From a virus: 64,000 nucleotides of DNA. Where the stretch lies: the IMG/VR virus record IMGVR_UViG_3300027747_002969, positions 1 to 64,000 of that record; one strand, written 5' to 3'. The translations under genes and the position numbers were made by a program. Position 1 is the stretch's first letter. Each line of letters begins with the position of its first letter. Under the pieces are notes generated by a model. That model saw nothing but the letters and a program-made list of their open reading frames with translations, made no database searches and was not told the DNA's origin. This document shows, in pieces, positions 1 to 64,000 of the stretch.

Positions 1-1191
1 CAGGCCATACGATTTGATGCGGACAACATTGACACCATACGCAACCACCACAGCATTAAAAACATTAGATCGGCCATGCTCAAAGGTCAAAGGCCAACGG
101 CTTGCAATTTGTGTTGGGCCGAAGAAGATTCGGGTATTGTCAGCAAGCGTATGTCAATGAATGAAATTTATCCTGCCGATCAATATCTTGCAGCAACCAA
201 ATCTGACGGCACTATTGATATAACAGCGTCCCCATTAGCGTATCTTGATCTAAGACTGGGTAATCTCTGCAATTTGAAATGTCGCAGTTGCGGCCCAACT
301 GACAGTAGTCTCTGGGTGGAAGATCATGGGAATCTATTAACAGAACAGGACTCACCAACGTTTAACTTCTATGGTGCAAATACCTACAAAATTCAAAAAA
401 ATGGTTCATCCTGGAAAATTGACTCTGATGACTTCAACTGGCATCAAAGTGATGAATTCCATGAATGGTTAAATGGACAGATAGTGAAAAATGTTACGCG
501 CATATATTTTACAGGTGGTGAACCAACTGTAAACAAATATCATGTACAAATTCTTGAGGAAATAATAGCACTTGGAAAATCTCATTCTATAACACTTGAA
601 TACAACAGCAACATGGTAGCCATCCCCCAGTCTCTGCTGAAACTGTGGAAGAACTTTTACGCTGTCAACATAGGGGCCAGTATTGATGCTATCGGCAGTC
701 TTGCATCATATATACGTCACCCAGGAAGGTGGCCAGACGTTGAAAAGAATTGTGATTCTATAGGCTATGGACAGATTCCCCAGATAAGCTGCGGAATAGC
801 CACAACCGTCAGCGTTATGAACATACGGCATTTCATAGATTTGACAAAATGGGCTATCTCAAAGCAGTTCACAAGCATACGCAGCATTCCGTCCTGGCAT
901 GTCCTGCATGGCCCAAAATACTTTTCCATTCAAGTATTACCAAAAGAAATTAAATCTTCTATTGAACAAGAATATCACCAATTCTATAATTGGGTGTCTG
1001 AAAATTTTGGAGAAAATGACAGAAAAAACATAGAGCAATACTATTCCGGTATAATAAGATTCATGTGGCAGGAGGATCTTACCAAATATCTTCCACAGTT
1101 GAAGAAAACTCTACACAAGGTAGACAAACTAAGAGGCGAAAACTTAGCTGACCAAATACCTTGGCTAGATGAAATACTTAAAAAAGTCTAA
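1..1191 (+). CDS. radical SAM protein, 5' end cut by window edge
   Basis: The frame is open from base 1, 25 codons ahead of the first ATG at 76, and those codons read like family sequence, so the true start lies outside the window. A CxxC pair (CNLCW) precedes the radical SAM signature CNLKCRSC (C-x3-C-x2-C for the 4Fe-4S cluster and S-adenosylmethionine) near residue 92 of the visible protein. The TGGEPT motif follows, as in SAM-binding radical enzymes. This arrangement matches the twitch-type radical SAM proteins common in T4-like marine phages, whose substrate is unknown. The gene ends 10 nt before the convergent holin gene. Family assignment is firm; the reaction cannot be told. Confidence 0.85.
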   Translation, partial: QAIRFDADNIDTIRNHHSIKNIRSAMLKGQRPTACNLCWAEEDSGIVSKRMSMNEIYPADQYLAATKSDGTIDITASPLAYLDLRLGNLCNLKCRSCGPTDSSLWVEDHGNLLTEQDSPTFNFYGANTYKIQKNGSSWKIDSDDFNWHQSDEFHEWLNGQIVKNVTRIYFTGGEPTVNKYHVQILEEIIALGKSHSITLEYNSNMVAIPQSLLKLWKNFYAVNIGASIDAIGSLASYIRHPGRWPDVEKNCDSIGYGQIPQISCGIATTVSVMNIRHFIDLTKWAISKQFTSIRSIPSWHVLHGPKYFSIQVLPKEIKSSIEQEYHQFYNWVSENFGENDRKNIEQYYSGIIRFMWQEDLTKYLPQLKKTLHKVDKLRGENLADQIPWLDEILKKV

Positions 1192-1201
1192 AACAAGCAG
1201 T

Positions 1202-1861
1202 TCACCTAAGTGTAGCTATTTTTTCCTTGCCCTGCGACCAAGCAGCTACGCCCAGTATTGCCCCAAATGCCAAATGTATAATACCTCCATTTGACAGCGT
1301 TAGGCTTTGCCACGCAATATAATTAGTGACAATTCCATCTTTTTTGTAAAAAACTGGTAGAATCATGCTTAAGAATGGAAATCCTATGAAATCCATAAAA
1401 CACATCAACATATACAACCAACCCATGGCCGGACGCCAATAGGCTTTAACCCAGTGTTCTTCTTCCTTTTTTATTTGATCAGCTACAATTTCTTGATCAA
1501 TACCAGTTTGTGCCAACCCCACACTGGCCTGCGCCTGTGCAGCGGCTGTTATAGAGCTCATCTGCAGATTCTGTTGATTAATCATTGCAGAACCTATGCT
1601 GCTACAACCTGTAAAGGCCTGAGGTGATGTCTGTTGAGGCATTTGTGGCGGCATTTGTGGCGGCATTTGTGGCGGAGATAGTGGCGGTTGTTGAGGCATT
1701 TGTGGCGGCAGTGTCGGCCACGGCACTGATGTCTGTTGAGATGTTGGTATAGATGACATTGGTTGTGGTGTAATAGGTAGTGGTGTAATAGGTAGTGGTG
1801 ATCCAATTTCATCCAATGCAGCCCGACGGCGAGGCAATGGTTCGTTATCGTCGGGAAGCAT
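1202..1861 (-). CDS. probable 3-TM holin with proline/methionine-rich N-terminus
   Basis: The N-terminal half is low-complexity, rich in P, Q and M (repeated PQMPPQM units made from a 12-bp DNA repeat). The C-terminal half begins WRPAMGW and holds three hydrophobic segments, as in the GTA/phage 3-TM holin family. The start ATG at 1861 has a very strong ribosome-binding site (GGAGGAGA) and a late-promoter-like TCTAAATA 35 nt upstream. It is the last gene of a minus-strand set of nuclease, spanin and lipoprotein, which supports a lysis role: forming membrane lesions at the end of infection. The repetitive N-terminal extension is unusual for a holin. Holin function is inferred from topology and context. 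Confidence 0.6.
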   Translation of the reverse strand: MLPDDNEPLPRRRAALDEIGSPLPITPLPITPQPMSSIPTSQQTSVPWPTLPPQMPQQPPLSPPQMPPQMPPQMPQQTSPQAFTGCSSIGSAMINQQNLQMSSITAAAQAQASVGLAQTGIDQEIVADQIKKEEEHWVKAYWRPAMGWLYMLMCFMDFIGFPFLSMILPVFYKKDGIVTNYIAWQSLTLSNGGIIHLAFGAILGVAAWSQGKEKIATLR

Positions 1862-1895
1862 GTGCGATCTCCTCCAGTAGTTTAAACTATATGTT

Positions 1896-1903
1896 TATTT
1901 AGA
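1896..1903 (-). promoter_or_regulatory. T4-type late promoter before holin
   Basis: TCTAAATA, 34 nt before ATG 1861, leaving room for the GGAGGAGA ribosome-binding site. Confidence 0.5.
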
Positions 1904-1940
1904 TGGACAATCGCACAATAATATGGTTTGTTAATCCATC

Positions 1941-2318
1941 TCATTGAGCATCTGTATGCGTTGTGAGATTTTTATAATATACGATGACTGCCTGTTGTTC
2001 TTGAATATATCTACGAAGATCTGCTAGATTCAAACTGAGATTTTCATAATCGGTAGTGGTGATTGCAATAAACACCGGATTGATATTGCCTTGTGATTTA
2101 GATATAGATTGCAGAAAACTGTCTAAATTATCTTTGTTGACCACTTTAAAGGTTACTGTGTTGAATCTCACCGGAGCGGGGTCAATAGGTTGAGCGATCA
2201 TGATATCTATTGGTTTTGAAACAACATTTATAGTCGAAGGTGTTGAACCAAATGGCCAAACGGCGCAGGCTGATACCAACATACACATGCTGAAGATTGC
2301 AATCAGTCTATGAATCAT
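1941..2318 (-). CDS. lipoprotein, probable outer-membrane spanin subunit
   Basis: The 125-aa protein starts with a lipoprotein signal peptide: positive n-region, hydrophobic core and lipobox VSAC at about residues 15-18, followed by WPFG. The mature part has no recognised enzyme motif. Its start overlaps the end of the upstream spanin-like gene by 4 nt (ATGA), the classic arrangement of paired Rz/Rz1-type genes. The protein is longer than usual o-spanins, so a different lipoprotein role is possible. I infer that it is anchored in the outer membrane and acts with the 2315-2779 product. Confidence 0.5.
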   Translation of the reverse strand: MIHRLIAIFSMCMLVSACAVWPFGSTPSTINVVSKPIDIMIAQPIDPAPVRFNTVTFKVVNKDNLDSFLQSISKSQGNINPVFIAITTTDYENLSLNLADLRRYIQEQQAVIVYYKNLTTHTDAQ

Positions 2319-2779
2319 TTTTCATGGCCTTTGGCAGTCACCGGCGGATGTGGCGGCGGTTGATAATTCAAAGGTTTACTGGGAGCAGTTGTTGATGATT
2401 GGTCAGTAGCCCTTGTTAGTTTAGAAATGTCGTCAAATGCACGAGAAGTTGCGTGATTGATGCGTTGTTCAAGATCTGCAGCATTGGCACGAGCCATGGC
2501 TGCTAGATCCTTTTGTCGTAGTAGATCCTGTAGATTTCTGCGTTGAGTTTCGGCATCAGCAACGCTCTTCTGCAGTACAGTGAATTGTTGAACCTGTGCT
2601 TTGGCTGCTGCCTGTTGTGCTTCAATTGTGCTTTTTTGTTCAGCAGCTACCAATTCTAACTTGATATTATTAGCGTTTAAAGTGTTGATAATATTTTGAT
2701 TATAATCAAAATAAAAGTAGCCACCAATTGCTCCAATTAGTAGCAAAAAAAATTCAAATACCGCGATCTTTCCAAACAT
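2315..2779 (-). CDS. Rz-like inner-membrane spanin
   Basis: A single N-terminal transmembrane segment (about residues 7-25) is followed by a long Q/A/E/L-rich region predicted to be coiled coil (about 30-125) and a proline-rich tail. This is the layout of inner-membrane spanins, which bridge the periplasm with an outer-membrane lipoprotein to fuse the membranes at lysis. The next gene encodes a lipoprotein and overlaps by 4 nt. The late promoter box GATAAATA lies only 4 nt before the ATG and no ribosome-binding site is present, so the message is probably leaderless. Confidence 0.55.
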   Translation of the reverse strand: MFGKIAVFEFFLLLIGAIGGYFYFDYNQNIINTLNANNIKLELVAAEQKSTIEAQQAAAKAQVQQFTVLQKSVADAETQRRNLQDLLRQKDLAAMARANAADLEQRINHATSRAFDDISKLTRATDQSSTTAPSKPLNYQPPPHPPVTAKGHEK

Positions 2780-2783
2780 AATA

Positions 2784-2791
2784 TATTTATC
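2784..2791 (-). promoter_or_regulatory. T4-type late promoter abutting spanin start
   Basis: GATAAATA ends 4 nt before the spanin ATG at 2779. Confidence 0.65.
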
Positions 2792-2831
2792 TTAAATGTC
2801 AACGACAAATTAGGTCAATTTCAAAATATAA

Positions 2832-3653
2832 TCACTCAACAGACGTGCCGCATTTGACTTTTTTACTTTTTGTTAAAACACCAAAATCCACTGACCATTC
2901 GTGGCCAACGGCCAATTCGCTAGCATCAGATGGCAGACCAAAAACAATCCCGGTGATCTGTTGGACCTGAGCAAATGGCATGCGAAATTTGGTGAGATCA
3001 TTGCCAAGATTTGGGTAAGGGGTAATATGTGGAATAACCCAGGCTGCTATCTGTTTGGTGTTGTCGTCTATTACAATTTTGTACATGGCATGTGGGACAA
3101 CCACACCGTGTCCTATGGTCCTGTCCCCTGGCCCATATATGTTGCCCACATATATCGTGAATGTGTGCCCAGTTTCAACAGCCCAACCACGCACTGAAGT
3201 TTCTAGGAGTTTCCAAATGCCCCGGTTGAATGACGGTGCCTGTGGCGACATGTTGGTCATTAAGAAACTTTCTGTTTCAGCCTGTTGATCAAAACTCATA
3301 TCTCCGTCGCTGACATTATGTCCTTGGTCAAAACCAGATCCTGCATAGTCTTGTGGTGTAGCACTGCCAGGCATGCTTTGGTCTGCGGCAAATGCATTTG
3401 AACGAGGCAAACAGCCCAGAGCATGCTCAGGTGTTAAAGTATAAACGACCCACAGAGGTATTTTAGCTATTGGATCAACAAACACAGCATAGGCATGACG
3501 GCATAGAGTCACCCCATTGTGCGCAATCTGCGGAAAACCCCACGGAGCCTGTGACGAACAAGCAGCAATTGGCTGTGCAGGGGCTTGTTGGTTTGCCAAG
3601 GCTGGATATATGGCTAGAAACATCAACGCAGCAATGGCAAAGATTTTTTTCAT
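2832..3653 (-). CDS. secreted DNA/RNA non-specific endonuclease
   Basis: The protein has an N-terminal signal peptide ([20 protein letters not shown]). It carries the signature of Serratia-type betabetaalpha-metal nucleases: [11 protein letters not shown], corresponding to the DRGH active-site motif with Q in place of R, then TNMSPQ and an NRGIW segment with the metal-binding Asn. These enzymes cut DNA and RNA without sequence preference and act outside the cytoplasm. The chosen ATG at 3653 has a GAGG ribosome-binding site; a TTG one codon upstream is less likely. A late promoter lies 27-34 nt upstream. Position at the head of the lysis genes suggests periplasmic release late in infection, perhaps to degrade host nucleic acid at lysis. 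Confidence 0.8.
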
Positions 3654-3679
3654 CAAGTGGCCTCAGTCTTTCATTTAAC

Positions 3680-3687
3680 TATTTATC
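3680..3687 (-). promoter_or_regulatory. T4-type late promoter before nuclease/lysis genes
   Basis: GATAAATA on the minus strand, 26 nt before ATG 3653, back to back with the fibre promoter. Confidence 0.6.
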
Positions 3688-3713
3688 TTCGAATCATCAC
3701 TAGATATAGCAGT

Positions 3714-3721
3714 AATAAATA
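3714..3721 (+). promoter_or_regulatory. T4-type late promoter before tail fibre
   Basis: AATAAATA ends 7 nt before the fibre ATG; no ribosome-binding site lies between. Confidence 0.6.
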
Positions 3722-3728
3722 CACTATA

Positions 3729-6590
3729 ATGTCAGCATTTCCCGCAAATCCATTTGATGGCCAAATCTACAGCATAGGCCCAAGATCCTGGACATGGTCG
3801 TCAATACAACAGGGTTGGTTATTGAACAACAACGCCGCAACAGGCCCAACCGGAGTAACTGGCCCGCAGGGTGTACCAGGTGTGTTGTTGACTACACTGG
3901 TCGTTAATAGTTTTATAGGTGACGGTAATACCGTTGTATACACACTGACAACCTCTCCCCAAAGTGTCTATAACACCATATTGAACGTTGACGGGTTGGT
4001 ACAGACACCAAATATCAATTATACTATTAGTGGCACAACTTTGACATTGGCGGCGCCCCCTGTAACCAATGCCACGATAGATATTACAATATTTCTAACA
4101 GGCGCGCCTGTGACAGGACCAGCGGGCGGAATAGGCCCCACTGGCTACACAGGACCAACAGGCAGTAGAGGACAAGCATCAACTATAACCGGTCCAACTG
4201 GTTGGACTGGACCATCTGGTGGCCCCACAGGCAACACAGGGCCAACTGGTCCTCTGGGCGGACCATCTGGTGCTACCGGCTCAACGGGTGCCACTGGACC
4301 ATACGGCTGCAGCGGGTACAGTGGGTTTTCAGGATTCAGTGGCTTAATCGGCTGTTCTGGTTTGAGCGGCTTCAGTGGGTTTTCAGGATTCAGTGGCCTA
4401 ATCGGCTGTTCTGGTTTGAGCGGCTTTAGTGGGTTTTCAGGATTCAGTGGCTTTGGTGGGTGTAGTGGTTACAGCGGCTACAGTGGGTGCAGTGGTTACA
4501 GTGGTTACAGCGGCTACAGCGGCTACAGTGGGTGCAGTGGTTACAGCGGCTACAGTGGGTGCAGTGGTTACAGCGGCTACAGTGGGTGCAGTGGTTACAG
4601 CGGCTTTAGTGGGCATTCGGGATACAGTGGCTATGGAGCAACTGGTGCCACCGGAGCAGCCAGTACAGTAACAGGTCCAACAGGCCCTACAGGTCCAAGC
4701 GGTACTGCTGGATCAACTGGAGCGACTGGTTCTACAGGTGCAGGTGCCACAGGCCCTACGGGACCTATACCAAATAGTCCTCCAGTGAGTGGCAGTGCTT
4801 ATCAAGCAGTCGGTACGATCTCAATACCAGGTAATACACCAGTTATAGTAGTAACGTTTACATTACCAAGTGCGGGTACCTGGGATGTGAGTTATTGGAT
4901 GCGTGCACAAAGCACAAACGCTGCATTTGCAGGTGAGTTTGCGCTGTATGATCCAACTGGTACACTTGTTCCCAACAGCGCAATACTCAGTTATTATAAC
5001 ACTACTGTGGCTTCGCAAAGCAGTACAGGCACCGGCCGCATAATACTTACTACTACCGGTAGCGCAACCTATACCATGCGAGCATTTGCAAGTACAGGCA
5101 GTTATAGCAGCTTTATTGACGCCAATGGAACTACCGGTGTCACTTGGGTTCAACTTACTGGAGGCTACGTAGGGGCCACCGGACCAACTGGCACAGGCGT
5201 TACTGGACCAACAGGGGTAAACGGTTTATCAGGTGCAACAGGATCAACTGGTCCAACTGGGCCAGCAGGCGGCGGTGGCACGGGCAACTACAGCAACACC
5301 AACGTGGCCAGCTATCTCAGCGGCCCAGTGGTCATAGGCAATCTCAGCATAACCAACACAACGCCGGCTACAAGCAGCACAAGCGGTGCGCTCACAGTAG
5401 CAGGTGGTGTGGGTATAGTTGGAAACCTCTACGTTGGCAGCAACATAGTTGTATCAGGCAACATCACAGCTGCAAACATCAACGGCAACATCAACATCAC
5501 AGGCAATGTTACAGGTACTAGTAATAATGTACAGCTAGTTGCTGGATCATACAGTTGGACGTTTGACAACACTGGCAACCTAACACTGACCAACACAGGT
5601 GTGATCGCCACTACTGGCAACACCAACATCAGTTTGGATCCAGCCGGCAGCGGACAGGTAAATGTGTTAGGTAATCTGAGTACACTTGGTTATGGACTAT
5701 TTACTGGAACATTTAATGAAACGGCCAATGTAGCCGGTGTCTACGTTGGTAATACAGGCACTGGCGGATCTCAAACTCCAAGAGTGTTGTTTGCCAATGG
5801 CAATGTCACACAAAACTGGGAAATAGATAATTCAAATGGAGTGTTCCGGTGGTATCAGCCAGGCGTGACCAAGATGACTCTGGATGGCAATGCTAACCTT
5901 GCAGTCACCGGCACTCTAGCAGTAACCGGAGCTATAACCACACCCAGCACTATAACCACTCAGAGCACCATAATAGGCAATGCTTCAGTGGCATTCACCG
6001 CAGGTTTGGCAGCAGCAGGTAACGTAGCACTGTTGATGAACAGCAACATGGCCGTGCGCGACAACAGCGTCAACTACACAACCATGTACATGGATCTAGG
6101 CACTGGTGGATCAGCAGGAGGTGCATTCCAGTTCAGAGGTACAAGCAGTTATACTCAATGGGCAGTGATAGGATCTAATGGTATTACGCTGCCAACTCGT
6201 CCAGCAGTGAGAATTACCGCCAGCACCAGCAACAATTTTACTGCTACTACAACAATAACCAACCAGTTGGTGGACTACAACCAAGGTGGATATTACAACA
6301 ACAGCACAGGAGTGTTCACTGCCCCCATTGCCGGATTGTATCAGGCGTTTATGAACCTGCGCATATCAGGTGGCTCTGGATCTGCTGCTGCTGCTATGAA
6401 GAAAAACGGAACTGGCGGCACACAGGTACTGTATTGGGAGACCAGTGCAGGCAATCTCAGCGGGCCCACGCACTGGGGGGTAAGCGGAATACTCAAACTC
6501 AATACTAATGATACCCTGCAGGTAGTTGTTACCAACGGTACTATTACCTTTGACAGCAACGACAGTTGGGGTGTTGCCTACATAGGATAA
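3729..6590 (+). CDS. collagen-like tail fibre / adhesin with C1q-like head
   Basis: About 950 aa. A short phage-type N-terminus ([11 protein letters not shown]) leads into a first Gly-x-y stretch of GPTG units, then a long unusual block of G-[YFC]-S triplets (DNA about 4310-4640), more GPTG repeats, a beta-rich middle and a C-terminal segment ([12 protein letters not shown]) like C1q/TNF jelly rolls. Collagen-like triplets form trimeric rods and the C-terminal head likely binds a receptor. The ATG at 3729 is preferred: upstream codons carry no family sequence and AATAAATA ends 7 nt before it, with no ribosome-binding site. It heads the adhesin operon. Fibre role is inferred from composition and context. 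Confidence 0.8.
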
Positions 6591-6593
6591 AAG

Positions 6594-7322
6594 ATGATAA
6601 TCAAAGGTGCAACGTTGAGAAATCTCACTGTTTATGATCAACAGTTTGTTTCAAATGGTCTACAGTTGTACTACAATCCGTCTGTCAGTTATCCAGGTTC
6701 AGGTACGTCCCTTAACGATCTGTCAAACAATGGATTCAATGGTACACTGACCAACAGTCCAACCTTCAATGCAACAGGGAATTATTTTACATATAATGGA
6801 TCTAACACCTACATTTTAACTCCCAGCATGACTAGTGCTTTTATTGGCAGCACTGCTGTCAGCATAGAAATGTGGTTGTATCCAACGGCGGCGGGTTGTG
6901 CCATGTTGGAAAATGGCAATACCATACCGGGTACAGGCTGGACTGACAACAATATAGAAATGGGCAACAGTGTTTTGCCTCGAGTGGGGTTTTGGAATGG
7001 TGCTGTGGCTGCGGTCACTGCTGGCACTACTACCACTGGTTTAAACAATTGGTATCAGATTGTATTGACCTACAACGGCAGCACCCTACAGGGCTACAAC
7101 AATGCAGTTGCTGGAACTGGTGGGGCCACAGGCAGACAAGTGCCGTGGCTGTATGGCAATCAGTATTATTTGATAATTGGAGCAGCATCAAATACTAACC
7201 TAGGCATATCTAACGCCTTTTGGTCTGGCAGAATTGGTATAGTGCGAGTGTATAATCGAGGCCTCACCGCCCAAGAGGTAGACATAAACTTTCAGACTAC
7301 GCGCAGTATCTACAAAATTTGA
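6594..7322 (+). CDS. LamG/concanavalin-like domain protein, tail-associated
   Basis: The 242-aa protein has the pattern of LamG-like jelly-roll domains: LQLYYNPSVSYPGSGTSLNDLSNNGFNGTL at the start (broken here only by my reading), SIEMWLYPT in the middle and the closing GRIGIVRVYNRGLTAQEV. This fold binds carbohydrates and is often found in virion adhesins. The gene begins 3 nt after the fibre stop codon and precedes a second collagen-like gene, so it is probably part of the same late operon and displayed on the virion. Confidence 0.7.
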   Translation: MIIKGATLRNLTVYDQQFVSNGLQLYYNPSVSYPGSGTSLNDLSNNGFNGTLTNSPTFNATGNYFTYNGSNTYILTPSMTSAFIGSTAVSIEMWLYPTAAGCAMLENGNTIPGTGWTDNNIEMGNSVLPRVGFWNGAVAAVTAGTTTTGLNNWYQIVLTYNGSTLQGYNNAVAGTGGATGRQVPWLYGNQYYLIIGAASNTNLGISNAFWSGRIGIVRVYNRGLTAQEVDINFQTTRSIYKI

Positions 7323-7381
7323 CCTGTCAATCTAACATCCTCTGCCAATGCCGCCGGTAAATATCAGAAAGGAGCAATACC

Positions 7382-8062
7382 ATGGCCGTTACAAACAGCA
7401 CAGGCACTACGGGACCAACCGGACCAACCGGACGTGCCGGATCGCAAGGGAACATAGGCAGCACAGGACCAACTGGTACAGCTGGTCCTACAGGGCCAAC
7501 AGGTAGATCCAACACAGGACCTACTGGCGTGCAGGGATCTCAAGGATCTCAAGGCAATCAAGGTGTTACTGGCCCTACAGGCAGCATCGGCCCACAGGGT
7601 GCAACTGGTGCAACGGGTGTAGCCGGTGCGGCCGGTGCGGCTACTATGACAGGAGCAACTGGCCCTGCTGGTGCAGGCACACTGTCTGCTCGTACCACAA
7701 TCACTGCGACCACTCCAACAATGTTGGTAAACAACTCCAGTATCATTAGTACCACAGCCTATCATGGTTTCAACATCTATTCTATACAAACCAGTAGTGC
7801 TGCTTGGGTTACGGTATATAACACCAGCACTGCTGCAACAGCCGATACCGGCAGGTCAATTTCTATCGATCCTGTCCCAGGTAGCGGTGTAATTGCCGAA
7901 GCCATAACAACGGGAGCACAAACTGTCAACTTCACACCCTGTGTTGGCGGTTACCTTAATAATTCTCCGCCAAACACCACTCTTTCAATGAAGGTTGTCA
8001 ACACTGGTAATAGTGCTGCTGCAATCACAGTCACGTTGACCGTCCTACAGACTGAGGTCTAA
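7382..8062 (+). CDS. second collagen-like virion protein
   Basis: Residues 8 to about 100 are Gly-x-y triplets dominated by GPTG and GPQG units, expected to form a trimeric triple helix. The C-terminal 120 residues are beta-rich with no recognised family. A clear AAGGAG ribosome-binding site lies upstream of the ATG. Located between the LamG-like protein and the protease, it is likely a second fibre or a decoration on the same adhesin. Confidence 0.7.
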
Positions 8063-8063
8063 T

Positions 8064-9773
8064 ATGAATACCAACAAGCGAGTGCTGCTGACCAACAGCA
8101 GCAACACCGTACCAAAGGACTCTACCACTGTACCAGCAGATCTTGGCCAGATCGCCACGGCAGTTATGCTGTTGCGTCGGCAGCAGTTTGATGGCCTATC
8201 AATGCAACAGCATGCAGATGCCATCATAGCAGGTAAACGCAGTGACACACTCTCTTATTCAGAGTTTGCACAACGTTACAGCAGCAGTGCAGAAGATCTA
8301 GAACATGCTGTTGGTTTTGCTAGATATTTTGGCCTTACTGTGATTGAAAGCAGTGCCGCTGCTGCCATGGTAAAGGTCCGCGGTACGGTGAAACAATTAA
8401 ATACAGCATTTCAAACACAATTGTTGACCATAGAATCCAACGGCAAGACCTGGATGGGCTATGATGGCATCTTGACTATCCCCGAATCACTTTATCAGGT
8501 GGTTGAATATGTCATCGGACTCAACAATCCAGCAACCATGCGGCATCTCTTGACCAAACCAAAACAACCAACTGCCGCAGTGTCTGCATCTGCTGGCCTT
8601 GCAAGTTTGACTCCAATTCAAGTAGCTGCTGCATATAATTTTCCAGCCAGCAGTGGCTACGGCCAATGCATAGGTCTGATCGAATACGGTGGAGGCTATA
8701 CTGCTCAAAATATAACCAGCAGTTTTTCGGCCATAGGCCTGTCAAATCCACAGGTGGTTTCTATTCCTGTTGACACAGGCACAAATGACCCATCAGATGC
8801 TGACAGTTCTGGTGAGGTCATGCTGGATATTTTCATTGCAGGAGCAGTGGTTCCACATGCAAAGATTGCAGTGTACTTTGGTGCAGGGGCAGGTAATCCA
8901 CTGCCAGGTCCCAACTGGTATGACCCCATTAACACAGCTATACACGACCGTGTTAATGCACCCTGTGTGCTCAGCATCAGTTGGGGAGAATCAGAAGCGG
9001 CCTTTGGCCGTGTCAACATGCAGGCCATGGACATGGTGTTGTCACAGGCTGCGTTATTGGGCATTACAGTATGCGCAGCATCAGGCGACAGCGGTTCAAC
9101 ATGGGATGGTCTAGGTGTTGAAGTCCTATATCCGGCATCTAGCCCCTATGTACTGTCATGCGGTGGAACTTCATTGTTGTTGAATGGCTCGGCCATAGCC
9201 AGTGAAGTGGTTTGGAACCAATCACGCGCTCAAGCAGGTGCTACTGGTGGAGGAATCAGCATTTATGAATCCAAACCTCCATATCAAACTGGTTTGACCT
9301 ACAAACTGTATCCCAGCAATACTGTGACTAGCCTAGCAACACGCGGTGTCCCAGATGTGGCTGGTAATGCAGACCCGTTCAGCGGCTATAGTTTTTACTA
9401 CAGCAACAGAAATCTAGCAGCATCACAAGTGGGAGGTACCAGTGCTGTGGCACCATTATGGGCTGGTTTGATCGCAAGATTAGTCTGCTTAACTGGCAAA
9501 AACCTAGGACTGGTCAACACACTGCTCTACAGTTCTCCTGCGGTGTTTAACGATGTCATCAGTGGCCAAAATGTCTATACTCCCAGCAGTGTCACCACAG
9601 GTTACAGTGCCACTACTGGTTGGGATGCCTGCACCGGCCTTGGCAGTCCAAATGGCACTAAGATTCTGCTGTTGATCAGGAAAGGTCCCGTGTGGCCCAA
9701 GAACAATTATGGTTTCCGTCCCAGCAGTGGCGCAGTTTGGCCTCGTACCAACACAGGTGTTAGACAAGTCTAG
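8064..9773 (+). CDS. sedolisin (S53) serine-carboxyl peptidase with pro-domain
   Basis: The 569-aa product has an N-terminal prokumamolisin-type activation region (about residues 25-165) and a complete S53 catalytic domain. The catalytic residues can be placed: E251 and D255 (ExxxD), D342 in AASGDSG for the oxyanion hole, and S460 in GGTSAVAP. SISWGESE and the C-terminal calcium-site segment with GWDACTGLGSPNG are also present. Sedolisins cleave proteins at acidic pH after self-removal of the pro-domain. No signal peptide is visible. A GAGGT ribosome-binding site precedes the ATG and the gene starts 1 nt after the collagen-like gene, so it is probably made with the adhesins. It may mature the fibres or act on host surface proteins. 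Confidence 0.88.
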   Translation: MNTNKRVLLTNSSNTVPKDSTTVPADLGQIATAVMLLRRQQFDGLSMQQHADAIIAGKRSDTLSYSEFAQRYSSSAEDLEHAVGFARYFGLTVIESSAAAAMVKVRGTVKQLNTAFQTQLLTIESNGKTWMGYDGILTIPESLYQVVEYVIGLNNPATMRHLLTKPKQPTAAVSASAGLASLTPIQVAAAYNFPASSGYGQCIGLIEYGGGYTAQNITSSFSAIGLSNPQVVSIPVDTGTNDPSDADSSGEVMLDIFIAGAVVPHAKIAVYFGAGAGNPLPGPNWYDPINTAIHDRVNAPCVLSISWGESEAAFGRVNMQAMDMVLSQAALLGITVCAASGDSGSTWDGLGVEVLYPASSPYVLSCGGTSLLLNGSAIASEVVWNQSRAQAGATGGGISIYESKPPYQTGLTYKLYPSNTVTSLATRGVPDVAGNADPFSGYSFYYSNRNLAASQVGGTSAVAPLWAGLIARLVCLTGKNLGLVNTLLYSSPAVFNDVISGQNVYTPSSVTTGYSATTGWDACTGLGSPNGTKILLLIRKGPVWPKNNYGFRPSSGAVWPRTNTGVRQV

Positions 9774-9778
9774 CAAAA

Positions 9779-9786
9779 GATAAATA
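9779..9786 (+). promoter_or_regulatory. T4-type late promoter before RyR/bilin genes
   Basis: GATAAATA ends 4 nt before ATG 9791, so the RyR-heme oxygenase-bilin reductase genes are probably expressed late. Confidence 0.65.
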
Positions 9787-9790
9787 ACAC

Positions 9791-10360
9791 ATGTTCAACC
9801 ATCCCTATATCTGTCTCAGTACCAAAGACGATCTCAGCGACGACAGCATCAAATCATGGTTTAAGTCAGTGGATGAAGCTGGGCCGTCTGGTATAATCAC
9901 TGCTACAGAACTAACAGCCAACAACAAACCTCAGAGATTTTATCGTAGAAAAATCAACGGTATGAATAGATACTGCGTAGTACTCTGCAGAGATCTTGAG
10001 GGCGAAGAAGTGCGCAATATAGCATTGGCAGTTGACAGTAGCATACCCAGCGGTGATTTTGAAATCTCATGGAGCCAACACCCCCAAAGTGATGATCGCT
10101 ATGCTGTCGTTCAGGAAGATCTGTTAAAGGCCATTGCACTAGAAGCGTCTAAACGCAATCATGGAAAATGGTTAAACAAAAAAATCAACGAAGGTTGGAG
10201 ATTTGGACAGAATTTCAACAGCAGAGGCAAAGTCAGTCCCATGTGCAGAGAATGGCATGCGTTGAATGAAAGATACCAAGCAGCCGAGTACCATAGGATG
10301 ATCAGCCTCATACAGGTGTTAGAGGAAATGAATTTGAGTTTGATGGCCAAAAAATCATAA
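9791..10360 (+). CDS. RyR-domain-like protein
   Basis: The N-terminal half is unrecognised. The C-terminal half (about residues 108-183) resembles the RyR repeat: a helix with an NHGKW segment, then EGWRFG, a conserved P and W, and a final helical stretch. RyR domains in bacteria and phages occur in proteins thought to bind nucleotide-like ligands. GATAAATA ends 4 nt before the ATG and no ribosome-binding site is present. The bilin genes follow 9 nt downstream, so co-transcription is likely. Domain assignment is moderate and the function is unknown. Confidence 0.5.
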   Translation: MFNHPYICLSTKDDLSDDSIKSWFKSVDEAGPSGIITATELTANNKPQRFYRRKINGMNRYCVVLCRDLEGEEVRNIALAVDSSIPSGDFEISWSQHPQSDDRYAVVQEDLLKAIALEASKRNHGKWLNKKINEGWRFGQNFNSRGKVSPMCREWHALNERYQAAEYHRMISLIQVLEEMNLSLMAKKS

Positions 10361-10369
10361 ACTTAGATC

Positions 10370-10903
10370 ATGAGCAATATCAATCAATCCGAACTTAGGC
10401 AATCTGTTCAAAAACTTCATAAACTGGCTGAAAACACACGATTCTCACAGTCCTTGATTACAGATGATGTCGATCAAGATATCTATCGCAACATGTGCTA
10501 CCAGATGTGGCTGATAACCGATGCAATTGAGCACAAAATTGACCTACCACCAGACCTAGAGCGTCGGTCAACATTTGTACAGGATATTGCAGAATCTCGC
10601 CAAGGTTTGGTAAGAATTTTGCCTGCCACACAGCAATATCTCAATCACATCAAGTGCACGGAACCTAGAAATCTAGCAGGTATAATCTACTGCTTTTATC
10701 TTGGTTGGCTATATGGTGGACAAATAATTGCAAAAAAACTGTCCTTGCCTAAAAACCACATGACCTTTAGCAATGCCCAGCGCAGTATCGACTGGATAAG
10801 ACAAACCCTACTGGTTGATCTTAACGAAACTGATATTGCCGAAGCACAGGCTGCATTTATTGTCATAATTGAGATCTATCAAGAACTTTATGAACTGCAT
10901 TGA
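10370..10903 (+). CDS. ho1: heme oxygenase
   Basis: The 177-aa protein matches biliverdin-producing heme oxygenases. The N-terminal helix carries the proximal heme ligand in LHKLAEN (His17), and the distal-helix signature appears as LGWLYGGQ (about residues 111-118), where most relatives have GDLSGGQ. The enzyme opens heme to biliverdin IX-alpha using ferredoxin or another reductant. It overlaps the downstream bilin reductase by 14 nt, so the two form one pathway. At 177 aa it is short compared with cyanobacterial enzymes of about 240 aa, and the GGQ signature is diverged. Assignment is good; the activity is inferred. Confidence 0.8.
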   Translation: MSNINQSELRQSVQKLHKLAENTRFSQSLITDDVDQDIYRNMCYQMWLITDAIEHKIDLPPDLERRSTFVQDIAESRQGLVRILPATQQYLNHIKCTEPRNLAGIIYCFYLGWLYGGQIIAKKLSLPKNHMTFSNAQRSIDWIRQTLLVDLNETDIAEAQAAFIVIIEIYQELYELH

Positions 10904-11522
10904 ACAGATCACAGGTATTGCACGCAGGTTGCAATATATTATAGCAGATGATTTGCTGGCCTATAGCATACCCACAGATGAATATGGCTGGGAAAATCAC
11001 AGATATGTCAGTCCAAAATTCCGTCTTGGCCATGTGGAACTGTTCCTGCAGGAAAATTTTGCTGTGGTACATGTGTGCGTTTTTCCGCATGAGACTGATC
11101 CAAGTCCCATATTTGGTTTTGATGTAATAGCAGGACGAGACAAAATCACCGGAGTATTTTTGGATCTCAGTCCTGTGCAAGAACCAGTAGTGCCTTTCAT
11201 TAAAATTGCTGTCGCCAGCAACAGAGAGCGTCCAGAATGGGGCGATATATTCAGTGACCATTGGTTAGCCTGCAGGCCCACAGCAGATGACATGACCAAA
11301 ATAGGTCTCGAGTCTGAACGGCTGTTGACTGAATATCTCAAAGCACTGGGCAAAAACGGCAATAGAGATTTGATTATTGCCAGACAGAATCGCTATTGTA
11401 CACAGCAACAGAAGAACCCACACACCAGGCGAGCTTTGGTGAAACTACTGGGAGACGCTGGGGCTGAACACTTCATGAGCACAATATTATTTCCCGAGAT
11501 ACCCACAACAGCACACAAATAA
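10890..11522 (+). CDS. ferredoxin-dependent bilin reductase (PcyX/PebS-like)
   Basis: The 210-aa product has the core signature of ferredoxin-dependent bilin reductases, PIFGFDVIAGRDKITGVFLD, in which Asp78 corresponds to the catalytic Asp of PcyA/PebS. These enzymes reduce biliverdin to phycobilins. Phage members are known: PebS in cyanophages and PcyX on uncultured marine phage contigs. No cyanobacterial photosystem or phycobilisome gene is seen in the window, which favours a PcyX-like type, but subfamily cannot be settled by eye. The ATG at 10890 overlaps the heme oxygenase gene. Confidence 0.85.
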   Translation: MNCIEQITGIARRLQYIIADDLLAYSIPTDEYGWENHRYVSPKFRLGHVELFLQENFAVVHVCVFPHETDPSPIFGFDVIAGRDKITGVFLDLSPVQEPVVPFIKIAVASNRERPEWGDIFSDHWLACRPTADDMTKIGLESERLLTEYLKALGKNGNRDLIIARQNRYCTQQQKNPHTRRALVKLLGDAGAEHFMSTILFPEIPTTAHK

Positions 11523-12120
11523 ACGGCACCTCACTCACATTTATTGCTCATTATATTCTCACAAAACAGCACAATCACACAAGATGACAGGATATCGCAG
11601 TATAGTGTCTGCGCGGGGAAGGGACGGTCGCCGTCAGGAACCCGAATAAACAGGTGCATCATCCGCCTGACCGGGAAGTATCGGCTGTCCTCGTGGTGAA
11701 AATATCTCCAGCCCGATCCCGGAATACTCAATCAAGATCAGGAATAGATTGTAAAATCATCGCCCCATGTGCTGCATGGGCTACAAATGGATCGCTCTAT
11801 CTACCATTGATAACGATCAAGAACGGCTGAGGTTGATCAGTATTCCTCTGCTGTTTTCCGCTGCTGGACTCTGTCCAGGATGTGCATGTAATGTTGGTAC
11901 CGGGCAACCGCCAACGATCGACAACGATCAAGCATGAAAACTGGTCTGTGGGGACTGCCTGTACGCAGAATTTTCTCACATACATTCTCCCTCGTTTAAA
12001 CGCGGGGGAGATATGGTCTATGGACCCAACCAACCGCAAATGTGTAGGGAAAGCAAAATTAAGCCATTGACTAGGGATAAAAACATGCTAAATTAAATGT
12101 AGTTTATAAGGACCTCTGAG
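11523..12120. other. 598-nt non-coding stretch, structured, unexplained
   Basis: No convincing gene is found between the bilin reductase and the DNA ligase. Short open frames exist on both strands but lack ribosome-binding sites and family sequence. The stretch looks more GC-rich than its surroundings and contains several inverted repeats, for example CTCCCTCG...CGCGGGGGAG at about 11986-12010. A promoter for the ligase lies at its right end. It could hold a non-coding RNA or the remains of a lost gene. Confidence 0.4.
12067..12094 (+). promoter_or_regulatory. sigma70-type promoter before DNA ligase
   Basis: TTGACT at 12067-12072 and TAAATT at 12089-12094 are separated by 16 nt, 26 nt upstream of the ligase start codon. 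Confidence 0.5.
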
Positions 12121-13467
12121 ATGAAATCTGCAGCAGATGTTGTTATGGCCCTAGAGGCCAATAACAGCCGCATAGAAAAAGAACGCATCATCCAAACCGC
12201 TTGGGATAATCAGATATTGGAATTCTTTGAAGGGGCACAAATGGCCTATGATGCGCTGCGCACATACGGCGTTAAAAAAGTACCCCTGATAGATGCCCCT
12301 GAGGACAGCGACAATACTGATACTAGTTTTACTTGGTCACGCTTTAAATCAATCGCTGAGAAATTGGAAAATCGCACGCTCACCGGCAATCAAGCCAGAG
12401 AAGTACTGCGTGCTGCTGCTAACATTGCTCCGGTAAAAGAATGGAATTGCTTTTACCGCCGCGTGCTGTTGAAAGATCTCAAATGCGGCATTACAGAAAC
12501 CACCATCAACAAAATTTTGACCAAAAATAGTGATGCAGCAAATCGCTTTGCCATTCCGGTTTTTTCCTGCCAGTTGGCCAAGAACGGTGAAGATCATCCA
12601 AAAAAGATGAAAGGCCCAAAACTGCTGGACATCAAATTGGATGGAGTGAGGATTATTTCTGTTCTGGACAAGATCAAAAATACAGTCACCCAGTACAGCA
12701 GGGATGGACGTGTCAACGATAACTTCCCACAGATTGCAGAGTATTTGGCTAGGCTGCTGCCTGTAATCACTACCAGCATGGTGTTTGATGGTGAAATGGT
12801 CAGTAGAAATTTTCAAGCACTGATGAAACAGCTGAATCGCAAGGAAGATGTGGATACCAATGATGCCAAATTGGCACTGTTTGACTGCTTGCCTTTGACA
12901 GATTTCATCGCAGGGGAGTGCAGTTTAACGCAGACCCAACGTCATGCGGCCTTGGCTGAATTCATGCCTTGGCTGCGGGATAGTCATGGTAGTGTCTATG
13001 TAGTACCAAAACAACAGGTTGATCTCAACACTACGCAAGGGCAGGCTGAATTCCAGCAGTTCAACCGTGATGCGATTTCTGCAGGTTATGAAGGGGTTAT
13101 GATCAAGGACCCCGGTGCACCCTACAAGACCAAACGCACTGATGCATGGCTCAAGATCAAACCTTTTGTCACAGTTGATTTGGCCGTTGTTGCAGTTGAG
13201 TCCGGCAAACCAGAAAGCAAATTTGCTCATACCCTGGGAGGTTTGGTGTGTCAGGGTGAAGACCAAGGCAAGATCATCACAGTAACAGTGGGAGGCGGCT
13301 ATACAGAAGAACTGCGTGACCAAATCTGGGCTGAGAAAGACACAGTCATTGGCAGGATTGTTGAAATCAAAGGAGATGCAGTTACACAGAATCAAGATGG
13401 CACTTACAGCCTGAGATTTCCTGTATTCATGGGATTCCGCGGCACAACACCTGGAGAAAAATTATGA
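12121..13467 (+). CDS. ATP-dependent DNA ligase
   Basis: The 448-aa protein has the nucleotidyltransferase motif I KLDG with the adenylated lysine at K172. Later motifs are visible: FDGEMV (motif III), the GVMIKDP segment (motif IV) and KIKPF (motif V). A C-terminal OB-fold follows. It seals nicks in DNA using ATP, as T4 gp30 and T7 ligase do. The ATG at 12121 follows an AAGGA site, and the start of the next small gene overlaps its stop codon by ATGA. Confidence 0.9.
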   Translation: MKSAADVVMALEANNSRIEKERIIQTAWDNQILEFFEGAQMAYDALRTYGVKKVPLIDAPEDSDNTDTSFTWSRFKSIAEKLENRTLTGNQAREVLRAAANIAPVKEWNCFYRRVLLKDLKCGITETTINKILTKNSDAANRFAIPVFSCQLAKNGEDHPKKMKGPKLLDIKLDGVRIISVLDKIKNTVTQYSRDGRVNDNFPQIAEYLARLLPVITTSMVFDGEMVSRNFQALMKQLNRKEDVDTNDAKLALFDCLPLTDFIAGECSLTQTQRHAALAEFMPWLRDSHGSVYVVPKQQVDLNTTQGQAEFQQFNRDAISAGYEGVMIKDPGAPYKTKRTDAWLKIKPFVTVDLAVVAVESGKPESKFAHTLGGLVCQGEDQGKIITVTVGGGYTEELRDQIWAEKDTVIGRIVEIKGDAVTQNQDGTYSLRFPVFMGFRGTTPGEKL

Positions 13468-13673
13468 GTGACACTGCTGCATGGGTCAATCAATTCACAG
13501 TTGATGAGCAAAAACTGGCGTTCACCTGCATTTATGACAGTTGTCTTGCCACCAGCAACATGGAGAATCAACTCTGTGCTGCAGCCATCTTGGATTCTAA
13601 GGTGCAGACCTATCTGCACCTTTTGGCCGAGTGTGGTTGGGATCCAGTCTGGGCTCAGTTGAAATCCGTATAA
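13464..13673 (+). CDS. small conserved-type phage protein
   Basis: The 69-aa acidic protein starts with the ATGA overlap on the ligase stop codon, which supports translation-coupled expression. Two cysteines and several W residues are present, but no domain is recognised. Function unknown. Confidence 0.6.
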   Translation: MSDTAAWVNQFTVDEQKLAFTCIYDSCLATSNMENQLCAAAILDSKVQTYLHLLAECGWDPVWAQLKSV

Positions 13674-13696
13674 AGTTTTGATGTCTGATCAATTAT

Positions 13697-13969
13697 ATGA
13701 ACAGGACCAAACATAGTCTCAATGTTGCTAGATACATCATGGACTACTCTGTCGTGGTACCTGAAGAAAAACAGCAATATCTAGACAGGATGGTGTTTTG
13801 GCTTGTGGAAACCTTTGGCGAGCCTAGGCCAACTTGGGCTTTTGATGAATTTGAAACTAGATACCTAGATCATTTTGAGGGAGTGTGGGGACTATCTCAC
13901 GTACCACAACCTATATTTTGGTTTATTAAAAGACATGACTATGTTTTATTCACCTTGACATGGATGTGA
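13697..13969 (+). CDS. hypothetical protein
   Basis: A 90-aa protein rich in aromatic residues, without signal peptide or membrane segment. Its C-terminal end (DYVLFTLTW) resembles that of the next gene product (LLTQLTW), so the two may be distant paralogues. Function unknown. Confidence 0.55.
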   Translation: MNRTKHSLNVARYIMDYSVVVPEEKQQYLDRMVFWLVETFGEPRPTWAFDEFETRYLDHFEGVWGLSHVPQPIFWFIKRHDYVLFTLTWM

Positions 13970-13983
13970 AACTCTGCTAGGAT
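13955..13983 (+). promoter_or_regulatory. sigma70-type promoter before 13990 gene
   Basis: TTGACA (13955-13960) and TAGGAT (13978-13983) are 17 nt apart. The start codon of the next gene lies 6 nt after the -10 box, so a transcript from it would have almost no leader. Confidence 0.45.
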
Positions 13984-13989
13984 AAGATC

Positions 13990-14313
13990 ATGGGAAAATT
14001 TTTCTTGCTTGACAGTGACAGACTATCAGAATACGACATACCCAAGAGATTGATAAAGTATGATAGGAGATTTGGCACTCCATGGCCAAATCAACTGTTT
14101 CCATTCAGTTTGGGTTTTGACTATTGGCATTGCTTGTCAGCTGATACTGACATGCTGGTCAAATTGCGTAGATTTGTCGAACAGCGGTGTCTAGGCGATG
14201 TTGCTGTTGAAATTGTTGACCGTGGTTACGTAAACCAAACCCAGCTGTGGTTTGAACATGAAAACGACATGCTGTTGACTCAACTAACTTGGAATGAATG
14301 GATTGTGATTTGA
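13990..14313 (+). CDS. hypothetical protein, possible paralogue of 13697 gene
   Basis: 107 aa, aromatic-rich, ending in LLTQLTWNEW. It overlaps the UV endonuclease gene by 16 nt. No catalytic motif is visible. Confidence 0.55.
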   Translation: MGKFFLLDSDRLSEYDIPKRLIKYDRRFGTPWPNQLFPFSLGFDYWHCLSADTDMLVKLRRFVEQRCLGDVAVEIVDRGYVNQTQLWFEHENDMLLTQLTWNEWIVI

Positions 14314-15344
14314 CACACAAGCGTTTGGGTTTTTGTTGCAAATGGCTGGATGATCCCAGCGAAACCATCAACATGAAGGTTAATGCGCGAAACAGGGAGT
14401 TGAACACCAGTACCACAACTGTGGCCTGGTTGAATCGACAGGTTCGTGCAGTAGCTGAACAGAGACTTTGGGATCTCATGGAACACAACATACGCTCTGC
14501 GCAGTTGTTGGTTGCTAAAGTTGGCCAACTGCCTGCAGAACAGCGCATGTGTCGATTGAGCAGTGATATTTTACCCGTTTATACTGAAGCCACCTGGAGA
14601 TATTTTTGGCAACGTGCAGATGTTCGTGATTATTGTGCACGAGAATTTGCCAAGGTTGGTGCCACTGCTCGTAATTTAGACGTGCGACTGAGCATGCATC
14701 CGGGTCAGTTTGTCTGTTTGGCTAGTGAAAATCCAGATATTGTACAGCGTTCTATAGAAGAATTTGAATATCATGTTGATATGGCTCGGTGGGCTGGTTT
14801 TGGTAAAACAAAGAATGATTTCAAAATCAACGTGCATATTGCCGGAAGGCAAGGACCGGATGGAATCCGCAAAGCACTACGGAGATTATCCCCGGAAGCA
14901 CGCAACTGCATTACTATTGAAAATGACGAAAATTCATGGGGCTTAGAAGATGTTTTGTATCTGGAAAAGGATTGTTCACTAGTATTAGATTTACATCATC
15001 ATTTTATCAAAACAGGCGAATACATCAAACCAACTGATGATAGATACCAGAGAGTAATTGCAAGTTGGCCAGGGGCGCGGCCAGTTATACATTACTCTTA
15101 TAGTCGCAACGAGCATTTACCAAGTGGTTTCTCCCACACAAGTATGCCAGACATGACAAAATTGCTCGCCGGTGGATGTAAAAAACAGAAACTCAGAGCT
15201 CACAGCGATTTTTATCCAAACCGTGTTGTGAATGAATGGGCGTTGTCTTTTCTCAAAACTGCCGATATCATGTGCGAATCTAAATCAAAGAACCTTGCCA
15301 GTTTTGCACTGGCCGAACAAGCAAAGATCCTTGGGTTAGTTTAG
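14298..15344 (+). CDS. uvsE: UV damage endonuclease (UvsE/UVDE)
   Basis: The 348-aa protein shows the UVDE TIM-barrel pattern: RLGFCCKW at the start, LSMHPGQF, KINVHIAG, ITIENDENSW and LDLHHHF in order. The His, Glu and Asp residues in these segments form the metal cluster that lets the enzyme nick DNA 5' of cyclobutane dimers and 6-4 photoproducts. Length is typical. T4 uses the unrelated DenV glycosylase for this role, so this is an alternative UV-repair solution, expected in sunlit water. It overlaps the upstream gene by 16 nt. Confidence 0.88.
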   Translation: MDCDLTHKRLGFCCKWLDDPSETINMKVNARNRELNTSTTTVAWLNRQVRAVAEQRLWDLMEHNIRSAQLLVAKVGQLPAEQRMCRLSSDILPVYTEATWRYFWQRADVRDYCAREFAKVGATARNLDVRLSMHPGQFVCLASENPDIVQRSIEEFEYHVDMARWAGFGKTKNDFKINVHIAGRQGPDGIRKALRRLSPEARNCITIENDENSWGLEDVLYLEKDCSLVLDLHHHFIKTGEYIKPTDDRYQRVIASWPGARPVIHYSYSRNEHLPSGFSHTSMPDMTKLLAGGCKKQKLRAHSDFYPNRVVNEWALSFLKTADIMCESKSKNLASFALAEQAKILGLV

Positions 15345-15369
15345 GACGGTTGTAGCTAGGGATTTAACC

Positions 15370-15435
15370 AATGTCAGAGTGTATGCAAATGCTTGTAGAA
15401 CTGCAGGCCACTCTGTCATTCTGACTTTTTGTCAG
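15370..15435 (+). terminator. nested inverted repeats, possible terminator
   Basis: AATGTCAGAGTG (15370-15381) pairs with CACTCTGTCATT (15409-15420) with one mismatch, and CTGAC-TTTTT-GTCAG directly follows. The element lies between the UV endonuclease and the next late promoter, so a transcript end is likely. Confidence 0.45.
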
Positions 15436-15449
15436 CAGCTGCCGCAGCC

Positions 15450-15457
15450 GCTAAATA
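15450..15457 (+). promoter_or_regulatory. T4-type late promoter
   Basis: GCTAAATA lies 23 nt before the ATG of the 15481 gene, leaving room for the GGAG ribosome-binding site. Confidence 0.5.
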
Positions 15458-15480
15458 CATGGTAGTTTACGGAGCAGGCA

Positions 15481-16428
15481 ATGAATGTCAATCATCTAAA
15501 TCCAAAAATGATAGCCATATTAACACCTAATCATGGTGTAGACATGGATGCAACAATTCAAGTTGGACCTAAGATAGCTCAGCATCTCAATGCACTGTCG
15601 CAACTTTGTTCACACATTGCCAACAGCGATAATCTTCAACATCAGATTGAGGAATTGAAAAACCTTGCAGCCACCTATGTACCTATCAACAACATGTTGG
15701 AACGCAGTCCAGTGGCGGAGGATGTTGTCTATCGCAGAGATCGTCAAGATCCCATGAACAACAGTGAGATACTGATTCTTGGGGGCGCCGAACGATACAC
15801 CATGTCTGCACTGCGTACAAAAGCAGCACGGGAATCTGCCAATCTTGCAGATATGCTGAGTAATGATCCAGTCGACTATCACAGTGCGGCTGATTCAGTC
15901 AAGCAATTGGCCAACACAGTCAATACTATGGTAGCAGCACTTAAAGAATTGTCTAGAAAGAGTCGTATTAGCCGAGCTGACCTAGATGAACAACAGGTCG
16001 AACATGAAGCGTTGAAAGCAGTTGGAGATCTACGCAGTGCACTGATAAAATATGGACGAACTGGTAAGAAGATATCAGACGAGGTTGTCAACAAAATCAT
16101 GCATGACATATTGGCCAAAACACGTCGCACTGATATGAACAGTCTTATGCAGGCATGGAAAAGCAGCCAAGGTGGTTTGACGCCGCTGCAGTGGGCACAA
16201 CAAAGCACAGATATACATGATCGCAACATTCGAAACACCGCAACAACTGCTGCGATTGATGAAAGTCTCACGGCCTTGCATGTTTTAGAGATGTACGAAA
16301 CTATGAGAGTTGGTATGGGAGATCGCTCTTGGGTGGCCATTTCCAAACGACTGCGTGCAGAAGGCTATGATCTCCAATTGATAGAAGATGTAATTGATCG
16401 TGCGATAATTCTATCACAAGATGTTTGA
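15481..16428 (+). CDS. hypothetical helical protein
   Basis: 315 aa, almost entirely predicted alpha-helical, with charged heptad-like stretches in the middle (about residues 130-190). No membrane segment and no catalytic motif. It is preceded by a late promoter box and a GGAG ribosome-binding site, so a structural or virion-internal role is possible. Not recognised. Confidence 0.6.
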   Translation: MNVNHLNPKMIAILTPNHGVDMDATIQVGPKIAQHLNALSQLCSHIANSDNLQHQIEELKNLAATYVPINNMLERSPVAEDVVYRRDRQDPMNNSEILILGGAERYTMSALRTKAARESANLADMLSNDPVDYHSAADSVKQLANTVNTMVAALKELSRKSRISRADLDEQQVEHEALKAVGDLRSALIKYGRTGKKISDEVVNKIMHDILAKTRRTDMNSLMQAWKSSQGGLTPLQWAQQSTDIHDRNIRNTATTAAIDESLTALHVLEMYETMRVGMGDRSWVAISKRLRAEGYDLQLIEDVIDRAIILSQDV

Positions 16429-16460
16429 TGATCTAAATGACCACTGCAAATGGGGAATAA

Positions 16461-16468
16461 GATAAATA
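16461..16468 (+). promoter_or_regulatory. T4-type late promoter
   Basis: GATAAATA ends 30 nt before the GTG start of the 16499 gene. Confidence 0.6.
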
Positions 16469-16498
16469 ACATTTGTAATTACTGCAAAGGTTAATATC

Positions 16499-16846
16499 GT
16501 GCGAGCAAGAGAAATCTTTGAACATCGTGGTGATGCTGACGTGCCGGATACCAGTAGAGAAGCCATGCCAAATGGCACACTGGTCCCCGACCTTGACAGC
16601 GACTACGAATTCTATCGGCTGTTGACCGCTCTGGCTGGTGTTCCAGAAAATCCCAATATTCCTCTTAACAGCGTGATGAAAGACAAACCTCTGGTAGTTC
16701 CCTATACTGAGATCGAACATCAGCAGGTTTTAAAAATGCTGAAAAGAATGAAACGCAACAATGATACATTGACCAAAGCCCCTAGCGGTGAGGCAGATTG
16801 GGTACATAAAATCAGTCCAGTAAGAAAATTCAAGGATCACCACTGA
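16499..16846 (+). CDS. small protein with possible capsid-targeting N-terminus
   Basis: 115 aa, GTG start, preceded by AAAGG. The N-terminus MRAREIFE resembles the short start peptides of three nearby genes (16846, 19401, 20565). No enzyme motif is seen. It overlaps the next gene by 1 nt, and a late promoter lies upstream. Function unknown. Confidence 0.6.
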   Translation: MRAREIFEHRGDADVPDTSREAMPNGTLVPDLDSDYEFYRLLTALAGVPENPNIPLNSVMKDKPLVVPYTEIEHQQVLKMLKRMKRNNDTLTKAPSGEADWVHKISPVRKFKDHH

Positions 16847-17841
16847 TGAAAATAATAGACCTATTAGAAAAAAATACCAATCCAATTGAACTGCGCAGAC
16901 TCAGAGAAGGCGGTAATGTGTTTGCTGGCCGTACTGCTGCTATCAAATTGGATGATATTACTCCTACTCTTGACGCGTATTTTGCTGAGTTACAGCGGGT
17001 ATTTCCCAACAAGGCAGATATCTTCAATGAGGAACATTTTAATCCTGTTGGTAGTGTTCGAAAAAAGCTAGAATCGGGTGACATTGACCTAGCAGTAAGT
17101 GCACTTGACATACTTGATGAAAAAATGAGCGATGCGAGTATTGCAGAGTGGGGTCTAGATCCAACAGCAGTTGCTACAGAAGCAGCAGCATTGCAAAAAC
17201 GTGCTAGAACCAGCACACCAGAACAGAGCAGGATGAAAGCTTTTCTCAAATTGCTAGCAGTTTATATCAATAGTCATGCGCCAAAACTGCATTGTGATGA
17301 GAAAAAAGTCACAGACGGCAACTTGTTTGGCCTATATCCTCAAATCAACACCGATGGTGAAGAAGTTGGCGTAGGTGTACAGATAGATTGGATGGTAGGC
17401 AACCTCAAATGGTTGAAATTTTCCTATTATTCGTCAGCGACCCCTGCTGGTTCAAACGTCAAAGGACTTCATCGTACACAATTGATGTTGGCTGCTTTTC
17501 AAGTTGCCGACCTTTCTTTCAACCATATCAATGGTGTCAAAGACAAGGCCACTGGGGAAATTATCAGCAGAGATCCAGATGAAGCATTGACTATACTAGG
17601 AGACAGACTGGGCTTCCGTATCACTCCCAGCGATGCTGAAAACTATTTTAAACTTCTCGATCTATTCAAGAACAAGATGAGGCCAGATGACTATAATCAG
17701 TTATTGGATGTTTATTTCAAGATTTTAGACAGCACGCGAGCAGATATTCCAGATAACCTTCAGGATCAATGGCGTGATCGCAGGGATAGACTAGGGCTAA
17801 CAGGCAAATTTCTGCCAGACACCTCCAAACTCAAGGACTAG
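16846..17841 (+). CDS. nucleotidyltransferase-fold protein
   Basis: 331 aa. After an N-terminal MKIIDLLE peptide, the segment GSVRKKLESGDIDLAVSAL (about residues 67-85) has the polymerase-beta-type nucleotidyltransferase pattern GS...DxD, in which the two Asp bind metal. The central region is also similar in layout to phage nucleotidyltransferase-like proteins. Substrate is unknown. It sits 2 nt before a second protein with the same active-site pattern, suggesting the two work together. Confidence 0.65.
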   Translation: MKIIDLLEKNTNPIELRRLREGGNVFAGRTAAIKLDDITPTLDAYFAELQRVFPNKADIFNEEHFNPVGSVRKKLESGDIDLAVSALDILDEKMSDASIAEWGLDPTAVATEAAALQKRARTSTPEQSRMKAFLKLLAVYINSHAPKLHCDEKKVTDGNLFGLYPQINTDGEEVGVGVQIDWMVGNLKWLKFSYYSSATPAGSNVKGLHRTQLMLAAFQVADLSFNHINGVKDKATGEIISRDPDEALTILGDRLGFRITPSDAENYFKLLDLFKNKMRPDDYNQLLDVYFKILDSTRADIPDNLQDQWRDRRDRLGLTGKFLPDTSKLKD

Positions 17842-17843
17842 TT

Positions 17844-19388
17844 ATGATAGACGAAAGCGGTGTAGCAGGTGCAGATCGCATCAAAAGTCGAGCAGATTTT
17901 GCACACTTCATGGAGGATTATCGCAAGCTGATCAGCCAATACCCTGGGTTTGTCAGCATGCAGCCCAGCGGCAGTTATAACAGCGATCCCAGCAAGCAGG
18001 ATTTTGGTGACATTGATCTCATTGTGCATATCGAATCATCCAAAACTAAACCTGAACTCAAAAAAGATCTAGTGAATTGGTTTACAAAACAGCCTGACAC
18101 AGTTATAGTACCGTTTTCAAATCCCAAATATGTTGGCAAGCGCACCTACAACAGCGGTGAGATTGTGTCTGTGCGTTATCACGATGCAGATCTCGGCTAT
18201 TCTGCACAGATCGACAACATTATAGCACTGGATTCAACTGAAGCAGAGTTCAAACAGGGCTTTCTAGATTATCCGGCAGCCACTCAAGGATTGATACTGG
18301 GTTTGGTCAAGATTGCTGCCATAGAAACTGAACCTGCAGACTTGTTTAAATCTCTAGGAATTGACATCAAACGACTTGATCCCCAAGGTCTTGGTCCAGA
18401 TCAAGAGTATGAATTCAATCTCAGCAGTAATGAATTGCAACTACGCAAGGTCACTTATCAGCCGGGTACATTTACCACTGCTGATAAGATAGTTTTGTGG
18501 AGTTCTCGCAATATAAAAGATCTCCAGACCCTGTTGTGGCAGTATGATCTTAAAGACAATTTTCCTGGACTTTTGAAACAGGCCAAAAGCAAGATACGTA
18601 ATCCTCGCAGTAATCGCAGGATGGAAGGTGTATTTTCCAGCATGGTCAGTGTGAAATCTGGTGAAGTTGGCACTGCAAAAGGTCAGCAAAAGACCTCCGC
18701 ACTTGATGCGGTAAAGTCAGCATTTGCCGAACACAAGATACCTACCCTCAAAGAATACTTTGATTTTATTACTGCGGGACAAAAACTTCTAATAGAAGCA
18801 GAACAGGGCAAGACTATAGTTATCTTTTCTGGCAGATTCCAACCTTTTCATCAGGGACATGCAGAAACCTACAGGGAACTACAGCAGAAATGGCCAGATG
18901 CCGACGTTTGGATCGCTACCACTGGCAAGACAGGTCCTGACAGCCCGTTCAATTTTGCTGAACGCAAAAGTCTTGCTGAACTGCAGGGGATTCCTGCCAA
19001 CAGAATTGCCGAAGTAAAAAGCCCATATCAGGCCACAGAAATACTAGCCCATTACGATCCCACAGTTGATCATGTGATTTATGCTGTAAGTGCCAAAGAT
19101 GCAGATAGATTAAAAGGTGGGTTGAAGAAGGACGGCACTCCTGCTTATCTACAGCCCTATCATCCGGGCGAACCAATGGCACCATTTGACTTAAAATCTG
19201 GACATGCATATGTTACCATAACACCTGTGGTGCAGTTCACTGTTGCTGGACAAGACATCATCAGTGCTACCGACATACGCAACATGCTGTCGCATAATGA
19301 CGCACAATTGCAACGTCAAGTTCTGCAGGATCTCTATGGAAAAAATGCCGCTGCTGCGGCAAAGATAGTTTTGCCACACTTCAAGTGA
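17844..19388 (+). CDS. fusion of pol-beta-type nucleotidyltransferase and NMNAT-like domain
   Basis: The 514-aa protein contains two transferase modules. The first (about residues 40-130) has GSYN...FGDIDLIV, the GS...DxD nucleotidyltransferase signature. The second (about 330-510) starts FSGRFQPFHQGHAETY, the (H/T)xGH adenylyl/cytidylyltransferase motif typical of nicotinamide-nucleotide adenylyltransferases. It ends with a TDIRNML segment resembling the ISSTxIR motif. A role in NAD or nucleotide metabolism, or in modifying a protein or RNA, is possible. The fusion of two unrelated transferase folds is unusual. Confidence 0.75.
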   Translation: MIDESGVAGADRIKSRADFAHFMEDYRKLISQYPGFVSMQPSGSYNSDPSKQDFGDIDLIVHIESSKTKPELKKDLVNWFTKQPDTVIVPFSNPKYVGKRTYNSGEIVSVRYHDADLGYSAQIDNIIALDSTEAEFKQGFLDYPAATQGLILGLVKIAAIETEPADLFKSLGIDIKRLDPQGLGPDQEYEFNLSSNELQLRKVTYQPGTFTTADKIVLWSSRNIKDLQTLLWQYDLKDNFPGLLKQAKSKIRNPRSNRRMEGVFSSMVSVKSGEVGTAKGQQKTSALDAVKSAFAEHKIPTLKEYFDFITAGQKLLIEAEQGKTIVIFSGRFQPFHQGHAETYRELQQKWPDADVWIATTGKTGPDSPFNFAERKSLAELQGIPANRIAEVKSPYQATEILAHYDPTVDHVIYAVSAKDADRLKGGLKKDGTPAYLQPYHPGEPMAPFDLKSGHAYVTITPVVQFTVAGQDIISATDIRNMLSHNDAQLQRQVLQDLYGKNAAAAAKIVLPHFK

Positions 19389-19400
19389 GATTGCTGTTGC

Positions 19401-20465
19401 CTATGTTGTTTTTGGTTTTGTCTGACGCGATGTTTTTTGTAGATAATCGGCCTGCTGTTGTTGATTATCTAGCCAGGTAATATTACGTTGCGTGTTCCAA
19501 GCAGTTTCGCCGCGAGCATGCAAAATGCCACTGTCTTGGCGATCACCGATATATCTCATCAGTAGAAATGGTTCATATTCACCTTGAGGAATTTGGCCAT
19601 TTATCCATTTTTTATCAGCGTCTAAGGTATAGATATCGTTTTTTTCATGTTTGATAAACGGTATACCGTATAATATCATGTTGACATTTGAAACTCCGTA
19701 GTTTTGTCCAAAGTTTTTGCCAAACAATATCTTTTCTTTGATCTCATAGGGTACTGCTGCAGTGCTTAAACCAAACGATTGACCAGGAGACAAGGTGGGT
19801 TTACCTGTTGATGCTGAAGTTGTAACATCTTTTATCCTGTTTATCCATGCTGTTATGTCTGGGTTGCCTGATAGATGCTGCCAGCCTCCCCATTTAAAAT
19901 CTTTACCTGCTTTGAGACTGATCCAACCGACTGGCTGTTGGTACTCGTCTAAAATAGTCATATCGCTTTTCATAACTCCGGGTGTCTTTATGACCGATGC
20001 TGCGTGTACCATTACAGGATCGGCTGTGGTACCAAGATTGAGCCAAATGTAATCTCTATCATTTAACAAGGTCTTCAACTGTAATTCTACACTGGCCTTT
20101 TGCATTTGCTCTAGTTTTTCTCTGGATCCAGATTCTTCTCCGCCGAATTCGGCTGTTTTGACGATGTCACTGAGTTTAATACGAGATGGTGTAGATTGGT
20201 TATCATCTGTCTCAAGGTTGATCCAAATGGTTTTGCTGTCAGAAGGTTCATTGAATTCCTTTTCCAGCCGATCTGCTTCGTTGGGATCTATAATCACCTG
20301 TTGCTGACCTTGATGAGTCTTGATGGTAAATGGAGATCGGTTGCGAACCTTGTCCAAAAATATTGTTATTCTATCTTTGGGCGTGCCGATATATTTGCGC
20401 ATGCCCGCAATATTCATCTGTTTTTCATCGATCTTGCGATGGATTAAGATTTCACCTATTTTCAT
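19401..20465 (-). CDS. hypothetical late protein
   Basis: 354 aa, convergent to the 17844 gene. The N-terminus MKIGEILIHRK is similar in style to neighbours with possible head-targeting peptides. No catalytic motif was recognised. AATAAATA lies 5 nt before the ATG and no ribosome-binding site is present, implying late, leaderless expression. Confidence 0.6.
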   Translation of the reverse strand: MKIGEILIHRKIDEKQMNIAGMRKYIGTPKDRITIFLDKVRNRSPFTIKTHQGQQQVIIDPNEADRLEKEFNEPSDSKTIWINLETDDNQSTPSRIKLSDIVKTAEFGGEESGSREKLEQMQKASVELQLKTLLNDRDYIWLNLGTTADPVMVHAASVIKTPGVMKSDMTILDEYQQPVGWISLKAGKDFKWGGWQHLSGNPDITAWINRIKDVTTSASTGKPTLSPGQSFGLSTAAVPYEIKEKILFGKNFGQNYGVSNVNMILYGIPFIKHEKNDIYTLDADKKWINGQIPQGEYEPFLLMRYIGDRQDSGILHARGETAWNTQRNITWLDNQQQQADYLQKTSRQTKPKTT

Positions 20466-20470
20466 ACTGT

Positions 20471-20478
20471 TATTTATT
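20471..20478 (-). promoter_or_regulatory. T4-type late promoter abutting start codon
   Basis: On the minus strand AATAAATA ends 5 nt before the ATG at 20465. Confidence 0.6.
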
Positions 20479-20512
20479 CTTCGTGCGGAGATGACTGCAA
20501 CAGCTTGTTCCG

Positions 20513-20523
20513 CGGTAGTTCAC
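20513..20523 (+). repeat. dispersed intergenic repeat, copy 1
   Basis: Core CGGTAGTTCAC within CGCGGTAGTTCACCA (20511-20525), lying between the divergent genes at 20465 and 20565. The 15 bp are identical to copy 2 at 30631. Confidence 0.5.
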
Positions 20524-20564
20524 CAACACTCTGTTAAATAAGAGATAGATACAGGATCAATCAC

Positions 20565-21440
20565 ATGAAGTTTGTAGAATTTCTAGAAAAACCAAAGAAT
20601 ATGTCTGCTGCTGACGGCGGCTCACAGAGTGAATCTGTTATTAGCGAAAAAGATGACAATGAAAAAACACATGCACCCTACCCTGGGCAGAGTTCGGGCA
20701 GACTGAAAAACTACATCAAACGTAACTATGGTGGCAAAATTTCCTGTAGAAAAGCCGGTTCGGTTCTAAATGATCCCAATGCAGGCAATTTCTATAAAAA
20801 ACGAGCCAAATGGTACAAGAGCCTGCACTGTCTTGGTCGCAAACAGGTGAGAGAAGATGACGAAGGTGCTGTTTTGACCATTTTTGACATAGATGACACG
20901 CTGATGAAAACCACTGCAACTGTTTTGATCCGCAGGCCAGACGGGTCAAAACAAGAACTAACTTCTGCTGAATTCAACCATTATAAGTTAAAGCCGGGTG
21001 AAGAATTTGATTTTGGTCGGTTTAAAGATGCGGAACTTTTTCGCGCCACCAGTAGACCCATCAAAGATCTCTGGAGAACTGCACAGCAAACAGTGAATAC
21101 AGTAGGTCGTCGTCCAGGTTCGCGTGTAGTTATAGTTACAGCGCGCAGTGACCTTGACGACAAGAGCAAGTTTCTCAAAACTTTTGAAGATCATGGCCTA
21201 GATATGAGCAAGGTGCATGTGTTCCGTGCAGGCAATCTTGGTTCTGGCAGTTCGGCTGAAAACAAGAAAATTATCATAGAAAAATTACTGAGAACTGGTA
21301 GATTTACTGAAACTCGGCTATTTGATGATCATATGGCCAATCTTCAAGCATTTCTATCTTTGAAAACACAGTTTCCACATGTGGTATTCAAGGCCTATCC
21401 TGTGGTCAATGGCAAAATGGGCAGACCAATTATTGTTTAA
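20565..21440 (+). CDS. HAD-superfamily phosphatase-like protein with N-terminal extension
   Basis: 291 aa. The N-terminus MKFVEFLE is followed by a low-complexity linker and a basic, Cys-containing module (about residues 45-95). The HAD domain starts at FDIDDTL (about residues 107-113), holding the nucleophile Asp and the DxDxT motif. Motif II is VIVTARS and the final acidic motif is LFDDHMAN. Phage HAD proteins include polynucleotide 3'-phosphatases such as the T4 Pnkp C-domain, but no kinase P-loop is present. Substrate unknown. Confidence 0.75.
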   Translation: MKFVEFLEKPKNMSAADGGSQSESVISEKDDNEKTHAPYPGQSSGRLKNYIKRNYGGKISCRKAGSVLNDPNAGNFYKKRAKWYKSLHCLGRKQVREDDEGAVLTIFDIDDTLMKTTATVLIRRPDGSKQELTSAEFNHYKLKPGEEFDFGRFKDAELFRATSRPIKDLWRTAQQTVNTVGRRPGSRVVIVTARSDLDDKSKFLKTFEDHGLDMSKVHVFRAGNLGSGSSAENKKIIIEKLLRTGRFTETRLFDDHMANLQAFLSLKTQFPHVVFKAYPVVNGKMGRPIIV

Positions 21441-21485
21441 GAGACGTAATCTCTGCTATGTTTATGCACAGAATTGGAGATAATC

Positions 21486-21977
21486 GTGACTGTTTTGATT
21501 GCACATCGTGGATTGACTCGGGGTCCAGACCCCCATATTGAAAATACACATTCAGCCATTACGCAGGCTAGACAACAGGGCTATGATGTTGAGATAGATG
21601 TTTGGTACTGTGATGGTTCATGGTGGTTGGGTCATGATCAGCCACAATATGCACTAGATCTTGCCTGGCTGAGAACCATGGATCGACAAGATAATCTTGA
21701 CATGCACCACGTATGGATACATGCCAAAGACATAAAAACTCTCTATCAACTGAGACTGTGTCGCTGGGGCGGCCATGTGTTTTTCCATGAAAATGATCCT
21801 GTGACTTTGACCACAAGTGGATATATTTGGACATTTCCGGGGCAGTCACTGACACCCTTGAGTGTGTGCGTTATGCCAGAATCGGCAGGCATGCTTGACA
21901 CCATAGCCCAAGTTGATGTCTGGGGAATCTGTAGTGATTATATAGACAGTATTGCTTTGCAAGTAAACCAAAAATAA
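21486..21977 (+). CDS. glycerophosphodiester phosphodiesterase-like protein
   Basis: 163 aa from a GTG start at 21486, chosen because GGAGA lies 5 nt upstream; an in-frame TTG at 21474 is less likely. The N-terminus IAHRG and ENTHSA followed by VEIDVWY match the GDPD TIM-barrel start, with the catalytic His and metal-binding Glu residues. The protein is shorter than normal GDPD enzymes (about 240 aa), so it may be a reduced or altered version. Activity is uncertain. Confidence 0.6.
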   Translation: MTVLIAHRGLTRGPDPHIENTHSAITQARQQGYDVEIDVWYCDGSWWLGHDQPQYALDLAWLRTMDRQDNLDMHHVWIHAKDIKTLYQLRLCRWGGHVFFHENDPVTLTTSGYIWTFPGQSLTPLSVCVMPESAGMLDTIAQVDVWGICSDYIDSIALQVNQK

Positions 21978-21982
21978 CCGCC

Positions 21983-21990
21983 GATAAATA
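21983..21990 (+). promoter_or_regulatory. T4-type late promoter
   Basis: GATAAATA ends 24 nt before the ATG at 22015. Confidence 0.6.
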
Positions 21991-22014
21991 TCCTACACAG
22001 CGTTGGGAATCATC

Positions 22015-23010
22015 ATGCAGACTATTCTGGTAGCCGGAGTTTTAAATCAGCCCTATGGTAGTTGGCCAGCGGCCAGCCAAAGCGATGACGGCATAACTTG
22101 GAGCGACATCACTAGACCATTTGACGTTGGTGATTTCTGTACTGCTTTGGCCACAAATGGTGGTGTGGTCGCAGTGGCTAATCAGCGAGGTTATCTAGCC
22201 ACCACAACTGACATGGTCACATGGAGCCATACTGAGATCAATGATGGATTTGGCACAGTTGGCCTTGGTCATGCCCGGGATCACAACGGTCATGATCATT
22301 GGTTGGCTGTGGGCAGTTACAATTACATCAATGGATACGGTCCCTATCCTGCCTTTTCAGAAGTGGCACAAATATATAGATCCAACCGCGCTGATCTTGG
22401 CTGGGCTATGGTTTGGACCAGCAACAACAACAGCCTCTTGTATCAAGTGGCATATTTTAAATCCGCACCAATAAGCAACAGCGAGACTGCTGATGTCTGG
22501 GTTGCTGTGGGCAATAATGGCAGCAACCGTGGTGAAATAATCTATAGCCTCGACTATGGTCTATCATGGGCAGCAGCAGCAGTACCACAGGGTGTTGAAA
22601 TTATCTACAGCACAGCGCTGTATCAAAGAGCAGGACAACTGGTGTGGTATTGGGGTTGCAAAGGCCGCTTGTTTATTACCAATTCGCTGCATGACACGGT
22701 CTGGGAAGAAGTGAGTTTGGATGCTGAAGATACTGCTGTGTCCATCACAGTCAACAGCACCGGTGCTATGGTGGTCACTGGGGTGAATAGGCTTTATATC
22801 ACTCTAAACGGTTTGGTTTTTTCCAAATTCAGTGTATCTGGTTATGTTTTCAACGGTGTAACGGTGTTTGACTATGACAATGGTTCAAGATGGTTGGCCT
22901 GGGCACGCAGCGGGCTCAATCAATGGACCATGTGGTACACAGACAATCTCTTGTCCTGGGAACCCTGGAACAACGGTATTGAAGTACAGGGGTCAACTGT
23001 CAATGCTTGA
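22015..23010 (+). CDS. beta-propeller (BNR/Asp-box-like) late protein
   Basis: 331 aa from the ATG at 22015; a TTG four codons upstream is less likely. The sequence has repeated S-x-D-G-x-x-W-type elements (SDDGITWSDI, TTDMVTWSH, SLDYGLSWAAA, TDNLLSWEPW), the Asp-box pattern of sialidase-like beta-propellers. Such proteins bind or cut glycans, and in phages they are often tail or baseplate components. A late promoter precedes it. No catalytic sialidase residues can be assigned. Confidence 0.65.
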   Translation: MQTILVAGVLNQPYGSWPAASQSDDGITWSDITRPFDVGDFCTALATNGGVVAVANQRGYLATTTDMVTWSHTEINDGFGTVGLGHARDHNGHDHWLAVGSYNYINGYGPYPAFSEVAQIYRSNRADLGWAMVWTSNNNSLLYQVAYFKSAPISNSETADVWVAVGNNGSNRGEIIYSLDYGLSWAAAAVPQGVEIIYSTALYQRAGQLVWYWGCKGRLFITNSLHDTVWEEVSLDAEDTAVSITVNSTGAMVVTGVNRLYITLNGLVFSKFSVSGYVFNGVTVFDYDNGSRWLAWARSGLNQWTMWYTDNLLSWEPWNNGIEVQGSTVNA

Positions 23011-23021
23011 TTGACCACCAG

Positions 23022-23049
23022 TTGCAGATAACCATATGCTTGATATACT
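23022..23049 (+). promoter_or_regulatory. sigma70-type promoter before dsbA-like gene
   Basis: TTGCAG (23022-23027) and TATACT (23044-23049), 16 nt apart, lie 17 nt before the ATG at 23067. Confidence 0.45.
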
Positions 23050-23066
23050 GCAATAAGGAGTATAAA

Positions 23067-23339
23067 ATGAGTATAGGTTCACTTTCCGCTGGTGACAAGG
23101 CACGACTACAGGGTCTGATCAACGAAGGCGTGCAGGCCATGATTGATATTGCATCTATGCGAGATGGCCTCAAGGAAACCATTGAAAACATCGCAGAAGA
23201 ACTGGACATCAAAAAGACTGTGCTGAACAAGGCCATCACCATTGCCTTTAAAAACAACCAAAACAAGGACAAACTGACCGAAAGCCGTGAAGAGTTGGAC
23301 GAGGTTGAACAGGTGTTGATGGCAGCAGGTCGAGCATAA
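23067..23339 (+). CDS. dsbA: DsbA-like dsDNA-binding late transcription factor
   Basis: 90 aa, the same size as T4 DsbA (89 aa), with the same arrangement: an INEGVQ helix, a DGLKETIENIAEELDI segment and a following LNKAI helix. T4 DsbA is a double-stranded DNA-binding protein that modulates late transcription. The ATG at 23067 has an AAGGAG ribosome-binding site. Its presence fits the T4-type late promoters found throughout the window. Confidence 0.75.
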   Translation: MSIGSLSAGDKARLQGLINEGVQAMIDIASMRDGLKETIENIAEELDIKKTVLNKAITIAFKNNQNKDKLTESREELDEVEQVLMAAGRA

Positions 23340-23341
23340 AA

Positions 23342-24343
23342 ATGAAAAAATGGATCTTCATCACCGGAGGATGCGGCTACATAGGCAGCCATGTAGCAGC
23401 TGAAATCAAAGACAAGACTGACTATTCGGTGCTGTTGATCGATCGACGTGCTAAAGAATTAGTACACACTACTAAATTCTGCGATATGGTAGCCGATGAG
23501 GATTTTGCCAGCAAGGTCAGCCAGGAAGCCATTCGCGAATATCGACCAGAAACTGTGATACATCTGGCTGCCAACAGCACGATTGGTTCCAGTATGACCA
23601 ATCCTGCTGGCACCTGGGAAAACAACGTGACCAAAATGCAGCAGTTGCTGTCATGCTGTGTGCAGAATCAAATTCGCAATGTAATTTTTGCCAGCAGCAG
23701 TTCGGTTTATGCAGATCAACATGTGGCCATTGATGAATCGCATGCATTGTCCCCCTACAGTCCATATGCTACTACAAAGATGGTTGGCGAAATGATGCTG
23801 AGAGATTGGTACGGGGCGCATGGTATACGCAGCCTAAGCCTGCGTTTTTTCAACGTAGCAGGAGCACATACCAAATACGATCTTGGAGAGTTGCAGGGCA
23901 GCAGCCATTTGATGGCCAAGATTATGGAAAGTGTAGTAGATGGCCGTGATTTCACTGTATGGGGCAGGGACTGGCCTACTCCGGACAAGACTGCCATACG
24001 TGACTATACGCATGTCTTAGACATTACCGATGCAGTCTTATTGGCAATAAAATGGCTGCCAAACAATCACGGCGCGCATGTGATGAATCTTGGCGGTGGC
24101 CAAGGTCGCAGTGTACAGCAAATGATCAACACTACCGAACTGTTGTTGAGCAAACAACTGCCATATCGATACGGCAATCGTTTGGATGGAGATAGTGCCA
24201 TGAGATTTTCCAACAATGCTTGTGCATTAAAACTACTGGGTTGGCAACCCAGTCGTGGATTAAATGACATCATTTTGGACAGTTTCAAATGGTACAACAG
24301 TGACATGTATCGTTCATTAACGCAAGCAAAAATTGTCTATTGA
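23342..24343 (+). CDS. galE: UDP-glucose 4-epimerase (GalE-like)
   Basis: The 333-aa short-chain dehydrogenase has the NAD-binding GGCGYIGSH motif at the N-terminus, the SSSSVY segment, the YSPYATTK catalytic Tyr-Lys pair, and RFFNVAGA and AIRDYTHVLDI, all typical of GalE. It interconverts UDP-glucose and UDP-galactose using NAD. It could supply sugars for the phage glycosyltransferases elsewhere in the window or remodel host surface glycans. It begins 2 nt after the dsbA-like gene. Confidence 0.85.
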   Translation: MKKWIFITGGCGYIGSHVAAEIKDKTDYSVLLIDRRAKELVHTTKFCDMVADEDFASKVSQEAIREYRPETVIHLAANSTIGSSMTNPAGTWENNVTKMQQLLSCCVQNQIRNVIFASSSSVYADQHVAIDESHALSPYSPYATTKMVGEMMLRDWYGAHGIRSLSLRFFNVAGAHTKYDLGELQGSSHLMAKIMESVVDGRDFTVWGRDWPTPDKTAIRDYTHVLDITDAVLLAIKWLPNNHGAHVMNLGGGQGRSVQQMINTTELLLSKQLPYRYGNRLDGDSAMRFSNNACALKLLGWQPSRGLNDIILDSFKWYNSDMYRSLTQAKIVY

Positions 24344-24387
24344 ATGTCTCTGATAGAGAGATTATAACTGAGTTAGGAGGTACAGAC

Positions 24388-26082
24388 ATGTATGTTGATG
24401 CATTCTATGAACGTGATAAAAATCAAATATTAGTAGTAGAGCGCAACCGCGCTGGCAAACGCATCTACAACCAATTTCCTACCAAATACTGTGTGTATTG
24501 GCCCAGCGCTCGTGGCAAGTTTAAGAATATCTACGGTACTGCCTGTGAAAAGTATCAAACTACTAAACTGAAAGAATTTACACGAGAAATTAATATCATT
24601 CCCAAGTTGACTCAGCATGAATCGGATATCAATCCAGTGTTCCGCTGCTTCTATGACAACTACAAGGGTGTACCGGGACCAGACCTGCATGTGGCTTTTT
24701 TTGACATTGAAACTGACTTTGATCCTTTACGTGGGTTTTCCAGCACAGATGATGCATTTTCGCCAATAACTGCCATCTCAATCTATCTCAAATGGTTGGA
24801 AAGAAACTTTACCATGGTGATCAAACCCAAAGACATGGATCAAACCACTGCTGAAGAAATTGTAGCCAAATTTGCCGATACAGTTCTGTGTGAAAGCGAA
24901 AAAGAACTGCTAGAACTGTTTCTGGGCATCATAGATGATGCTGATGTGCTGAGTGGTTGGAATTCCGAAGGCTATGATATTCCCTATATACACAATCGCA
25001 TAGTACAGGTCTTGGGCAAGGAAGAAACACGCAAGTTGTGTCTCTGGGGAAAATATCCCAAGCGGCGTGAATACGAAGCCTATGGACGTCAGACTGTGAC
25101 GTATGATCTAGTTGGTAGGATACACCTTGATTATCTACAACTGTATCGCAAAAATACCTATCATGAAATGCACAGTTATCGTTTGGACTTTGTGGGAGAA
25201 TATGAAGTTGGTGATAAGAAAACACATTACGAAGGCAGTTTAGATAGTCTCTACAACAACGATTTTGAAAGATTCATAGAATATAATCGCCAAGACGTCA
25301 TGTTGTTGGTAAAGATCGATGCTAAAAACAAGTTCATAGAACTCAGCAACAATCTAGCACATGAAAACTGTGTGCTGCTGCCAACCACTATGGGTGCAGT
25401 GGGGTTGATCGACCAGGCTATTGTTAACGAATCTTGGGATCTTGGATTTGTTGTACCAAATCGCAAGAATGATCGCGCGAAACACCGCAGTGACGACGAC
25501 GATGAGGATGACGATTCGGTCGACATATCTGGTGTGGTTGGGGCATATGTGGCTGATCCAAAACAGGGCATGCATGATTGGATTGGCGGTGTTGACATCA
25601 ACAGTCTCTATCCCAGTGCCATTCGTGCACTGAATATGAGTCCGGAGACTATCGTTGGCCATATCCGCCCAGAAAGCACCGACAAGCTCATCACCAAACG
25701 CATGAAGTCTGAAAAAAAATCATTTGCTGATGCGTGGAACAGCATGTTTGGCACATTGGAATATAACCAAGTGATTAATCAAGATCTCACACCAATAACA
25801 GTGGATTTTGAAGACGGTAACAGTCAAACTGTGTCAGCCAGTGAACTGTATGATTTGGTTTTCAAAAGTGGTAAGAATCTCATACTCAGTGCCAATGGTA
25901 CTATATTTACCGGTGACAAGCAGGGCATTATACCCGGTCTGTTGAGTCGTTGGTACAGCGAGAGAAAAGAACTGCAGGCTGAGATGCGACGATATGGGGA
26001 TCTCTGTGCCAACGGCATAGAATTGTCAGCTGATCTAGCAGATGAGGTTAGACAGATCCTTGCTGCAAACCAGACAACCTAA
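24388..26082 (+). CDS. family B DNA polymerase, N-terminal piece (gp43 part A)
   Basis: 564 aa from the ATG at 24388, chosen because TAGGAGG lies 10 nt upstream. The exonuclease motifs are intact: FFDIETD (Exo I, D106 and E108), GWNSEGYDIPY (Exo II) and YNRQDVMLL (Exo III). Motif A of the palm, DINSLYPS (D403), is present. The protein stops in the fingers-proximal region (ending LAANQTT), before motif B and motif C, which are encoded by the next two genes. It cannot polymerise alone. The break resembles the two-piece gp43A/gp43B of some Aeromonas T4-like phages as I recall them. Confidence 0.93.
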   Translation: MYVDAFYERDKNQILVVERNRAGKRIYNQFPTKYCVYWPSARGKFKNIYGTACEKYQTTKLKEFTREINIIPKLTQHESDINPVFRCFYDNYKGVPGPDLHVAFFDIETDFDPLRGFSSTDDAFSPITAISIYLKWLERNFTMVIKPKDMDQTTAEEIVAKFADTVLCESEKELLELFLGIIDDADVLSGWNSEGYDIPYIHNRIVQVLGKEETRKLCLWGKYPKRREYEAYGRQTVTYDLVGRIHLDYLQLYRKNTYHEMHSYRLDFVGEYEVGDKKTHYEGSLDSLYNNDFERFIEYNRQDVMLLVKIDAKNKFIELSNNLAHENCVLLPTTMGAVGLIDQAIVNESWDLGFVVPNRKNDRAKHRSDDDDEDDDSVDISGVVGAYVADPKQGMHDWIGGVDINSLYPSAIRALNMSPETIVGHIRPESTDKLITKRMKSEKKSFADAWNSMFGTLEYNQVINQDLTPITVDFEDGNSQTVSASELYDLVFKSGKNLILSANGTIFTGDKQGIIPGLLSRWYSERKELQAEMRRYGDLCANGIELSADLADEVRQILAANQTT

Positions 26083-26112
26083 GTTTGATCATTGCATCGT
26101 TTTGGTTGGCTG

Positions 26113-26142
26113 TTGACATATCATCAACAGGTTTGGTATATT
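26113..26142 (+). promoter_or_regulatory. sigma70-type promoter between polymerase pieces
   Basis: TTGACA (26113-26118) and TATATT (26137-26142), spacing 18 nt. It lies between the stop of the first polymerase piece and the start of the second, so the second piece has its own transcript start. Confidence 0.5.
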
Positions 26143-26166
26143 ATGATGAACAATATGGAGCTCCAA

Positions 26167-27131
26167 ATGGAAACAATTGACAGCTTGGTAAAGAAACGGG
26201 ATGCTCGGGGTATAGCAGCATTTATCGAATCCAATGGATTGGCTCTAAACGAGTCCAATCGCATGACAGCCGTATCGAGTCAAGCCAAAACTCGCTGCAA
26301 GCGCCAACAAGACTTCTATGATCAGCGCCAGCTTATCAAGAAAATCTTGCTTAATTCGTAGATCTGCGACGCTGATTGGCAACAATCAGATGACAACTGC
26401 TCTAATTGCTGGAAACTCCCTGACAGGGACAATCAGCAGCCAAGCGTTGGAAACAACGAAGGTTCAACGACTAGATCGAAAGATCGTAGATCCAAGTGGA
26501 TCGAAATGGGCAGCATCCCACGTGGATGGTGATATAGTCTCCTCTGCATGGTAACATGCAGCAGTGCTGTTAAAGCACGGGGCAGCATTAACGACGCTGT
26601 CTGAAGATCAAGGTGTATGGAGCTATTGGTAATCCCAGCTCAAGGTTCGCAGACAACCGAGTGGCACAGAGCACCACTTTGACTGGTCGTTGCATTGTCA
26701 AACACATGGCAGGAAAGATTAATGAAACGATTGCAGGCGATTACAATCACACAGGGGTATCAATAATTTACGGGGATACCGATTCGGTTGACGCCGAATC
26801 AATTATTAGAACCAATTTAGGTGATAAAACTGTTGAAGACTTGTTTCTGAGTGGTAGTCTTTTTTGGCAAGAGGGCAACAAGGAATATTCAAGAAACGAT
26901 GCAGTCCAAGTTGTCAGCTATCTTCCTGAAGAAAACAAGACAACTCTGTCCAAATATAATTATGTCTATCGTCATAAGGTACGGAAAAAGAAATATAGGA
27001 TTACCACGTCTAGTGGCAAATCAGTTATTGTTACTGAAGACCATTCAGTTATGGTGTTGATTGATGGACAACTGGTAGAAAAAAAGCCAACTCAGTTGAC
27101 AAAAAATGATAAGGTTATTACCTTGTCATAA
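26167..27131 (+). CDS. family B DNA polymerase, middle piece (fingers to motif C) fused to N-intein; interrupted by a group I intron
   Basis: The coding sequence is join(26167..26359, 26614..27131), 236 aa after RNA splicing. The ATG at 26167 is preceded by TGGAG at 6 nt. Exon 1 encodes the fingers helix ending KKILLNS, and exon 2 continues LYGAIGNPSSRF, restoring motif B (KxxxNSLYG). Exon 2 then reaches motif C, YGDTD, where the intein begins at Ser (codon 26784-26786). The remaining 115 residues are the N-terminal half of an intein with block A start SVDAESII and block B VTEDHSVMV, ending at a stop. The product must be spliced in trans to the 27287 protein. All joins are deduced from sequence. 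Confidence 0.9.
26360..26613 (+). ncRNA. group I intron in polymerase motif B
   Basis: The 254-nt intervening sequence has group I core elements. A Q-like AATTGCTGGAAA is at about 26403. The R element is GTTCAACGACTAGA (26462-26475) and the S element GATATAGTC (26531-26539); GACTA pairs with TAGTC to form P7. The 5' exon end TCGT pairs with the internal guide GCGA (26366-26369), giving the expected U-G wobble at the splice site, and the intron ends with G at 26613. Splicing restores the reading frame (TCG TTG TAT, Ser-Leu-Tyr). No homing endonuclease is encoded inside. Confidence 0.92.
26784..27131 (+). other. N-terminal half of split intein (coding segment)
   Basis: 115 codons starting with the catalytic Ser1 immediately after YGDTD. 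Block A (SVDAESIIRTNLGDKTVEDL) and block B with TxxH (VTEDHSVMV) are present. No homing endonuclease domain is present, and the frame ends at a normal stop codon. Confidence 0.88.
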
Positions 27132-27286
27132 ACAATTGTTCAACTATGCTGCGCCTGGTGTGTTGGGTTTGGTTAACGGATTCAACACACTAAGATCAAG
27201 GTCGCCACAGAAAGATGCTTTTAAGTGAAATAGTTTGCTGGAGAGAATTTGAAAATTCTCAAACAAATCATAGAGGAAGGTTTTAA
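27132..27286. other. 155-nt gap between intein halves
   Basis: The gap contains no gene. TGTGTTG at about 27159 pairs with CAACACA at about 27183, forming a possible hairpin, and a strong GAGGAAGG ribosome-binding site ends it. There is no sign of a homing endonuclease remnant. Confidence 0.5.
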
Positions 27287-28270
27287 ATGGTGAACCACCT
27301 AATAGAGACGATTGAATCAATTGAAGAATTGGGAGAATTTGAAGATGAGTATGTCTATGACATAGGTATTGATCCAACTCACCCCTACTTCTTTGCAAAT
27401 GATGTTTTGGTTCACAACTCCGCTTATTTCTCGGCCTATCCGGTGATGAAAGATTCACCAGATTTCCAAGACTTTGAATGGACCAAGGAAGCAGTGGTAG
27501 AACTCTATGACAAGATTGGAGACATAACCAATGCCAGTTTTCCTGATTTTATGCGTGCAGCTTTCAATTGTCAGCCCAGCAGTGGAGCCATTATACGTGC
27601 AGCGCGAGAACTCTGCGCACTGAAAGGTCTATTCATTACTAAAAAACGCTATGCTGTTTTGATCTATGACAAAGAAGGCAAGAGGAAAGATTCCAATGGC
27701 AAGCCAGGTGAGATCAAAGCCATGGGTCTTGATCTCAAACGCAGCGATACTCCCAAGATCGTGCAGGATTTTCTCAGTGACATCTTGGTTGATGTATTAA
27801 CTGGCAGTACAGAACGGGACATTCAACAGAAAATTCTAGAATTCCGCAAGGAATTTCGCAGTTGGCCTGGTTGGCTCAAGGGTTCTCCCAAGCGTGCCAA
27901 CAAGATTACACACTATCAAAACATCATCAACAGTCAGGGTCCGCGAGGTACCATTCCCGGACATGTGCTGGCCAGCATCAACTGGAATCGATTGAAAAAG
28001 ATCTATGGCGATCATTATAGCCAGTCAATACAAGATGGTGCCAAAGTCATAGTGTGTAAATTGCGATCCAATCCCAGTGGCTTAACATCCGTAGCATATC
28101 CTGTTGATGAATTGACACTGCCGCAATGGTTCAAAGATCTACCATTTGATGAAGAAGCAATGGAGTCAGCATTGATTGACAAGAAGTGTCAAAACCTTCT
28201 GGGAGTGCTGTCATGGGACCTCGAGTCAAATCGCGAGAACAGCAGTTTCAGCGATCTATTCAGTTTTTAA
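27287..28270 (+). CDS. C-intein fused to family B DNA polymerase C-terminal piece (palm/thumb)
   Basis: 327 aa. Residues 1-44 are the C-terminal half of a split intein: block F (EYVYDIGIDPTHPYFFAN) and block G ending VLVHN, followed by the +1 Ser. Residues 45-327 continue the polymerase from SAYFSAYP, with TKKRYAVLIYD (the KKRY palm motif), KAMGLDLKRSDTPK and the thumb. The C-terminus SFSDLFSF resembles the clamp-binding tail of T4 gp43. GAGGAAGG precedes the ATG. Trans-splicing with the middle piece rebuilds motif C as YGDTDS. Confidence 0.93.
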   Translation: MVNHLIETIESIEELGEFEDEYVYDIGIDPTHPYFFANDVLVHNSAYFSAYPVMKDSPDFQDFEWTKEAVVELYDKIGDITNASFPDFMRAAFNCQPSSGAIIRAARELCALKGLFITKKRYAVLIYDKEGKRKDSNGKPGEIKAMGLDLKRSDTPKIVQDFLSDILVDVLTGSTERDIQQKILEFRKEFRSWPGWLKGSPKRANKITHYQNIINSQGPRGTIPGHVLASINWNRLKKIYGDHYSQSIQDGAKVIVCKLRSNPSGLTSVAYPVDELTLPQWFKDLPFDEEAMESALIDKKCQNLLGVLSWDLESNRENSSFSDLFSF

Positions 28271-28288
28271 AACAAGGAACAGCAAATA

Positions 28289-28492
28289 ATGGCCACTAAA
28301 CCCACTACGATATACTCTCCAACTGATCTCAAAACACTTGTTGACGCACTCAATGGAGCGCCATCATACTTGTCAAAGCGATTCATACTGAAGTGGCTCT
28401 GCGGTTGGACAGACGAAATGATCGAAACCAACATGCGTATGAAACAGGAAGAAGACTATCAACACAAGACTGGAGAAAAGACATGGCGTTAA
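28289..28492 (+). CDS. small hypothetical protein between polymerase and clamp
   Basis: 67 aa, with ACAAGGAAC upstream. The C-terminal end overlaps the start of the clamp gene by 10 nt, suggesting coupling. The opening MATKPTTIYSPTDLKTL resembles the start of the tiny gene at 30103 (MAIEPTTTIYSTN). No domain recognised. Confidence 0.6.
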   Translation: MATKPTTIYSPTDLKTLVDALNGAPSYLSKRFILKWLCGWTDEMIETNMRMKQEEDYQHKTGEKTWR

Positions 28493-29226
28493 AAGACTAT
28501 ATCAAAGACCTTACCACCTACGTGACTCCCACGGGGTTTTTTGACAAGATCAAGGTAGCGGCTACTACCAAAGAAATCACAGTTGAAGCCATGGAAAAGG
28601 AAAAGGAAGTGATTCTCAAGGGTCGCTTTACCAAACCTTTGAGCGACCTTACTGGCGAGTTTGGGCTCAGTAATCTTTCACTGCTGCAGACTATCACCGG
28701 CGATCAGCAATTTCCTCATGCCGAAAGCACACTTGCCATCACCTATGAGTCCAAAGCAGCAGAAAAGATCCCAACTGAACTGGCCTATCAAAACAAAAGC
28801 AAAAGCCATATCAACTATCGATTCATGGCCAAACAACTGCTGCCAGACCAGCCCAAGTTTATGGAGCCCAAGTGGGATGTCACAGTAACACCCAGCAAGG
28901 CCAACATACAGCAGTTGACCTGGGCAGCCAATGGTCTTGGTACCTATGAGCAGTATTTCATTCCCAAGATTGTGGATGGAGACCTCATGTTTTTCATCGG
29001 TGAAGACAATGCAGCAACACAGCGCGGTGGGGTAGTATTTGCCAGCGAACGCAGTGAAACATTTGTCAGCGATCACAAATGGAAGATTGCGCAGATACTG
29101 TCGGTTTTGAAATTGGCAGACACCTGTGATTGCGAAATGTCTTTTTCTATCAAAGGTGCTATTCAAATCACCCTCAATACTGGTGTAGGAACCTATCGTT
29201 ATATTTTCCCTGCAAAAGTGCGTTGA
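28483..29226 (+). CDS. sliding clamp (gp45-like)
   Basis: 247 aa, similar in size to T4 gp45 (228 aa). The two-domain beta-clamp layout is suggested by the opening LKDYIKDLTTYVTP, a central linker at about residues 110-120, and a second domain ending AIQITLNTGVGTYRYIFPAKV. The clamp encircles DNA, tethers the polymerase and, in T4-like phages, activates late transcription. The ATG at 28483 has GGAG upstream, and the position directly after polB is the conserved T4 core neighbourhood. Confidence 0.75.
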   Translation: MALKDYIKDLTTYVTPTGFFDKIKVAATTKEITVEAMEKEKEVILKGRFTKPLSDLTGEFGLSNLSLLQTITGDQQFPHAESTLAITYESKAAEKIPTELAYQNKSKSHINYRFMAKQLLPDQPKFMEPKWDVTVTPSKANIQQLTWAANGLGTYEQYFIPKIVDGDLMFFIGEDNAATQRGGVVFASERSETFVSDHKWKIAQILSVLKLADTCDCEMSFSIKGAIQITLNTGVGTYRYIFPAKVR

Positions 29227-29233
29227 ACATCTT

Positions 29234-29258
29234 GGAGATCACTGTGACAGTGATCTCC
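29234..29258 (+). terminator. perfect inverted repeat after clamp gene
   Basis: GGAGATCACTG-TGA-CAGTGATCTCC, an 11-bp perfect stem, lies 8 nt after the clamp stop codon and just before a late promoter. There is no long T-run, but a TTTT follows 7 nt later. Confidence 0.7.
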
Positions 29259-29267
29259 TATAGATTT

Positions 29268-29275
29268 TATAAATA
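29268..29275 (+). promoter_or_regulatory. exact T4 late promoter TATAAATA
   Basis: A perfect TATAAATA box ends 6 nt before the ATG of the LpxH-like gene, with no ribosome-binding site between. Confidence 0.75.
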
Positions 29276-29281
29276 ACCAAG

Positions 29282-30040
29282 ATGAGATATCAAAAGCACT
29301 TCCGCACTATCGTAATCAGCGATTTGCATATGGGCAGCGCTGGTTGCAAAGCAAAATTACTTAATGATTTCCTCAAACATCATTCATCGGATTGGCTCTA
29401 TCTCAACGGCGACATATTTGACTGTTGGAAAATAGAACAAAACAAGTGGAATTTTACCAAAACACAGGGCAAGGTCCTGCGACGCCTGCTGAAGATCAGT
29501 CTCGGCAACACCAAAGTAGTATATGTGCTGGGCAATCATGATGATTTTTTCCGCAATTTCATACCATATAAGATTAACCTTGGCAAAATACGAGTGGTAA
29601 ACGAATGCTGTCATGTTGGTCTTGATGGTCGCAGATATTTGGTAACGCATGGTGATCTCTTTGACACAGTCAGCAATCTGCATCGCTGGGTCAGCATGTG
29701 CGGAGACAGCGCCTATACATGGCTGCTGCGCATGAATGGAGCGGTGAATTGGCTGCGCGGCCTTTTTGGTCTGAGATACTGGAGCCTCAGCCACTATCTC
29801 AAAACCAAGGTCAAACGTGCTGTGGATTTTATCTATCGGTTCGAAGAAACTCTAGCCAACTATGCACAGCACAAAAACTATGATGGGGTTATTGTTGGAC
29901 ACATACATGTCCCCGAAATCAAACTCATCAATGATATTGTCTACATGAATTCCGGCGACTGGGTTGAAACCTGCAGCGCATTGGTAGAAGACGAAGAGGG
30001 CAATTGGATGGTGTTGTATTGGTGCTCAGTGGAAGATTGA
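29282..30040 (+). CDS. LpxH-like metallophosphoesterase
   Basis: 252 aa with all calcineurin-type metallophosphoesterase motifs in order: SDLHMG, GDIFD, GNHDD, THGDLFD and GHIHVPE. Sequence and length match the UDP-2,3-diacylglucosamine diphosphatase (LpxH-like) branch, which hydrolyses the pyrophosphate of UDP-2,3-diacylglucosamine to lipid X in lipid A synthesis. Phages rarely carry this. It may alter host lipopolysaccharide, or act on another phosphoester. It is expressed from an exact late promoter and appears leaderless. Confidence 0.75.
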   Translation: MRYQKHFRTIVISDLHMGSAGCKAKLLNDFLKHHSSDWLYLNGDIFDCWKIEQNKWNFTKTQGKVLRRLLKISLGNTKVVYVLGNHDDFFRNFIPYKINLGKIRVVNECCHVGLDGRRYLVTHGDLFDTVSNLHRWVSMCGDSAYTWLLRMNGAVNWLRGLFGLRYWSLSHYLKTKVKRAVDFIYRFEETLANYAQHKNYDGVIVGHIHVPEIKLINDIVYMNSGDWVETCSALVEDEEGNWMVLYWCSVED

Positions 30041-30102
30041 TGTTCATTGGTTGATCTTATCGTTTAACTAGACTATCATCAGCTGAAAACAAGAGGTGAT
30101 GT

Positions 30103-30204
30103 ATGGCAATTGAACCAACCACAACGATCTATTCAACTAACAATGACAAAGTCATCTGCAAATATGCCGCTGCACTGAATGATATCTTGTTTGGAGGTCG
30201 GTGA
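30103..30204 (+). CDS. 33-aa mini-protein
   Basis: The short frame starts at ATG 30103 behind AGAGGTG and stops at TGA 30202-30204, overlapping the next ATG (ATGA). Its N-terminus resembles that of the 28289 protein. Translation is plausible from the ribosome-binding site and coupling; function unknown. Confidence 0.4.
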   Translation: MAIEPTTTIYSTNNDKVICKYAAALNDILFGGR

Positions 30205-30581
30205 TGAATAAAAAGACATTTGTCTATTGTACCTTTCAAAAGGAAGGATACCATTTCTTTCCCGGAGCCGACACTGATCCTCAATATGCCACAGGTGATG
30301 TATACGATGTCAGTGCACTGGGATTTAGGCACATGCACTACTTCAACTTCAAAGTCTGGGTTGAGGTGACTCATGCAAACCGTCAAATTGAGTTTATACA
30401 GCTGCGTAGATGGATTGAGCGTTTATATTCAACTGGTGCTCTCGAACTTGACAATCAAAGTTGCGAAATGATGAGTGACGCATTGTATGAAAAAATCTCC
30501 GCTAGATATCCCGGAATGGAGATCAGGATAGATATCAGCGAAGAAGGTATCAACGGTTCTTACACTGAATATCAACCGTGA
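30204..30581 (+). CDS. hypothetical protein, possibly T-fold (QueD/PTPS-like)
   Basis: 125 aa from ATG 30204, with GGAGG 7 nt upstream. The segments RHMHYFNFKVWVEV and SCEMMSDALYEKISARYPG are reminiscent of the beta-strand and helix pattern of 6-pyruvoyl-tetrahydropterin synthase/QueD proteins, but the zinc-binding HxH and catalytic residues are not clearly present. It may be a divergent T-fold protein. The stop codon lies inside a strong hairpin. Confidence 0.4.
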   Translation: MNKKTFVYCTFQKEGYHFFPGADTDPQYATGDVYDVSALGFRHMHYFNFKVWVEVTHANRQIEFIQLRRWIERLYSTGALELDNQSCEMMSDALYEKISARYPGMEIRIDISEEGINGSYTEYQP

Positions 30582-30592
30582 TATTCAGTGTG
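30563..30592 (+). terminator. hairpin overlapping stop codon
   Basis: ACACTGAATATCA-ACCG-TGATATTCAGTGT is a perfect 13-bp stem that includes the last codons of the 30204 gene. It is followed after 8 nt by a second hairpin. Confidence 0.6.
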
Positions 30593-30600
30593 AAAGACAA

Positions 30601-30622
30601 TCTCGCGCGAAAGCCCGCGAGA
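30601..30622 (+). terminator. second GC-rich hairpin
   Basis: TCTCGCG and CGCGAGA form a 7-bp stem around a short loop. There is no T-run, but together with the preceding hairpin it probably blocks read-through or protects the transcript 3' end. Confidence 0.5.
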
Positions 30623-30632
30623 GTTTGCTGCG

Positions 30633-30643
30633 CGGTAGTTCAC
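30633..30643 (+). repeat. dispersed intergenic repeat, copy 2
   Basis: Core CGGTAGTTCAC within TGCGCGGTAGTTCACCA, immediately after the tandem hairpins. Confidence 0.5.
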
Positions 30644-30684
30644 CATGTCCGACATACAACTGCTGTCACAATATGACCAAACTG

Positions 30685-30712
30685 TTGTCATCCTGATAGC
30701 AGCTGATATAAT
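30685..30712 (+). promoter_or_regulatory. sigma70-type promoter before glycosyltransferase
   Basis: TTGTCA (30685-30690) and TATAAT (30707-30712), 16 nt apart. The glycosyltransferase starts 86 nt downstream. Confidence 0.55.
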
Positions 30713-30798
30713 ACAACAACGATTATCCGGCGAGTATTTCTTGCACAGACGCTGTGAAACGTTGGTGAGTTGAGATTACAAATCACAAGAGAAATAAA

Positions 30799-31914
30799 AT
30801 GACAACAATCTACATCGTGCCAATTGAACCCGTAACCACGCGCTATACAAAACAATGGTATGACCATATTCCAATTCTGTTAGACCGTGCAGGTGCAGAA
30901 CATGTGGTGATCGTAGACGGCGAAGCAGTGTCAGATACGCCAACTCCTGGGGCGTTTTTAGATTTTGCCGCAACAAATCAATGGAAAAGTAGCCAATTGA
31001 TGATCATTGCACAGTTGTTCCGCGAGCAAAAGATACAAGATGGCGACAAGTTCCTCTATACAGACGCATGGAACCCAACATGTATACAACTGCGCTACAT
31101 GGCAGAATTGTTTGGCAAAAAGATTGAAATACATGGTCTTTGGCATGCTGGTAGCTACGATTCGCAAGATTTTCTAGGGAGATTGATCGGTGACAAGCCC
31201 TGGATACGCAATGCCGAGACCAGCATGTTCTACACCTATGACACCAATTGGTTTGCTACGAGATTTCACAGTAATCTTTTTCTGCGTGAAATGTTTGATG
31301 TTGAGATTTTTTTCCGCAAGGATGAAACTGACGAATGGGTTCATCATGCCATAGGGGCTGAACGCCGTAGAATCAAGATCACAGGTTGGCCCATGGATTA
31401 TCTCGTTGATGCACTGAAACCCTACAGCAATCTACAAAAGAAGCAGCAGATCTGTTTCCCACATCGTATTGCACCAGAAAAGCAGTTGGAAATTTTCAAA
31501 GACCTGTCGTTGGTCATGCCCGAGTACAACTGGGTAGTTTGCCAGAATACACCATTGACCAAACATGAATACCATACCATACTTGGTGAGAGCAAGGTTG
31601 TATTTTCAGCCGGTCTACAAGAAACCCTAGGTATTTCTGCATGCGCTGAGGCATCACTGTGTAATGCTATACCATATTGTCCAGACAGACTCAGCTACAG
31701 TGAGATATTCTCAAATCATAAAGAGTTTTTATATCCATCAGAATGGACTGAAAACTGGGAAGGTTATCTTCGACACAGATCAAAGTTGGTAGATCAAATT
31801 AGATCTATCATGAATGGATATGATCAGATGTTGCCAATTATAAAAGATTATAATCAACATACAGTTTCTAAATACTTTAGTGCAGATCCGTTGGTCACTG
31901 CATTGATAGGGTAA
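30799..31914 (+). CDS. glycosyltransferase-like protein (GT-B type)
   Basis: 371 aa. The C-terminal half has the donor-site layout of GT-B enzymes: ICFPHRIAPEKQLEIF, then ESKVVFSAGLQETLGISACEA-type sequence (E-x7-E pattern with AEAS). The N-terminal half has a Rossmann-like beginning. The acceptor could be modified phage DNA, as for T4 glucosyltransferases, or a host glycan; the sequence does not decide. Confidence 0.65.
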   Translation: MTTIYIVPIEPVTTRYTKQWYDHIPILLDRAGAEHVVIVDGEAVSDTPTPGAFLDFAATNQWKSSQLMIIAQLFREQKIQDGDKFLYTDAWNPTCIQLRYMAELFGKKIEIHGLWHAGSYDSQDFLGRLIGDKPWIRNAETSMFYTYDTNWFATRFHSNLFLREMFDVEIFFRKDETDEWVHHAIGAERRRIKITGWPMDYLVDALKPYSNLQKKQQICFPHRIAPEKQLEIFKDLSLVMPEYNWVVCQNTPLTKHEYHTILGESKVVFSAGLQETLGISACAEASLCNAIPYCPDRLSYSEIFSNHKEFLYPSEWTENWEGYLRHRSKLVDQIRSIMNGYDQMLPIIKDYNQHTVSKYFSADPLVTALIG

Positions 31915-31916
31915 TA

Positions 31917-32166
31917 GGTGATAACCTCAAGCGAATAAGACAACTTTTGGATTATGACCAAAATCCTGCATGGAAAGCCGTGGGTAGATTTGATTTGCCA
32001 AAGGCATGTCTAGCGATTTGGTGATCAACCTGCCCTAGCAGTAGATTCGTCACAGCTTTTTAATTGTAGAAACCACAGTGCAGCAGCGGAACATTTGCAA
32101 CGCAGTGGATACCATTTGCTCACCCAATATCGCAGCAACGTGGTGTTTGCGCCAAAGACTGTCTAA
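31917..32166 (+). pseudogene. frameshifted gene remnant
   Basis: Two adjacent frames look coding but carry no start codon. The first (31917 to about 32022) reads GDNLKRIRQLLDYDQNP and onward to CLAIW-stop. The second continues one base over with GDQPALAVDSSQLF to NVVFAPKTV-stop at 32166. A single extra base near 32015 would join them. I read this as a decayed gene. It lies at the left edge of the yhhQ operon, consistent with a recombination boundary. Confidence 0.4.
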
Positions 32167-32173
32167 TAGAAAA

Positions 32174-32196
32174 TTGCAGAACCTGTTGTTCTGCAA
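32174..32196. promoter_or_regulatory. inverted repeat upstream of yhhQ
   Basis: TTGCAGAAC-CTGTT-GTTCTGCAA, a perfect 9-bp inverted repeat, lies 30 nt before the transporter start. It could be an operator or a terminator of the upstream remnant. Confidence 0.4.
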
Positions 32197-32226
32197 CTAA
32201 ACTGTATGATAGGAGAACTCTCGCAC

Positions 32227-32850
32227 ATGTTACCTGCTGTATTCAAAGACCTAGACCGCGGTCTGTTGTGGAAATTGGTCATAATCCAATCACTGCTGAT
32301 CACCATCAGCAACTATTTGGTACACTATAAATTCGCCATACTGGGATGGCCCTTGGCCTGGAGCATATGGTGCACACCACTGTTCATGGTGATCACTGAT
32401 CTGGTCACACGCCTAGTGGGCAAACCACTTGCACGAGCTGTGCTGCTGGCCACTCTGGTGCCGGGCATGCTGGGCACTGCGGTTGGTGCTTGGCTCTATG
32501 GCAGCGGCCTAGTTGATGGCACTCGCCTCACGGTAGCCAGTGGCATCTGTTATCTGCTGCCCATGCTGTTGGATGTCTGGATCTTTGCCTGGCTGCGCCA
32601 TCGTATATCTGCGTGGTATGTAGCACCTGCTGTCAGCGGTGTTGTGACCACCATATTCATGACATATCTGTTTTGGGGTGTGGCATTTGCAGGCGGCAGC
32701 GATCCCTATCTCAGCAGTCATTGGTATGTGTTGGCCACCAGTCAGCTGATCATCAAGAACCTGCTGAATCTCCTGCTGCTGCTGCCGCTGTATGGTGCAC
32801 TGCTGACTTGGCTCACACGCAAATCAGGTGCTAGACATGCAGGAGTATAA
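32227..32850 (+). CDS. yhhQ: YhhQ-family queuosine precursor transporter
   Basis: 207 aa from ATG 32227 (AGGAG lies 11 nt upstream; an in-frame ATG at 32206 is also possible). About six hydrophobic segments are present. The sequence follows E. coli YhhQ closely in pattern: ITISNYLVHYKFAILGWPLAW, FMVITDLVTRLVGKPLAR, LVPGMLGT, and a C-terminal LLLLLPLYGALLTWL. YhhQ imports preQ0/preQ1 across the inner membrane. In this phage it would raise the supply of 7-deazaguanine precursor for DNA modification. It overlaps the next gene by 14 nt in a three-gene operon. Confidence 0.85.
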   Translation: MLPAVFKDLDRGLLWKLVIIQSLLITISNYLVHYKFAILGWPLAWSIWCTPLFMVITDLVTRLVGKPLARAVLLATLVPGMLGTAVGAWLYGSGLVDGTRLTVASGICYLLPMLLDVWIFAWLRHRISAWYVAPAVSGVVTTIFMTYLFWGVAFAGGSDPYLSSHWYVLATSQLIIKNLLNLLLLLPLYGALLTWLTRKSGARHAGV

Positions 32851-33628
32851 TCGATTGTGGGATACCTACAGCAAAAACTGGGATCTGCTGAAAGCACCCA
32901 TGCGGCCCACCACTGCTGTGATCCGTGTGCTGCAGCAGCAGATAGGCGAAGGTCATGTGCTGCAGTTGGGCTGCACTCCTGAGATACATGCGGCGTTTGA
33001 TCACATCACTGCTGTGGACAGAGATCCCAACATGATTGCCACTGTGTGGCCAGGCAACACTGCCACCAAACAGGTGATCAATCAAGACTGGATGCACATG
33101 ATTTGGCCCCACAACACATTTACAGGCATAGTCAGTGACTGTGGTGTGGTCATGCTTGGTACCTTGCAACGACAACAAGAGTTTCTGTCTCGCTGCTGGG
33201 ATTGGCTTGCACCTGGGGGTACCTATGCGCAACGCTACTTTGAGCGCCCCATGGTCAACATCACCTTGGAAGAACTACTGGCTGACATCAGCGGACCAGC
33301 CAAGATCAACTTTCATGCTTTCAAATGGAAGATGGGCATGTATCTGGCAGGTCAACACGGTGCGGCCACTGCCAGTGTGCAGATATTAGATCTGTGGCGT
33401 GAGATCAGCGGCGATCGAGAGGCAGTGTTGGATCGCACAGGTTGGTCTGCTGAAGCGGTGCAGACAGTGGATTTTTATCAGACCAGTGGGCAGGTAGTGA
33501 CATTTGCCAATCGTGAGGAATATGCCAGCACTATACCTGCAGGTGCAGTTGATGTGGAATGGCTCTATACAACAGATTATGATTTTGCAGAACACTGTCC
33601 TATCATGCGCTGGAGAAAGCCGCTGTGA
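32837..33628 (+). CDS. class I SAM methyltransferase-like protein
   Basis: 263 aa from ATG 32837. The Rossmann-type start GHVLQLGCTPE (motif I), the acidic ITAVDRDPNM (motif II) and the WLAPGGTYAQRYF segment fit class I SAM-dependent methyltransferases. Motif I is diverged (LGCTPE rather than GxGxG), so it may bind SAM differently. It is translationally coupled to yhhQ and to the ligase. A role in modifying a 7-deazaguanine intermediate or its carboxylate is possible but not shown. Confidence 0.6.
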   Translation: MQEYNRLWDTYSKNWDLLKAPMRPTTAVIRVLQQQIGEGHVLQLGCTPEIHAAFDHITAVDRDPNMIATVWPGNTATKQVINQDWMHMIWPHNTFTGIVSDCGVVMLGTLQRQQEFLSRCWDWLAPGGTYAQRYFERPMVNITLEELLADISGPAKINFHAFKWKMGMYLAGQHGAATASVQILDLWREISGDREAVLDRTGWSAEAVQTVDFYQTSGQVVTFANREEYASTIPAGAVDVEWLYTTDYDFAEHCPIMRWRKPL

Positions 33629-34965
33629 ACCTAGAAGGTGTGACATGGCCCAAGATGTATACTGGGCCTAACCTAGTGCTTATGGCGCTGCTGGCCGAGT
33701 TGGACCGCACAATGTGGTTAGATCCTGAAGTCATAGCTGCTGAGCAGTTCAAACAACTGCGTTTGATAATTGCTCATCACACGGCATACAGCCCGCAGTT
33801 TGCTGCTAGAATGCTGGCAGCTGGATTGACAGCTGCTGACATCACTGACGCGGCCAGCCTTCGCCGCCTGCCGCCCTTGCGACGCCTAGACATACAGCGT
33901 GCAGGCGATGGTTTTTACAGTAAACACATACCGCAGAGCCATGGACAACCGGGTGAGACTCGCACCAGTGGTAGCACAGGTGAACCTGTGAAGATACGCA
34001 AGACACAGATTGATGCACTGTTTTGGACTGCACATGCTATAAGAGATCATCTCTGGGCCCGTCGCGATTTTCGCCACCGGTTGCTGAGCATACGTGCTGA
34101 CATCTGGAAGTACGGCGAGTCGCCCAACTGGGGACAGCCCATAGCAGACATCTGGCAGACTGGTCGCAGTATAGGCATGCCGGCTACCTATGATGTACGA
34201 GAACAGTTGCGGATCATCAAAGAATTCCAGCCTGGCATACTGCTGATCTATCCCAACAATCTCAGCATTATCTTGGACGAAATGGCAGCAGATGGCAGCG
34301 ACTTTGGATTTATCAAGCATGTCAAGACCATCGGTGAGACTGTGCACCAGTGGCAGCGTGACAAGACTCGTGCTGTTCTTGGAGTAAAGATAGAAGACAA
34401 CTACAGCAGCAATGAAATGGGCTGCATGGCCATGCAGTGTCCAGACACCGACAACTACCATGTCATGACAGAAACTGTGATAGTAGAGATCATCAATGAT
34501 CAGGATCAGCCCTGTGTACCAGGTGAAGTGGGACGTTTGGTGGTCACTGACCTACACAACCATGCCAGCCCATTGATACGCTATGACATAGGCGACTGGG
34601 CAGAAGCGGGTGAACCCTGCAGATGTGGACGAGGGTTGCCAACTATCAAGCGATTTGTTGGCAGAGAACACAGCATACTTTCACGGCCCGACGGCACTCG
34701 CATCTGGCCCATATTCTATGGCGCCAAAATGAATGACATTGCACCGGTGAGACAGTACCAATTCATACAGCACACACTGACCGGCATGGAATTTCGCTGC
34801 TTTACAGAACAGCCGCTGACTGCAGCGCAGCGTGAAGGACTCATAGCATTAGTACAAGAGGCTCTGGGGTGGCCCTATGATTTAGATCTCATAGAATATC
34901 GCCAGCCTCTGCCAACCACAGCTCGTGGAAAATTTCAAGAATATATCAACCGAATGGCAACATGA
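33625..34965 (+). CDS. PaaK/CapK-family adenylate-forming ligase
   Basis: 446 aa, GTG start overlapping the previous stop (GTGA). The P-loop TSGSTGEPVKI, the YSSNEMG motif and RYDIGDWAEAGEPCRCGRGLP with GRE are the signature of phenylacetate-CoA ligase-like AMP-forming enzymes. Such enzymes activate a carboxylate as acyl-AMP and pass it to CoA, an amine or another acceptor. Co-operonic with a 7-deazaguanine precursor transporter and close to QueE, whose product carries a carboxylate, it is a candidate for activating that group. The substrate is inferred only. Confidence 0.8.
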   Translation: MNLEGVTWPKMYTGPNLVLMALLAELDRTMWLDPEVIAAEQFKQLRLIIAHHTAYSPQFAARMLAAGLTAADITDAASLRRLPPLRRLDIQRAGDGFYSKHIPQSHGQPGETRTSGSTGEPVKIRKTQIDALFWTAHAIRDHLWARRDFRHRLLSIRADIWKYGESPNWGQPIADIWQTGRSIGMPATYDVREQLRIIKEFQPGILLIYPNNLSIILDEMAADGSDFGFIKHVKTIGETVHQWQRDKTRAVLGVKIEDNYSSNEMGCMAMQCPDTDNYHVMTETVIVEIINDQDQPCVPGEVGRLVVTDLHNHASPLIRYDIGDWAEAGEPCRCGRGLPTIKRFVGREHSILSRPDGTRIWPIFYGAKMNDIAPVRQYQFIQHTLTGMEFRCFTEQPLTAAQREGLIALVQEALGWPYDLDLIEYRQPLPTTARGKFQEYINRMAT

Positions 34966-35106
34966 AAGTGATTTCCTGCATAACAGTTTGGCCATCGCCC
35001 AGTTGCGTAGTTGGACCAAAATAACCTCTGTTATGTGAAAATCTGACATCCTTGTTGTGATGCGTCTGCATCTAACGCGGACATAACTTGATCTTTCAAT
35101 GATCCA

Positions 35107-35121
35107 GCATCATACTGATGC
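35107..35121. promoter_or_regulatory. palindrome upstream of dpdA
   Basis: GCATCA-TAC-TGATGC overlaps a possible promoter (TTGATC at about 35090, CATACT at 35111). It could be an operator controlling the modification genes. Confidence 0.35.
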
Positions 35122-35140
35122 TAGATAGGAATTATCAACT

Positions 35141-36775
35141 ATGAATCCATTTGAAAACCAGCGCGGTTTAAACAAACAAGCAGTAAACCTTGCAAAATCG
35201 CAAAAAGACTATGCAGTATTTCTACCGTCAATTTCGGCGATCTATGCCAAGATCGTCAGTATGCCGGAATACAAGATACGTGAAAGGCTGCCCGATGGAC
35301 TCAATAATGATAGATTAGACTTAAATTTCCTCAACAAAGACAATAGTTTATTCTACTATCCTGCTGCACTTTATAGTGCAGGCCATGCATATCTAGACGT
35401 TAATGAAAGCAATGTTTACGAAAGCATGGTGCAAAAGCGAGATCGTTCAAGAACGGTGATAATAGGTGACAGTGGCGGATTCCAGATTGCCACAGGCGTA
35501 TTGAAATGGCCATGGACACCAAAGAAAAATCAAGATGATTTAGAATGGGCACGTGACAAGGACAAACTGCGCATGTCGATTTTAAGATGGTTAGAAGCCA
35601 CTGCAGATTATTCGTCTGTGCTCGACGTGCCAACTTACGGTCTTGTTAAATTTGGATTTGATCCTGTCACAGGAGAAAGTCTGCATCCCGGAATGAAGAC
35701 CTTTCGCGACTGTCTCAATGTCAGCCTTGAAAATTATGATTTCTTTATACGAAACAGGGTTGAAGGTGCTACCAAGTTTCTAAACGTGTTGCAGGGTCGC
35801 AACCAAGAAGAAGGCGATGTTTGGTGGGATGCTGTGAAAGACCTGCCGTTTGAAACCTGGGCTTTTTCTAACGTTCAGGCATCAAACTTTTCCATCAACC
35901 TGCGGCGTTTGATCATCATGCGTGATGGCAAGTATTTAGATGGACGCGATTGGCTACACTATCTCGGCAATGGTAAGATCAAAGCCGGTTGTGCATTGAC
36001 CACGCTGCAGCGTGCCATTAGACAGCATATCAATTCCAACATTACACTGAGTTTTGATGCAGCATCGCCGTTTGTGATGGTGGCTAAAGGACAGATGTAT
36101 CATGGGTATGAACTCAGCCACAACAGCATGCGATTCAAAGGTGGCAGCATAGTCGATGACAAACTTTTAAAAAACAGTCAACTGCTGTTGAACGACTGGA
36201 TTTCTGCTAATGATCACAAGGGTTTTATAATTCCCAGTGCCATTGGTTCTCGCTGCACTGTTGGAGATATTTGTGTGCGAGGCTACGAGGATCTTGCCTA
36301 TAAGAAGGTAGCATGGACCAAAAAGGAATTGCAAACTGATGCATATCTCAACAGTCAAGAAGGTCGTGCCGGAGACAAGTTCAAATGGAGTAATGATTAC
36401 AAAGAGTATCTATCACATAGTCGGGATCACGGCGGGCTGTTTGATTTCAGCAGCAGCAAATTTGAACTAGATCATGAGAAATATCAAGTGAAATGGCCCA
36501 GCAGCATGGATGGTTTTTCCTATATCATTGCTATGAACCACAATGTTGAGTTGCATATACGTGCAATTCAAGAAGCCTGTGCAGCACAGGATCTACCTCT
36601 GGCAGCAGCAACAGCACGAGTCACTCCAGATCTGCTGGAATTTAAAGATCTCTGCGGCGAAATATTGACCAGCCAACGACCTATGGATATTATCAACAAG
36701 CATGAGAAACTGCTGCGCAACATTACTGGCATGGATGCGGATAACCAAGTCAACATGGAAGTTGGAGACTTTTGA
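35141..36775 (+). CDS. dpdA: DpdA-type DNA guanine transglycosylase
   Basis: 544 aa, longer than bacterial tRNA-guanine transglycosylases (about 375 aa). It keeps the two key aspartates: D110 in GDSGGFQ, the TGT acid/base site, and D306 in LSFDAASPF, matching the nucleophile region. A YLGNGKIKAG loop lies between, and a downstream KGQMYHG segment parallels TGT. TGT-family enzymes called DpdA exchange guanine in DNA for a 7-deazaguanine derivative. FolE, QueD, QueE and YhhQ nearby support this. The DpdA subfamily cannot be assigned by eye. Confidence 0.88.
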   Translation: MNPFENQRGLNKQAVNLAKSQKDYAVFLPSISAIYAKIVSMPEYKIRERLPDGLNNDRLDLNFLNKDNSLFYYPAALYSAGHAYLDVNESNVYESMVQKRDRSRTVIIGDSGGFQIATGVLKWPWTPKKNQDDLEWARDKDKLRMSILRWLEATADYSSVLDVPTYGLVKFGFDPVTGESLHPGMKTFRDCLNVSLENYDFFIRNRVEGATKFLNVLQGRNQEEGDVWWDAVKDLPFETWAFSNVQASNFSINLRRLIIMRDGKYLDGRDWLHYLGNGKIKAGCALTTLQRAIRQHINSNITLSFDAASPFVMVAKGQMYHGYELSHNSMRFKGGSIVDDKLLKNSQLLLNDWISANDHKGFIIPSAIGSRCTVGDICVRGYEDLAYKKVAWTKKELQTDAYLNSQEGRAGDKFKWSNDYKEYLSHSRDHGGLFDFSSSKFELDHEKYQVKWPSSMDGFSYIIAMNHNVELHIRAIQEACAAQDLPLAAATARVTPDLLEFKDLCGEILTSQRPMDIINKHEKLLRNITGMDADNQVNMEVGDF

Positions 36776-37302
36776 TGAAACGTGACTATAAAGATGGCAT
36801 CAAGAATGATGTGGTGTTTTTTACCGGAACAGAAGTGGAGCACACGCCTGCATGGGGTCTCAAAACACTGTTTGTAGTTGGTGTTCAACCCATTGAACGT
36901 GTTGCTGCACTGTTTGATCAGCACCGGTGTGAACACATCTATCTTGGTGCCAATCAAAGTTTTGACACAGAAGGTTGGCTAGGTAACATCACTAACAGTG
37001 ATGCCTGGGATAATATGATCAACAGCGTGTTGACAATTGGTTGTTTGACCACGTTGGATTTTGATCTACGGTACGTGGACTGGGTCTGCGAAGGTGGGTA
37101 TGCTGACAATGACCTCTTTATTCCGCAGATATCAGTCAAAATACCTTATCTAAACCAACTGGGTTATAATGCCACGTTGAAAATAGATGATCGTGGTTTT
37201 CGTGCAACCAACCCCGGCGTGTGGTGCCATAGCCTTCATGATCTCACTTCTCGCAGGGAGTTTACAGCTTGGAACCAATACAGTAAGGATCAACCAATAT
37301 GA
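36775..37302 (+). CDS. unknown protein coupled to DpdA
   Basis: 175 aa from ATG 36775, overlapping the dpdA stop and preceded by GGAG. Segments FFTGTEVEHTP, TLFVVGV, HIYLGANQSF and CEGGYADNDLF are distinctive but I do not recognise a family with known function. Tight coupling to dpdA suggests a part in synthesis, insertion or further modification of the 7-deazaguanine base. Confidence 0.7.
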   Translation: MKRDYKDGIKNDVVFFTGTEVEHTPAWGLKTLFVVGVQPIERVAALFDQHRCEHIYLGANQSFDTEGWLGNITNSDAWDNMINSVLTIGCLTTLDFDLRYVDWVCEGGYADNDLFIPQISVKIPYLNQLGYNATLKIDDRGFRATNPGVWCHSLHDLTSRREFTAWNQYSKDQPI

Positions 37303-37733
37303 ATCAACAGACCATAGACTATTTGCAGGATTACAGAAAAAAGACCGCAGATTTAGCCCTGCTAAAATCACAAATACATGTTTTAGAACAGGACCTGATG
37401 AACAAAAATCATCAGGTACAGGATATGTTATATGAAATCGACAGCATGCGCAAGATCATTACTTTGATGATAGACAATGACTGGGATCCAGTAGAGACCA
37501 AACTGCGCAGCGAACCGTCTGAGAGACAAAAAAATCACTGGGGATATGCCAGCGACTACAGTGAACTTTCTCATCTTGCTCATAAGAGCATTAACAACAA
37601 AAATATATACTACAATCATCAAGGGTGTCACTACAGTGGTGCAACCGGGGCAATCGGAGCGCTGGGGTCTAGCAGTGTGCCCAATCCCAGTTATCAAAGT
37701 ACAACCATTATTGCAAAACAAATTACACCTTAA
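37299..37733 (+). CDS. coiled-coil hypothetical protein
   Basis: 144 aa. Residues 5-65 form a predicted coiled coil; the C-terminal half has glycine- and serine-rich sequence (GATGAIGALGSSS). It overlaps the upstream gene by 4 nt. Function unknown. Confidence 0.6.
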   Translation: MNQQTIDYLQDYRKKTADLALLKSQIHVLEQDLMNKNHQVQDMLYEIDSMRKIITLMIDNDWDPVETKLRSEPSERQKNHWGYASDYSELSHLAHKSINNKNIYYNHQGCHYSGATGAIGALGSSSVPNPSYQSTTIIAKQITP

Positions 37734-37788
37734 TTGTGTTGTTAAAAACTCCCAGTCTAAACTCTAGTGCAATTGCAAGGACAATATC

Positions 37789-38460
37789 ATGACTGCTACC
37801 AGCATTAAAATACGCAATCGAATTCAAACCAATGGGGGTAAGTTTTTCTGCAACGACAATATCTCTGAATACATGGAACCCGGAGAATTTGACCTGTTGA
37901 TGACAGAAGTCGAGTCTAAGATGCAGGGTGTGTTGGAAAGCCTGGTAATTGACACTGAGAACGATCACAACACACGAGAAACTGCACACAGAGTAGCCAA
38001 GATGTTTTGTACGGAGGTGTTTTCTGGCAGATATCTTCCTCAACCCAAGATCACAGCATTTCCCAACGCCACAGCATATGATGAAGTCTATGTGACTGGA
38101 CCAATTTCTGTAAGATCGACATGTGCTCACCACCTACAGAGCATCAAGGGCCAGTGTTATATTGGTGTGTTCCCAGGCAAGAACGTTATTGGTCTTAGCA
38201 AGTTTAATCGCATGGTAGATTGGATTGCCAGCCGTCCACAGATTCAGGAAGAAATGACCATACAGATTGCCGATCTTGTGGAACGTGAAACTGAAGCCAA
38301 AGGTGTTGCTGTGCTGCTGCAGGCAGAGCACGGATGCATGACCATGCGAGGAGTTAAAGAGCATGATTCTGACATGACCACCAGTGTGATGCGCGGAGTG
38401 TTTCGAGATACTCCGCACATCAAAAAGGAGTTTTTTGACATACTTGCTAGGATGAAATAG
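37789..38460 (+). CDS. folE: GTP cyclohydrolase I
   Basis: 223 aa with the family signatures: STCAHHLQSIKGQCYIGVFPG, IGLSKFNRMVDWIASRPQIQ and HGCMTMRGV, which include the zinc-binding Cys, His, Cys. FolE converts GTP to 7,8-dihydroneopterin triphosphate, the first step to queuosine-type 7-deazaguanines. In this window its product would feed QueD and QueE. Confidence 0.93.
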   Translation: MTATSIKIRNRIQTNGGKFFCNDNISEYMEPGEFDLLMTEVESKMQGVLESLVIDTENDHNTRETAHRVAKMFCTEVFSGRYLPQPKITAFPNATAYDEVYVTGPISVRSTCAHHLQSIKGQCYIGVFPGKNVIGLSKFNRMVDWIASRPQIQEEMTIQIADLVERETEAKGVAVLLQAEHGCMTMRGVKEHDSDMTTSVMRGVFRDTPHIKKEFFDILARMK

Positions 38461-38511
38461 TGAACTGGCATGAAATGGGTATCACATGTGACAATAGGAA
38501 AGGTAATATAA

Positions 38512-39033
38512 ATGGTTAATCAACCAATCAGTTATAAATTTGTGAGCACCAAAGAATACATAGATGAATTTCCATGTGCCTATCGACAGTATTTGGCAGA
38601 TGACAAACCGGGGAATATTCCTGGTTGTAATAAGATACATGGTTACAGTTTCAGTATAAAATTTTATTTTGGTACCAATTCACTAGATGCACGAAATTGG
38701 GTAGCTGATTATGGGGCACTGCGACCTCTCAAAGATTTTCTGAAAGATCTGTTTGATCATACCTTGTTGGTCAGTGAAACAGACCCTCATTTGGATTGGT
38801 ATCAAGAAGCCATGCGCAGAGGAATCGCTAAACTTACCATTCTCCCCAAATTGGGATGTGAAGGACTGGCAGATATGCTTTACAAATATGTCAACGCTGT
38901 GTTCATACCCGAGCAATGGGGAAGTAACGAATCTGAAAGGATTTGGTGTTACAAAGTGTCTGTTCGAGAAACTCAATCAAACCTAGCATTTCGTGTTGGT
39001 CATAGAGAATGGGACGACGATTTATTTTCTTGA
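38512..39033 (+). CDS. queD: 6-carboxy-tetrahydropterin synthase (QueD-like), altered zinc site
   Basis: 173 aa, longer than E. coli QueD (120 aa). The catalytic Cys and first His of the CxxxHGH motif appear as CNKIHGY, VADYGALR corresponds to the DFxxL element, FDHTLLV and CEGLADMLY follow, and the C-terminal RET contains the catalytic Glu. Two of three zinc-ligand His positions are Tyr (FPCAYRQ and HGY). The HGY form is, as I recall, shared by other phage members; the FPCAY change is odd. QueD makes 6-carboxy-tetrahydropterin from dihydroneopterin triphosphate. Confidence 0.8.
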   Translation: MVNQPISYKFVSTKEYIDEFPCAYRQYLADDKPGNIPGCNKIHGYSFSIKFYFGTNSLDARNWVADYGALRPLKDFLKDLFDHTLLVSETDPHLDWYQEAMRRGIAKLTILPKLGCEGLADMLYKYVNAVFIPEQWGSNESERIWCYKVSVRETQSNLAFRVGHREWDDDLFS

Positions 39034-39152
39034 ACATGTTTCACGGTGTTGACGTTTGTAGTTTCCAAACAAGTTGACCACAGTGAACGATGTAGAATTT
39101 CATTGATAGCTGCGGTCGAAAATACAGTTAACCAACATAGGAAAAATGAAAA

Positions 39153-39344
39153 ATGTCTGATAGCAAGTTAGTAGAATCTGATCAAATGGCCACCGTTTAC
39201 CAAGGTCGAGTGGCCAAAGAAGACGGCGAACTGGTGTTGGTATTTCCAGCCAGCATGCTGTTGGACCTTGGTTGGCAAGAAGGTGACAGTGTTGTCTGGG
39301 ATATTCGACCAGACGCAGTGGTAGTCAAAAAGGTCAATGACTGA
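39153..39344 (+). CDS. AbrB/MazE-like DNA-binding protein
   Basis: 63 aa. The segment GELVLVFPASMLLDLGWQEG followed by DSVVWDI has the swapped-hairpin AbrB/SpoVT/MazE pattern. Such small proteins act as transcription regulators or antitoxins; no toxin gene is visible next to it. It lies between queD and queE and may regulate the modification genes. Confidence 0.65.
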   Translation: MSDSKLVESDQMATVYQGRVAKEDGELVLVFPASMLLDLGWQEGDSVVWDIRPDAVVVKKVND

Positions 39345-39400
39345 ATAGGCCAAAATCGATATCTAATGTAGTGTGAATCAGCAACAGGATGAGACATACC

Positions 39401-39922
39401 ATGTCAGTAACCAGCAATCCGTATATTACATTCAACATATCATCTGCCAACACTGGCTCATTTACAGTAAATGGAGGTTGGAGTCATAACACATCTATTG
39501 CTGGTCACAGTGGCCCCATAGTGAATCCCGGTGCAATAACTGTGGCAGGTGCAATGACCAGCGGTTTGAACAGTTCTATGCTGGGCAGTTATAATGTCAA
39601 CAGCTGTCAGAACGGTTTAAGTATACCAATCGGCAACAACGTCAGATTAACCATTAGTCCAGACGGCCAAATAGAATGGTCTGGACCTGCAAGCAAGGCT
39701 GCAGAGCATTTTTTAACGTCTCTTGGACATGTGATCGATTGCAGCACGTCTGGCAAGCGTGCACTGGCCAAAAGTTATCGCCTTGCAATTGAACGCTGTT
39801 TGCGCCAGGCCAAACGCATGAGCCATGAAGACTTCATAGTCATGCTGGAGAAAGAAGTTGCCACAAGGCAGAGCAAGGCTGTGTGGATGACCCTGTGTGA
39901 GGACGAGGCTGTAGATGAATAA
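39401..39922 (+). CDS. hypothetical protein
   Basis: 173 aa from ATG 39401 (an in-frame ATG at 39389 is possible). The N-terminal half is S/G/N-rich beta-like sequence; the C-terminal half is helical with Cys and charged residues. It overlaps the next gene by 8 nt. No family recognised. Confidence 0.55.
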   Translation: MSVTSNPYITFNISSANTGSFTVNGGWSHNTSIAGHSGPIVNPGAITVAGAMTSGLNSSMLGSYNVNSCQNGLSIPIGNNVRLTISPDGQIEWSGPASKAAEHFLTSLGHVIDCSTSGKRALAKSYRLAIERCLRQAKRMSHEDFIVMLEKEVATRQSKAVWMTLCEDEAVDE

Positions 39923-40172
39923 TGACAGCAAACCATTTCTACTGCTATGGGATCATCTCAGCAGTGAAGACATGCAAGAACGAATAGACTGGTTGAGGAA
40001 AAATCTCACAGCAGGAATTGATTGGGGATTTTGTGCGAATCCCAAGATTTGCGTTCTGAAGACCAGTAATGCTAACCTGCTCTATCGCCTGCGTTGGTTT
40101 GAACCCGGACAACAGAAAGAAATTGATTGGCATCCTACATTTGAAAATAGTGACATTAATCGAAATGAGTGA
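39915..40172 (+). CDS. hypothetical protein
   Basis: 85 aa, no recognised motif. The stop codon lies within copy 3 of the dispersed CGGTAGTTCAC repeat (reverse orientation). Confidence 0.5.
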   Translation: MNNDSKPFLLLWDHLSSEDMQERIDWLRKNLTAGIDWGFCANPKICVLKTSNANLLYRLRWFEPGQQKEIDWHPTFENSDINRNE

Positions 40173-40179
40173 ACTACCG
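40169..40179 (-). repeat. dispersed intergenic repeat, copy 3 (reverse)
   Basis: GTGAACTACCG is the reverse complement of the core found at 20513, 30633 and 58920; flanks extend the match to GCGCGGTAGTTCAC. Confidence 0.5.
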
Positions 40180-40190
40180 CGCAAAAACTT

Positions 40191-40218
40191 AATTCCTGCT
40201 GTGTGGTACAGGAATTTT
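40191..40218 (+). terminator. rho-independent-type terminator
   Basis: AATTCCTG (40191-40198) pairs with CAGGAATT (40209-40216), ending in TTTT. Confidence 0.6.
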
Positions 40219-40277
40219 CTAGTTTGACAATCTAGATGAACCGCAACACACTTAAAAAGTAGATTGAAAGAAATGAC

Positions 40278-41159
40278 ATGTTTGGACATAATTCTATAGT
40301 TGGGCAGTCTTATTTTAAAGACGCTGGAGATAACCTATTCGTAACAAGTATATTTGGAGTGACTCTGCAAGGCGAAGGTCCGTACCGAGGCGAGCCAGCA
40401 GTTTTTGTTAGACTGGCCAAATGTCAATTGGCCTGCAGTTTCTGTGATACCTTTTTTGATGACGGCGATTGGATGACAGTAGATCAAATTGATCAACGCA
40501 TACAAACTGTGATTGAACAGTATTTTAATGGATCAATTCCACTATGGGCCAGTGAACTACCCAGTTCAGAGTTTCAGGCTGCTAAACCAAGAGATATGGT
40601 GTTGGTAGTCACAGGCGGCGAACCCATGCTGCAGAAAAACATCGGTCCATTTCTCAAGCATATGAGCAAGAAGTTTGTCAAGACTCAGATCGAAAGCAAC
40701 GGATTGCTGGTTCAAGACATTCCGGAATCCACAACGCTGGTGGTAAGTCCAAAGTGCAATGAAAAGAACGGACAACCAACACAGTATCTTACACCAAATC
40801 CCAAGATGCTTGAACGTGCAAATTGTTTGAAGTTTGTAATGAATGCTGATCTCAATTCACCTTATGGGTCTGTTCCAATCTGGGCGCATGAGTGGCGCGA
40901 CAAAACAGGTAACCCTGTGTTTGTCAGTCCAATGAATATCTACAATGAAGAACCGCAGAAAAGCAAGCGTCTGCGCGCTGAAAAGAATCAGATCTCACTT
41001 GAAGAACGCAGTACTGTAGATGAAGTGATTTCTTGGTGGACACCCGGACTGTTAAACATGGCAGAAAACCAACGCAATCACGAGTATGCTGCTAGATACG
41101 CTGTCAGCAATGGGTTTGTATTCAATATGCAACTGCATTTATTTGGTAATCTAGCCTAA
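40278..41159 (+). CDS. queE: 7-carboxy-7-deazaguanine synthase (QueE)
   Basis: 293 aa. The QueE-type substrate motif LQGEGPYRG is followed by the C-x3-C-x2-C cluster motif (C49, C53, C56 in CQLACSFC) and the TGGEP SAM motif. QueE is a radical SAM enzyme that rearranges 6-carboxy-tetrahydropterin to 7-carboxy-7-deazaguanine. No QueC for the next step to preQ0 is present in the window. The protein is longer than minimal QueE forms. Confidence 0.9.
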   Translation: MFGHNSIVGQSYFKDAGDNLFVTSIFGVTLQGEGPYRGEPAVFVRLAKCQLACSFCDTFFDDGDWMTVDQIDQRIQTVIEQYFNGSIPLWASELPSSEFQAAKPRDMVLVVTGGEPMLQKNIGPFLKHMSKKFVKTQIESNGLLVQDIPESTTLVVSPKCNEKNGQPTQYLTPNPKMLERANCLKFVMNADLNSPYGSVPIWAHEWRDKTGNPVFVSPMNIYNEEPQKSKRLRAEKNQISLEERSTVDEVISWWTPGLLNMAENQRNHEYAARYAVSNGFVFNMQLHLFGNLA

Positions 41160-41872
41160 TGACATACTCGCTGTATCTTATATCAAACAAACCTCAATAT
41201 CACAATGTCATACAATCAGGACTTGGCAGCCAACATCTGGAATATTTTGATGGTAGCAATGTGGCAAATTTCAGCCAATTGGTCAACACCTGTGTTGAAT
41301 ATGCCAACACAGAAACAGTAATTCTGATGAGTGACAAGGTGCGTCCAACACAAGAGCATGTGGATAAAACACTGAGCCTGCTGGAACAAGGCTATGCGTT
41401 TGTTGGTCTACAACTTTTTAGATTTTTTGCGTTTAAAAAACAGTTGTTCAGACAAATTGGCTGTATGGACGAAAGATATGTTGGTACTGGTCATGAGGAC
41501 TATGACCTATATGTGCGTTTGATCGAACACAATCTACCATTTTGGATAGAAGAATCTGTACCCTGGGATCATAGACCTTCTTCTTGGGCTGACAGTCAGG
41601 GAGTTTATCGGGGTTATACACATTGGTGTACCAAATGGCTACACCACTGGGTTGAAGGTCAACCATTGCCTGTATGTCTCGAACGGACTATGGCTGAGGA
41701 ATCATATGGCTATGATTTTGGCCCAGAGCAGCCGGTAAGTTTTTTATCGGGACGAGACTGTTTCTATACTACCAACTGGCCGCATGTTGGGGCTTTTCTA
41801 GCTATGGATATAGTATCTGGCACTAACCTACGCTATAATAGGATCCAACCCAGTCTGCAGATTGGAAAATAA
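41159..41872 (+). CDS. glycosyltransferase-like protein (GT-A/galactosyltransferase type)
   Basis: 237 aa, start overlapping the queE stop (TAATG). The segment QIGCMDERYVGTGHEDYDLYVRL matches the C-terminal acceptor/metal motif (GxEDxDL) of GT-A transferases, and VILMSDKVRPT suggests the nucleotide-sugar region. Adjacent to queE, it could add sugar to a modified base or to a surface glycan. Substrate unknown. Confidence 0.65.
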   Translation: MTYSLYLISNKPQYHNVIQSGLGSQHLEYFDGSNVANFSQLVNTCVEYANTETVILMSDKVRPTQEHVDKTLSLLEQGYAFVGLQLFRFFAFKKQLFRQIGCMDERYVGTGHEDYDLYVRLIEHNLPFWIEESVPWDHRPSSWADSQGVYRGYTHWCTKWLHHWVEGQPLPVCLERTMAEESYGYDFGPEQPVSFLSGRDCFYTTNWPHVGAFLAMDIVSGTNLRYNRIQPSLQIGK

Positions 41873-41873
41873 A

Positions 41874-42458
41874 ATGAGAAAACCACTAATACCATTTTGG
41901 ATGATGCCCGGCTCATGGGGTCTCAGGGGCAAGACTCGTGAGATAGCACAGGCGGAATATGAACTAAGGCAAGGCGATCTAGAGAAAAAACTGCTGGAGA
42001 TAAACTATCGAGATGATCCTAAAGAATTGGCTCGCAGACAGTTGGAACTCAGTCGCAAACTCCGTGAAATATCTGATATAGTCTATGATCAACACAAATT
42101 ACGTTTGGAAATAGATGACCAAACCACATTGGAATTGGCCGAACTTGACCTGCTGCTGAAGCATGAAAAATTAACCAAATTGGAATATGATCGCAAGCGT
42201 GCAGATATTCTCAAGGAACCCTGGGTCAGTATGCCTGTGATCAATTGGGATCCATTGACCAGTAGTCGAACTTATTTTCAATTGGAATATAACGAGTATT
42301 TCTATCCGCATCTTTTGGCCAACGGCTATGAAGGCGAAGAAGATACAGTGATCAACAACTGGTTGAATGACATCTGCATCAGCATTACCGAAGAGATTAA
42401 TGGCATGGAAGCAGATCTCATCACTCCCACAAGGCGTGCAGATCCCCTAGACAATTGA
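41874..42458 (+). CDS. hypothetical protein
   Basis: 194 aa from ATG 41874. The middle (about residues 20-110) is highly charged and helical, probably coiled coil, and the C-terminus contains WLNDICISITEEIN. The sequence has the look of conserved phage proteins, but no function can be named. Confidence 0.6.
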   Translation: MRKPLIPFWMMPGSWGLRGKTREIAQAEYELRQGDLEKKLLEINYRDDPKELARRQLELSRKLREISDIVYDQHKLRLEIDDQTTLELAELDLLLKHEKLTKLEYDRKRADILKEPWVSMPVINWDPLTSSRTYFQLEYNEYFYPHLLANGYEGEEDTVINNWLNDICISITEEINGMEADLITPTRRADPLDN

Positions 42459-42462
42459 CATC

Positions 42463-42490
42463 TTGACAGTCATCCTGGTTGCCGTATAAT
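42463..42490 (+). promoter_or_regulatory. sigma70-type promoter before RNase H
   Basis: TTGACA (42463-42468) and TATAAT (42485-42490), 16 nt apart: both boxes match consensus. Confidence 0.75.
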
Positions 42491-42519
42491 AAAACTGCAG
42501 CAACCTAAACGGATTAAAA

Positions 42520-43521
42520 ATGTCACAGACCTACATTGTCATCGACACTCAAAATTTATTTCTCAGGGTTCGACATGGAGTCCGTGCTCCTGATGCTGAA
42601 CAGCAGTTGGCTCTGGCACTGCATATCATATTCAACAGCATTAAAAAAGTTTGGAATCAATTTGATGCTGCACACACGGTGTTTTGTTTAGAAGGTCGCA
42701 GTTGGCGCAAGGATATTTATGCACCATACAAGGCCAATCGCAAGGCAGCAGCAATCAAACGTACTCCTCGTGAGGTTGAAGAAGACACGATATTTTTTGA
42801 AGTGATGGACGAATTCATCAATTTCATTAAGAATCAAACCAACTGCACAGTACTGCGCCATGCTGAAGCAGAAGCAGATGACATGATTGCACGTTGGATT
42901 GGTCTACATCCGCAGGACTCGCACATCATTATCAGCAGTGACAGTGATTTCCAACAGTTAGTGGCCGACAATGTGATGATCTTCAACGGTATATCCGGCT
43001 TGCTCTATACCAAACTTGGCATCTATGACAAGGACGGCAAGATTGCTAAAAACAAGCATGGAGAAGAATTGCCAGTGCCTAACCCCGAATGGCTGCTGTT
43101 TGAAAAATGCATGCGCGGTGATGACAGTGACAATGTCATGAGCGCTTTCCCAGGTGTACGCAGCAAGAAACTCCAGGAGGCTTATGAGGATCGCAACAAC
43201 AGGGGCTTTGCTTGGAATAATCTCATGCTCAGCAAATGGAGTGATCATGAAGGTGTTGAACATCGTGTGAGAGATGATTTCGAACGCAATAAACTGCTGA
43301 TTGATCTCAGCATGCAGCCAGCAGATCTTGTGGAAAAGTTTGATGAGACCATACGTGCTAGCATTGTTACTGAAATACGCAAGCAGGTTGGATTGTCTTT
43401 GATCAAATTCTGCAACAGACATGGTCTAATAAAGATAGAAAAAAACAGCGGAGAATACAGCAGTTGTTTCAGTGCGGTCTATACTGGTAATCTCCTGCAG
43501 ACCCAAGATCAAGGAGAATAG
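42520..43521 (+). CDS. rnh: RNase H / 5'-3' exonuclease (T4 Rnh-like)
   Basis: 333 aa with the FEN/5'-nuclease metal-site motifs: VIDTQNLF near the N-terminus, AEAEADDMIA, SSDSDFQQLV and GDDSDNV with a following helix-hairpin-helix-like region. T4 RNase H (305 aa) removes RNA primers and processes lagging-strand ends. It is expressed from a consensus promoter. Confidence 0.88.
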   Translation: MSQTYIVIDTQNLFLRVRHGVRAPDAEQQLALALHIIFNSIKKVWNQFDAAHTVFCLEGRSWRKDIYAPYKANRKAAAIKRTPREVEEDTIFFEVMDEFINFIKNQTNCTVLRHAEAEADDMIARWIGLHPQDSHIIISSDSDFQQLVADNVMIFNGISGLLYTKLGIYDKDGKIAKNKHGEELPVPNPEWLLFEKCMRGDDSDNVMSAFPGVRSKKLQEAYEDRNNRGFAWNNLMLSKWSDHEGVEHRVRDDFERNKLLIDLSMQPADLVEKFDETIRASIVTEIRKQVGLSLIKFCNRHGLIKIEKNSGEYSSCFSAVYTGNLLQTQDQGE

Positions 43522-43525
43522 CAGC

Positions 43526-44005
43526 ATGGCGGTTAGATACAGTTTAAAACCTCTAGGCGATCAGTGTTGGCTATTGACTGGTGATGGGGATCGTATTGGC
43601 CTTGTGAATAAGATCAACGGCGAAATAAACGTAATAGGTCGATTAGAACCCAAGCACTATGCAGATCTTGCTGCATTGGAAACTAGACTGGGGGGTAGGT
43701 TAGAAATAGAAGCCATGACAGTGAACATACGTGAACCCGAGTTGGGCAACATTGATGGATATCCTGTTAAGCACAACACATTTTTTGATTCCAGTATGGA
43801 TCCTGTACCAAACTACGCTAGAACTGCCAAGGGTCGGGATAGATATGCAGCGGGTTATTATGCATTGCGTTTCCCGCAGGGATGGACACACAGTTTCTGT
43901 CCAAGGTTAAACACACTAGGCGATTATGAACATGCTGGTCCTTTCAAAAACAAATTGGAGATGCAGCATTATATCACAACCAAAAACAAGGAAAAGACAA
44001 TATGA
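43526..44005 (+). CDS. hypothetical phage protein
   Basis: 159 aa from ATG 43526, behind GGAG. Contains the distinctive segment YALRFPQGWTHSFCPRLNTL near the C-terminus. No catalytic motif recognised. Overlaps the next gene by ATGA. Confidence 0.6.
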   Translation: MAVRYSLKPLGDQCWLLTGDGDRIGLVNKINGEINVIGRLEPKHYADLAALETRLGGRLEIEAMTVNIREPELGNIDGYPVKHNTFFDSSMDPVPNYARTAKGRDRYAAGYYALRFPQGWTHSFCPRLNTLGDYEHAGPFKNKLEMQHYITTKNKEKTI

Positions 44006-44226
44006 GTACATCGGCATTGGAGGTATTTGTCAAAAAGTATCAAACTGCAAGATCCTACAACAGCAAGGAGATACGTCTCAGCATACAAGATGCTGAAGAA
44101 CTGGCCACGTCAATTGCGTTGGTGTTGTCTAGTGTCAATTCACTCAGTGCCAAAGTCATTCAACTGCAGGATAAACTATTGGCAGACAAGAATGAGATTG
44201 ATCTATCGGGTGGCAGTTTCACCTAG
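44002..44226 (+). CDS. small helical protein
   Basis: 74 aa, helical, overlapping the previous stop by 4 nt. No domain recognised. Confidence 0.5.
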   Translation: MSTSALEVFVKKYQTARSYNSKEIRLSIQDAEELATSIALVLSSVNSLSAKVIQLQDKLLADKNEIDLSGGSFT

Positions 44227-44248
44227 GAATCAACACAGGGGGCATGTC

Positions 44249-44863
44249 ATGACAGATTTGTACAAGTCTATCCGCGACCCGCTGCTGTCTATGGTGATAG
44301 ACACAGTTGGCCATTTTGATCTATCACGAGGTCCTTGGATAGCAGGAGGCTGTCCTCGTAGACTATGGCAGGGTATGTCGTGGATCAATAATGATGTAGA
44401 TTGTTTCTTCAGCAACCAGCAAGACCTTGCTGAGGCACAGACACGACTGCAGGCCGTTTATCAACAGCAATATGATGAATGGACCAACAAACTGGTTAGC
44501 TTGGAGATTTCCAGTTGGCAGACCAGAAATGCCTGGACCTATAAGATATACATAGCAGGAGAATTGATACAAATACAATTGGTCAAATCGTTGAACCCCA
44601 GTCTAGTAGATTTATGGAATAGTTTTGATTTCACTGTGTGTAAATTTGCCACAGATGGCCATACAGTGGTGGCCGATGCTACAGCCGTGACAGATGTTGA
44701 CAGCCGTAGGCTGCGAAAGAACTTTGGTTATGGAAAAATCAAATTTAATCGAGTAATCAAATACGGTTTTTATGGGTTTGATTCTGATGCTGATATTTTA
44801 GCCGAGTTGCTGCAGCAGTACCAACACCAAACAATTGACAAGACTGATGATATCTATGTATAA
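44249..44863 (+). CDS. nucleotidyltransferase-like protein
   Basis: 204 aa from ATG 44249. The segment PWIAGGCPRRLWQGMSWINNDVDCFF has the GG...DxD pattern of polymerase-beta-type nucleotidyltransferases, and SFDFTVCKFATD could supply the third acidic residue. Substrate unknown. The C-terminal part lacks recognised domains. Confidence 0.55.
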   Translation: MTDLYKSIRDPLLSMVIDTVGHFDLSRGPWIAGGCPRRLWQGMSWINNDVDCFFSNQQDLAEAQTRLQAVYQQQYDEWTNKLVSLEISSWQTRNAWTYKIYIAGELIQIQLVKSLNPSLVDLWNSFDFTVCKFATDGHTVVADATAVTDVDSRRLRKNFGYGKIKFNRVIKYGFYGFDSDADILAELLQQYQHQTIDKTDDIYV

Positions 44864-45212
44864 ATTTCTAGAAGAAACACGAGTTTTTAGCCAACTGACC
44901 GGTGGTTGTTATTATGCAGATGTTGGCCGGGAGAAATACGTCTGCATAGGTGGTATTGTCCTGCCCTACCGTATAGGAGTCAACATGATGATCTGGGTCA
45001 TGGCTAAGTCTACATCATACCATCATCTGTTAGATGTTGCTGATATACAGCAGATTATCACAATGAATCCGGAGAGTTTTAGTAGGCCAAATTACGGAAA
45101 CAAACCACAAGACCGTGCGTTCACGTGCTGGGATATTTTCAATAAAATAGAGACCATTATGCGCAATTGGAGCATGGAAGAATTCGACAAGTTTGTGCCC
45201 TGCACTGAGTGA
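44856..45212 (+). CDS. hypothetical protein
   Basis: 118 aa from ATG 44856 (ATG 44847 also possible), overlapping the previous gene by 8 nt. Contains several Cys and Trp residues. No family recognised. Confidence 0.5.
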   Translation: MYKFLEETRVFSQLTGGCYYADVGREKYVCIGGIVLPYRIGVNMMIWVMAKSTSYHHLLDVADIQQIITMNPESFSRPNYGNKPQDRAFTCWDIFNKIETIMRNWSMEEFDKFVPCTE

Positions 45213-45251
45213 TAATTGGCTCATGCCATAAATATGAGCGGAGAACAATGC

Positions 45252-45548
45252 ATGAGCCGACCAAAACCCGCAATACTCTTGGATTATACAGACAGCAGTA
45301 CCTATAAGAGCGAACAGGTTCTGCAGGCGGTTGGTATTTATGCAGTATTTTACCATAATCAACCAATCAACCTACGCAGCCTTAACAAATTACTGGATTA
45401 TCCTGGACCAAAATACCGCAAGGTAAGTTTTGCCAACCCAGGACATGCATTCAATCTAGCCGAAAAACTCAACAAACTTTTTAAAACAGACGGTTTCAAA
45501 GTGTACCTGTTAACAAATGGCGAGATTATCACTGAAAAAACCAAATGA
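45252..45548 (+). CDS. hypothetical protein
   Basis: 98 aa from ATG 45252, with GGAG 8 nt upstream. The pattern SFANPGHAFNLAEKLNKLFKTDGF followed by VYLLTNGE recalls small conserved proteins of T4-like phages. Function unknown. Confidence 0.55.
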   Translation: MSRPKPAILLDYTDSSTYKSEQVLQAVGIYAVFYHNQPINLRSLNKLLDYPGPKYRKVSFANPGHAFNLAEKLNKLFKTDGFKVYLLTNGEIITEKTK

Positions 45549-45945
45549 TCTCATAGAGTTGCCGCAAGGCTACCAAAATCAAAAAGATCTTGTGGCACTG
45601 TTGTTATCAAACCCTGTAGTGGTCAAAACATGGCAAGGGCAGTATGGCAGCACACTGCCTGATGACGCAGCAGGTTTTGTAAAGATATTTTTTATGAAAA
45701 ACAGCTGGCAACTCTCTTTTGTTGGAGTCATGGCCTTTTCACAGATCTTTACCTACTGGAGTGTGCAGCATCCGGACAATGTGGCTCTAACTGGTCGTGT
45801 ATTGGTCAATATGAGCAAGATCACCAATGGCCCGTGGTACAGTCAAGGTCGTCATATCTGTGTATGGAGCCAAAACACGCATTTCGAACTGCTGATGTTT
45901 GACGGCAGCATCAAAAGGTTTGTGGAATTTTATATGGTGAAATAA
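45517..45945 (+). CDS. hypothetical protein
   Basis: 142 aa, overlapping the preceding gene by 32 nt. No recognised motif or membrane segment. Confidence 0.5.
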   Translation: MARLSLKKPNDLIELPQGYQNQKDLVALLLSNPVVVKTWQGQYGSTLPDDAAGFVKIFFMKNSWQLSFVGVMAFSQIFTYWSVQHPDNVALTGRVLVNMSKITNGPWYSQGRHICVWSQNTHFELLMFDGSIKRFVEFYMVK

Positions 45946-46002
45946 CCATTGGCAACCGTCGAACCATGTGATTTTTCAACGGCATCTTGTGAAAAATTTC
46001 TG

Positions 46003-46031
46003 TTGACATGCATGTTGCCATATGCTATTTT
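46003..46031 (+). promoter_or_regulatory. sigma70-type promoter before MoxR gene
   Basis: TTGACA (46003-46008) and TATTTT (46026-46031), 17 nt apart, 36 nt before the ATG at 46068. Confidence 0.55.
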
Positions 46032-46067
46032 CCTATTATAACTTAACCAAACAAAGGACTAAATGAT

Positions 46068-47270
46068 ATGGCTTCTGCAACACGTAATAAAATGCTGGAA
46101 ATCAGCACCATTAACCCCAGTCGGTTGAAGTTGGCAATTCAACATAGTATTGCCCGAAAGCGTCCGCTATTTATCTGGGGTCAGCCTGGCATCGGCAAGA
46201 GTGAACTGGTAGCCGAAGTGGCACGCTCACAAAACCGTCCGTTGATTGACATCCGTTTGCCTCTGATGGAACCCACTGACATTCGAGGTATTCCCTATCT
46301 CGCTGAAGTTAAAGTTTATGACAGCAGTGGCAAAATTGTGCGCGATGAGCACAACGTTCCTATCATGGACAAGGAATTCCGTTGGAGCACTCCCAGTGAC
46401 TTGCCAACTGACGAAGCCAGCCGTGCACTGGTGTTTTTTGATGAGATGAGCGCAGCACCTCCCAGTGTGCAGGCAGCCACATATCAGATCATTCTCAATC
46501 GTCGCATCGGCAACTATGAACTGCCGCAAGATGTGGTGATCGTTGCCGCTGGCAACCGTGTAAAGGACAAGGGTGTAGCCTACAACATGCCCATGCCGTT
46601 GGCCAACCGTTTTACACATCTCACTTTGGAAGTTGATGCTGAAGATTGGCACGAATGGGCTACACTGAATCGTGTGCACAAGGATGTCGTCGGTTACATC
46701 AAATTTCAACCTGGTGATTTGAACAGTTTCAATCCCAGTGTGGACGGATATGCTTTTGCTACACCGCGCAGTTGGTATTTTACCAGTGAACTGCTGCAGG
46801 AAACTGATGATACTGGGGCTATGGTGGACACAGCACTGCCTGCAGATGTGCTGGGCGACATGATCAAAGGCACTATCGGTGAAGGCATTGGTATCAAGTT
46901 CCTCAGTTATCGCAAACAGGCTGTAAACCTCCCGCATGCCAAAGACGTGCTGAGCGGCAAGGTCAAAAAGTTGAATACCAAACAGATTGACGTGATGTAT
47001 GCGCTGACCACTGCATTGTGCTATGAACTGCGAGATGCCAGTGAGCGCGCTGAGAAAGCCAGTCGCAGTGGCGATCAAACAGCAACAGTGGAGTTTCACA
47101 AGCAAGTTGACACGTTCTTCCGGTTTATCATGGACAATTTTGAAGATGAGTTGGCAGTAATGGCCAGCAAAACCATTCTTGGTACCTACAAGTTGCCCAT
47201 CAAAGCACCATTGTTGAGCAATTGGACCGAATTTGTAAAGGCCTACGGCGATCTACTGCCCAACGCCTAA
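46068..47270 (+). CDS. MoxR-type AAA+ ATPase
   Basis: 400 aa. Walker A GQPGIGKS, Walker B ALVFFDEM and a sensor-1 IVAAGNR are all present, with the MoxR-typical LPLMEPTDIRGIP loop. MoxR ATPases act as chaperones, usually with a partner containing a von Willebrand A domain, which here is the next gene. A strong terminator follows, so each gene has its own promoter. Confidence 0.85.
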   Translation: MASATRNKMLEISTINPSRLKLAIQHSIARKRPLFIWGQPGIGKSELVAEVARSQNRPLIDIRLPLMEPTDIRGIPYLAEVKVYDSSGKIVRDEHNVPIMDKEFRWSTPSDLPTDEASRALVFFDEMSAAPPSVQAATYQIILNRRIGNYELPQDVVIVAAGNRVKDKGVAYNMPMPLANRFTHLTLEVDAEDWHEWATLNRVHKDVVGYIKFQPGDLNSFNPSVDGYAFATPRSWYFTSELLQETDDTGAMVDTALPADVLGDMIKGTIGEGIGIKFLSYRKQAVNLPHAKDVLSGKVKKLNTKQIDVMYALTTALCYELRDASERAEKASRSGDQTATVEFHKQVDTFFRFIMDNFEDELAVMASKTILGTYKLPIKAPLLSNWTEFVKAYGDLLPNA

Positions 47271-47290
47271 GTGCAGCAGAGGCCAACTTC

Positions 47291-47319
47291 AGCAGCGGGA
47301 TTCAACTCCCGCTGCTTTT
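47291..47319 (+). terminator. strong rho-independent terminator
   Basis: AGCAGCGGGA-TTCAAC-TCCCGCTGCT followed by TTT: a 10-bp GC-rich stem and T-run 20 nt after the MoxR stop. Confidence 0.85.
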
Positions 47320-47376
47320 CTATCGGTGTCAACTGTGTAATGTGGGATAATGGTCTTTGACTAGACATCTAAAACG

Positions 47377-47404
47377 TTGACTGTTGAGTTTTTCATGCTA
47401 CAAT
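47377..47404 (+). promoter_or_regulatory. sigma70-type promoter before VWA gene
   Basis: TTGACT (47377-47382) and TACAAT (47399-47404), 16 nt apart, ahead of the ATG at 47432. Confidence 0.55.
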
Positions 47405-47431
47405 CCAGTTATAAACTTTTTTGAGGAAATC

Positions 47432-48727
47432 ATGGCACAAGTCCCGTTAGCAACCAAACGCAGTCCTGTTGAGACCAAACTGAAACAGGCCAAACTCAAA
47501 CTGCTGTTTAATCAGCCTTTTTTTGGCACGTTGATCATGCACCTGCCATTGGTTGATGTTACCGATGCAGGATGGTGTCCCACTGCCGCAGTAGATGGAC
47601 GTTATATCTACTACAATCGAGATTTTTTTGAAAAATTGAATGTGGATGAGATTCAATTTGTGTTGTGTCATGAACTGTTGCATGTGGCGTTTGATCATCT
47701 AGGGCGTCGAAGCCACAGAGACGCCAAGTGGTGGAACATGGCCAATGACTATGTGATCAATGCTGCATTGATTCGTGATAGAATTGGCAAAATGCCCACC
47801 GAACGTGTCAAGGTAGAAGACATTGACGACAGCGGTAAGAAAACCACTTCGCAGCGTATTGGATTGTATGATGAAAAATATCTTGGTTGGACATCAGAAG
47901 CAGTTTATGACGATCTAGAAAAGCGCAAGGTGAAAAAAGAGTTGACCTTGGATGTGCATCTCGAGTTGGGCAAAGATGGCAAAGGTGGCAAAGATCAAGG
48001 TCAGGGCACTGATGATAAATTTAAGATACCGGGGCTAACAGAAGAAGAAATGAAAGCAGTGCGTGAAGAAATCAAAAGCAAGATTCTTCAAGCGGCTAAT
48101 GCAGCAGCTGGCAGGATGCCCGTTGGGCTACAACGTCTGATCGACGAATTGGTAGAAAGCCGCGTGAATTGGCGAGACCTCCTGCAGCAGAGCATTCAAA
48201 GTTGTTTGGTAGACGATTTTACTTTTGCCAAACCCAATCGACGTCACATGTATGGTGGCATTTTCATGCCCACGCTCAAAAAAGACGAGACGATCGATAT
48301 CCAGATTGCCATCGACATGAGCGGTTCGATCTCAAATGACATGGCCAATGATTTTCTCAGCGAAGTCTATGGCATCATGCAACTCTATAATGAATTCAAC
48401 ATTGGTGTGCTTTGCTTTGACACCAAAGTCTACAACTATAGAACCTTTACCAAAGATACCGAAGACGAACTGTTGAAATATGAATGCAAGGGCGGTGGCG
48501 GGACCAACTTTGAAGCATTCTGGAACCACTGGAAAGATCATCATATTGAACCAAAACTAGCGGTGGTTTTCACCGATGGCTATCCATCAGGCACATGGGG
48601 TCCCAGCAATTTTTGCGATACTTTATGGGTGATCACAGAAGGCTTCAAGACTCGTGTAAAACCGCCGTTTGGCAGATGGGCGTATTATGAACACGGCAAG
48701 GGTGTTGAAGAACAGGGACAGGCATAG
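47432..48727 (+). CDS. VWA-domain metallopeptidase-like protein (MoxR partner)
   Basis: 431 aa from ATG 47432, chosen for the TGAGG site upstream. The N-terminal region has a zinc HExxH motif (CHELLHVAFDH, about residues 84-94). A charged linker is followed by a C-terminal von Willebrand A-like domain with the MIDAS motif DMSGSIS and later GGGTNF and FTDG. This pairing is known from the DUF2201-type proteins that accompany MoxR ATPases. Together they could remodel or cleave host or virion proteins. Target unknown. Confidence 0.8.
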   Translation: MAQVPLATKRSPVETKLKQAKLKLLFNQPFFGTLIMHLPLVDVTDAGWCPTAAVDGRYIYYNRDFFEKLNVDEIQFVLCHELLHVAFDHLGRRSHRDAKWWNMANDYVINAALIRDRIGKMPTERVKVEDIDDSGKKTTSQRIGLYDEKYLGWTSEAVYDDLEKRKVKKELTLDVHLELGKDGKGGKDQGQGTDDKFKIPGLTEEEMKAVREEIKSKILQAANAAAGRMPVGLQRLIDELVESRVNWRDLLQQSIQSCLVDDFTFAKPNRRHMYGGIFMPTLKKDETIDIQIAIDMSGSISNDMANDFLSEVYGIMQLYNEFNIGVLCFDTKVYNYRTFTKDTEDELLKYECKGGGGTNFEAFWNHWKDHHIEPKLAVVFTDGYPSGTWGPSNFCDTLWVITEGFKTRVKPPFGRWAYYEHGKGVEEQGQA

Positions 48728-48752
48728 CTAGCCGTCACAGGCTGCACAGAAG

Positions 48753-48781
48753 TTGACATGCACATAAACGACTCTTAATAA
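48753..48781 (+). promoter_or_regulatory. sigma70-type promoter abutting 48789 gene
   Basis: TTGACA (48753-48758) and TAATAA (48776-48781), 17 nt apart. The ATG at 48789 lies 7 nt after the -10 box. Confidence 0.5.
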
Positions 48782-48788
48782 TGTGTGC

Positions 48789-49064
48789 ATGTCAACACCT
48801 GGTGATTTCAACTCGCAATTGGCCGACCTTGCTGTGCTATTGGCTGGCAAGGTAGCTGAACGACTGGCTTTTTGGTCCAAAGACATGGAGCCCACTGAAC
48901 GTCGACGCATCTTAGACATGATAGAGGGTCAACTGCCTGATATCATTAGCAACAGCATTGCCAAAGCACCCAGCCTACACAGTGCCAGCGGCGTTGACTA
49001 TTTTCAACAACATCTTGAAGATTATGCAGATGCATATGCAAAAAAATTCATTGGTCGGGTGTAG
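48789..49064 (+). CDS. hypothetical protein
   Basis: 91 aa from ATG 48789; a GTG two codons upstream is possible. Helical, with LAGKVAERLAFWSKDMEPTE. Function unknown. Confidence 0.5.
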   Translation: MSTPGDFNSQLADLAVLLAGKVAERLAFWSKDMEPTERRRILDMIEGQLPDIISNSIAKAPSLHSASGVDYFQQHLEDYADAYAKKFIGRV

Positions 49065-49070
49065 AGTCAA

Positions 49071-49310
49071 TTGAACGATGATGCTGCGCTGAGAATTGTG
49101 AAACTGTCCTTTCCGAGAAGCCGACTGTTTACCACACCAAAGACCAATGTCGATACATGGATTACCATGCTGGAACAACTGTTATCATGCAACTATGATA
49201 ACTATACAGTGACAGTCAAAAAAGACCATTTCAAAAGCAGCACTGATGTTGAGATTGAATTTGCCAGTCAAGACGATGCTGTATGGTTTAGGTTGTCACA
49301 GAGAGATTAG
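49071..49310 (+). CDS. hypothetical protein
   Basis: 79 aa, apparently from a TTG codon since no in-frame ATG precedes the conserved-looking part. Ferredoxin-like alternation of strands and helices, with no motif recognised. Confidence 0.4.
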   Translation: MNDDAALRIVKLSFPRSRLFTTPKTNVDTWITMLEQLLSCNYDNYTVTVKKDHFKSSTDVEIEFASQDDAVWFRLSQRD

Positions 49311-49320
49311 GAGACCTGTA

Positions 49321-49440
49321 ATGCCAAAAGAATGGTGGGAAGACGATCATGCTGAAGAGCATGACAGTGATCAGTCAACTGCTCAATCGAGCAGCCATGA
49401 CCATGCTGATGATGTCTATGATCAACACGGTGACGATTAA
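49321..49440 (+). CDS. 39-aa acidic His/Asp-rich protein
   Basis: The frame starts at ATG 49321 behind AGGAGACC, giving 39 residues rich in D, E, H and S. Such small acidic proteins can mimic DNA or bind metal, but that is inference. It is followed by a strong inverted repeat. Confidence 0.5.
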   Translation: MPKEWWEDDHAEEHDSDQSTAQSSSHDHADDVYDQHGDD

Positions 49441-49453
49441 CTGAGGATTAATC

Positions 49454-49498
49454 ATGTGCCAGTTGCATAGGTCCAAATAAACTATGCAACTGGCACAT
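49454..49498. repeat. perfect 17-bp inverted repeat
   Basis: ATGTGCCAGTTGCATAG (49454-49470) and its exact complement (49482-49498) are separated by 11 nt. No T-run follows on the plus strand. It may be a terminator-like hairpin, a small RNA or a protein-binding site. Confidence 0.7.
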
Positions 49499-49580
49499 AC
49501 CACTACCAGTTTATCTGTTGTTGTGATCATCCATAATTTTCTGTAAATATTGTGCAACGCAATAATTCACAGGAGTTGTT

Positions 49581-49754
49581 ATGATAGAAATGCTGGCCAA
49601 TATGATGGCATCGATAAACAAAGTGCTATGGTCCTTGCGTTGGGCAACCTCGCAGGATGATGTCATATCCTTTTTTGAAACTGAATACAAAAAGGATGCA
49701 CAGTGCGCTTATGAACACTGGCTATCCACACAGAGAGTGGATTTTAAATCTTGA
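49581..49754 (+). CDS. 57-aa hypothetical protein
   Basis: ATG 49581 lies 5 nt after AGGAG; the product has 57 residues with LWSLRWATSQDDVISFFE. Unknown function. Confidence 0.5.
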   Translation: MIEMLANMMASINKVLWSLRWATSQDDVISFFETEYKKDAQCAYEHWLSTQRVDFKS

Positions 49755-49828
49755 TCTAGTGGCCATGGTGATAGATTGACGCCGGATTTGGTCCACCTTA
49801 TTATTTGATATGAATATAAGGATTGAAC

Positions 49829-50275
49829 ATGACCGTAGACCTCAACAGATACACAGAATTTGTCGCTGAGATTACCAGTACCGAAAGTCAGGACCTTACT
49901 GCGTTTATGAACCGTTTGGATCGTGTAGATGGCAATTTTGAAGCCTATGGTACTGCGGGGGAGATGCAGCACGGACCGGATGTCAACGTACCACTGTTGT
50001 TGACTGCTGCACTGGGCATGGCAGCGGAAACTGGCGAATTCTGTGAGATTCCCAAGAAAGTCTTTTTCCAAGGCAAGAATCTAGATGATGCGGCATTATT
50101 CCACATGAAGAGAGAACTTGGTGATGTTGCATTCTATTGGATCAATGCGTGTCGTGCCATTGGGGTCAACCCCAACGATGTAATTGAAGAGAACATTCGA
50201 AAATTGGAAGCTCGCTATCCAGGCGGTAAATTTACAGTCGAGCGTTCTGAAAATAGAGTTGAGGGAGATATATAA
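49829..50275 (+). CDS. MazG-like nucleotide pyrophosphohydrolase
   Basis: 148 aa from ATG 49829, behind AAGGA. The helix LGMAAETGEFCEIPKKVFFQGK followed by ELGDVAFYW and the C-terminal NIRKLEARYPGG form the MazG pattern with the ExxE and ExxD acidic residues binding magnesium. MazG proteins hydrolyse nucleoside triphosphates; phage versions may alter host (p)ppGpp or dNTP pools. Confidence 0.8.
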   Translation: MTVDLNRYTEFVAEITSTESQDLTAFMNRLDRVDGNFEAYGTAGEMQHGPDVNVPLLLTAALGMAAETGEFCEIPKKVFFQGKNLDDAALFHMKRELGDVAFYWINACRAIGVNPNDVIEENIRKLEARYPGGKFTVERSENRVEGDI

Positions 50276-50445
50276 TGACTATTGAACTTTATAAGGAAAA
50301 TAGAAAAATTATCACTGAAAAACACGGAGAGGGTGAAGTTGATCTCACCGTTGGCAAGTGCGCAACTGCTATTAATCTTGGTCATCAGGTGTCTAAAAAA
50401 AGCATAGATCTGTCAACATCGGTGAAGCCACAGATCAAAGGTTAA
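50275..50445 (+). CDS. 56-aa hypothetical protein
   Basis: Starts with a TAATG overlap on the MazG stop codon and ends at 50445. No motif recognised; translation coupling supports it as real. Confidence 0.45.
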   Translation: MTIELYKENRKIITEKHGEGEVDLTVGKCATAINLGHQVSKKSIDLSTSVKPQIKG

Positions 50446-50465
50446 ACCTGGTGATCTCAAAGCAG

Positions 50466-50493
50466 TTGACAATCTCCTGCTGTGTGTTATAAT
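50466..50493 (+). promoter_or_regulatory. sigma70-type promoter, consensus
   Basis: TTGACA (50466-50471) and TATAAT (50488-50493), 16 nt apart, before the ATG at 50523. Confidence 0.75.
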
Positions 50494-50522
50494 GACATAC
50501 ATGATGTCTAGGAGCGACTGCA

Positions 50523-51569
50523 ATGGATAACACCATAGCCAATCTTGATCACTCTGTGCCGGGATTTGACGGGCTTTACATGCAGGTTCTCAACTTCCTT
50601 CATTATGAAGTAGATACTGCTGCTCTCAAACGTGAATTAGTTGCCTATGCAGATGTAGTTGGGATGACAGATATTGCAGAACAGATTCCTGCAGCACAGA
50701 TCTCAGCAGAAGGAAAAATAGCCTATTGCATGAATCGAGGTGCTAGACTGCGGCCCAGCAGCATTGACAAGGTGCGGAGGACTCTAGAAGATTGGAAAGT
50801 TCGCAGTCTTGGTGAAGTGGATTTTGATTGGGACGCAATTGCCACTTCATCTCAGGGCAAGAAAGTTCAACACTATGTTGACTGCTACAGTCAAATTGAC
50901 AATGCCAAAGCCAAAGTTCTCTCTGGAAAAATCAGCACACGAGAGTTGGCCGCACTGGTACGAAAGATAGTGGCTGCTAGAGACGGCGGCAAACCCTGGG
51001 TTACCAAACAACTGCTGGAGCACTACAGGACTGCACTGCAGGAAGCCAAGCAGGATGCTGCAGTTGCTCATTGGGTAAAACCTCTGTCAACCATAGCCGA
51101 TACTCTTGGTCTGTTGGTCAACAATCGCGCTGGTATCAAAACCAGTGCTAAAAATGCCCGTGTACGCAAGTTGACCAATACTCTAGAACAAAGCGATCGC
51201 AACGGGGAAAAAGCCGCTGCCAAGGTTACCTACAAGGATCAAGACACTGCGCTGGGCATCAACAGTGTGGATCCTACCAATCTCGTTGGCGCAGCAGCAG
51301 CAGTGATCTACAACACCAAAACGCGACATTGTGAGGTATATTTTGCAGAACCTGGCAAACGACTCAGTGTTCAAGGTTCTCGCATAACCAATTACGACAA
51401 TGCCAAGAGCCTTGGTAAAATTCTGCGCAATCCAGATACTGATTTGCCCCACTGGAATCGCGCTGCTAACATTCGTAGGTTGGAAGTATTGTTGGCCAAT
51501 ACCAACGGCAAAAATTGGGCACTGCTGGGCAAGTTCAACCGCAACACTATGGTACTTAAAGTCCTATGA
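50523..51569 (+). CDS. hypothetical phage protein
   Basis: 348 aa. The N-terminal two-thirds is helical; the C-terminal part (about residues 230-348) is beta-rich with AAAAVIYNTKTRHCEVYFAE and KGSRI-like sequence. No catalytic signature recognised. Expressed from a consensus early-type promoter and convergent with the Ntn-hydrolase gene. Confidence 0.6.
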   Translation: MDNTIANLDHSVPGFDGLYMQVLNFLHYEVDTAALKRELVAYADVVGMTDIAEQIPAAQISAEGKIAYCMNRGARLRPSSIDKVRRTLEDWKVRSLGEVDFDWDAIATSSQGKKVQHYVDCYSQIDNAKAKVLSGKISTRELAALVRKIVAARDGGKPWVTKQLLEHYRTALQEAKQDAAVAHWVKPLSTIADTLGLLVNNRAGIKTSAKNARVRKLTNTLEQSDRNGEKAAAKVTYKDQDTALGINSVDPTNLVGAAAAVIYNTKTRHCEVYFAEPGKRLSVQGSRITNYDNAKSLGKILRNPDTDLPHWNRAANIRRLEVLLANTNGKNWALLGKFNRNTMVLKVL

Positions 51570-51570
51570 C

Positions 51571-52365
51571 CTAGTCCTTGACCACACCGACTAGTATCTT
51601 ACTGCCCGGCGGATTTATGGCTTTGTTTCGAAAGTCCAATACATTATGCAAGTTGCGTATCAATACCAATTTTTTGAGTGGTTCCATCATAAGTTGTTCA
51701 GTAGTTTGATCGTCTATGTCAGCTGTCGAAGATCGCAATGTGGTCAACTGCGGGTTGTCCACCCAGGTTTTAGCCAGTAAGGGCATTAGTTCTTCTGGAG
51801 TTTTGGCTGTGGCTAGAATATAGTTAGCTATGTCAAGACGTGCTAGGCTGCTGAGTCTAAACATGGCCATCAGGTTATTGTCACTGTTGGATGAATACCC
51901 AGCACTGGGTATCCAAATACCGTGGTTGGTACGTGCCACATAGTCTGTGGTGATTTTTCTAATGACCTGTTGATCGGAATAGTTTTTCATGCCTTCGATC
52001 AACCATAGGCTATTTTGATCAAAAACCATTACACAGCCTGTGACTTTGAGGTCGCGCAGCACAGATACTGCAGCTGCAACGTTGGGCTGTGACAGAGCTG
52101 CTTTCAATCTTTGGCCATTTTTGCTTTGATGCTCTGAGACAGTTGGATGACCCGTGGTCATTGGAGTAAGGCTGCTGCTGATGATGCTGACTCCGTGAGA
52201 ATTCATTCCTTCAGTCCAGCCAGTTTGTTCATCCATCAAGGTCACACATTCAATACCATTTGTCTGCAGACGAACTAGTTGAGTTTTGGTATCTACAGGT
52301 CGATCACGGTTTTTCACACCAACCCAACCAATTTTAGGAAATTTTTTTGCTATAATGGTGCACAT
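51571..52365 (-). CDS. Ntn-hydrolase (linear-amide C-N hydrolase type)
   Basis: 264 aa from ATG 52365, so the protein begins MCTII and Cys2 becomes the N-terminal nucleophile after Met removal. KNRDRP near residue 23, TEGMNSHGVSI near 68 and a later RTNHG match the layout of choloylglycine-hydrolase/acyltransferase or NRDE-type Ntn proteins. Such enzymes hydrolyse amide bonds in acyl-homoserine lactones, bile conjugates or penicillin-like compounds; substrate here unknown. AATAAATA ends 4 nt before the ATG. An upstream start would destroy the N-terminal Cys. Confidence 0.7.
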   Translation of the reverse strand: MCTIIAKKFPKIGWVGVKNRDRPVDTKTQLVRLQTNGIECVTLMDEQTGWTEGMNSHGVSIISSSLTPMTTGHPTVSEHQSKNGQRLKAALSQPNVAAAVSVLRDLKVTGCVMVFDQNSLWLIEGMKNYSDQQVIRKITTDYVARTNHGIWIPSAGYSSNSDNNLMAMFRLSSLARLDIANYILATAKTPEELMPLLAKTWVDNPQLTTLRSSTADIDDQTTEQLMMEPLKKLVLIRNLHNVLDFRNKAINPPGSKILVGVVKD

Positions 52366-52369
52366 GCGA

Positions 52370-52377
52370 TATTTATT
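52370..52377 (-). promoter_or_regulatory. T4-type late promoter abutting start codon
   Basis: On the minus strand AATAAATA ends 4 nt before the Ntn-hydrolase ATG. Confidence 0.6.
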
Positions 52378-52461
52378 ATTTTTTTCACGGTTTGTGACCA
52401 TCAAAAACTTTTGACATTGTCAATGTCCTGTGTTACAAACAACCAACAACAGGGCAGTGTC

Positions 52462-53649
52462 ATGCATTATTCATCTCATATCCAGCAATATCTAGATGCT
52501 ATTAAAGGCTGTGATGCATTCTTTGTAGCCGAAAGAGAACACTTTAAGATCATCAACTACATTAGTATGGGCAACGATGTATTCCCAAACCCTGCTTCTG
52601 CACCAGATGCTGAGACTGCTGCCCACTGGCATCTTCGTCGTCAGTGTCGTGGTTTGATTTTTGACCACCATGGCAATGTGATCTCTCTTCCGATACATAA
52701 ATTTTTCAATGCCATGGAAAGAGATGAAACGCAGATTCATTGCATTGATCTAAATGAACCACATGTTATTCTTGATAAGTGTGATGGATCGATGGTTCGT
52801 CCGATTCCCATTGGCGACGACTATCGCCTTGGTACCAAGATGGGCATGACAGAAGTTGCTATGCAGGCTGAGGTCTGGGTGGCTCAGCGGCCCAACTATG
52901 ACGAATTTATACGCCTGCATCTTGAGCGTGGACAAACGCCTATATTTGAATGGTGCAGCCGCAAGCAGCGCATAGTCATTGATTATCCTGTGGATCGCTT
53001 GGTGCTGATTGCCATTCGTGATTTGGCCACTGGCCAATATAAGAGTTATCAGCAGATGCTGACCTATGGTGCTGCCTACGACGTAGAAGTGGTACGTGCT
53101 TACGATGGCACGGCTGAAAACATGCGGGCATTGGTTGAAGAGACTCGTGTGCTGCAAAACCAGGAGGGTTGGATCATACGCTTTGATGATGGTAGAATGA
53201 TCAAGATCAAAGCGGAGGACTATTGTATAAGGCATTCTGCCAAAGACAGCATCATGATGGAAAAGAATACGATTGGTTTGATGTTGACTGAAAAACTAGA
53301 TGACATAAAACCTGTGCTGGACAATGACACTCGCAGTCAACTGGAAAAGTATGAAACAGCGTTCTGGAAGGGCATTTCAGACTCTGAAAAGATCTGGAGC
53401 ACTGTGAACAATAGCTGTCGTGGGATTTACGGCACTGATCGCAAGGCGTTTGCACTATCAGACATGGCTAAAGTCATGGACGGTAATCTAAAATCGGCAA
53501 TTTTCCGGGCCTGGGATGTTGAGAATTTTGATTGGCGTCAAGCGGTGCTGGATGTGGTTGCCAAACACATCGGTAGCCAAAACAGAGTCGATGCCGTTCG
53601 TGCTCTGTGGGGTGGTGCTCATTTCTCACTCAATCAACCAGATGAGTAG
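52462..53649 (+). CDS. rnlA: RNA ligase 1 (T4 Rnl1-like)
   Basis: 395 aa from ATG 52462. Motif I KCDGSM puts the adenylated lysine at K106 (T4 Rnl1 uses K99), with FEWCSR (motif III), EGWIIRF (motif IV) and IKIKAEDY (motif V). Rnl1 repairs RNA breaks, in T4 the tRNA cleaved by host anticodon nuclease. No polynucleotide kinase is in the window apart from the HAD protein at 20565. Confidence 0.9.
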   Translation: MHYSSHIQQYLDAIKGCDAFFVAEREHFKIINYISMGNDVFPNPASAPDAETAAHWHLRRQCRGLIFDHHGNVISLPIHKFFNAMERDETQIHCIDLNEPHVILDKCDGSMVRPIPIGDDYRLGTKMGMTEVAMQAEVWVAQRPNYDEFIRLHLERGQTPIFEWCSRKQRIVIDYPVDRLVLIAIRDLATGQYKSYQQMLTYGAAYDVEVVRAYDGTAENMRALVEETRVLQNQEGWIIRFDDGRMIKIKAEDYCIRHSAKDSIMMEKNTIGLMLTEKLDDIKPVLDNDTRSQLEKYETAFWKGISDSEKIWSTVNNSCRGIYGTDRKAFALSDMAKVMDGNLKSAIFRAWDVENFDWRQAVLDVVAKHIGSQNRVDAVRALWGGAHFSLNQPDE

Positions 53650-53723
53650 TGTGATCAATCTTCCATATCCACGGTTGACAGTCAATTCGCAGATGTTATT
53701 TTGTAGTTTCACAGGATTATCAA

Positions 53724-54110
53724 ATGAAAATCAAAACTCAGTATGATGTTGGACATGTATTTTACCTTCCTAGGGTGGTTACACGGTATGAAAAAGACAT
53801 CATTCAGCACCCAGATGCCGATGGCAACACAGTTAACTATTATCGAGATGTGGCAACACTAGAACCAACTATAAGACATAAAATTGTAACGCGCATTGAG
53901 ATCACTGTTACAGCTGACAGGGTTGACATCAACTACTGGGCCAAAAATGCCAATGAAGATTCCAGTCTTATAGATCAGAACTACCAAGAGGATGAATTGG
54001 ACATTACCGATTCCAAAATTGCCTGGGAATTCGCTAGACGTTGGTGTCGCGAGGAGAAGTGTGTGTATTTTGGGAGACAAGAATACGATGACCCTGCACA
54101 TGTCTCATAA
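53724..54110 (+). CDS. hypothetical protein
   Basis: 128 aa, behind AGGA. Strand-rich centre (IVTRIEITVTADRVDINYWAK). No family recognised. Confidence 0.55.
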   Translation: MKIKTQYDVGHVFYLPRVVTRYEKDIIQHPDADGNTVNYYRDVATLEPTIRHKIVTRIEITVTADRVDINYWAKNANEDSSLIDQNYQEDELDITDSKIAWEFARRWCREEKCVYFGRQEYDDPAHVS

Positions 54111-54111
54111 G

Positions 54112-54387
54112 ATGTTCAGCATGCTTTTTTGGATAAGAACCTGGATCAAGAGTTTTGTTGTACCATGTAGGTTGACCTGGCACGACACCGATCCAGAAAT
54201 AGCTCGGCAGTTGTCTCGCAGAGTCAAAATGAAACTCATAGCAGATCAACTAACAGAGCCTGAATCACTGCTGTTTCATACATTACTCCTCACAGATGAT
54301 TGGTGTGGTCCCTCCGTTTTTGTCTGGGGACAACTGGGATCTGACGCTTTTCATTGTGAATATTGTGAGATCACTGCATGGACTTAG
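54112..54387 (+). CDS. hypothetical protein
   Basis: 91 aa from ATG 54112; ATG 54088 or 54100 in frame would overlap the previous gene. Contains CxxC-like CEYC near the end. Function unknown. Confidence 0.45.
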   Translation: MFSMLFWIRTWIKSFVVPCRLTWHDTDPEIARQLSRRVKMKLIADQLTEPESLLFHTLLLTDDWCGPSVFVWGQLGSDAFHCEYCEITAWT

Positions 54388-54456
54388 TAGTCGTTGAGAA
54401 TTATCACTGCAAGTGAACCCTGTTTTCCTTTAGGTTAACAGACTTCCGCTTGAAAG

Positions 54457-54464
54457 ATTAAATA
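54457..54464 (+). promoter_or_regulatory. T4-type late promoter abutting start codon
   Basis: ATTAAATA ends 5 nt before the ATG at 54470; no ribosome-binding site between. Confidence 0.55.
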
Positions 54465-54469
54465 ACATT

Positions 54470-55045
54470 ATGACAAAGAGAATCTTTGAATCTAGCCCCG
54501 ATACCCTGATAGGAAGTTTTACACCAGATTTAGTGCTGAGCAAATTGTGGTTGATACGAGAAGTCAGTCGAATTAATCGCAGTTTTGCAACCATTTATAT
54601 ACTGGGATCATGGTACGGTAATCTCAGCATACTGCTTCTGCAACAGCATGATATCACATTCGATCGGATCGCCAATGTTGATACTAATGTTTATAAACTG
54701 GACACCGGATATCGTCTAGCCCAGCGTTTAGATATTGACCACAAGATCATTCCTGTAGCCAAAGATGCCAATACTCTTACCTACAGCATGATGAAAAGCC
54801 CTGGGTTAGTCATCAACACCAGTGCAGGCAATATGCAAAACTCCGGATGGTTTGCCAATATTCCTCCTGGAACACTGGTGGCCATACAGGGTCGCGATCC
54901 AGATCCCGGTGCTGTTTATCAATTCAACAGCACGGATGAATTGGAAGATGCTTTTTTTATGGACAGGATATTATATCGAGGACAGTTATCACTGACAGAC
55001 CCTGAAACTGCCTACACAAGACACATGCTGATTGGCATCAGATAG
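54470..55045 (+). CDS. SAM-methyltransferase-like Rossmann protein
   Basis: 191 aa. IYILGSWYGNLSILLL resembles methyltransferase motif I, and IANVDTNVYKL resembles the acidic end of strand 2; VINTSAGNMQ corresponds to motif IV position. A small Rossmann-fold protein of this kind occurs in T4-like marine phages. Substrate unknown. Late-promoter box directly before the ATG. Confidence 0.5.
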   Translation: MTKRIFESSPDTLIGSFTPDLVLSKLWLIREVSRINRSFATIYILGSWYGNLSILLLQQHDITFDRIANVDTNVYKLDTGYRLAQRLDIDHKIIPVAKDANTLTYSMMKSPGLVINTSAGNMQNSGWFANIPPGTLVAIQGRDPDPGAVYQFNSTDELEDAFFMDRILYRGQLSLTDPETAYTRHMLIGIR

Positions 55046-55072
55046 ATGAGACCTTTTTTTTTTTAGATTGGT

Positions 55073-55080
55073 GATAAATA
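55073..55080 (+). promoter_or_regulatory. T4-type late promoter
   Basis: GATAAATA lies 36 nt before ATG 55117. An 11-T run just upstream (55054-55064) may end the previous transcript. Confidence 0.6.
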
Positions 55081-55116
55081 ACGTTAGGAACACAACGGCT
55101 GTCAGGGGTGATTAAC

Positions 55117-55299
55117 ATGTCCAAGCTGCTCAAGAAGCTATGTTTTTCGTTTGCTGTATTTGTTGCCTTTTATGTCTCTGGACATTTTGCCATGTATCTA
55201 GAAAGTTTTAATGAAAATGTCTTGGCAAGTTCGGCCTTGTTTGGAGCAAGTTTTGCCAGTTTGGTAGGTGGCGGATTTAAATTATGGCATGATTTATGA
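55117..55299 (+). CDS. small membrane protein
   Basis: 60 aa from ATG 55117, behind AGGGGTG. Two hydrophobic segments: residues 9-27 and 38-54. It could be a small holin or antiholin-like protein; no family is recognised. Confidence 0.55.
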   Translation: MSKLLKKLCFSFAVFVAFYVSGHFAMYLESFNENVLASSALFGASFASLVGGGFKLWHDL

Positions 55300-55354
55300 A
55301 TCCTGCGCCTGGTAAAAATTGATGCTGTGGTTTTAATTTTGGAGATTTCGTGTT

Positions 55355-55921
55355 TTGGGATCGACACTTGTGTTGAATGCGGATTACACTCCATTGAGCA
55401 TTATTCCTATATCATCAATTTCTTGGAAAGATGCTATTAAAATATCATTTTTAGGACATGCAACTGCAATAGAATACTATACAGACTGGAAAATACGCAG
55501 TCCCAGTACTACCATTGATGTTCCTGCAGTTATGGTATCAAACACCTATATTAAGAAAAAACATGGGGTAAGGTTTTCAAGATATAATCTGTTGCTGCGT
55601 GACGGATTTACCTGCCAGTATTGTAGCAAGAAACTCAACACATTTGACCTTACAGTTGATCATGTGATTCCTCGTGCCAGGGGTGGCACCACCCGTTGGG
55701 AAAATATTGTGTGCTGCTGCTATGTGTGCAACAGTATCAAGGGGCACAAAACACACATGCGTCCAAATAACAAACCAATAAAACCGGACTATTATCAACT
55801 GTTGGATTATGCTCGACGTACTCCAATTAAGATTCCTAGTGAAACATGGATAAAATATCTCAACTGGGATGAATCTGTGATCACAGTGGTCAAAACCGAG
55901 CAATCTAAAATTGACATCTAG
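55355..55921 (+). CDS. HNH endonuclease
   Basis: 188 aa from a TTG start (GGAG 10 nt upstream; no in-frame ATG before conserved sequence). LVLNADYTPLSI at the N-terminus is typical of phage HNH proteins. The HNH module has CQYCSKKL, DLTVDHVIPRARGG, WENIVCCCYVCNSIKG: the zinc CxxC pairs and the catalytic DH. Such nucleases cut DNA as homing or packaging enzymes. No intron or intein adjoins it. Confidence 0.85.
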   Translation: MGSTLVLNADYTPLSIIPISSISWKDAIKISFLGHATAIEYYTDWKIRSPSTTIDVPAVMVSNTYIKKKHGVRFSRYNLLLRDGFTCQYCSKKLNTFDLTVDHVIPRARGGTTRWENIVCCCYVCNSIKGHKTHMRPNNKPIKPDYYQLLDYARRTPIKIPSETWIKYLNWDESVITVVKTEQSKIDI

Positions 55922-55967
55922 ATCTGCGATCTACAACAATAGTGTAGAATAATAGGAGAATTTTTCT

Positions 55968-56429
55968 ATGAGCAGCACAGTAACATCTGAATCGCCATCT
56001 TCACCACCAAATGTGTCCCTGCAGGATCTGCAGAATCTATTGATTGTGATTGATTTGGCAACTAGCCGGGGTGCATTTCGCGGTAACGAAATTAGCCAGA
56101 TTGGTGCATTGTTTGATAAGTTGTCGCTTTTCCTAGAAAGCGTTGCACCTAAACCAGCTGAAAACAACACGCAGCCTGGGGCTCAACCAGCGCAGCAGAT
56201 GCCACCACAGGTACAGCAGATGCCACCACAGGTACAGCAGATGCCACCACAGGTACAGCAGATGCCACCACAGGTACAGCAGATGCCACCACAGGTACAG
56301 CAGATGCCACCACAGGTACAGCAGATGCCACCACAGGTACAGCAGATGCCACCACAGGTACAGCAGATGCCACACCCAAACCCAGTTATGCCTATGACTC
56401 CACCATTTGCTCCAAAGATAGGTATTTGA
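55968..56429 (+). CDS. repeat protein with QQMPPQV heptads
   Basis: 153 aa. The N-terminal 65 residues form a helical domain; the C-terminal half consists of eight QQMPPQV heptads encoded by a near-perfect 21-bp tandem repeat. Composition resembles the proline/methionine-rich N-terminus of the holin-like protein at 1202. The repeat tail is probably extended and flexible. Function unknown. Confidence 0.6.
   Translation: MSSTVTSESPSSPPNVSLQDLQNLLIVIDLATSRGAFRGNEISQIGALFDKLSLFLESVAPKPAENNTQPGAQPAQQMPPQVQQMPPQVQQMPPQVQQMPPQVQQMPPQVQQMPPQVQQMPPQVQQMPPQVQQMPHPNPVMPMTPPFAPKIGI
56193..56366 (+). repeat. 21-bp tandem repeat, eight copies
   Basis: The unit CAGCAGATGCCACCACAGGT-A is repeated eight times without visible change, then degenerates. 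The lack of divergence suggests recent expansion or ongoing slippage, so copy number is likely variable. Confidence 0.9.
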
Positions 56430-56430
56430 A

Positions 56431-57153
56431 ATGAGCGACATGACAGGAATGGTCAAGCATGTTGGTATGCTAAACAACACTGGCAAAAATGTTGTAGTAG
56501 TATACATGCAACTGCCTGGCGATCCAAACCATGCATTGGTCGTTGATACAGATGCTCTGCCTGACAACTACAATGACAGCCTGCGTCGTGTAGTTGAAAG
56601 CACAGAGGGTCAACAAAGCCAAAACCTTGCAGATGTGTTAGCACGCCGTATGAGCCCAGACGGCAGTAATACTACACTGTTGAACAAGTTCCATTCGGCT
56701 GGGCGTCTGCAGAAAGTGCCAACTAGTTTGGTCACTATGACACCCCGCAAGGGTCTACGGTGGCCTTTGTCAGAGGTCATCAATGCTATGGATAAAATGA
56801 ATGAAAACACTCCGGTTGGTTTTGATGATTTAGATCCGGAAACTCGCGCAAGTTTGGCTGCAGATCTCAAGAAGTTTAACGTACATGCCAACAACATGGA
56901 CGGTGAATCTCGTGCTGATCGCAAGGATGAGGCTGTGGGTCTCATCCGGCAGGCAGAGTTGTTGGAATCTGATGCACAAAAGATGCGCGAGCGTGCTTAT
57001 CGTATGGATCCGGCACTGATGAAAAAACAAAGCAAGTCTAAATCTACAGCAACAGAAGATTTGTTGGTGGGGTTAGACAAGGAAAAGGCAGCAGAATCTA
57101 ACCAACCTGCAGTCAAAAAGCCAAGATCTCCTAGGAAACCCAAGGCATCTTGA
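56431..57153 (+). CDS. hypothetical phage protein with basic tail
   Basis: 240 aa. The N-terminal part contains GKNVVVVYMQLPGDP; the middle is helical and the C-terminal 40 residues are rich in K, P and S (KKPRSPRKPKAS), suggesting nucleic-acid contact. It resembles conserved structural-region proteins of T4-like phages, but no function can be named. Confidence 0.6.
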   Translation: MSDMTGMVKHVGMLNNTGKNVVVVYMQLPGDPNHALVVDTDALPDNYNDSLRRVVESTEGQQSQNLADVLARRMSPDGSNTTLLNKFHSAGRLQKVPTSLVTMTPRKGLRWPLSEVINAMDKMNENTPVGFDDLDPETRASLAADLKKFNVHANNMDGESRADRKDEAVGLIRQAELLESDAQKMRERAYRMDPALMKKQSKSKSTATEDLLVGLDKEKAAESNQPAVKKPRSPRKPKAS

Positions 57154-57158
57154 TATCT

Positions 57159-57425
57159 ATGACACCTACTAGACAGATCATATTGGATGAAATTGCGGCC
57201 GAACGTAGACGTCAATATGATCTGCCTGGTAGTGAATTTGATCAAAAACACACAATCAATGACTGGATTGCAATATCTAGCCAATATCTCACTAGATGTG
57301 TTGCACGAAAGCATATGAAATTAGATTATCAAGAGCAGAGACAATCGCTTATAAAGGCCGCAGCAGTAATACTTGCTTCTATCGAACACCTAGATAGAAA
57401 AACGTTCACCTCTGAACAATCATAG
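57159..57425 (+). CDS. hypothetical protein
   Basis: 88 aa from ATG 57159. ILDEIAAERRRQYDLPGSEFDQ and the NDWIAISSQYLTRC segment recall a widespread phage family possibly related to MazG-like helices. Function unknown. Confidence 0.5.
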   Translation: MTPTRQIILDEIAAERRRQYDLPGSEFDQKHTINDWIAISSQYLTRCVARKHMKLDYQEQRQSLIKAAAVILASIEHLDRKTFTSEQS

Positions 57426-57459
57426 ATTGTCAACTATCAAAAGTTAGCTGTGAATCAGG

Positions 57460-57488
57460 TTGACTAGCCTCGCTGTTGCAGACATAAT
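57460..57488 (+). promoter_or_regulatory. sigma70-type promoter abutting thyX
   Basis: TTGACT (57460-57465) and CATAAT (57483-57488), 17 nt apart; the thyX ATG lies 5 nt after the -10 box. Confidence 0.5.
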
Positions 57489-57493
57489 ATGGT

Positions 57494-58147
57494 ATGAAAA
57501 ACTGTCGTCTCATAGCCATTACCAAACCTACGATTACAGAATGCACCACAGCTGAAGAGCTGGTAGCATATTGTGCAAGGGTATCAAATCCCACCAACCA
57601 GCAGAATCACAGCACCAGTGCCAAACTGATACGTTATCTTATAAGCCACGCACACTGGTCGCCATTAGAAATGGTTCAATTGGTCATTGAGATCAACACC
57701 ACTCGTGACATTGCTCGCCAGATTCTGCGTCATAAGAGTTTTAGTTTCCAGGAGTTCAGCCAACGCTATGCTGATCCTACAGGTAATTTAGGGTTTAGCA
57801 ACCGCGAAGCTAGACTGCAGGATACCAAGAACCGTCAGAACAGCATTGAGATCACAGATCAGGAGCTGGAAATTGCCTGGGCAGATCAACAGGCGCAGCT
57901 GATCCAGCAGGCCATGGATGTCTACAAATGGGCAATTGATCACAACATTGCCAAGGAACAGGCCAGAGCAGTGTTGCCCGAGGGTCTAACCAATAGCAGA
58001 CTATATATGGCCGGTACTCTGCGCAGTTGGGTACACTACTGCGACCTACGCCGCGGCAACGGCACACAGAAAGAACACCGTGAGATTGCAGAGTCCTGTT
58101 GGCAGATCATTTTGAGCCAATTTCCCATGCTGGCAGAAGACTTGTGA
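57494..58147 (+). CDS. thyX: flavin-dependent thymidylate synthase
   Basis: 217 aa with the ThyX motif RHKSFSFQEFSQRY (RHRxxSxxxxSxR form). Additional signatures: HWSPLEM and the C-terminal NSRLYMAGTLRSWVHYCDLR. ThyX methylates dUMP to dTMP using FAD, NADPH and methylene-tetrahydrofolate, supplying thymidine for phage DNA. T4 itself has the ThyA type. Confidence 0.92.
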   Translation: MKNCRLIAITKPTITECTTAEELVAYCARVSNPTNQQNHSTSAKLIRYLISHAHWSPLEMVQLVIEINTTRDIARQILRHKSFSFQEFSQRYADPTGNLGFSNREARLQDTKNRQNSIEITDQELEIAWADQQAQLIQQAMDVYKWAIDHNIAKEQARAVLPEGLTNSRLYMAGTLRSWVHYCDLRRGNGTQKEHREIAESCWQIILSQFPMLAEDL

Positions 58148-58177
58148 CGAAGCCGATCAACCAAAAGGAAACCACTC

Positions 58178-58531
58178 ATGACCAGCGATGCCAACAAGCA
58201 GTTTACAGATACTTTGGTTGAGTTTGGCGAAGCCTATCGCTCTCGAGCCAAAGAATATGCAACCGAGTGTGACCTCTATTGGAATAGTCTCACCACTGAC
58301 AAACAACTGATGGCCTTTTACAGTGTGGTACAACGCATCTGCAAAGGTGAACTGAAAGACCAAGGCAGTTATCGTCATGTGTTGTATCGAGTGTTTGGGT
58401 TTGACATGGACAGTTATGGCATTGGCATGGAATGCGGATATATGGAGCTGCACAACAGCATAGTGAGAAACCGTCCCCCGCTAGACAGATTTGATCATCA
58501 AGAGAGGATCGACAATGAAGATAGGACTTAG
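58178..58531 (+). CDS. hypothetical protein
   Basis: 117 aa, behind AAAAGGAAA. Helical, charged, no recognised motif. Overlaps the next gene by 17 nt. Confidence 0.55.
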   Translation: MTSDANKQFTDTLVEFGEAYRSRAKEYATECDLYWNSLTTDKQLMAFYSVVQRICKGELKDQGSYRHVLYRVFGFDMDSYGIGMECGYMELHNSIVRNRPPLDRFDHQERIDNEDRT

Positions 58532-58925
58532 CTTCAGCCGATGCCTAAGTGATATTGTAGATGGCAAGGTAGATATAGATGATGTGCTGGTCATTATTGC
58601 GGGCACAGACTTTGACCCCAGACAAGATGACCAGTGGTGGGATATTTGGAATGGTTATTTTCATGGGGGTGCAGGGCATTCACCTTGGTCAAAACACTCG
58701 CCAGATGACAGAGAAAAATTTCGCAGCGTCGCTGTTGATCTTTGGAATCGGGGCAAATTGCATCAGCCTCGCAAGTTTGGTGCAGTCCACCGTCATCGCA
58801 GAGAGCACTGGTTAGAAACCATACTGCTCGACACTGATCTAGAACAAAATCCCATGGCCAAAGAAGCCTGGGACCATTTCAAAATAGTCGCTGTGCTCAG
58901 CGATGTGAAAATTAACCAACGGTAG
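58515..58925 (+). CDS. hypothetical protein
   Basis: 136 aa from ATG 58515, behind AGAGG. The sequence WWDIWNGYFHGGAGHSPWSKHSPDDR is striking but unassigned. Its stop codon TAG is part of repeat copy 4. Confidence 0.55.
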   Translation: MKIGLSFSRCLSDIVDGKVDIDDVLVIIAGTDFDPRQDDQWWDIWNGYFHGGAGHSPWSKHSPDDREKFRSVAVDLWNRGKLHQPRKFGAVHRHRREHWLETILLDTDLEQNPMAKEAWDHFKIVAVLSDVKINQR

Positions 58926-58930
58926 TTCAC
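58920..58930 (+). repeat. dispersed intergenic repeat, copy 4
   Basis: CGGTAGTTCAC overlaps the stop codon of the 58515 gene at the convergent boundary with the minus-strand block. Confidence 0.45.
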
Positions 58931-58934
58931 TCAA

Positions 58935-59285
58935 TTATTTGAATTTAGGTTGTTTTTTTGGAAGATTCTCCTCGTTTTCAACCATTTTTGCCGCTTCAAT
59001 TTCAATGTCTTCTATGAACTTGTTGGCCCATCTAGTTACATCACGTTTGATGCGGGTAAAATCAATGTTTAAACTGCAGGCATAGATGTCGCTGTCTTCA
59101 AATTTTATGTATTTCTGCTGTTCAATCATAGCTACAAAATCCTCCGCGCTAATACGGAATTTGGCACCATTTTTGGTAACAATTACAGCATCTTTTATGT
59201 ACTTGGTAGGGGGCGGATCACTTTCTAATATTAGATTATCAAATATCGTATTCCACCAATCCATACTTGATTTTGACCTACTCAT
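58935..59285 (-). CDS. hypothetical protein
   Basis: 116 aa from ATG 59285. MDWWNTIFDNL near the start and a K-rich C-terminal tail (KKQPKFK). Possibly a conserved phage protein; function unknown. Confidence 0.5.
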   Translation of the reverse strand: MSRSKSSMDWWNTIFDNLILESDPPPTKYIKDAVIVTKNGAKFRISAEDFVAMIEQQKYIKFEDSDIYACSLNIDFTRIKRDVTRWANKFIEDIEIEAAKMVENEENLPKKQPKFK

Positions 59286-59428
59286 GTTGACCAACCTTTC
59301 AGTTCTCTTGCATATATTTACCTGTTCCCAACCAGTTGAGTTTTTTTTTGGTCATAGTATTAGACTCACCTCATAAAAATTCATACATATTTTCATAAAA
59401 AAACCATTGATTCACAAGAGTTTAAAGT

Positions 59429-60478
59429 TTATTTTTCTAGTTCATTAAACATGATACTTAAAAAGTCAAAATCATTTATTTTAGAGAAATTACCATGATT
59501 GTTCAAGTACCAATCAACCGAATCCCTGCTGCCTCGACGGCACCAATCTGCATGTTGCGCGTTTGACTCCGTATTGGTCCAAGAGTTCAAACGATTTTGT
59601 GATTCCATATCATCTGGATTTATTTCTAAATTTCGCAACAATTTTACACATTCTCGAAATGCACTTTTCCATGTTTCAAATGGTGACGAATTAAAATGTG
59701 TGGTGGCTATGGTTTGATCTAAAATTTTGATTTGTCCGACGCTGGTTGTAAAGTCCAACCATCGGCCATTATAGGCCAGAACCTTGGCAGCAGGCCATAA
59801 TTTAACAGCACCATAACCATATTCAAGACTGTTGATGGGATTCCTGCTGTGCCAAATATGTATATAATTACGATCATACCTACTGGGTACATGGTCAAAA
59901 TGCCAGGTTTCATCTATGGTTGTATCCCCATCTACAGTCCAAAACATGCTAGTGGTTGACTGTTCTGCACAGGTACGATGTGCAAGGTCAATGCCTTTGA
60001 TTCCGTGTACTCGTTTGGCCATGGGAAATCTGGCCTGTAATCTTTTGAAGTTTTCGTCTGCATTTGGTTCGAGGTATGAAACAAAAAAGATATCAAACTG
60101 GTCAGCATAGGTAGAAGTTTGCTCATCGTGTGTTTTGATATTGGCTGGCAAACTGGTTAAATCAAAATTCATTGTGGTTTTGGCTAATTTGCGTGGCCAT
60201 AACTGTATACAACCATCTACTGCATCTGCTGTTCGTGGATGTCTAGCGCTCCATAGATGCAGATAATTTTGTTCATCACCTTCGGGCATAAATGAAAAAT
60301 TCCAGGAATTGTCAAAACTCAACTGCTCAGGCACTATCCACAGCATGCGCGTAAAGGCAGCACTGGCACAGCGTGATATATAATCATCTGACTTTGGCAT
60401 GCGTTTGGCATGTGGGAAGCAGGACTTTACTGAATGCCAATAGGTCTGATTGTCTGTAATGAAAAACAAATCATACAT
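59429..60478 (-). CDS. glycosyltransferase-like protein with duplicated domain
   Basis: 349 aa. The second half starts FDIFFVSYLEPNADENF, with AKRVHGIKGIDLAHR, FWTVDGD (a DxD-like metal motif) and HSRNPINSLEYGYGAVKLWP. The first 110 residues repeat this plan in degenerate form (YDLFFITDNQTYW, AKRMPKSDDYISR, WSARHPRTADAVDGCIQLWP). The upstream gene encodes a single intact relative. The type is seen in T4-like phages as a putative glycosyltransferase. Confidence 0.6.
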   Translation of the reverse strand: MYDLFFITDNQTYWHSVKSCFPHAKRMPKSDDYISRCASAAFTRMLWIVPEQLSFDNSWNFSFMPEGDEQNYLHLWSARHPRTADAVDGCIQLWPRKLAKTTMNFDLTSLPANIKTHDEQTSTYADQFDIFFVSYLEPNADENFKRLQARFPMAKRVHGIKGIDLAHRTCAEQSTTSMFWTVDGDTTIDETWHFDHVPSRYDRNYIHIWHSRNPINSLEYGYGAVKLWPAAKVLAYNGRWLDFTTSVGQIKILDQTIATTHFNSSPFETWKSAFRECVKLLRNLEINPDDMESQNRLNSWTNTESNAQHADWCRRGSRDSVDWYLNNHGNFSKINDFDFLSIMFNELEK

Positions 60479-61385
60479 TACGGGTGGCCATATAATGCGC
60501 TATCTCTTCGTTAGGCATCCAGGGCCTTGGTGGATTCATGTAAACACGTTTGAAAAACTTAGAATTTTCCGTCTGCATGGTTGTAATATCTAGACCTAAC
60601 TTGTATTTGAGATCTGACTCCAGACTTTGGCAACCTTGATGCGGATCGGTATCTTTGATATCCAACCAAAGTGCCTGCATTTGGTTATAGTTGCTGATAA
60701 TGGTATGATCCTCGTCACTGAACATGGCAAGACTAGACCCCATTCGTGCCCCATACATGGCCCAAATACCATGTTCAACGTCTTGGCCCACACTGGCCCA
60801 AATGCACAGGCGGTTAATGTTACCGTACCAAATTTTTTTATGGAAATCTCTCACAGCTACCTTTTGGCCGCGATCTAAACACATCTTCACACCTTCGCGA
60901 AAGCCACTGCGCCAGGCCTGCTGTGCACTGCCATTCACATGGCTGGTGCTGTAACAGCCACGTTGATCATGATAGCGAGAATCCCAGCAAAATTCCACAG
61001 CCTTTCTTGGATCTTCAGCATTCTCGTGGCTTTTCATCTGTCGCACAAATGCCTTGCTCCATAATTTCAATCCACCATTACCATATACCAGACCATTGAT
61101 ACTGTTGCGTCCTGCCCAGGTCCAAGCATGGTCTTTCTGATGATCCTCAATATCGATTTCAAGATTGAGAAATTCGGCATAAATCTCATTGTCGCCGTCG
61201 ACAGTTATAAAAAAATCCGTATCACTTGCATCGGCACAGGCTAGATGCGCTGTGTCAAAACCGCAAACGCCATGCACACGTTTTGCCCAAGGCACCCTAG
61301 CGAGCAAGTTGGCCCAGAGTAATTCTGCATTTGGTTCATCAAAACTGAGAAAAACAAAATCAAACGAATCCATTCTGTGTTTCAT
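60471..61385 (-). CDS. glycosyltransferase-like paralogue
   Basis: 304 aa. FDFVFLSFDEPNAELLW, AKRVHGVCGFDTAHL, FFITVDGDNEI (VDGD metal motif) and RNSINGLVYGNGGLKLW match the domain of the neighbouring protein. It overlaps that gene by 8 nt. Probably a nucleotide-sugar transferase; acceptor unknown. Confidence 0.6.
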   Translation of the reverse strand: MKHRMDSFDFVFLSFDEPNAELLWANLLARVPWAKRVHGVCGFDTAHLACADASDTDFFITVDGDNEIYAEFLNLEIDIEDHQKDHAWTWAGRNSINGLVYGNGGLKLWSKAFVRQMKSHENAEDPRKAVEFCWDSRYHDQRGCYSTSHVNGSAQQAWRSGFREGVKMCLDRGQKVAVRDFHKKIWYGNINRLCIWASVGQDVEHGIWAMYGARMGSSLAMFSDEDHTIISNYNQMQALWLDIKDTDPHQGCQSLESDLKYKLGLDITTMQTENSKFFKRVYMNPPRPWMPNEEIAHYMATRNV

Positions 61386-61388
61386 AGG

Positions 61389-61841
61389 TCATCCTAGATA
61401 AAAACTATAGAGGTGGTGATTTTCTACTGCTAATGATATTTTATTGTGGTGTGCAGCACAATCCGATAGATCCCAACTGGCAATTAACCAACTGGGATCA
61501 TTCTGTTTGGTCATATAGAGCATTTTTTTTCTAGTTTGGTCATCGTGAGTAATACAGACCAAATTCTTTTGCAGAGATATTGGGTCATTTATGTATTCAT
61601 CACAAGGATCTATTAGGCTACAAAATGACTCTAGTTTGGTAGTTGCTATTTTTGGACGAATGGCCAGAGTTGGATTTGACGGTATATTTGTTACAAACCA
61701 GTCCTGTAGTCTAACTCTGCCGTTCATAAAATCTTCTGCTAGTGAAATGTCAATTGCAATGCTTTGGCCAATGATTTCACGCCAGGAAACTTTTTTGATG
61801 TCGCCTGTCTGCTGATCATAGATTAACCATGCTACGATCAT
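61389..61841 (-). CDS. hypothetical protein
   Basis: 150 aa between glycosyltransferase-like genes, overlapping the upstream one by 4 nt. No motif recognised. Possibly part of the same glycan pathway by context. Confidence 0.5.
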   Translation of the reverse strand: MIVAWLIYDQQTGDIKKVSWREIIGQSIAIDISLAEDFMNGRVRLQDWFVTNIPSNPTLAIRPKIATTKLESFCSLIDPCDEYINDPISLQKNLVCITHDDQTRKKMLYMTKQNDPSWLIASWDLSDCAAHHNKISLAVENHHLYSFYLG

Positions 61842-62710
61842 GCCAGTAGTCCTTCGTAGGTTTTCAGCATGGCATCAGTTAAAAAGTCTTTGACATGATA
61901 GTGTAGAGGGTAAAACTGCGCATGGTTGCCAATTTTGAGATTGGCGTTGGCATTGAGAAATACTTTTATGTGTTTTCTCCAGTCTTCTGAAATGTTGTCA
62001 ATGTTCCAACCCTGTAGTTGGCTTTTCATGTGTACGAATGTTGGAGTAGCATTTGGTGTTGTGTTGGTTTGATCTAGATCTAATATTTTCATTGCCAGTG
62101 CAAAAGCTACATCTGTACTAAAATGTGTTGGCCGCGTATTTGGTTCAAGAAAGTTTTCAAAGAACCTTTCCCAGTTCCATGTAATCATCTTGGTCAAATT
62201 GAAAAACTCATAGGCTTCTGACGTTTTTCTAAAATATGTAAATGCTGTGTAGATGTTGGGCAATCGGTTTGCTGTGAACACCTTGCGATAGTAGTCGTCG
62301 GTAATGGGATTGCTGCGCCAGTCCAGCACTGTGTTGACAAATGACACAGACTGCTGGCGTTGGCCAAGTTGTTGCCAAACTGCATCAATGTCTGAAAAAA
62401 ACAACATGTCACTGTCGAGTTTTATGGTTTCATCGTATGGTGTCATCCAAATTGATTTCCATTCGTTTTGCAATTTCCAGTCGCTTTGTTCTGAATCATC
62501 GCCCCAGGGGATTTCAACTATTTCATCAAATGCCCATTTATAACGATCTTCAACTTGGGTACCAGGTGTGATGCCGATGCTGAGTCTGCTGATATTACTT
62601 TGGCTGTATTTTAGGCTCAAGGCAAGACCATATGCCAATCTTACATAGTCAACTGAGTTGGTATTTTGTGCGATAGTAAAAAATCCGCGCGATATTTCAG
62701 TTGGTGGCAT
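61838..62710 (-). CDS. glycosyltransferase-like protein (GT8-like)
   Basis: 290 aa. The segment WMTPYDETIKLDSDMLFFSDIDAVW has the DxD metal motif (LDSDM) in GT8/GT-A context, and ISRLSIGITPG fits the first Rossmann strand. It overlaps the neighbouring paralogue by 14 nt. Confidence 0.6.
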   Translation of the reverse strand: MPPTEISRGFFTIAQNTNSVDYVRLAYGLALSLKYSQSNISRLSIGITPGTQVEDRYKWAFDEIVEIPWGDDSEQSDWKLQNEWKSIWMTPYDETIKLDSDMLFFSDIDAVWQQLGQRQQSVSFVNTVLDWRSNPITDDYYRKVFTANRLPNIYTAFTYFRKTSEAYEFFNLTKMITWNWERFFENFLEPNTRPTHFSTDVAFALAMKILDLDQTNTTPNATPTFVHMKSQLQGWNIDNISEDWRKHIKVFLNANANLKIGNHAQFYPLHYHVKDFLTDAMLKTYEGLLA

Positions 62711-63575
62711 AATTTATGATCCTTTCTGCAACACGTCCTATGCTCCATTTATTCATGACATGCACATTGGTGTTGACCTTGTGTAGTTTGAACTCGCCTT
62801 GTCGTGCTTCGCTGGTAAAAAATACCGTGCCTTGATCAAAAGCTGCTATATCATCGTTTTCGGTGGCAAACATCAATTGCTTGTTGGGTAGGTTTTTAAC
62901 AGTGTCGCCTTCAAACTGTGCATTCATCATGTGGATGGCAATACTCAGAGCGTAGTCATTGCGGAAATAATCGCCCGGTGGGACTTTGTAGAGACTTTGA
63001 TAGTATCGATAGTTGTGTTTGATAAATTTGATCAAATCAAATAGACATTTGGTCTTGTCTGTCTTTTTGAAATACATGACTGTGGCCCAATACAACGGTA
63101 TGCTCATGTTATTGAACCGTTTGTCAAATCCGCCTAAATCTTCTATATGATTGAGATCACAAACTGATTTATTGACCAAAATTTCTTCAGTTGATCCCCA
63201 GACCGCATCTAGGCTGTTGTCTAATACCAAAAAATCTGCATCGATCAACAGAGTTTCATCAAATGGACTCAATACAAAACTATCAGATCTATTGGTATTA
63301 TAATAAGGTGCTGTTTTTTTAGTATACCTAGTGTCGTGAAAACTGCGGTTTGGCACATTTCGATCAATGTCTGTAATAATTATGTGGTCAAAAACATGAT
63401 TGACTAGATCTTCACCATGTGTTTTGATCATCCAAAATAAGGTATCTTGTGATGTGGCCACGGCAGTAGATTGTTCTTTAAGATGCTTTTTAATCAATAG
63501 ACTGGAGCAAATGGCCATGGTACCATAGTCTATTTCTAAATTATTGTAGGCATGTATCAAATATCCGCGGCTCAT
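62697..63575 (-). CDS. glycosyltransferase-like protein (GT8-like), paralogue
   Basis: 292 aa. LSPFDETLLIDADFLVLDNSLDAVW is the equivalent of the DxD region in the 61838 protein (IDADF). A His-containing NTNVHVMNKW near the C-terminus fits the second metal ligand of GT8 enzymes. The two genes arose by duplication. Confidence 0.6.
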   Translation of the reverse strand: MSRGYLIHAYNNLEIDYGTMAICSSLLIKKHLKEQSTAVATSQDTLFWMIKTHGEDLVNHVFDHIIITDIDRNVPNRSFHDTRYTKKTAPYYNTNRSDSFVLSPFDETLLIDADFLVLDNSLDAVWGSTEEILVNKSVCDLNHIEDLGGFDKRFNNMSIPLYWATVMYFKKTDKTKCLFDLIKFIKHNYRYYQSLYKVPPGDYFRNDYALSIAIHMMNAQFEGDTVKNLPNKQLMFATENDDIAAFDQGTVFFTSEARQGEFKLHKVNTNVHVMNKWSIGRVAERIINYATN

Positions 63576-63940
63576 TAATTATTGCCTTTGACTATTTCTG
63601 AAAATTGTTCAGCAGTTGATCTAGCCTTGCGCAGGTTATTGTATTCTAGATTATAATAGTTAGTGGCATTAAAATAGCGATCCAGTAGTTCATCGCGGAA
63701 TGTTTCAAGATCAGTAATTTCAATAGGATTACCGTTTTCATCTATCAATACTACTGATTGCCAACCTCTATCTATGATCATCTGCATGAAAGTTATCAAT
63801 TCACGAGATGCTTTGAACAGCCCGCCATTGATGGCCATGGTGATCATGGTGTCAACTTTTATTTTGAGATTTTCTTTGATATTAATGAGATTCAAACGTA
63901 GGTTTGATGCATCTAATGCCTTCTGCAGTCGCTCGTCCAT
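63575..63940 (-). CDS. hypothetical helical protein, first gene of minus block
   Basis: 121 aa with a strong AAGGAGG ribosome-binding site. Helical termini flank a short beta segment (VVLIDENGNPIEI). Its ATG context and 1-nt overlap with the next gene place it at the head of the glycosyltransferase operon. Function unknown. Confidence 0.6.
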   Translation of the reverse strand: MDERLQKALDASNLRLNLINIKENLKIKVDTMITMAINGGLFKASRELITFMQMIIDRGWQSVVLIDENGNPIEITDLETFRDELLDRYFNATNYYNLEYNNLRKARSTAEQFSEIVKGNN

Positions 63941-64000
63941 AAAATACCTCCTTGATTATTGTTAATAATTTTGACAATAATAGCAAGTTTTATAGCCGGC

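Follow-up and report, generated by a model that had tools for sequence, protein, structure and literature searches.

A conserved three-gene cassette encoding an RyR-domain protein, a heme oxygenase (HO) and a PcyA-like bilin reductase (FDBR) was identified in a stretch of phage DNA (hereafter the window; positions 1-64000 of an IMG/VR virus record, linear and 84,333 bases long, whose remaining 20 kb were also taken into the analysis). We interpret it, with a probability of roughly 0.6, as a late operon on a fragment of a jumbo phage genome, whose products would convert heme to phycocyanobilin in a non-cyanobacterial host. In the proposed scheme, T4-type late transcription would drive the three genes as one operon; HO, in whose distal pocket the usual Tyr/Arg/Asp water network is replaced, would open host heme to yield biliverdin IXa, CO and Fe2+; and FDBR, supplied with electrons by host ferredoxin, would reduce biliverdin to phycocyanobilin. 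The least certain part of the scheme is that the bilin itself would matter, for example for a host phytochrome or another bilin protein, the release of iron being a side benefit.

The presence of an HO and FDBR pair alone on a phage of a heterotroph is not new and has been published already (PMC11480375). New are two features, the constant association of RyR, HO and PcyA in one cassette behind a promoter-like element and a coordinated replacement of the HO distal network that is tied to the FDBR type; no description of either was found in the open-licence literature searched. HO-FDBR cassettes are known from phages of non-photosynthetic hosts; the conserved third gene and the conserved late-promoter-like element provide concrete handles on their timing and partner.

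Table 1. Features of the RyR-HO-FDBR cassette, in window coordinates
Feature	Position	Strand	Basis or remark
Late-promoter-like element GATAAATA	9779..9786	+	4 nt ahead of RyR ATG
RyR-domain protein, 189 aa	9791..10360	+	PF02026 (E 2.3e-8); family alignment; PDB profile matches to RyR repeats
Heme oxygenase (HO), 177 aa	10370..10903	+	PF01126 (E 2.9e-16); alignments; model and fold match
FDBR, PcyA-like, 210 aa	10890..11522	+	PF05996 (E 3.6e-21); PDB phmmer; alignments; tree

Composition and Conservation of the Cassette

All three proteins score above the Pfam cut-offs, and the HO and FDBR genes overlap by 14 nt; thus the overlapping heme-to-phycobilin gene pair reported in the preliminary description is borne out. 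The TTG codon at 10869, given in the list of open reading frames as the FDBR start, is less likely than the ATG at 10890, since relatives begin at an ATG matching the latter. In nearly all of the 80 retrieved loci, FDBR is immediately preceded by HO. Querying with the RyR protein produced ten viral loci, every one of them with HO and FDBR directly downstream, and when the loci from this search and those derived from FDBR were pooled, RyR-HO-FDBR formed one unit in 10/10 distinct lineages with the RyR protein; the HO protein, used as a query, returned near-identical copies only. The RyR gene is missing from L008 and L011, two members of the window's own FDBR clade A, and from clade B (both described below). 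The RyR-like gene, noted earlier as preceding the pair, is thus confirmed as a PF02026 protein, but that account was incomplete, as the cassette includes this gene as a third, conserved component. Downstream, about 600 bases (window 11523-12120) without a convincing ORF separate FDBR from a DNA ligase gene; in this interval, Rfam produced no match and terminator predictions did not exceed chance, and scans of the cassette region for terminators and sigma-70 promoters remained at chance level.

The T4-type late promoter ascribed to the cassette beforehand holds as a late-promoter-like element. A T4-type late unit is expected to have a TATAAATA-like element upstream, and GATAAATA is of this kind. 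It is enriched in the window (7 occurrences observed vs 1.95 expected). Of the 17 ATAAATA occurrences in the 84-kb record, 9 have an ATG shortly downstream, whereas this holds for 10% of compositionally identical control words (p 1.6e-5). Moreover, TAAATA, mostly as NATAAATA, is found 4-5 nt upstream of the RyR ATG in all ten distinct lineages. The conserved spacing and the association with ATG support late transcription of the cassette, with a predicted start at or adjoining the RyR start codon. Across the 84-kb record, NATAAATA elements stand some 4-7 nt ahead of ATG at many genes (for instance, at window positions 2791, 3687, 20478, and 52377 on the minus strand and 3714 and 9779 on the plus strand), a spacing which suggests leaderless or nearly leaderless late mRNAs.

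Bilin Reductase and the Proposed Fate of Heme

Residues Glu50, His61, and Asp78 of the window FDBR correspond to Glu76, His88, and Asp105 of Synechocystis PcyA; loss of key active-site residues, which had been named as a ground for doubting the assignment, therefore does not apply to this enzyme. The PcyX-specific Asp55 is absent and Glu occupies its column, Asp55 having been placed in the Glu76 column by counting along the 5owg sequence with an assumed eight-residue tag offset. Glu76 is PcyA-specific and required for reduction of the 18-vinyl group (PMC10151467), and the FDBR of phage CB_2, also without Asp55, was found to be a true PcyA that made phycocyanobilin (PMC11480375). Since the Glu76 triad is kept, Asp55 is absent, and CB_2 provides a precedent, the predicted product of the window FDBR should be phycocyanobilin.

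The comparison with PebS, PcyA, and PcyX suggested in the preliminary description was carried out as a maximum-likelihood tree of 68 sequences, in which long branches are flagged and the deepest order is unsure. The phage FDBRs are united with one alphaproteobacterial FDBR in a group (95/95) that is separated from PebS and from the PcyA of cyanobacteria and cyanophages. Inside this group, the window FDBR falls into clade A (93/90); clade B, also of the Glu type, is separate (99/99), and PcyX clade C, which includes Mosig (95/98), has L074 at its base. The window FDBR does not cluster with PcyX_EBK42635 and Mosig, and lies outside both the cyanophage PcyA and PebS branches and the PcyX clade. 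The single scan for bacterial relatives returned one alphaproteobacterium. In the close relatives L102, L103, and L104, Gln replaces the catalytic Glu76 and the adjoining HO has Tyr at the Asp140 position; the product of these FDBRs may differ, and product specificity may therefore not be fixed.

The earlier list of known phage cases, PebS/HO1 and PcyX, omits the HO and PcyA of CB_2 (2024) and the cultured pelagiphage Mosig. CB_2 is a freshwater phage with a proposed non-photosynthetic host, whose HO made biliverdin (Nat Commun 2024, PMC11480375); by its published description, it resembles the phage studied here in combining an HO and an FDBR without Asp55 (vHemO and vPcyA) on a large freshwater phage, but it carries AlaS too, whereas the window record has none. 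An AlaS partner was found neither in the window record nor in any Glu76-type record tested, and is present in three of four PcyX-type records. This enzyme, 5-aminolevulinate synthase, was observed in the PcyX-type phage records of L068, L069, and L048 (G017, G019, and G020). Pelagibacter phage Mosig (MT647606), a T4-like phage of a heterotroph, likewise has an overlapping HO-FDBR pair, but its FDBR is 31% identical to that of the window and has the PcyX-type Asp at the Glu76 column, its HO retains Tyr/Arg/Asp, unlike the window HO, and the pair is preceded by 2OG-Fe(II) oxygenases and ferrochelatase rather than by RyR. Phage-borne bilin enzymes are also found in cyanophages (PcyA of P-SSM4 and Sf-FP1, PebS/HO1 of P-SSM2), but on separate tree branches; in P-SSM2, HO and FDBR are not adjacent and HO retains GDLSGGQ. 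Similar to the window, the alphaproteobacterial cluster of Falsiroseomonas (L098) has an HO without the distal Asp adjacent to a Glu76-type FDBR, but it is chromosomal and lies near a putative phytochrome gene, its FDBR is 37% identical to that of the window, and its HO is of another type. One more alphaproteobacterial HO/PcyA cluster is reportedly present in Bradyrhizobium ORS278.

Two divergent phage clades have both conserved the Glu on which 18-vinyl reduction depends, and this conservation suggests that the bilin itself matters. Conceivable, though on balance unlikely, is that the pair degrades heme for the supply of iron or heme, with FDBR merely clearing biliverdin and so pulling the reaction; the iron released at a late stage would then supply late metalloproteins, among them possibly the tail proteins of the virion. 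The late-promoter-like element conforms to this explanation, an iron role is discussed for such genes in PMC11480375, and no gene for a bilin-binding phytochrome was recognised in the phage records, but clearance of biliverdin would not need the regiospecific Glu, and no gene for the uptake or storage of iron was recognised next to the pair. The phytochrome PHY family had no match in 23 records and the Fer2 ferredoxin family none in 22, the window's own record and related Glu76-type records included; the host would therefore have to provide both the electrons and any protein accepting the bilin, although, the record being a fragment, phytochrome and ferredoxin genes may lie elsewhere in the genome.

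Heme Oxygenase with an Altered Distal Pocket

The AlphaFold model of the window HO (pLDDT 96.8) has the all-helical HO fold, with TM scores of about 0.79-0.85 to HO structures, and heme oxygenases account for all of its 50 top-ranking matches in the PDB. The proximal heme ligand His17 (equivalent to His25) is invariant in 36 sequences, Glu21, Tyr107, and Gly116/117 are also kept, and the distal-helix Gly-Gly and Tyr134 are invariant in the HO alignments. The canonical distal network is absent from the protein: the positions of human Tyr58, Arg136, and Asp140 are taken by Thr50, Phe109, and Trp113, and the His132 position is likewise changed. The altered GWLYGGQ helix that had been pointed out (residues 112-118) is indeed there, but it is only one visible part of this wider, coordinated change.

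The state of the distal network is tied to the FDBR type. The Tyr58/Arg136/Asp140 positions read Y/R/D in 32 of 32 distinct HOs paired with a PcyX-type FDBR; the distal Asp is lost in 24 of the 27 phage HOs paired with a Glu76-type FDBR vs 0/32 of those paired with the PcyX type, counts that share ancestry and do not represent independent events. In the window group the three positions are occupied by T or A, by F, H, or N, and by W, respectively; L009, L010, and L012 have Y/H/N, and clade B has F/N/I or L. The distal Asp is retained in L011, L013, and L074, whose FDBR partners are of the Glu type. The distal position varies naturally among Asp, Asn, Trp, Tyr, and Ile/Leu, with concerted changes at the Arg136 and Tyr58 positions, and these variants constitute a ready-made set for studying oxygen activation by heme oxygenases without the textbook Asp. 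Low dN/dS values in HO pairs lacking this Asp (0.14-0.28 in the informative pairs, and 0.49 in a single pair so close that it shows few changes) indicate that such genes are maintained under purifying selection in the relatives; the estimates come from other lineages, and in the pairs that involve the window HO dS is at or close to saturation.

A doubtful alternative is that the window protein has abandoned oxygenase chemistry, acting as a heme-binding or peroxidase-like protein or cleaving heme at another position, and that FDBR uses a host or unusual bilin. All three distal positions are replaced, and the D140A substitution turns human HO-1 into a peroxidase (PMC5623701); with the Arg136, Tyr58, and His132 positions changed in addition, the activity of the window HO is therefore not assured. 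The strict pairing with FDBR, the invariant proximal His, and the purifying selection speak against loss of the activity. Moreover, soybean HO-1, which lacks both Arg136 and Asp140, is active and uses another network (PMC7948506), and the Falsiroseomonas HO adjoining a PcyA-type FDBR reads GAGLGGQ, again without the distal Asp. Given the plant precedent, the Falsiroseomonas protein, and the purifying selection, we expect with moderate confidence that the window HO is an active enzyme with a rebuilt pocket.

RyR-Domain Protein

The RyR protein consists of an N-terminal alpha/beta part and a C-terminal RyR (R12) domain at approximately residues 102-183. A fold search with its model (pTM 0.50) gave no match with E < 0.001; the RyR domain alone was recognisable, and the N-terminal part had weak and mixed matches only. 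Phage RyR (R12) proteins were described to bind and sequester, or to cleave, the 2'/3'cADPR immune signals (2026 preprint, PMC13232231). In the residue mapping taken from the same work, H124, W127, and E166 of the window protein occupy the RyDEP positions H75, W78, and D117, and S149 replaces H100. An ADP-ribose-type nucleotide would be the most likely ligand, in line with the other RyR proteins of phages. The window protein shares the Pfam domain and these His/Trp/acidic ligand positions with RyDEP; it differs from RyDEP in the extra N-terminal part, in the Ser at the H100 position, and in its fixed partnership with HO and FDBR behind a late-type promoter element.

A ligand of this kind could point to a counter-defence island, in which RyR would sponge or cleave cyclic ADP-ribose signals of Thoeris, and HO and FDBR would be co-regulated with it for an unrelated or a linked anti-defence reason. 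We consider this improbable: the retained ligand positions and the described activity of phage RyR proteins agree with it, but the element here is of the late type, whereas RyDEP activity is reported in early to mid infection, H100 is replaced, and PADLOC gave no match. In addition, we know of no link between bilins and defence. Equally speculative would be a module in which the RyR nucleotide binder, the HO with its new pocket, and PcyA couple the production of bilin or iron to nucleotide sensing or virion assembly.

Phage Setting and Host

Among isolates, the record's DNA polymerase is closest to those of jumbo phages infecting Sinorhizobium (469 kb, 51%) and Agrobacterium (490 kb, 49%), followed by Pseudomonas PA5oct-like phages (46%), and the same cassette occurs in related records of up to 518,643 and 452,799 bases (the L009 and L108 records, 450-520 kb). 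The polymerase kinship and the size of these relatives indicate that the 84-kb record is probably a fragment of a jumbo phage genome, so that gene absences in 84 kb tell little about the whole phage. The phage itself appears to be large and of freshwater type, with a host that is probably non-cyanobacterial and probably proteobacterial. As for other host clues, no tRNAs were detected in the 64-kb window, and pmoC, a marker of methane-oxidizing hosts, had no match in 28 records, a result that is uninformative, because the control also matched nowhere.

The photosystem D1/D2 genes (psbA/psbD) had no family match in the 84-kb record and 11 related records, one of them of 518 kb, and no photosynthesis genes were revealed when the window's larger ORFs were scanned against Pfam. 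The initial remark that photosystem genes are not visible thus extends to the relatives, but for this phage it covers a linear fragment of the genome. Although HO and FDBR do occur in cyanophages, an ordinary cyanophage-type pair serving phycobilisomes is very improbable, as the tree and the residues put FDBR outside cyanophage PcyA and PebS, psbA and psbD are missing from the 12 records, and the kin of the DNA polymerase are phages of proteobacteria.

Several other features of the window were observed. The DNA polymerase gene (24340-28270) is split by a group I intron (26350-26561, RF00028) and also by matches to intein splicing domains in two separate ORFs (26613-27131 and 27287-28270). Directly preceding the RyR gene is a gene (8064-9773) whose 569-aa product has a pro-kumamolisin activation domain, and before which genes for collagen-like repeat proteins are located. 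Finally, the region 32206-41159 encodes GTP cyclohydrolase I, a homologue of 6-pyruvoyl-tetrahydropterin synthase, a radical SAM protein, and a Vut_1 transporter, which together may make up a pathway of the 7-deazaguanine (queuosine) type, with DNA modification as a conceivable purpose.
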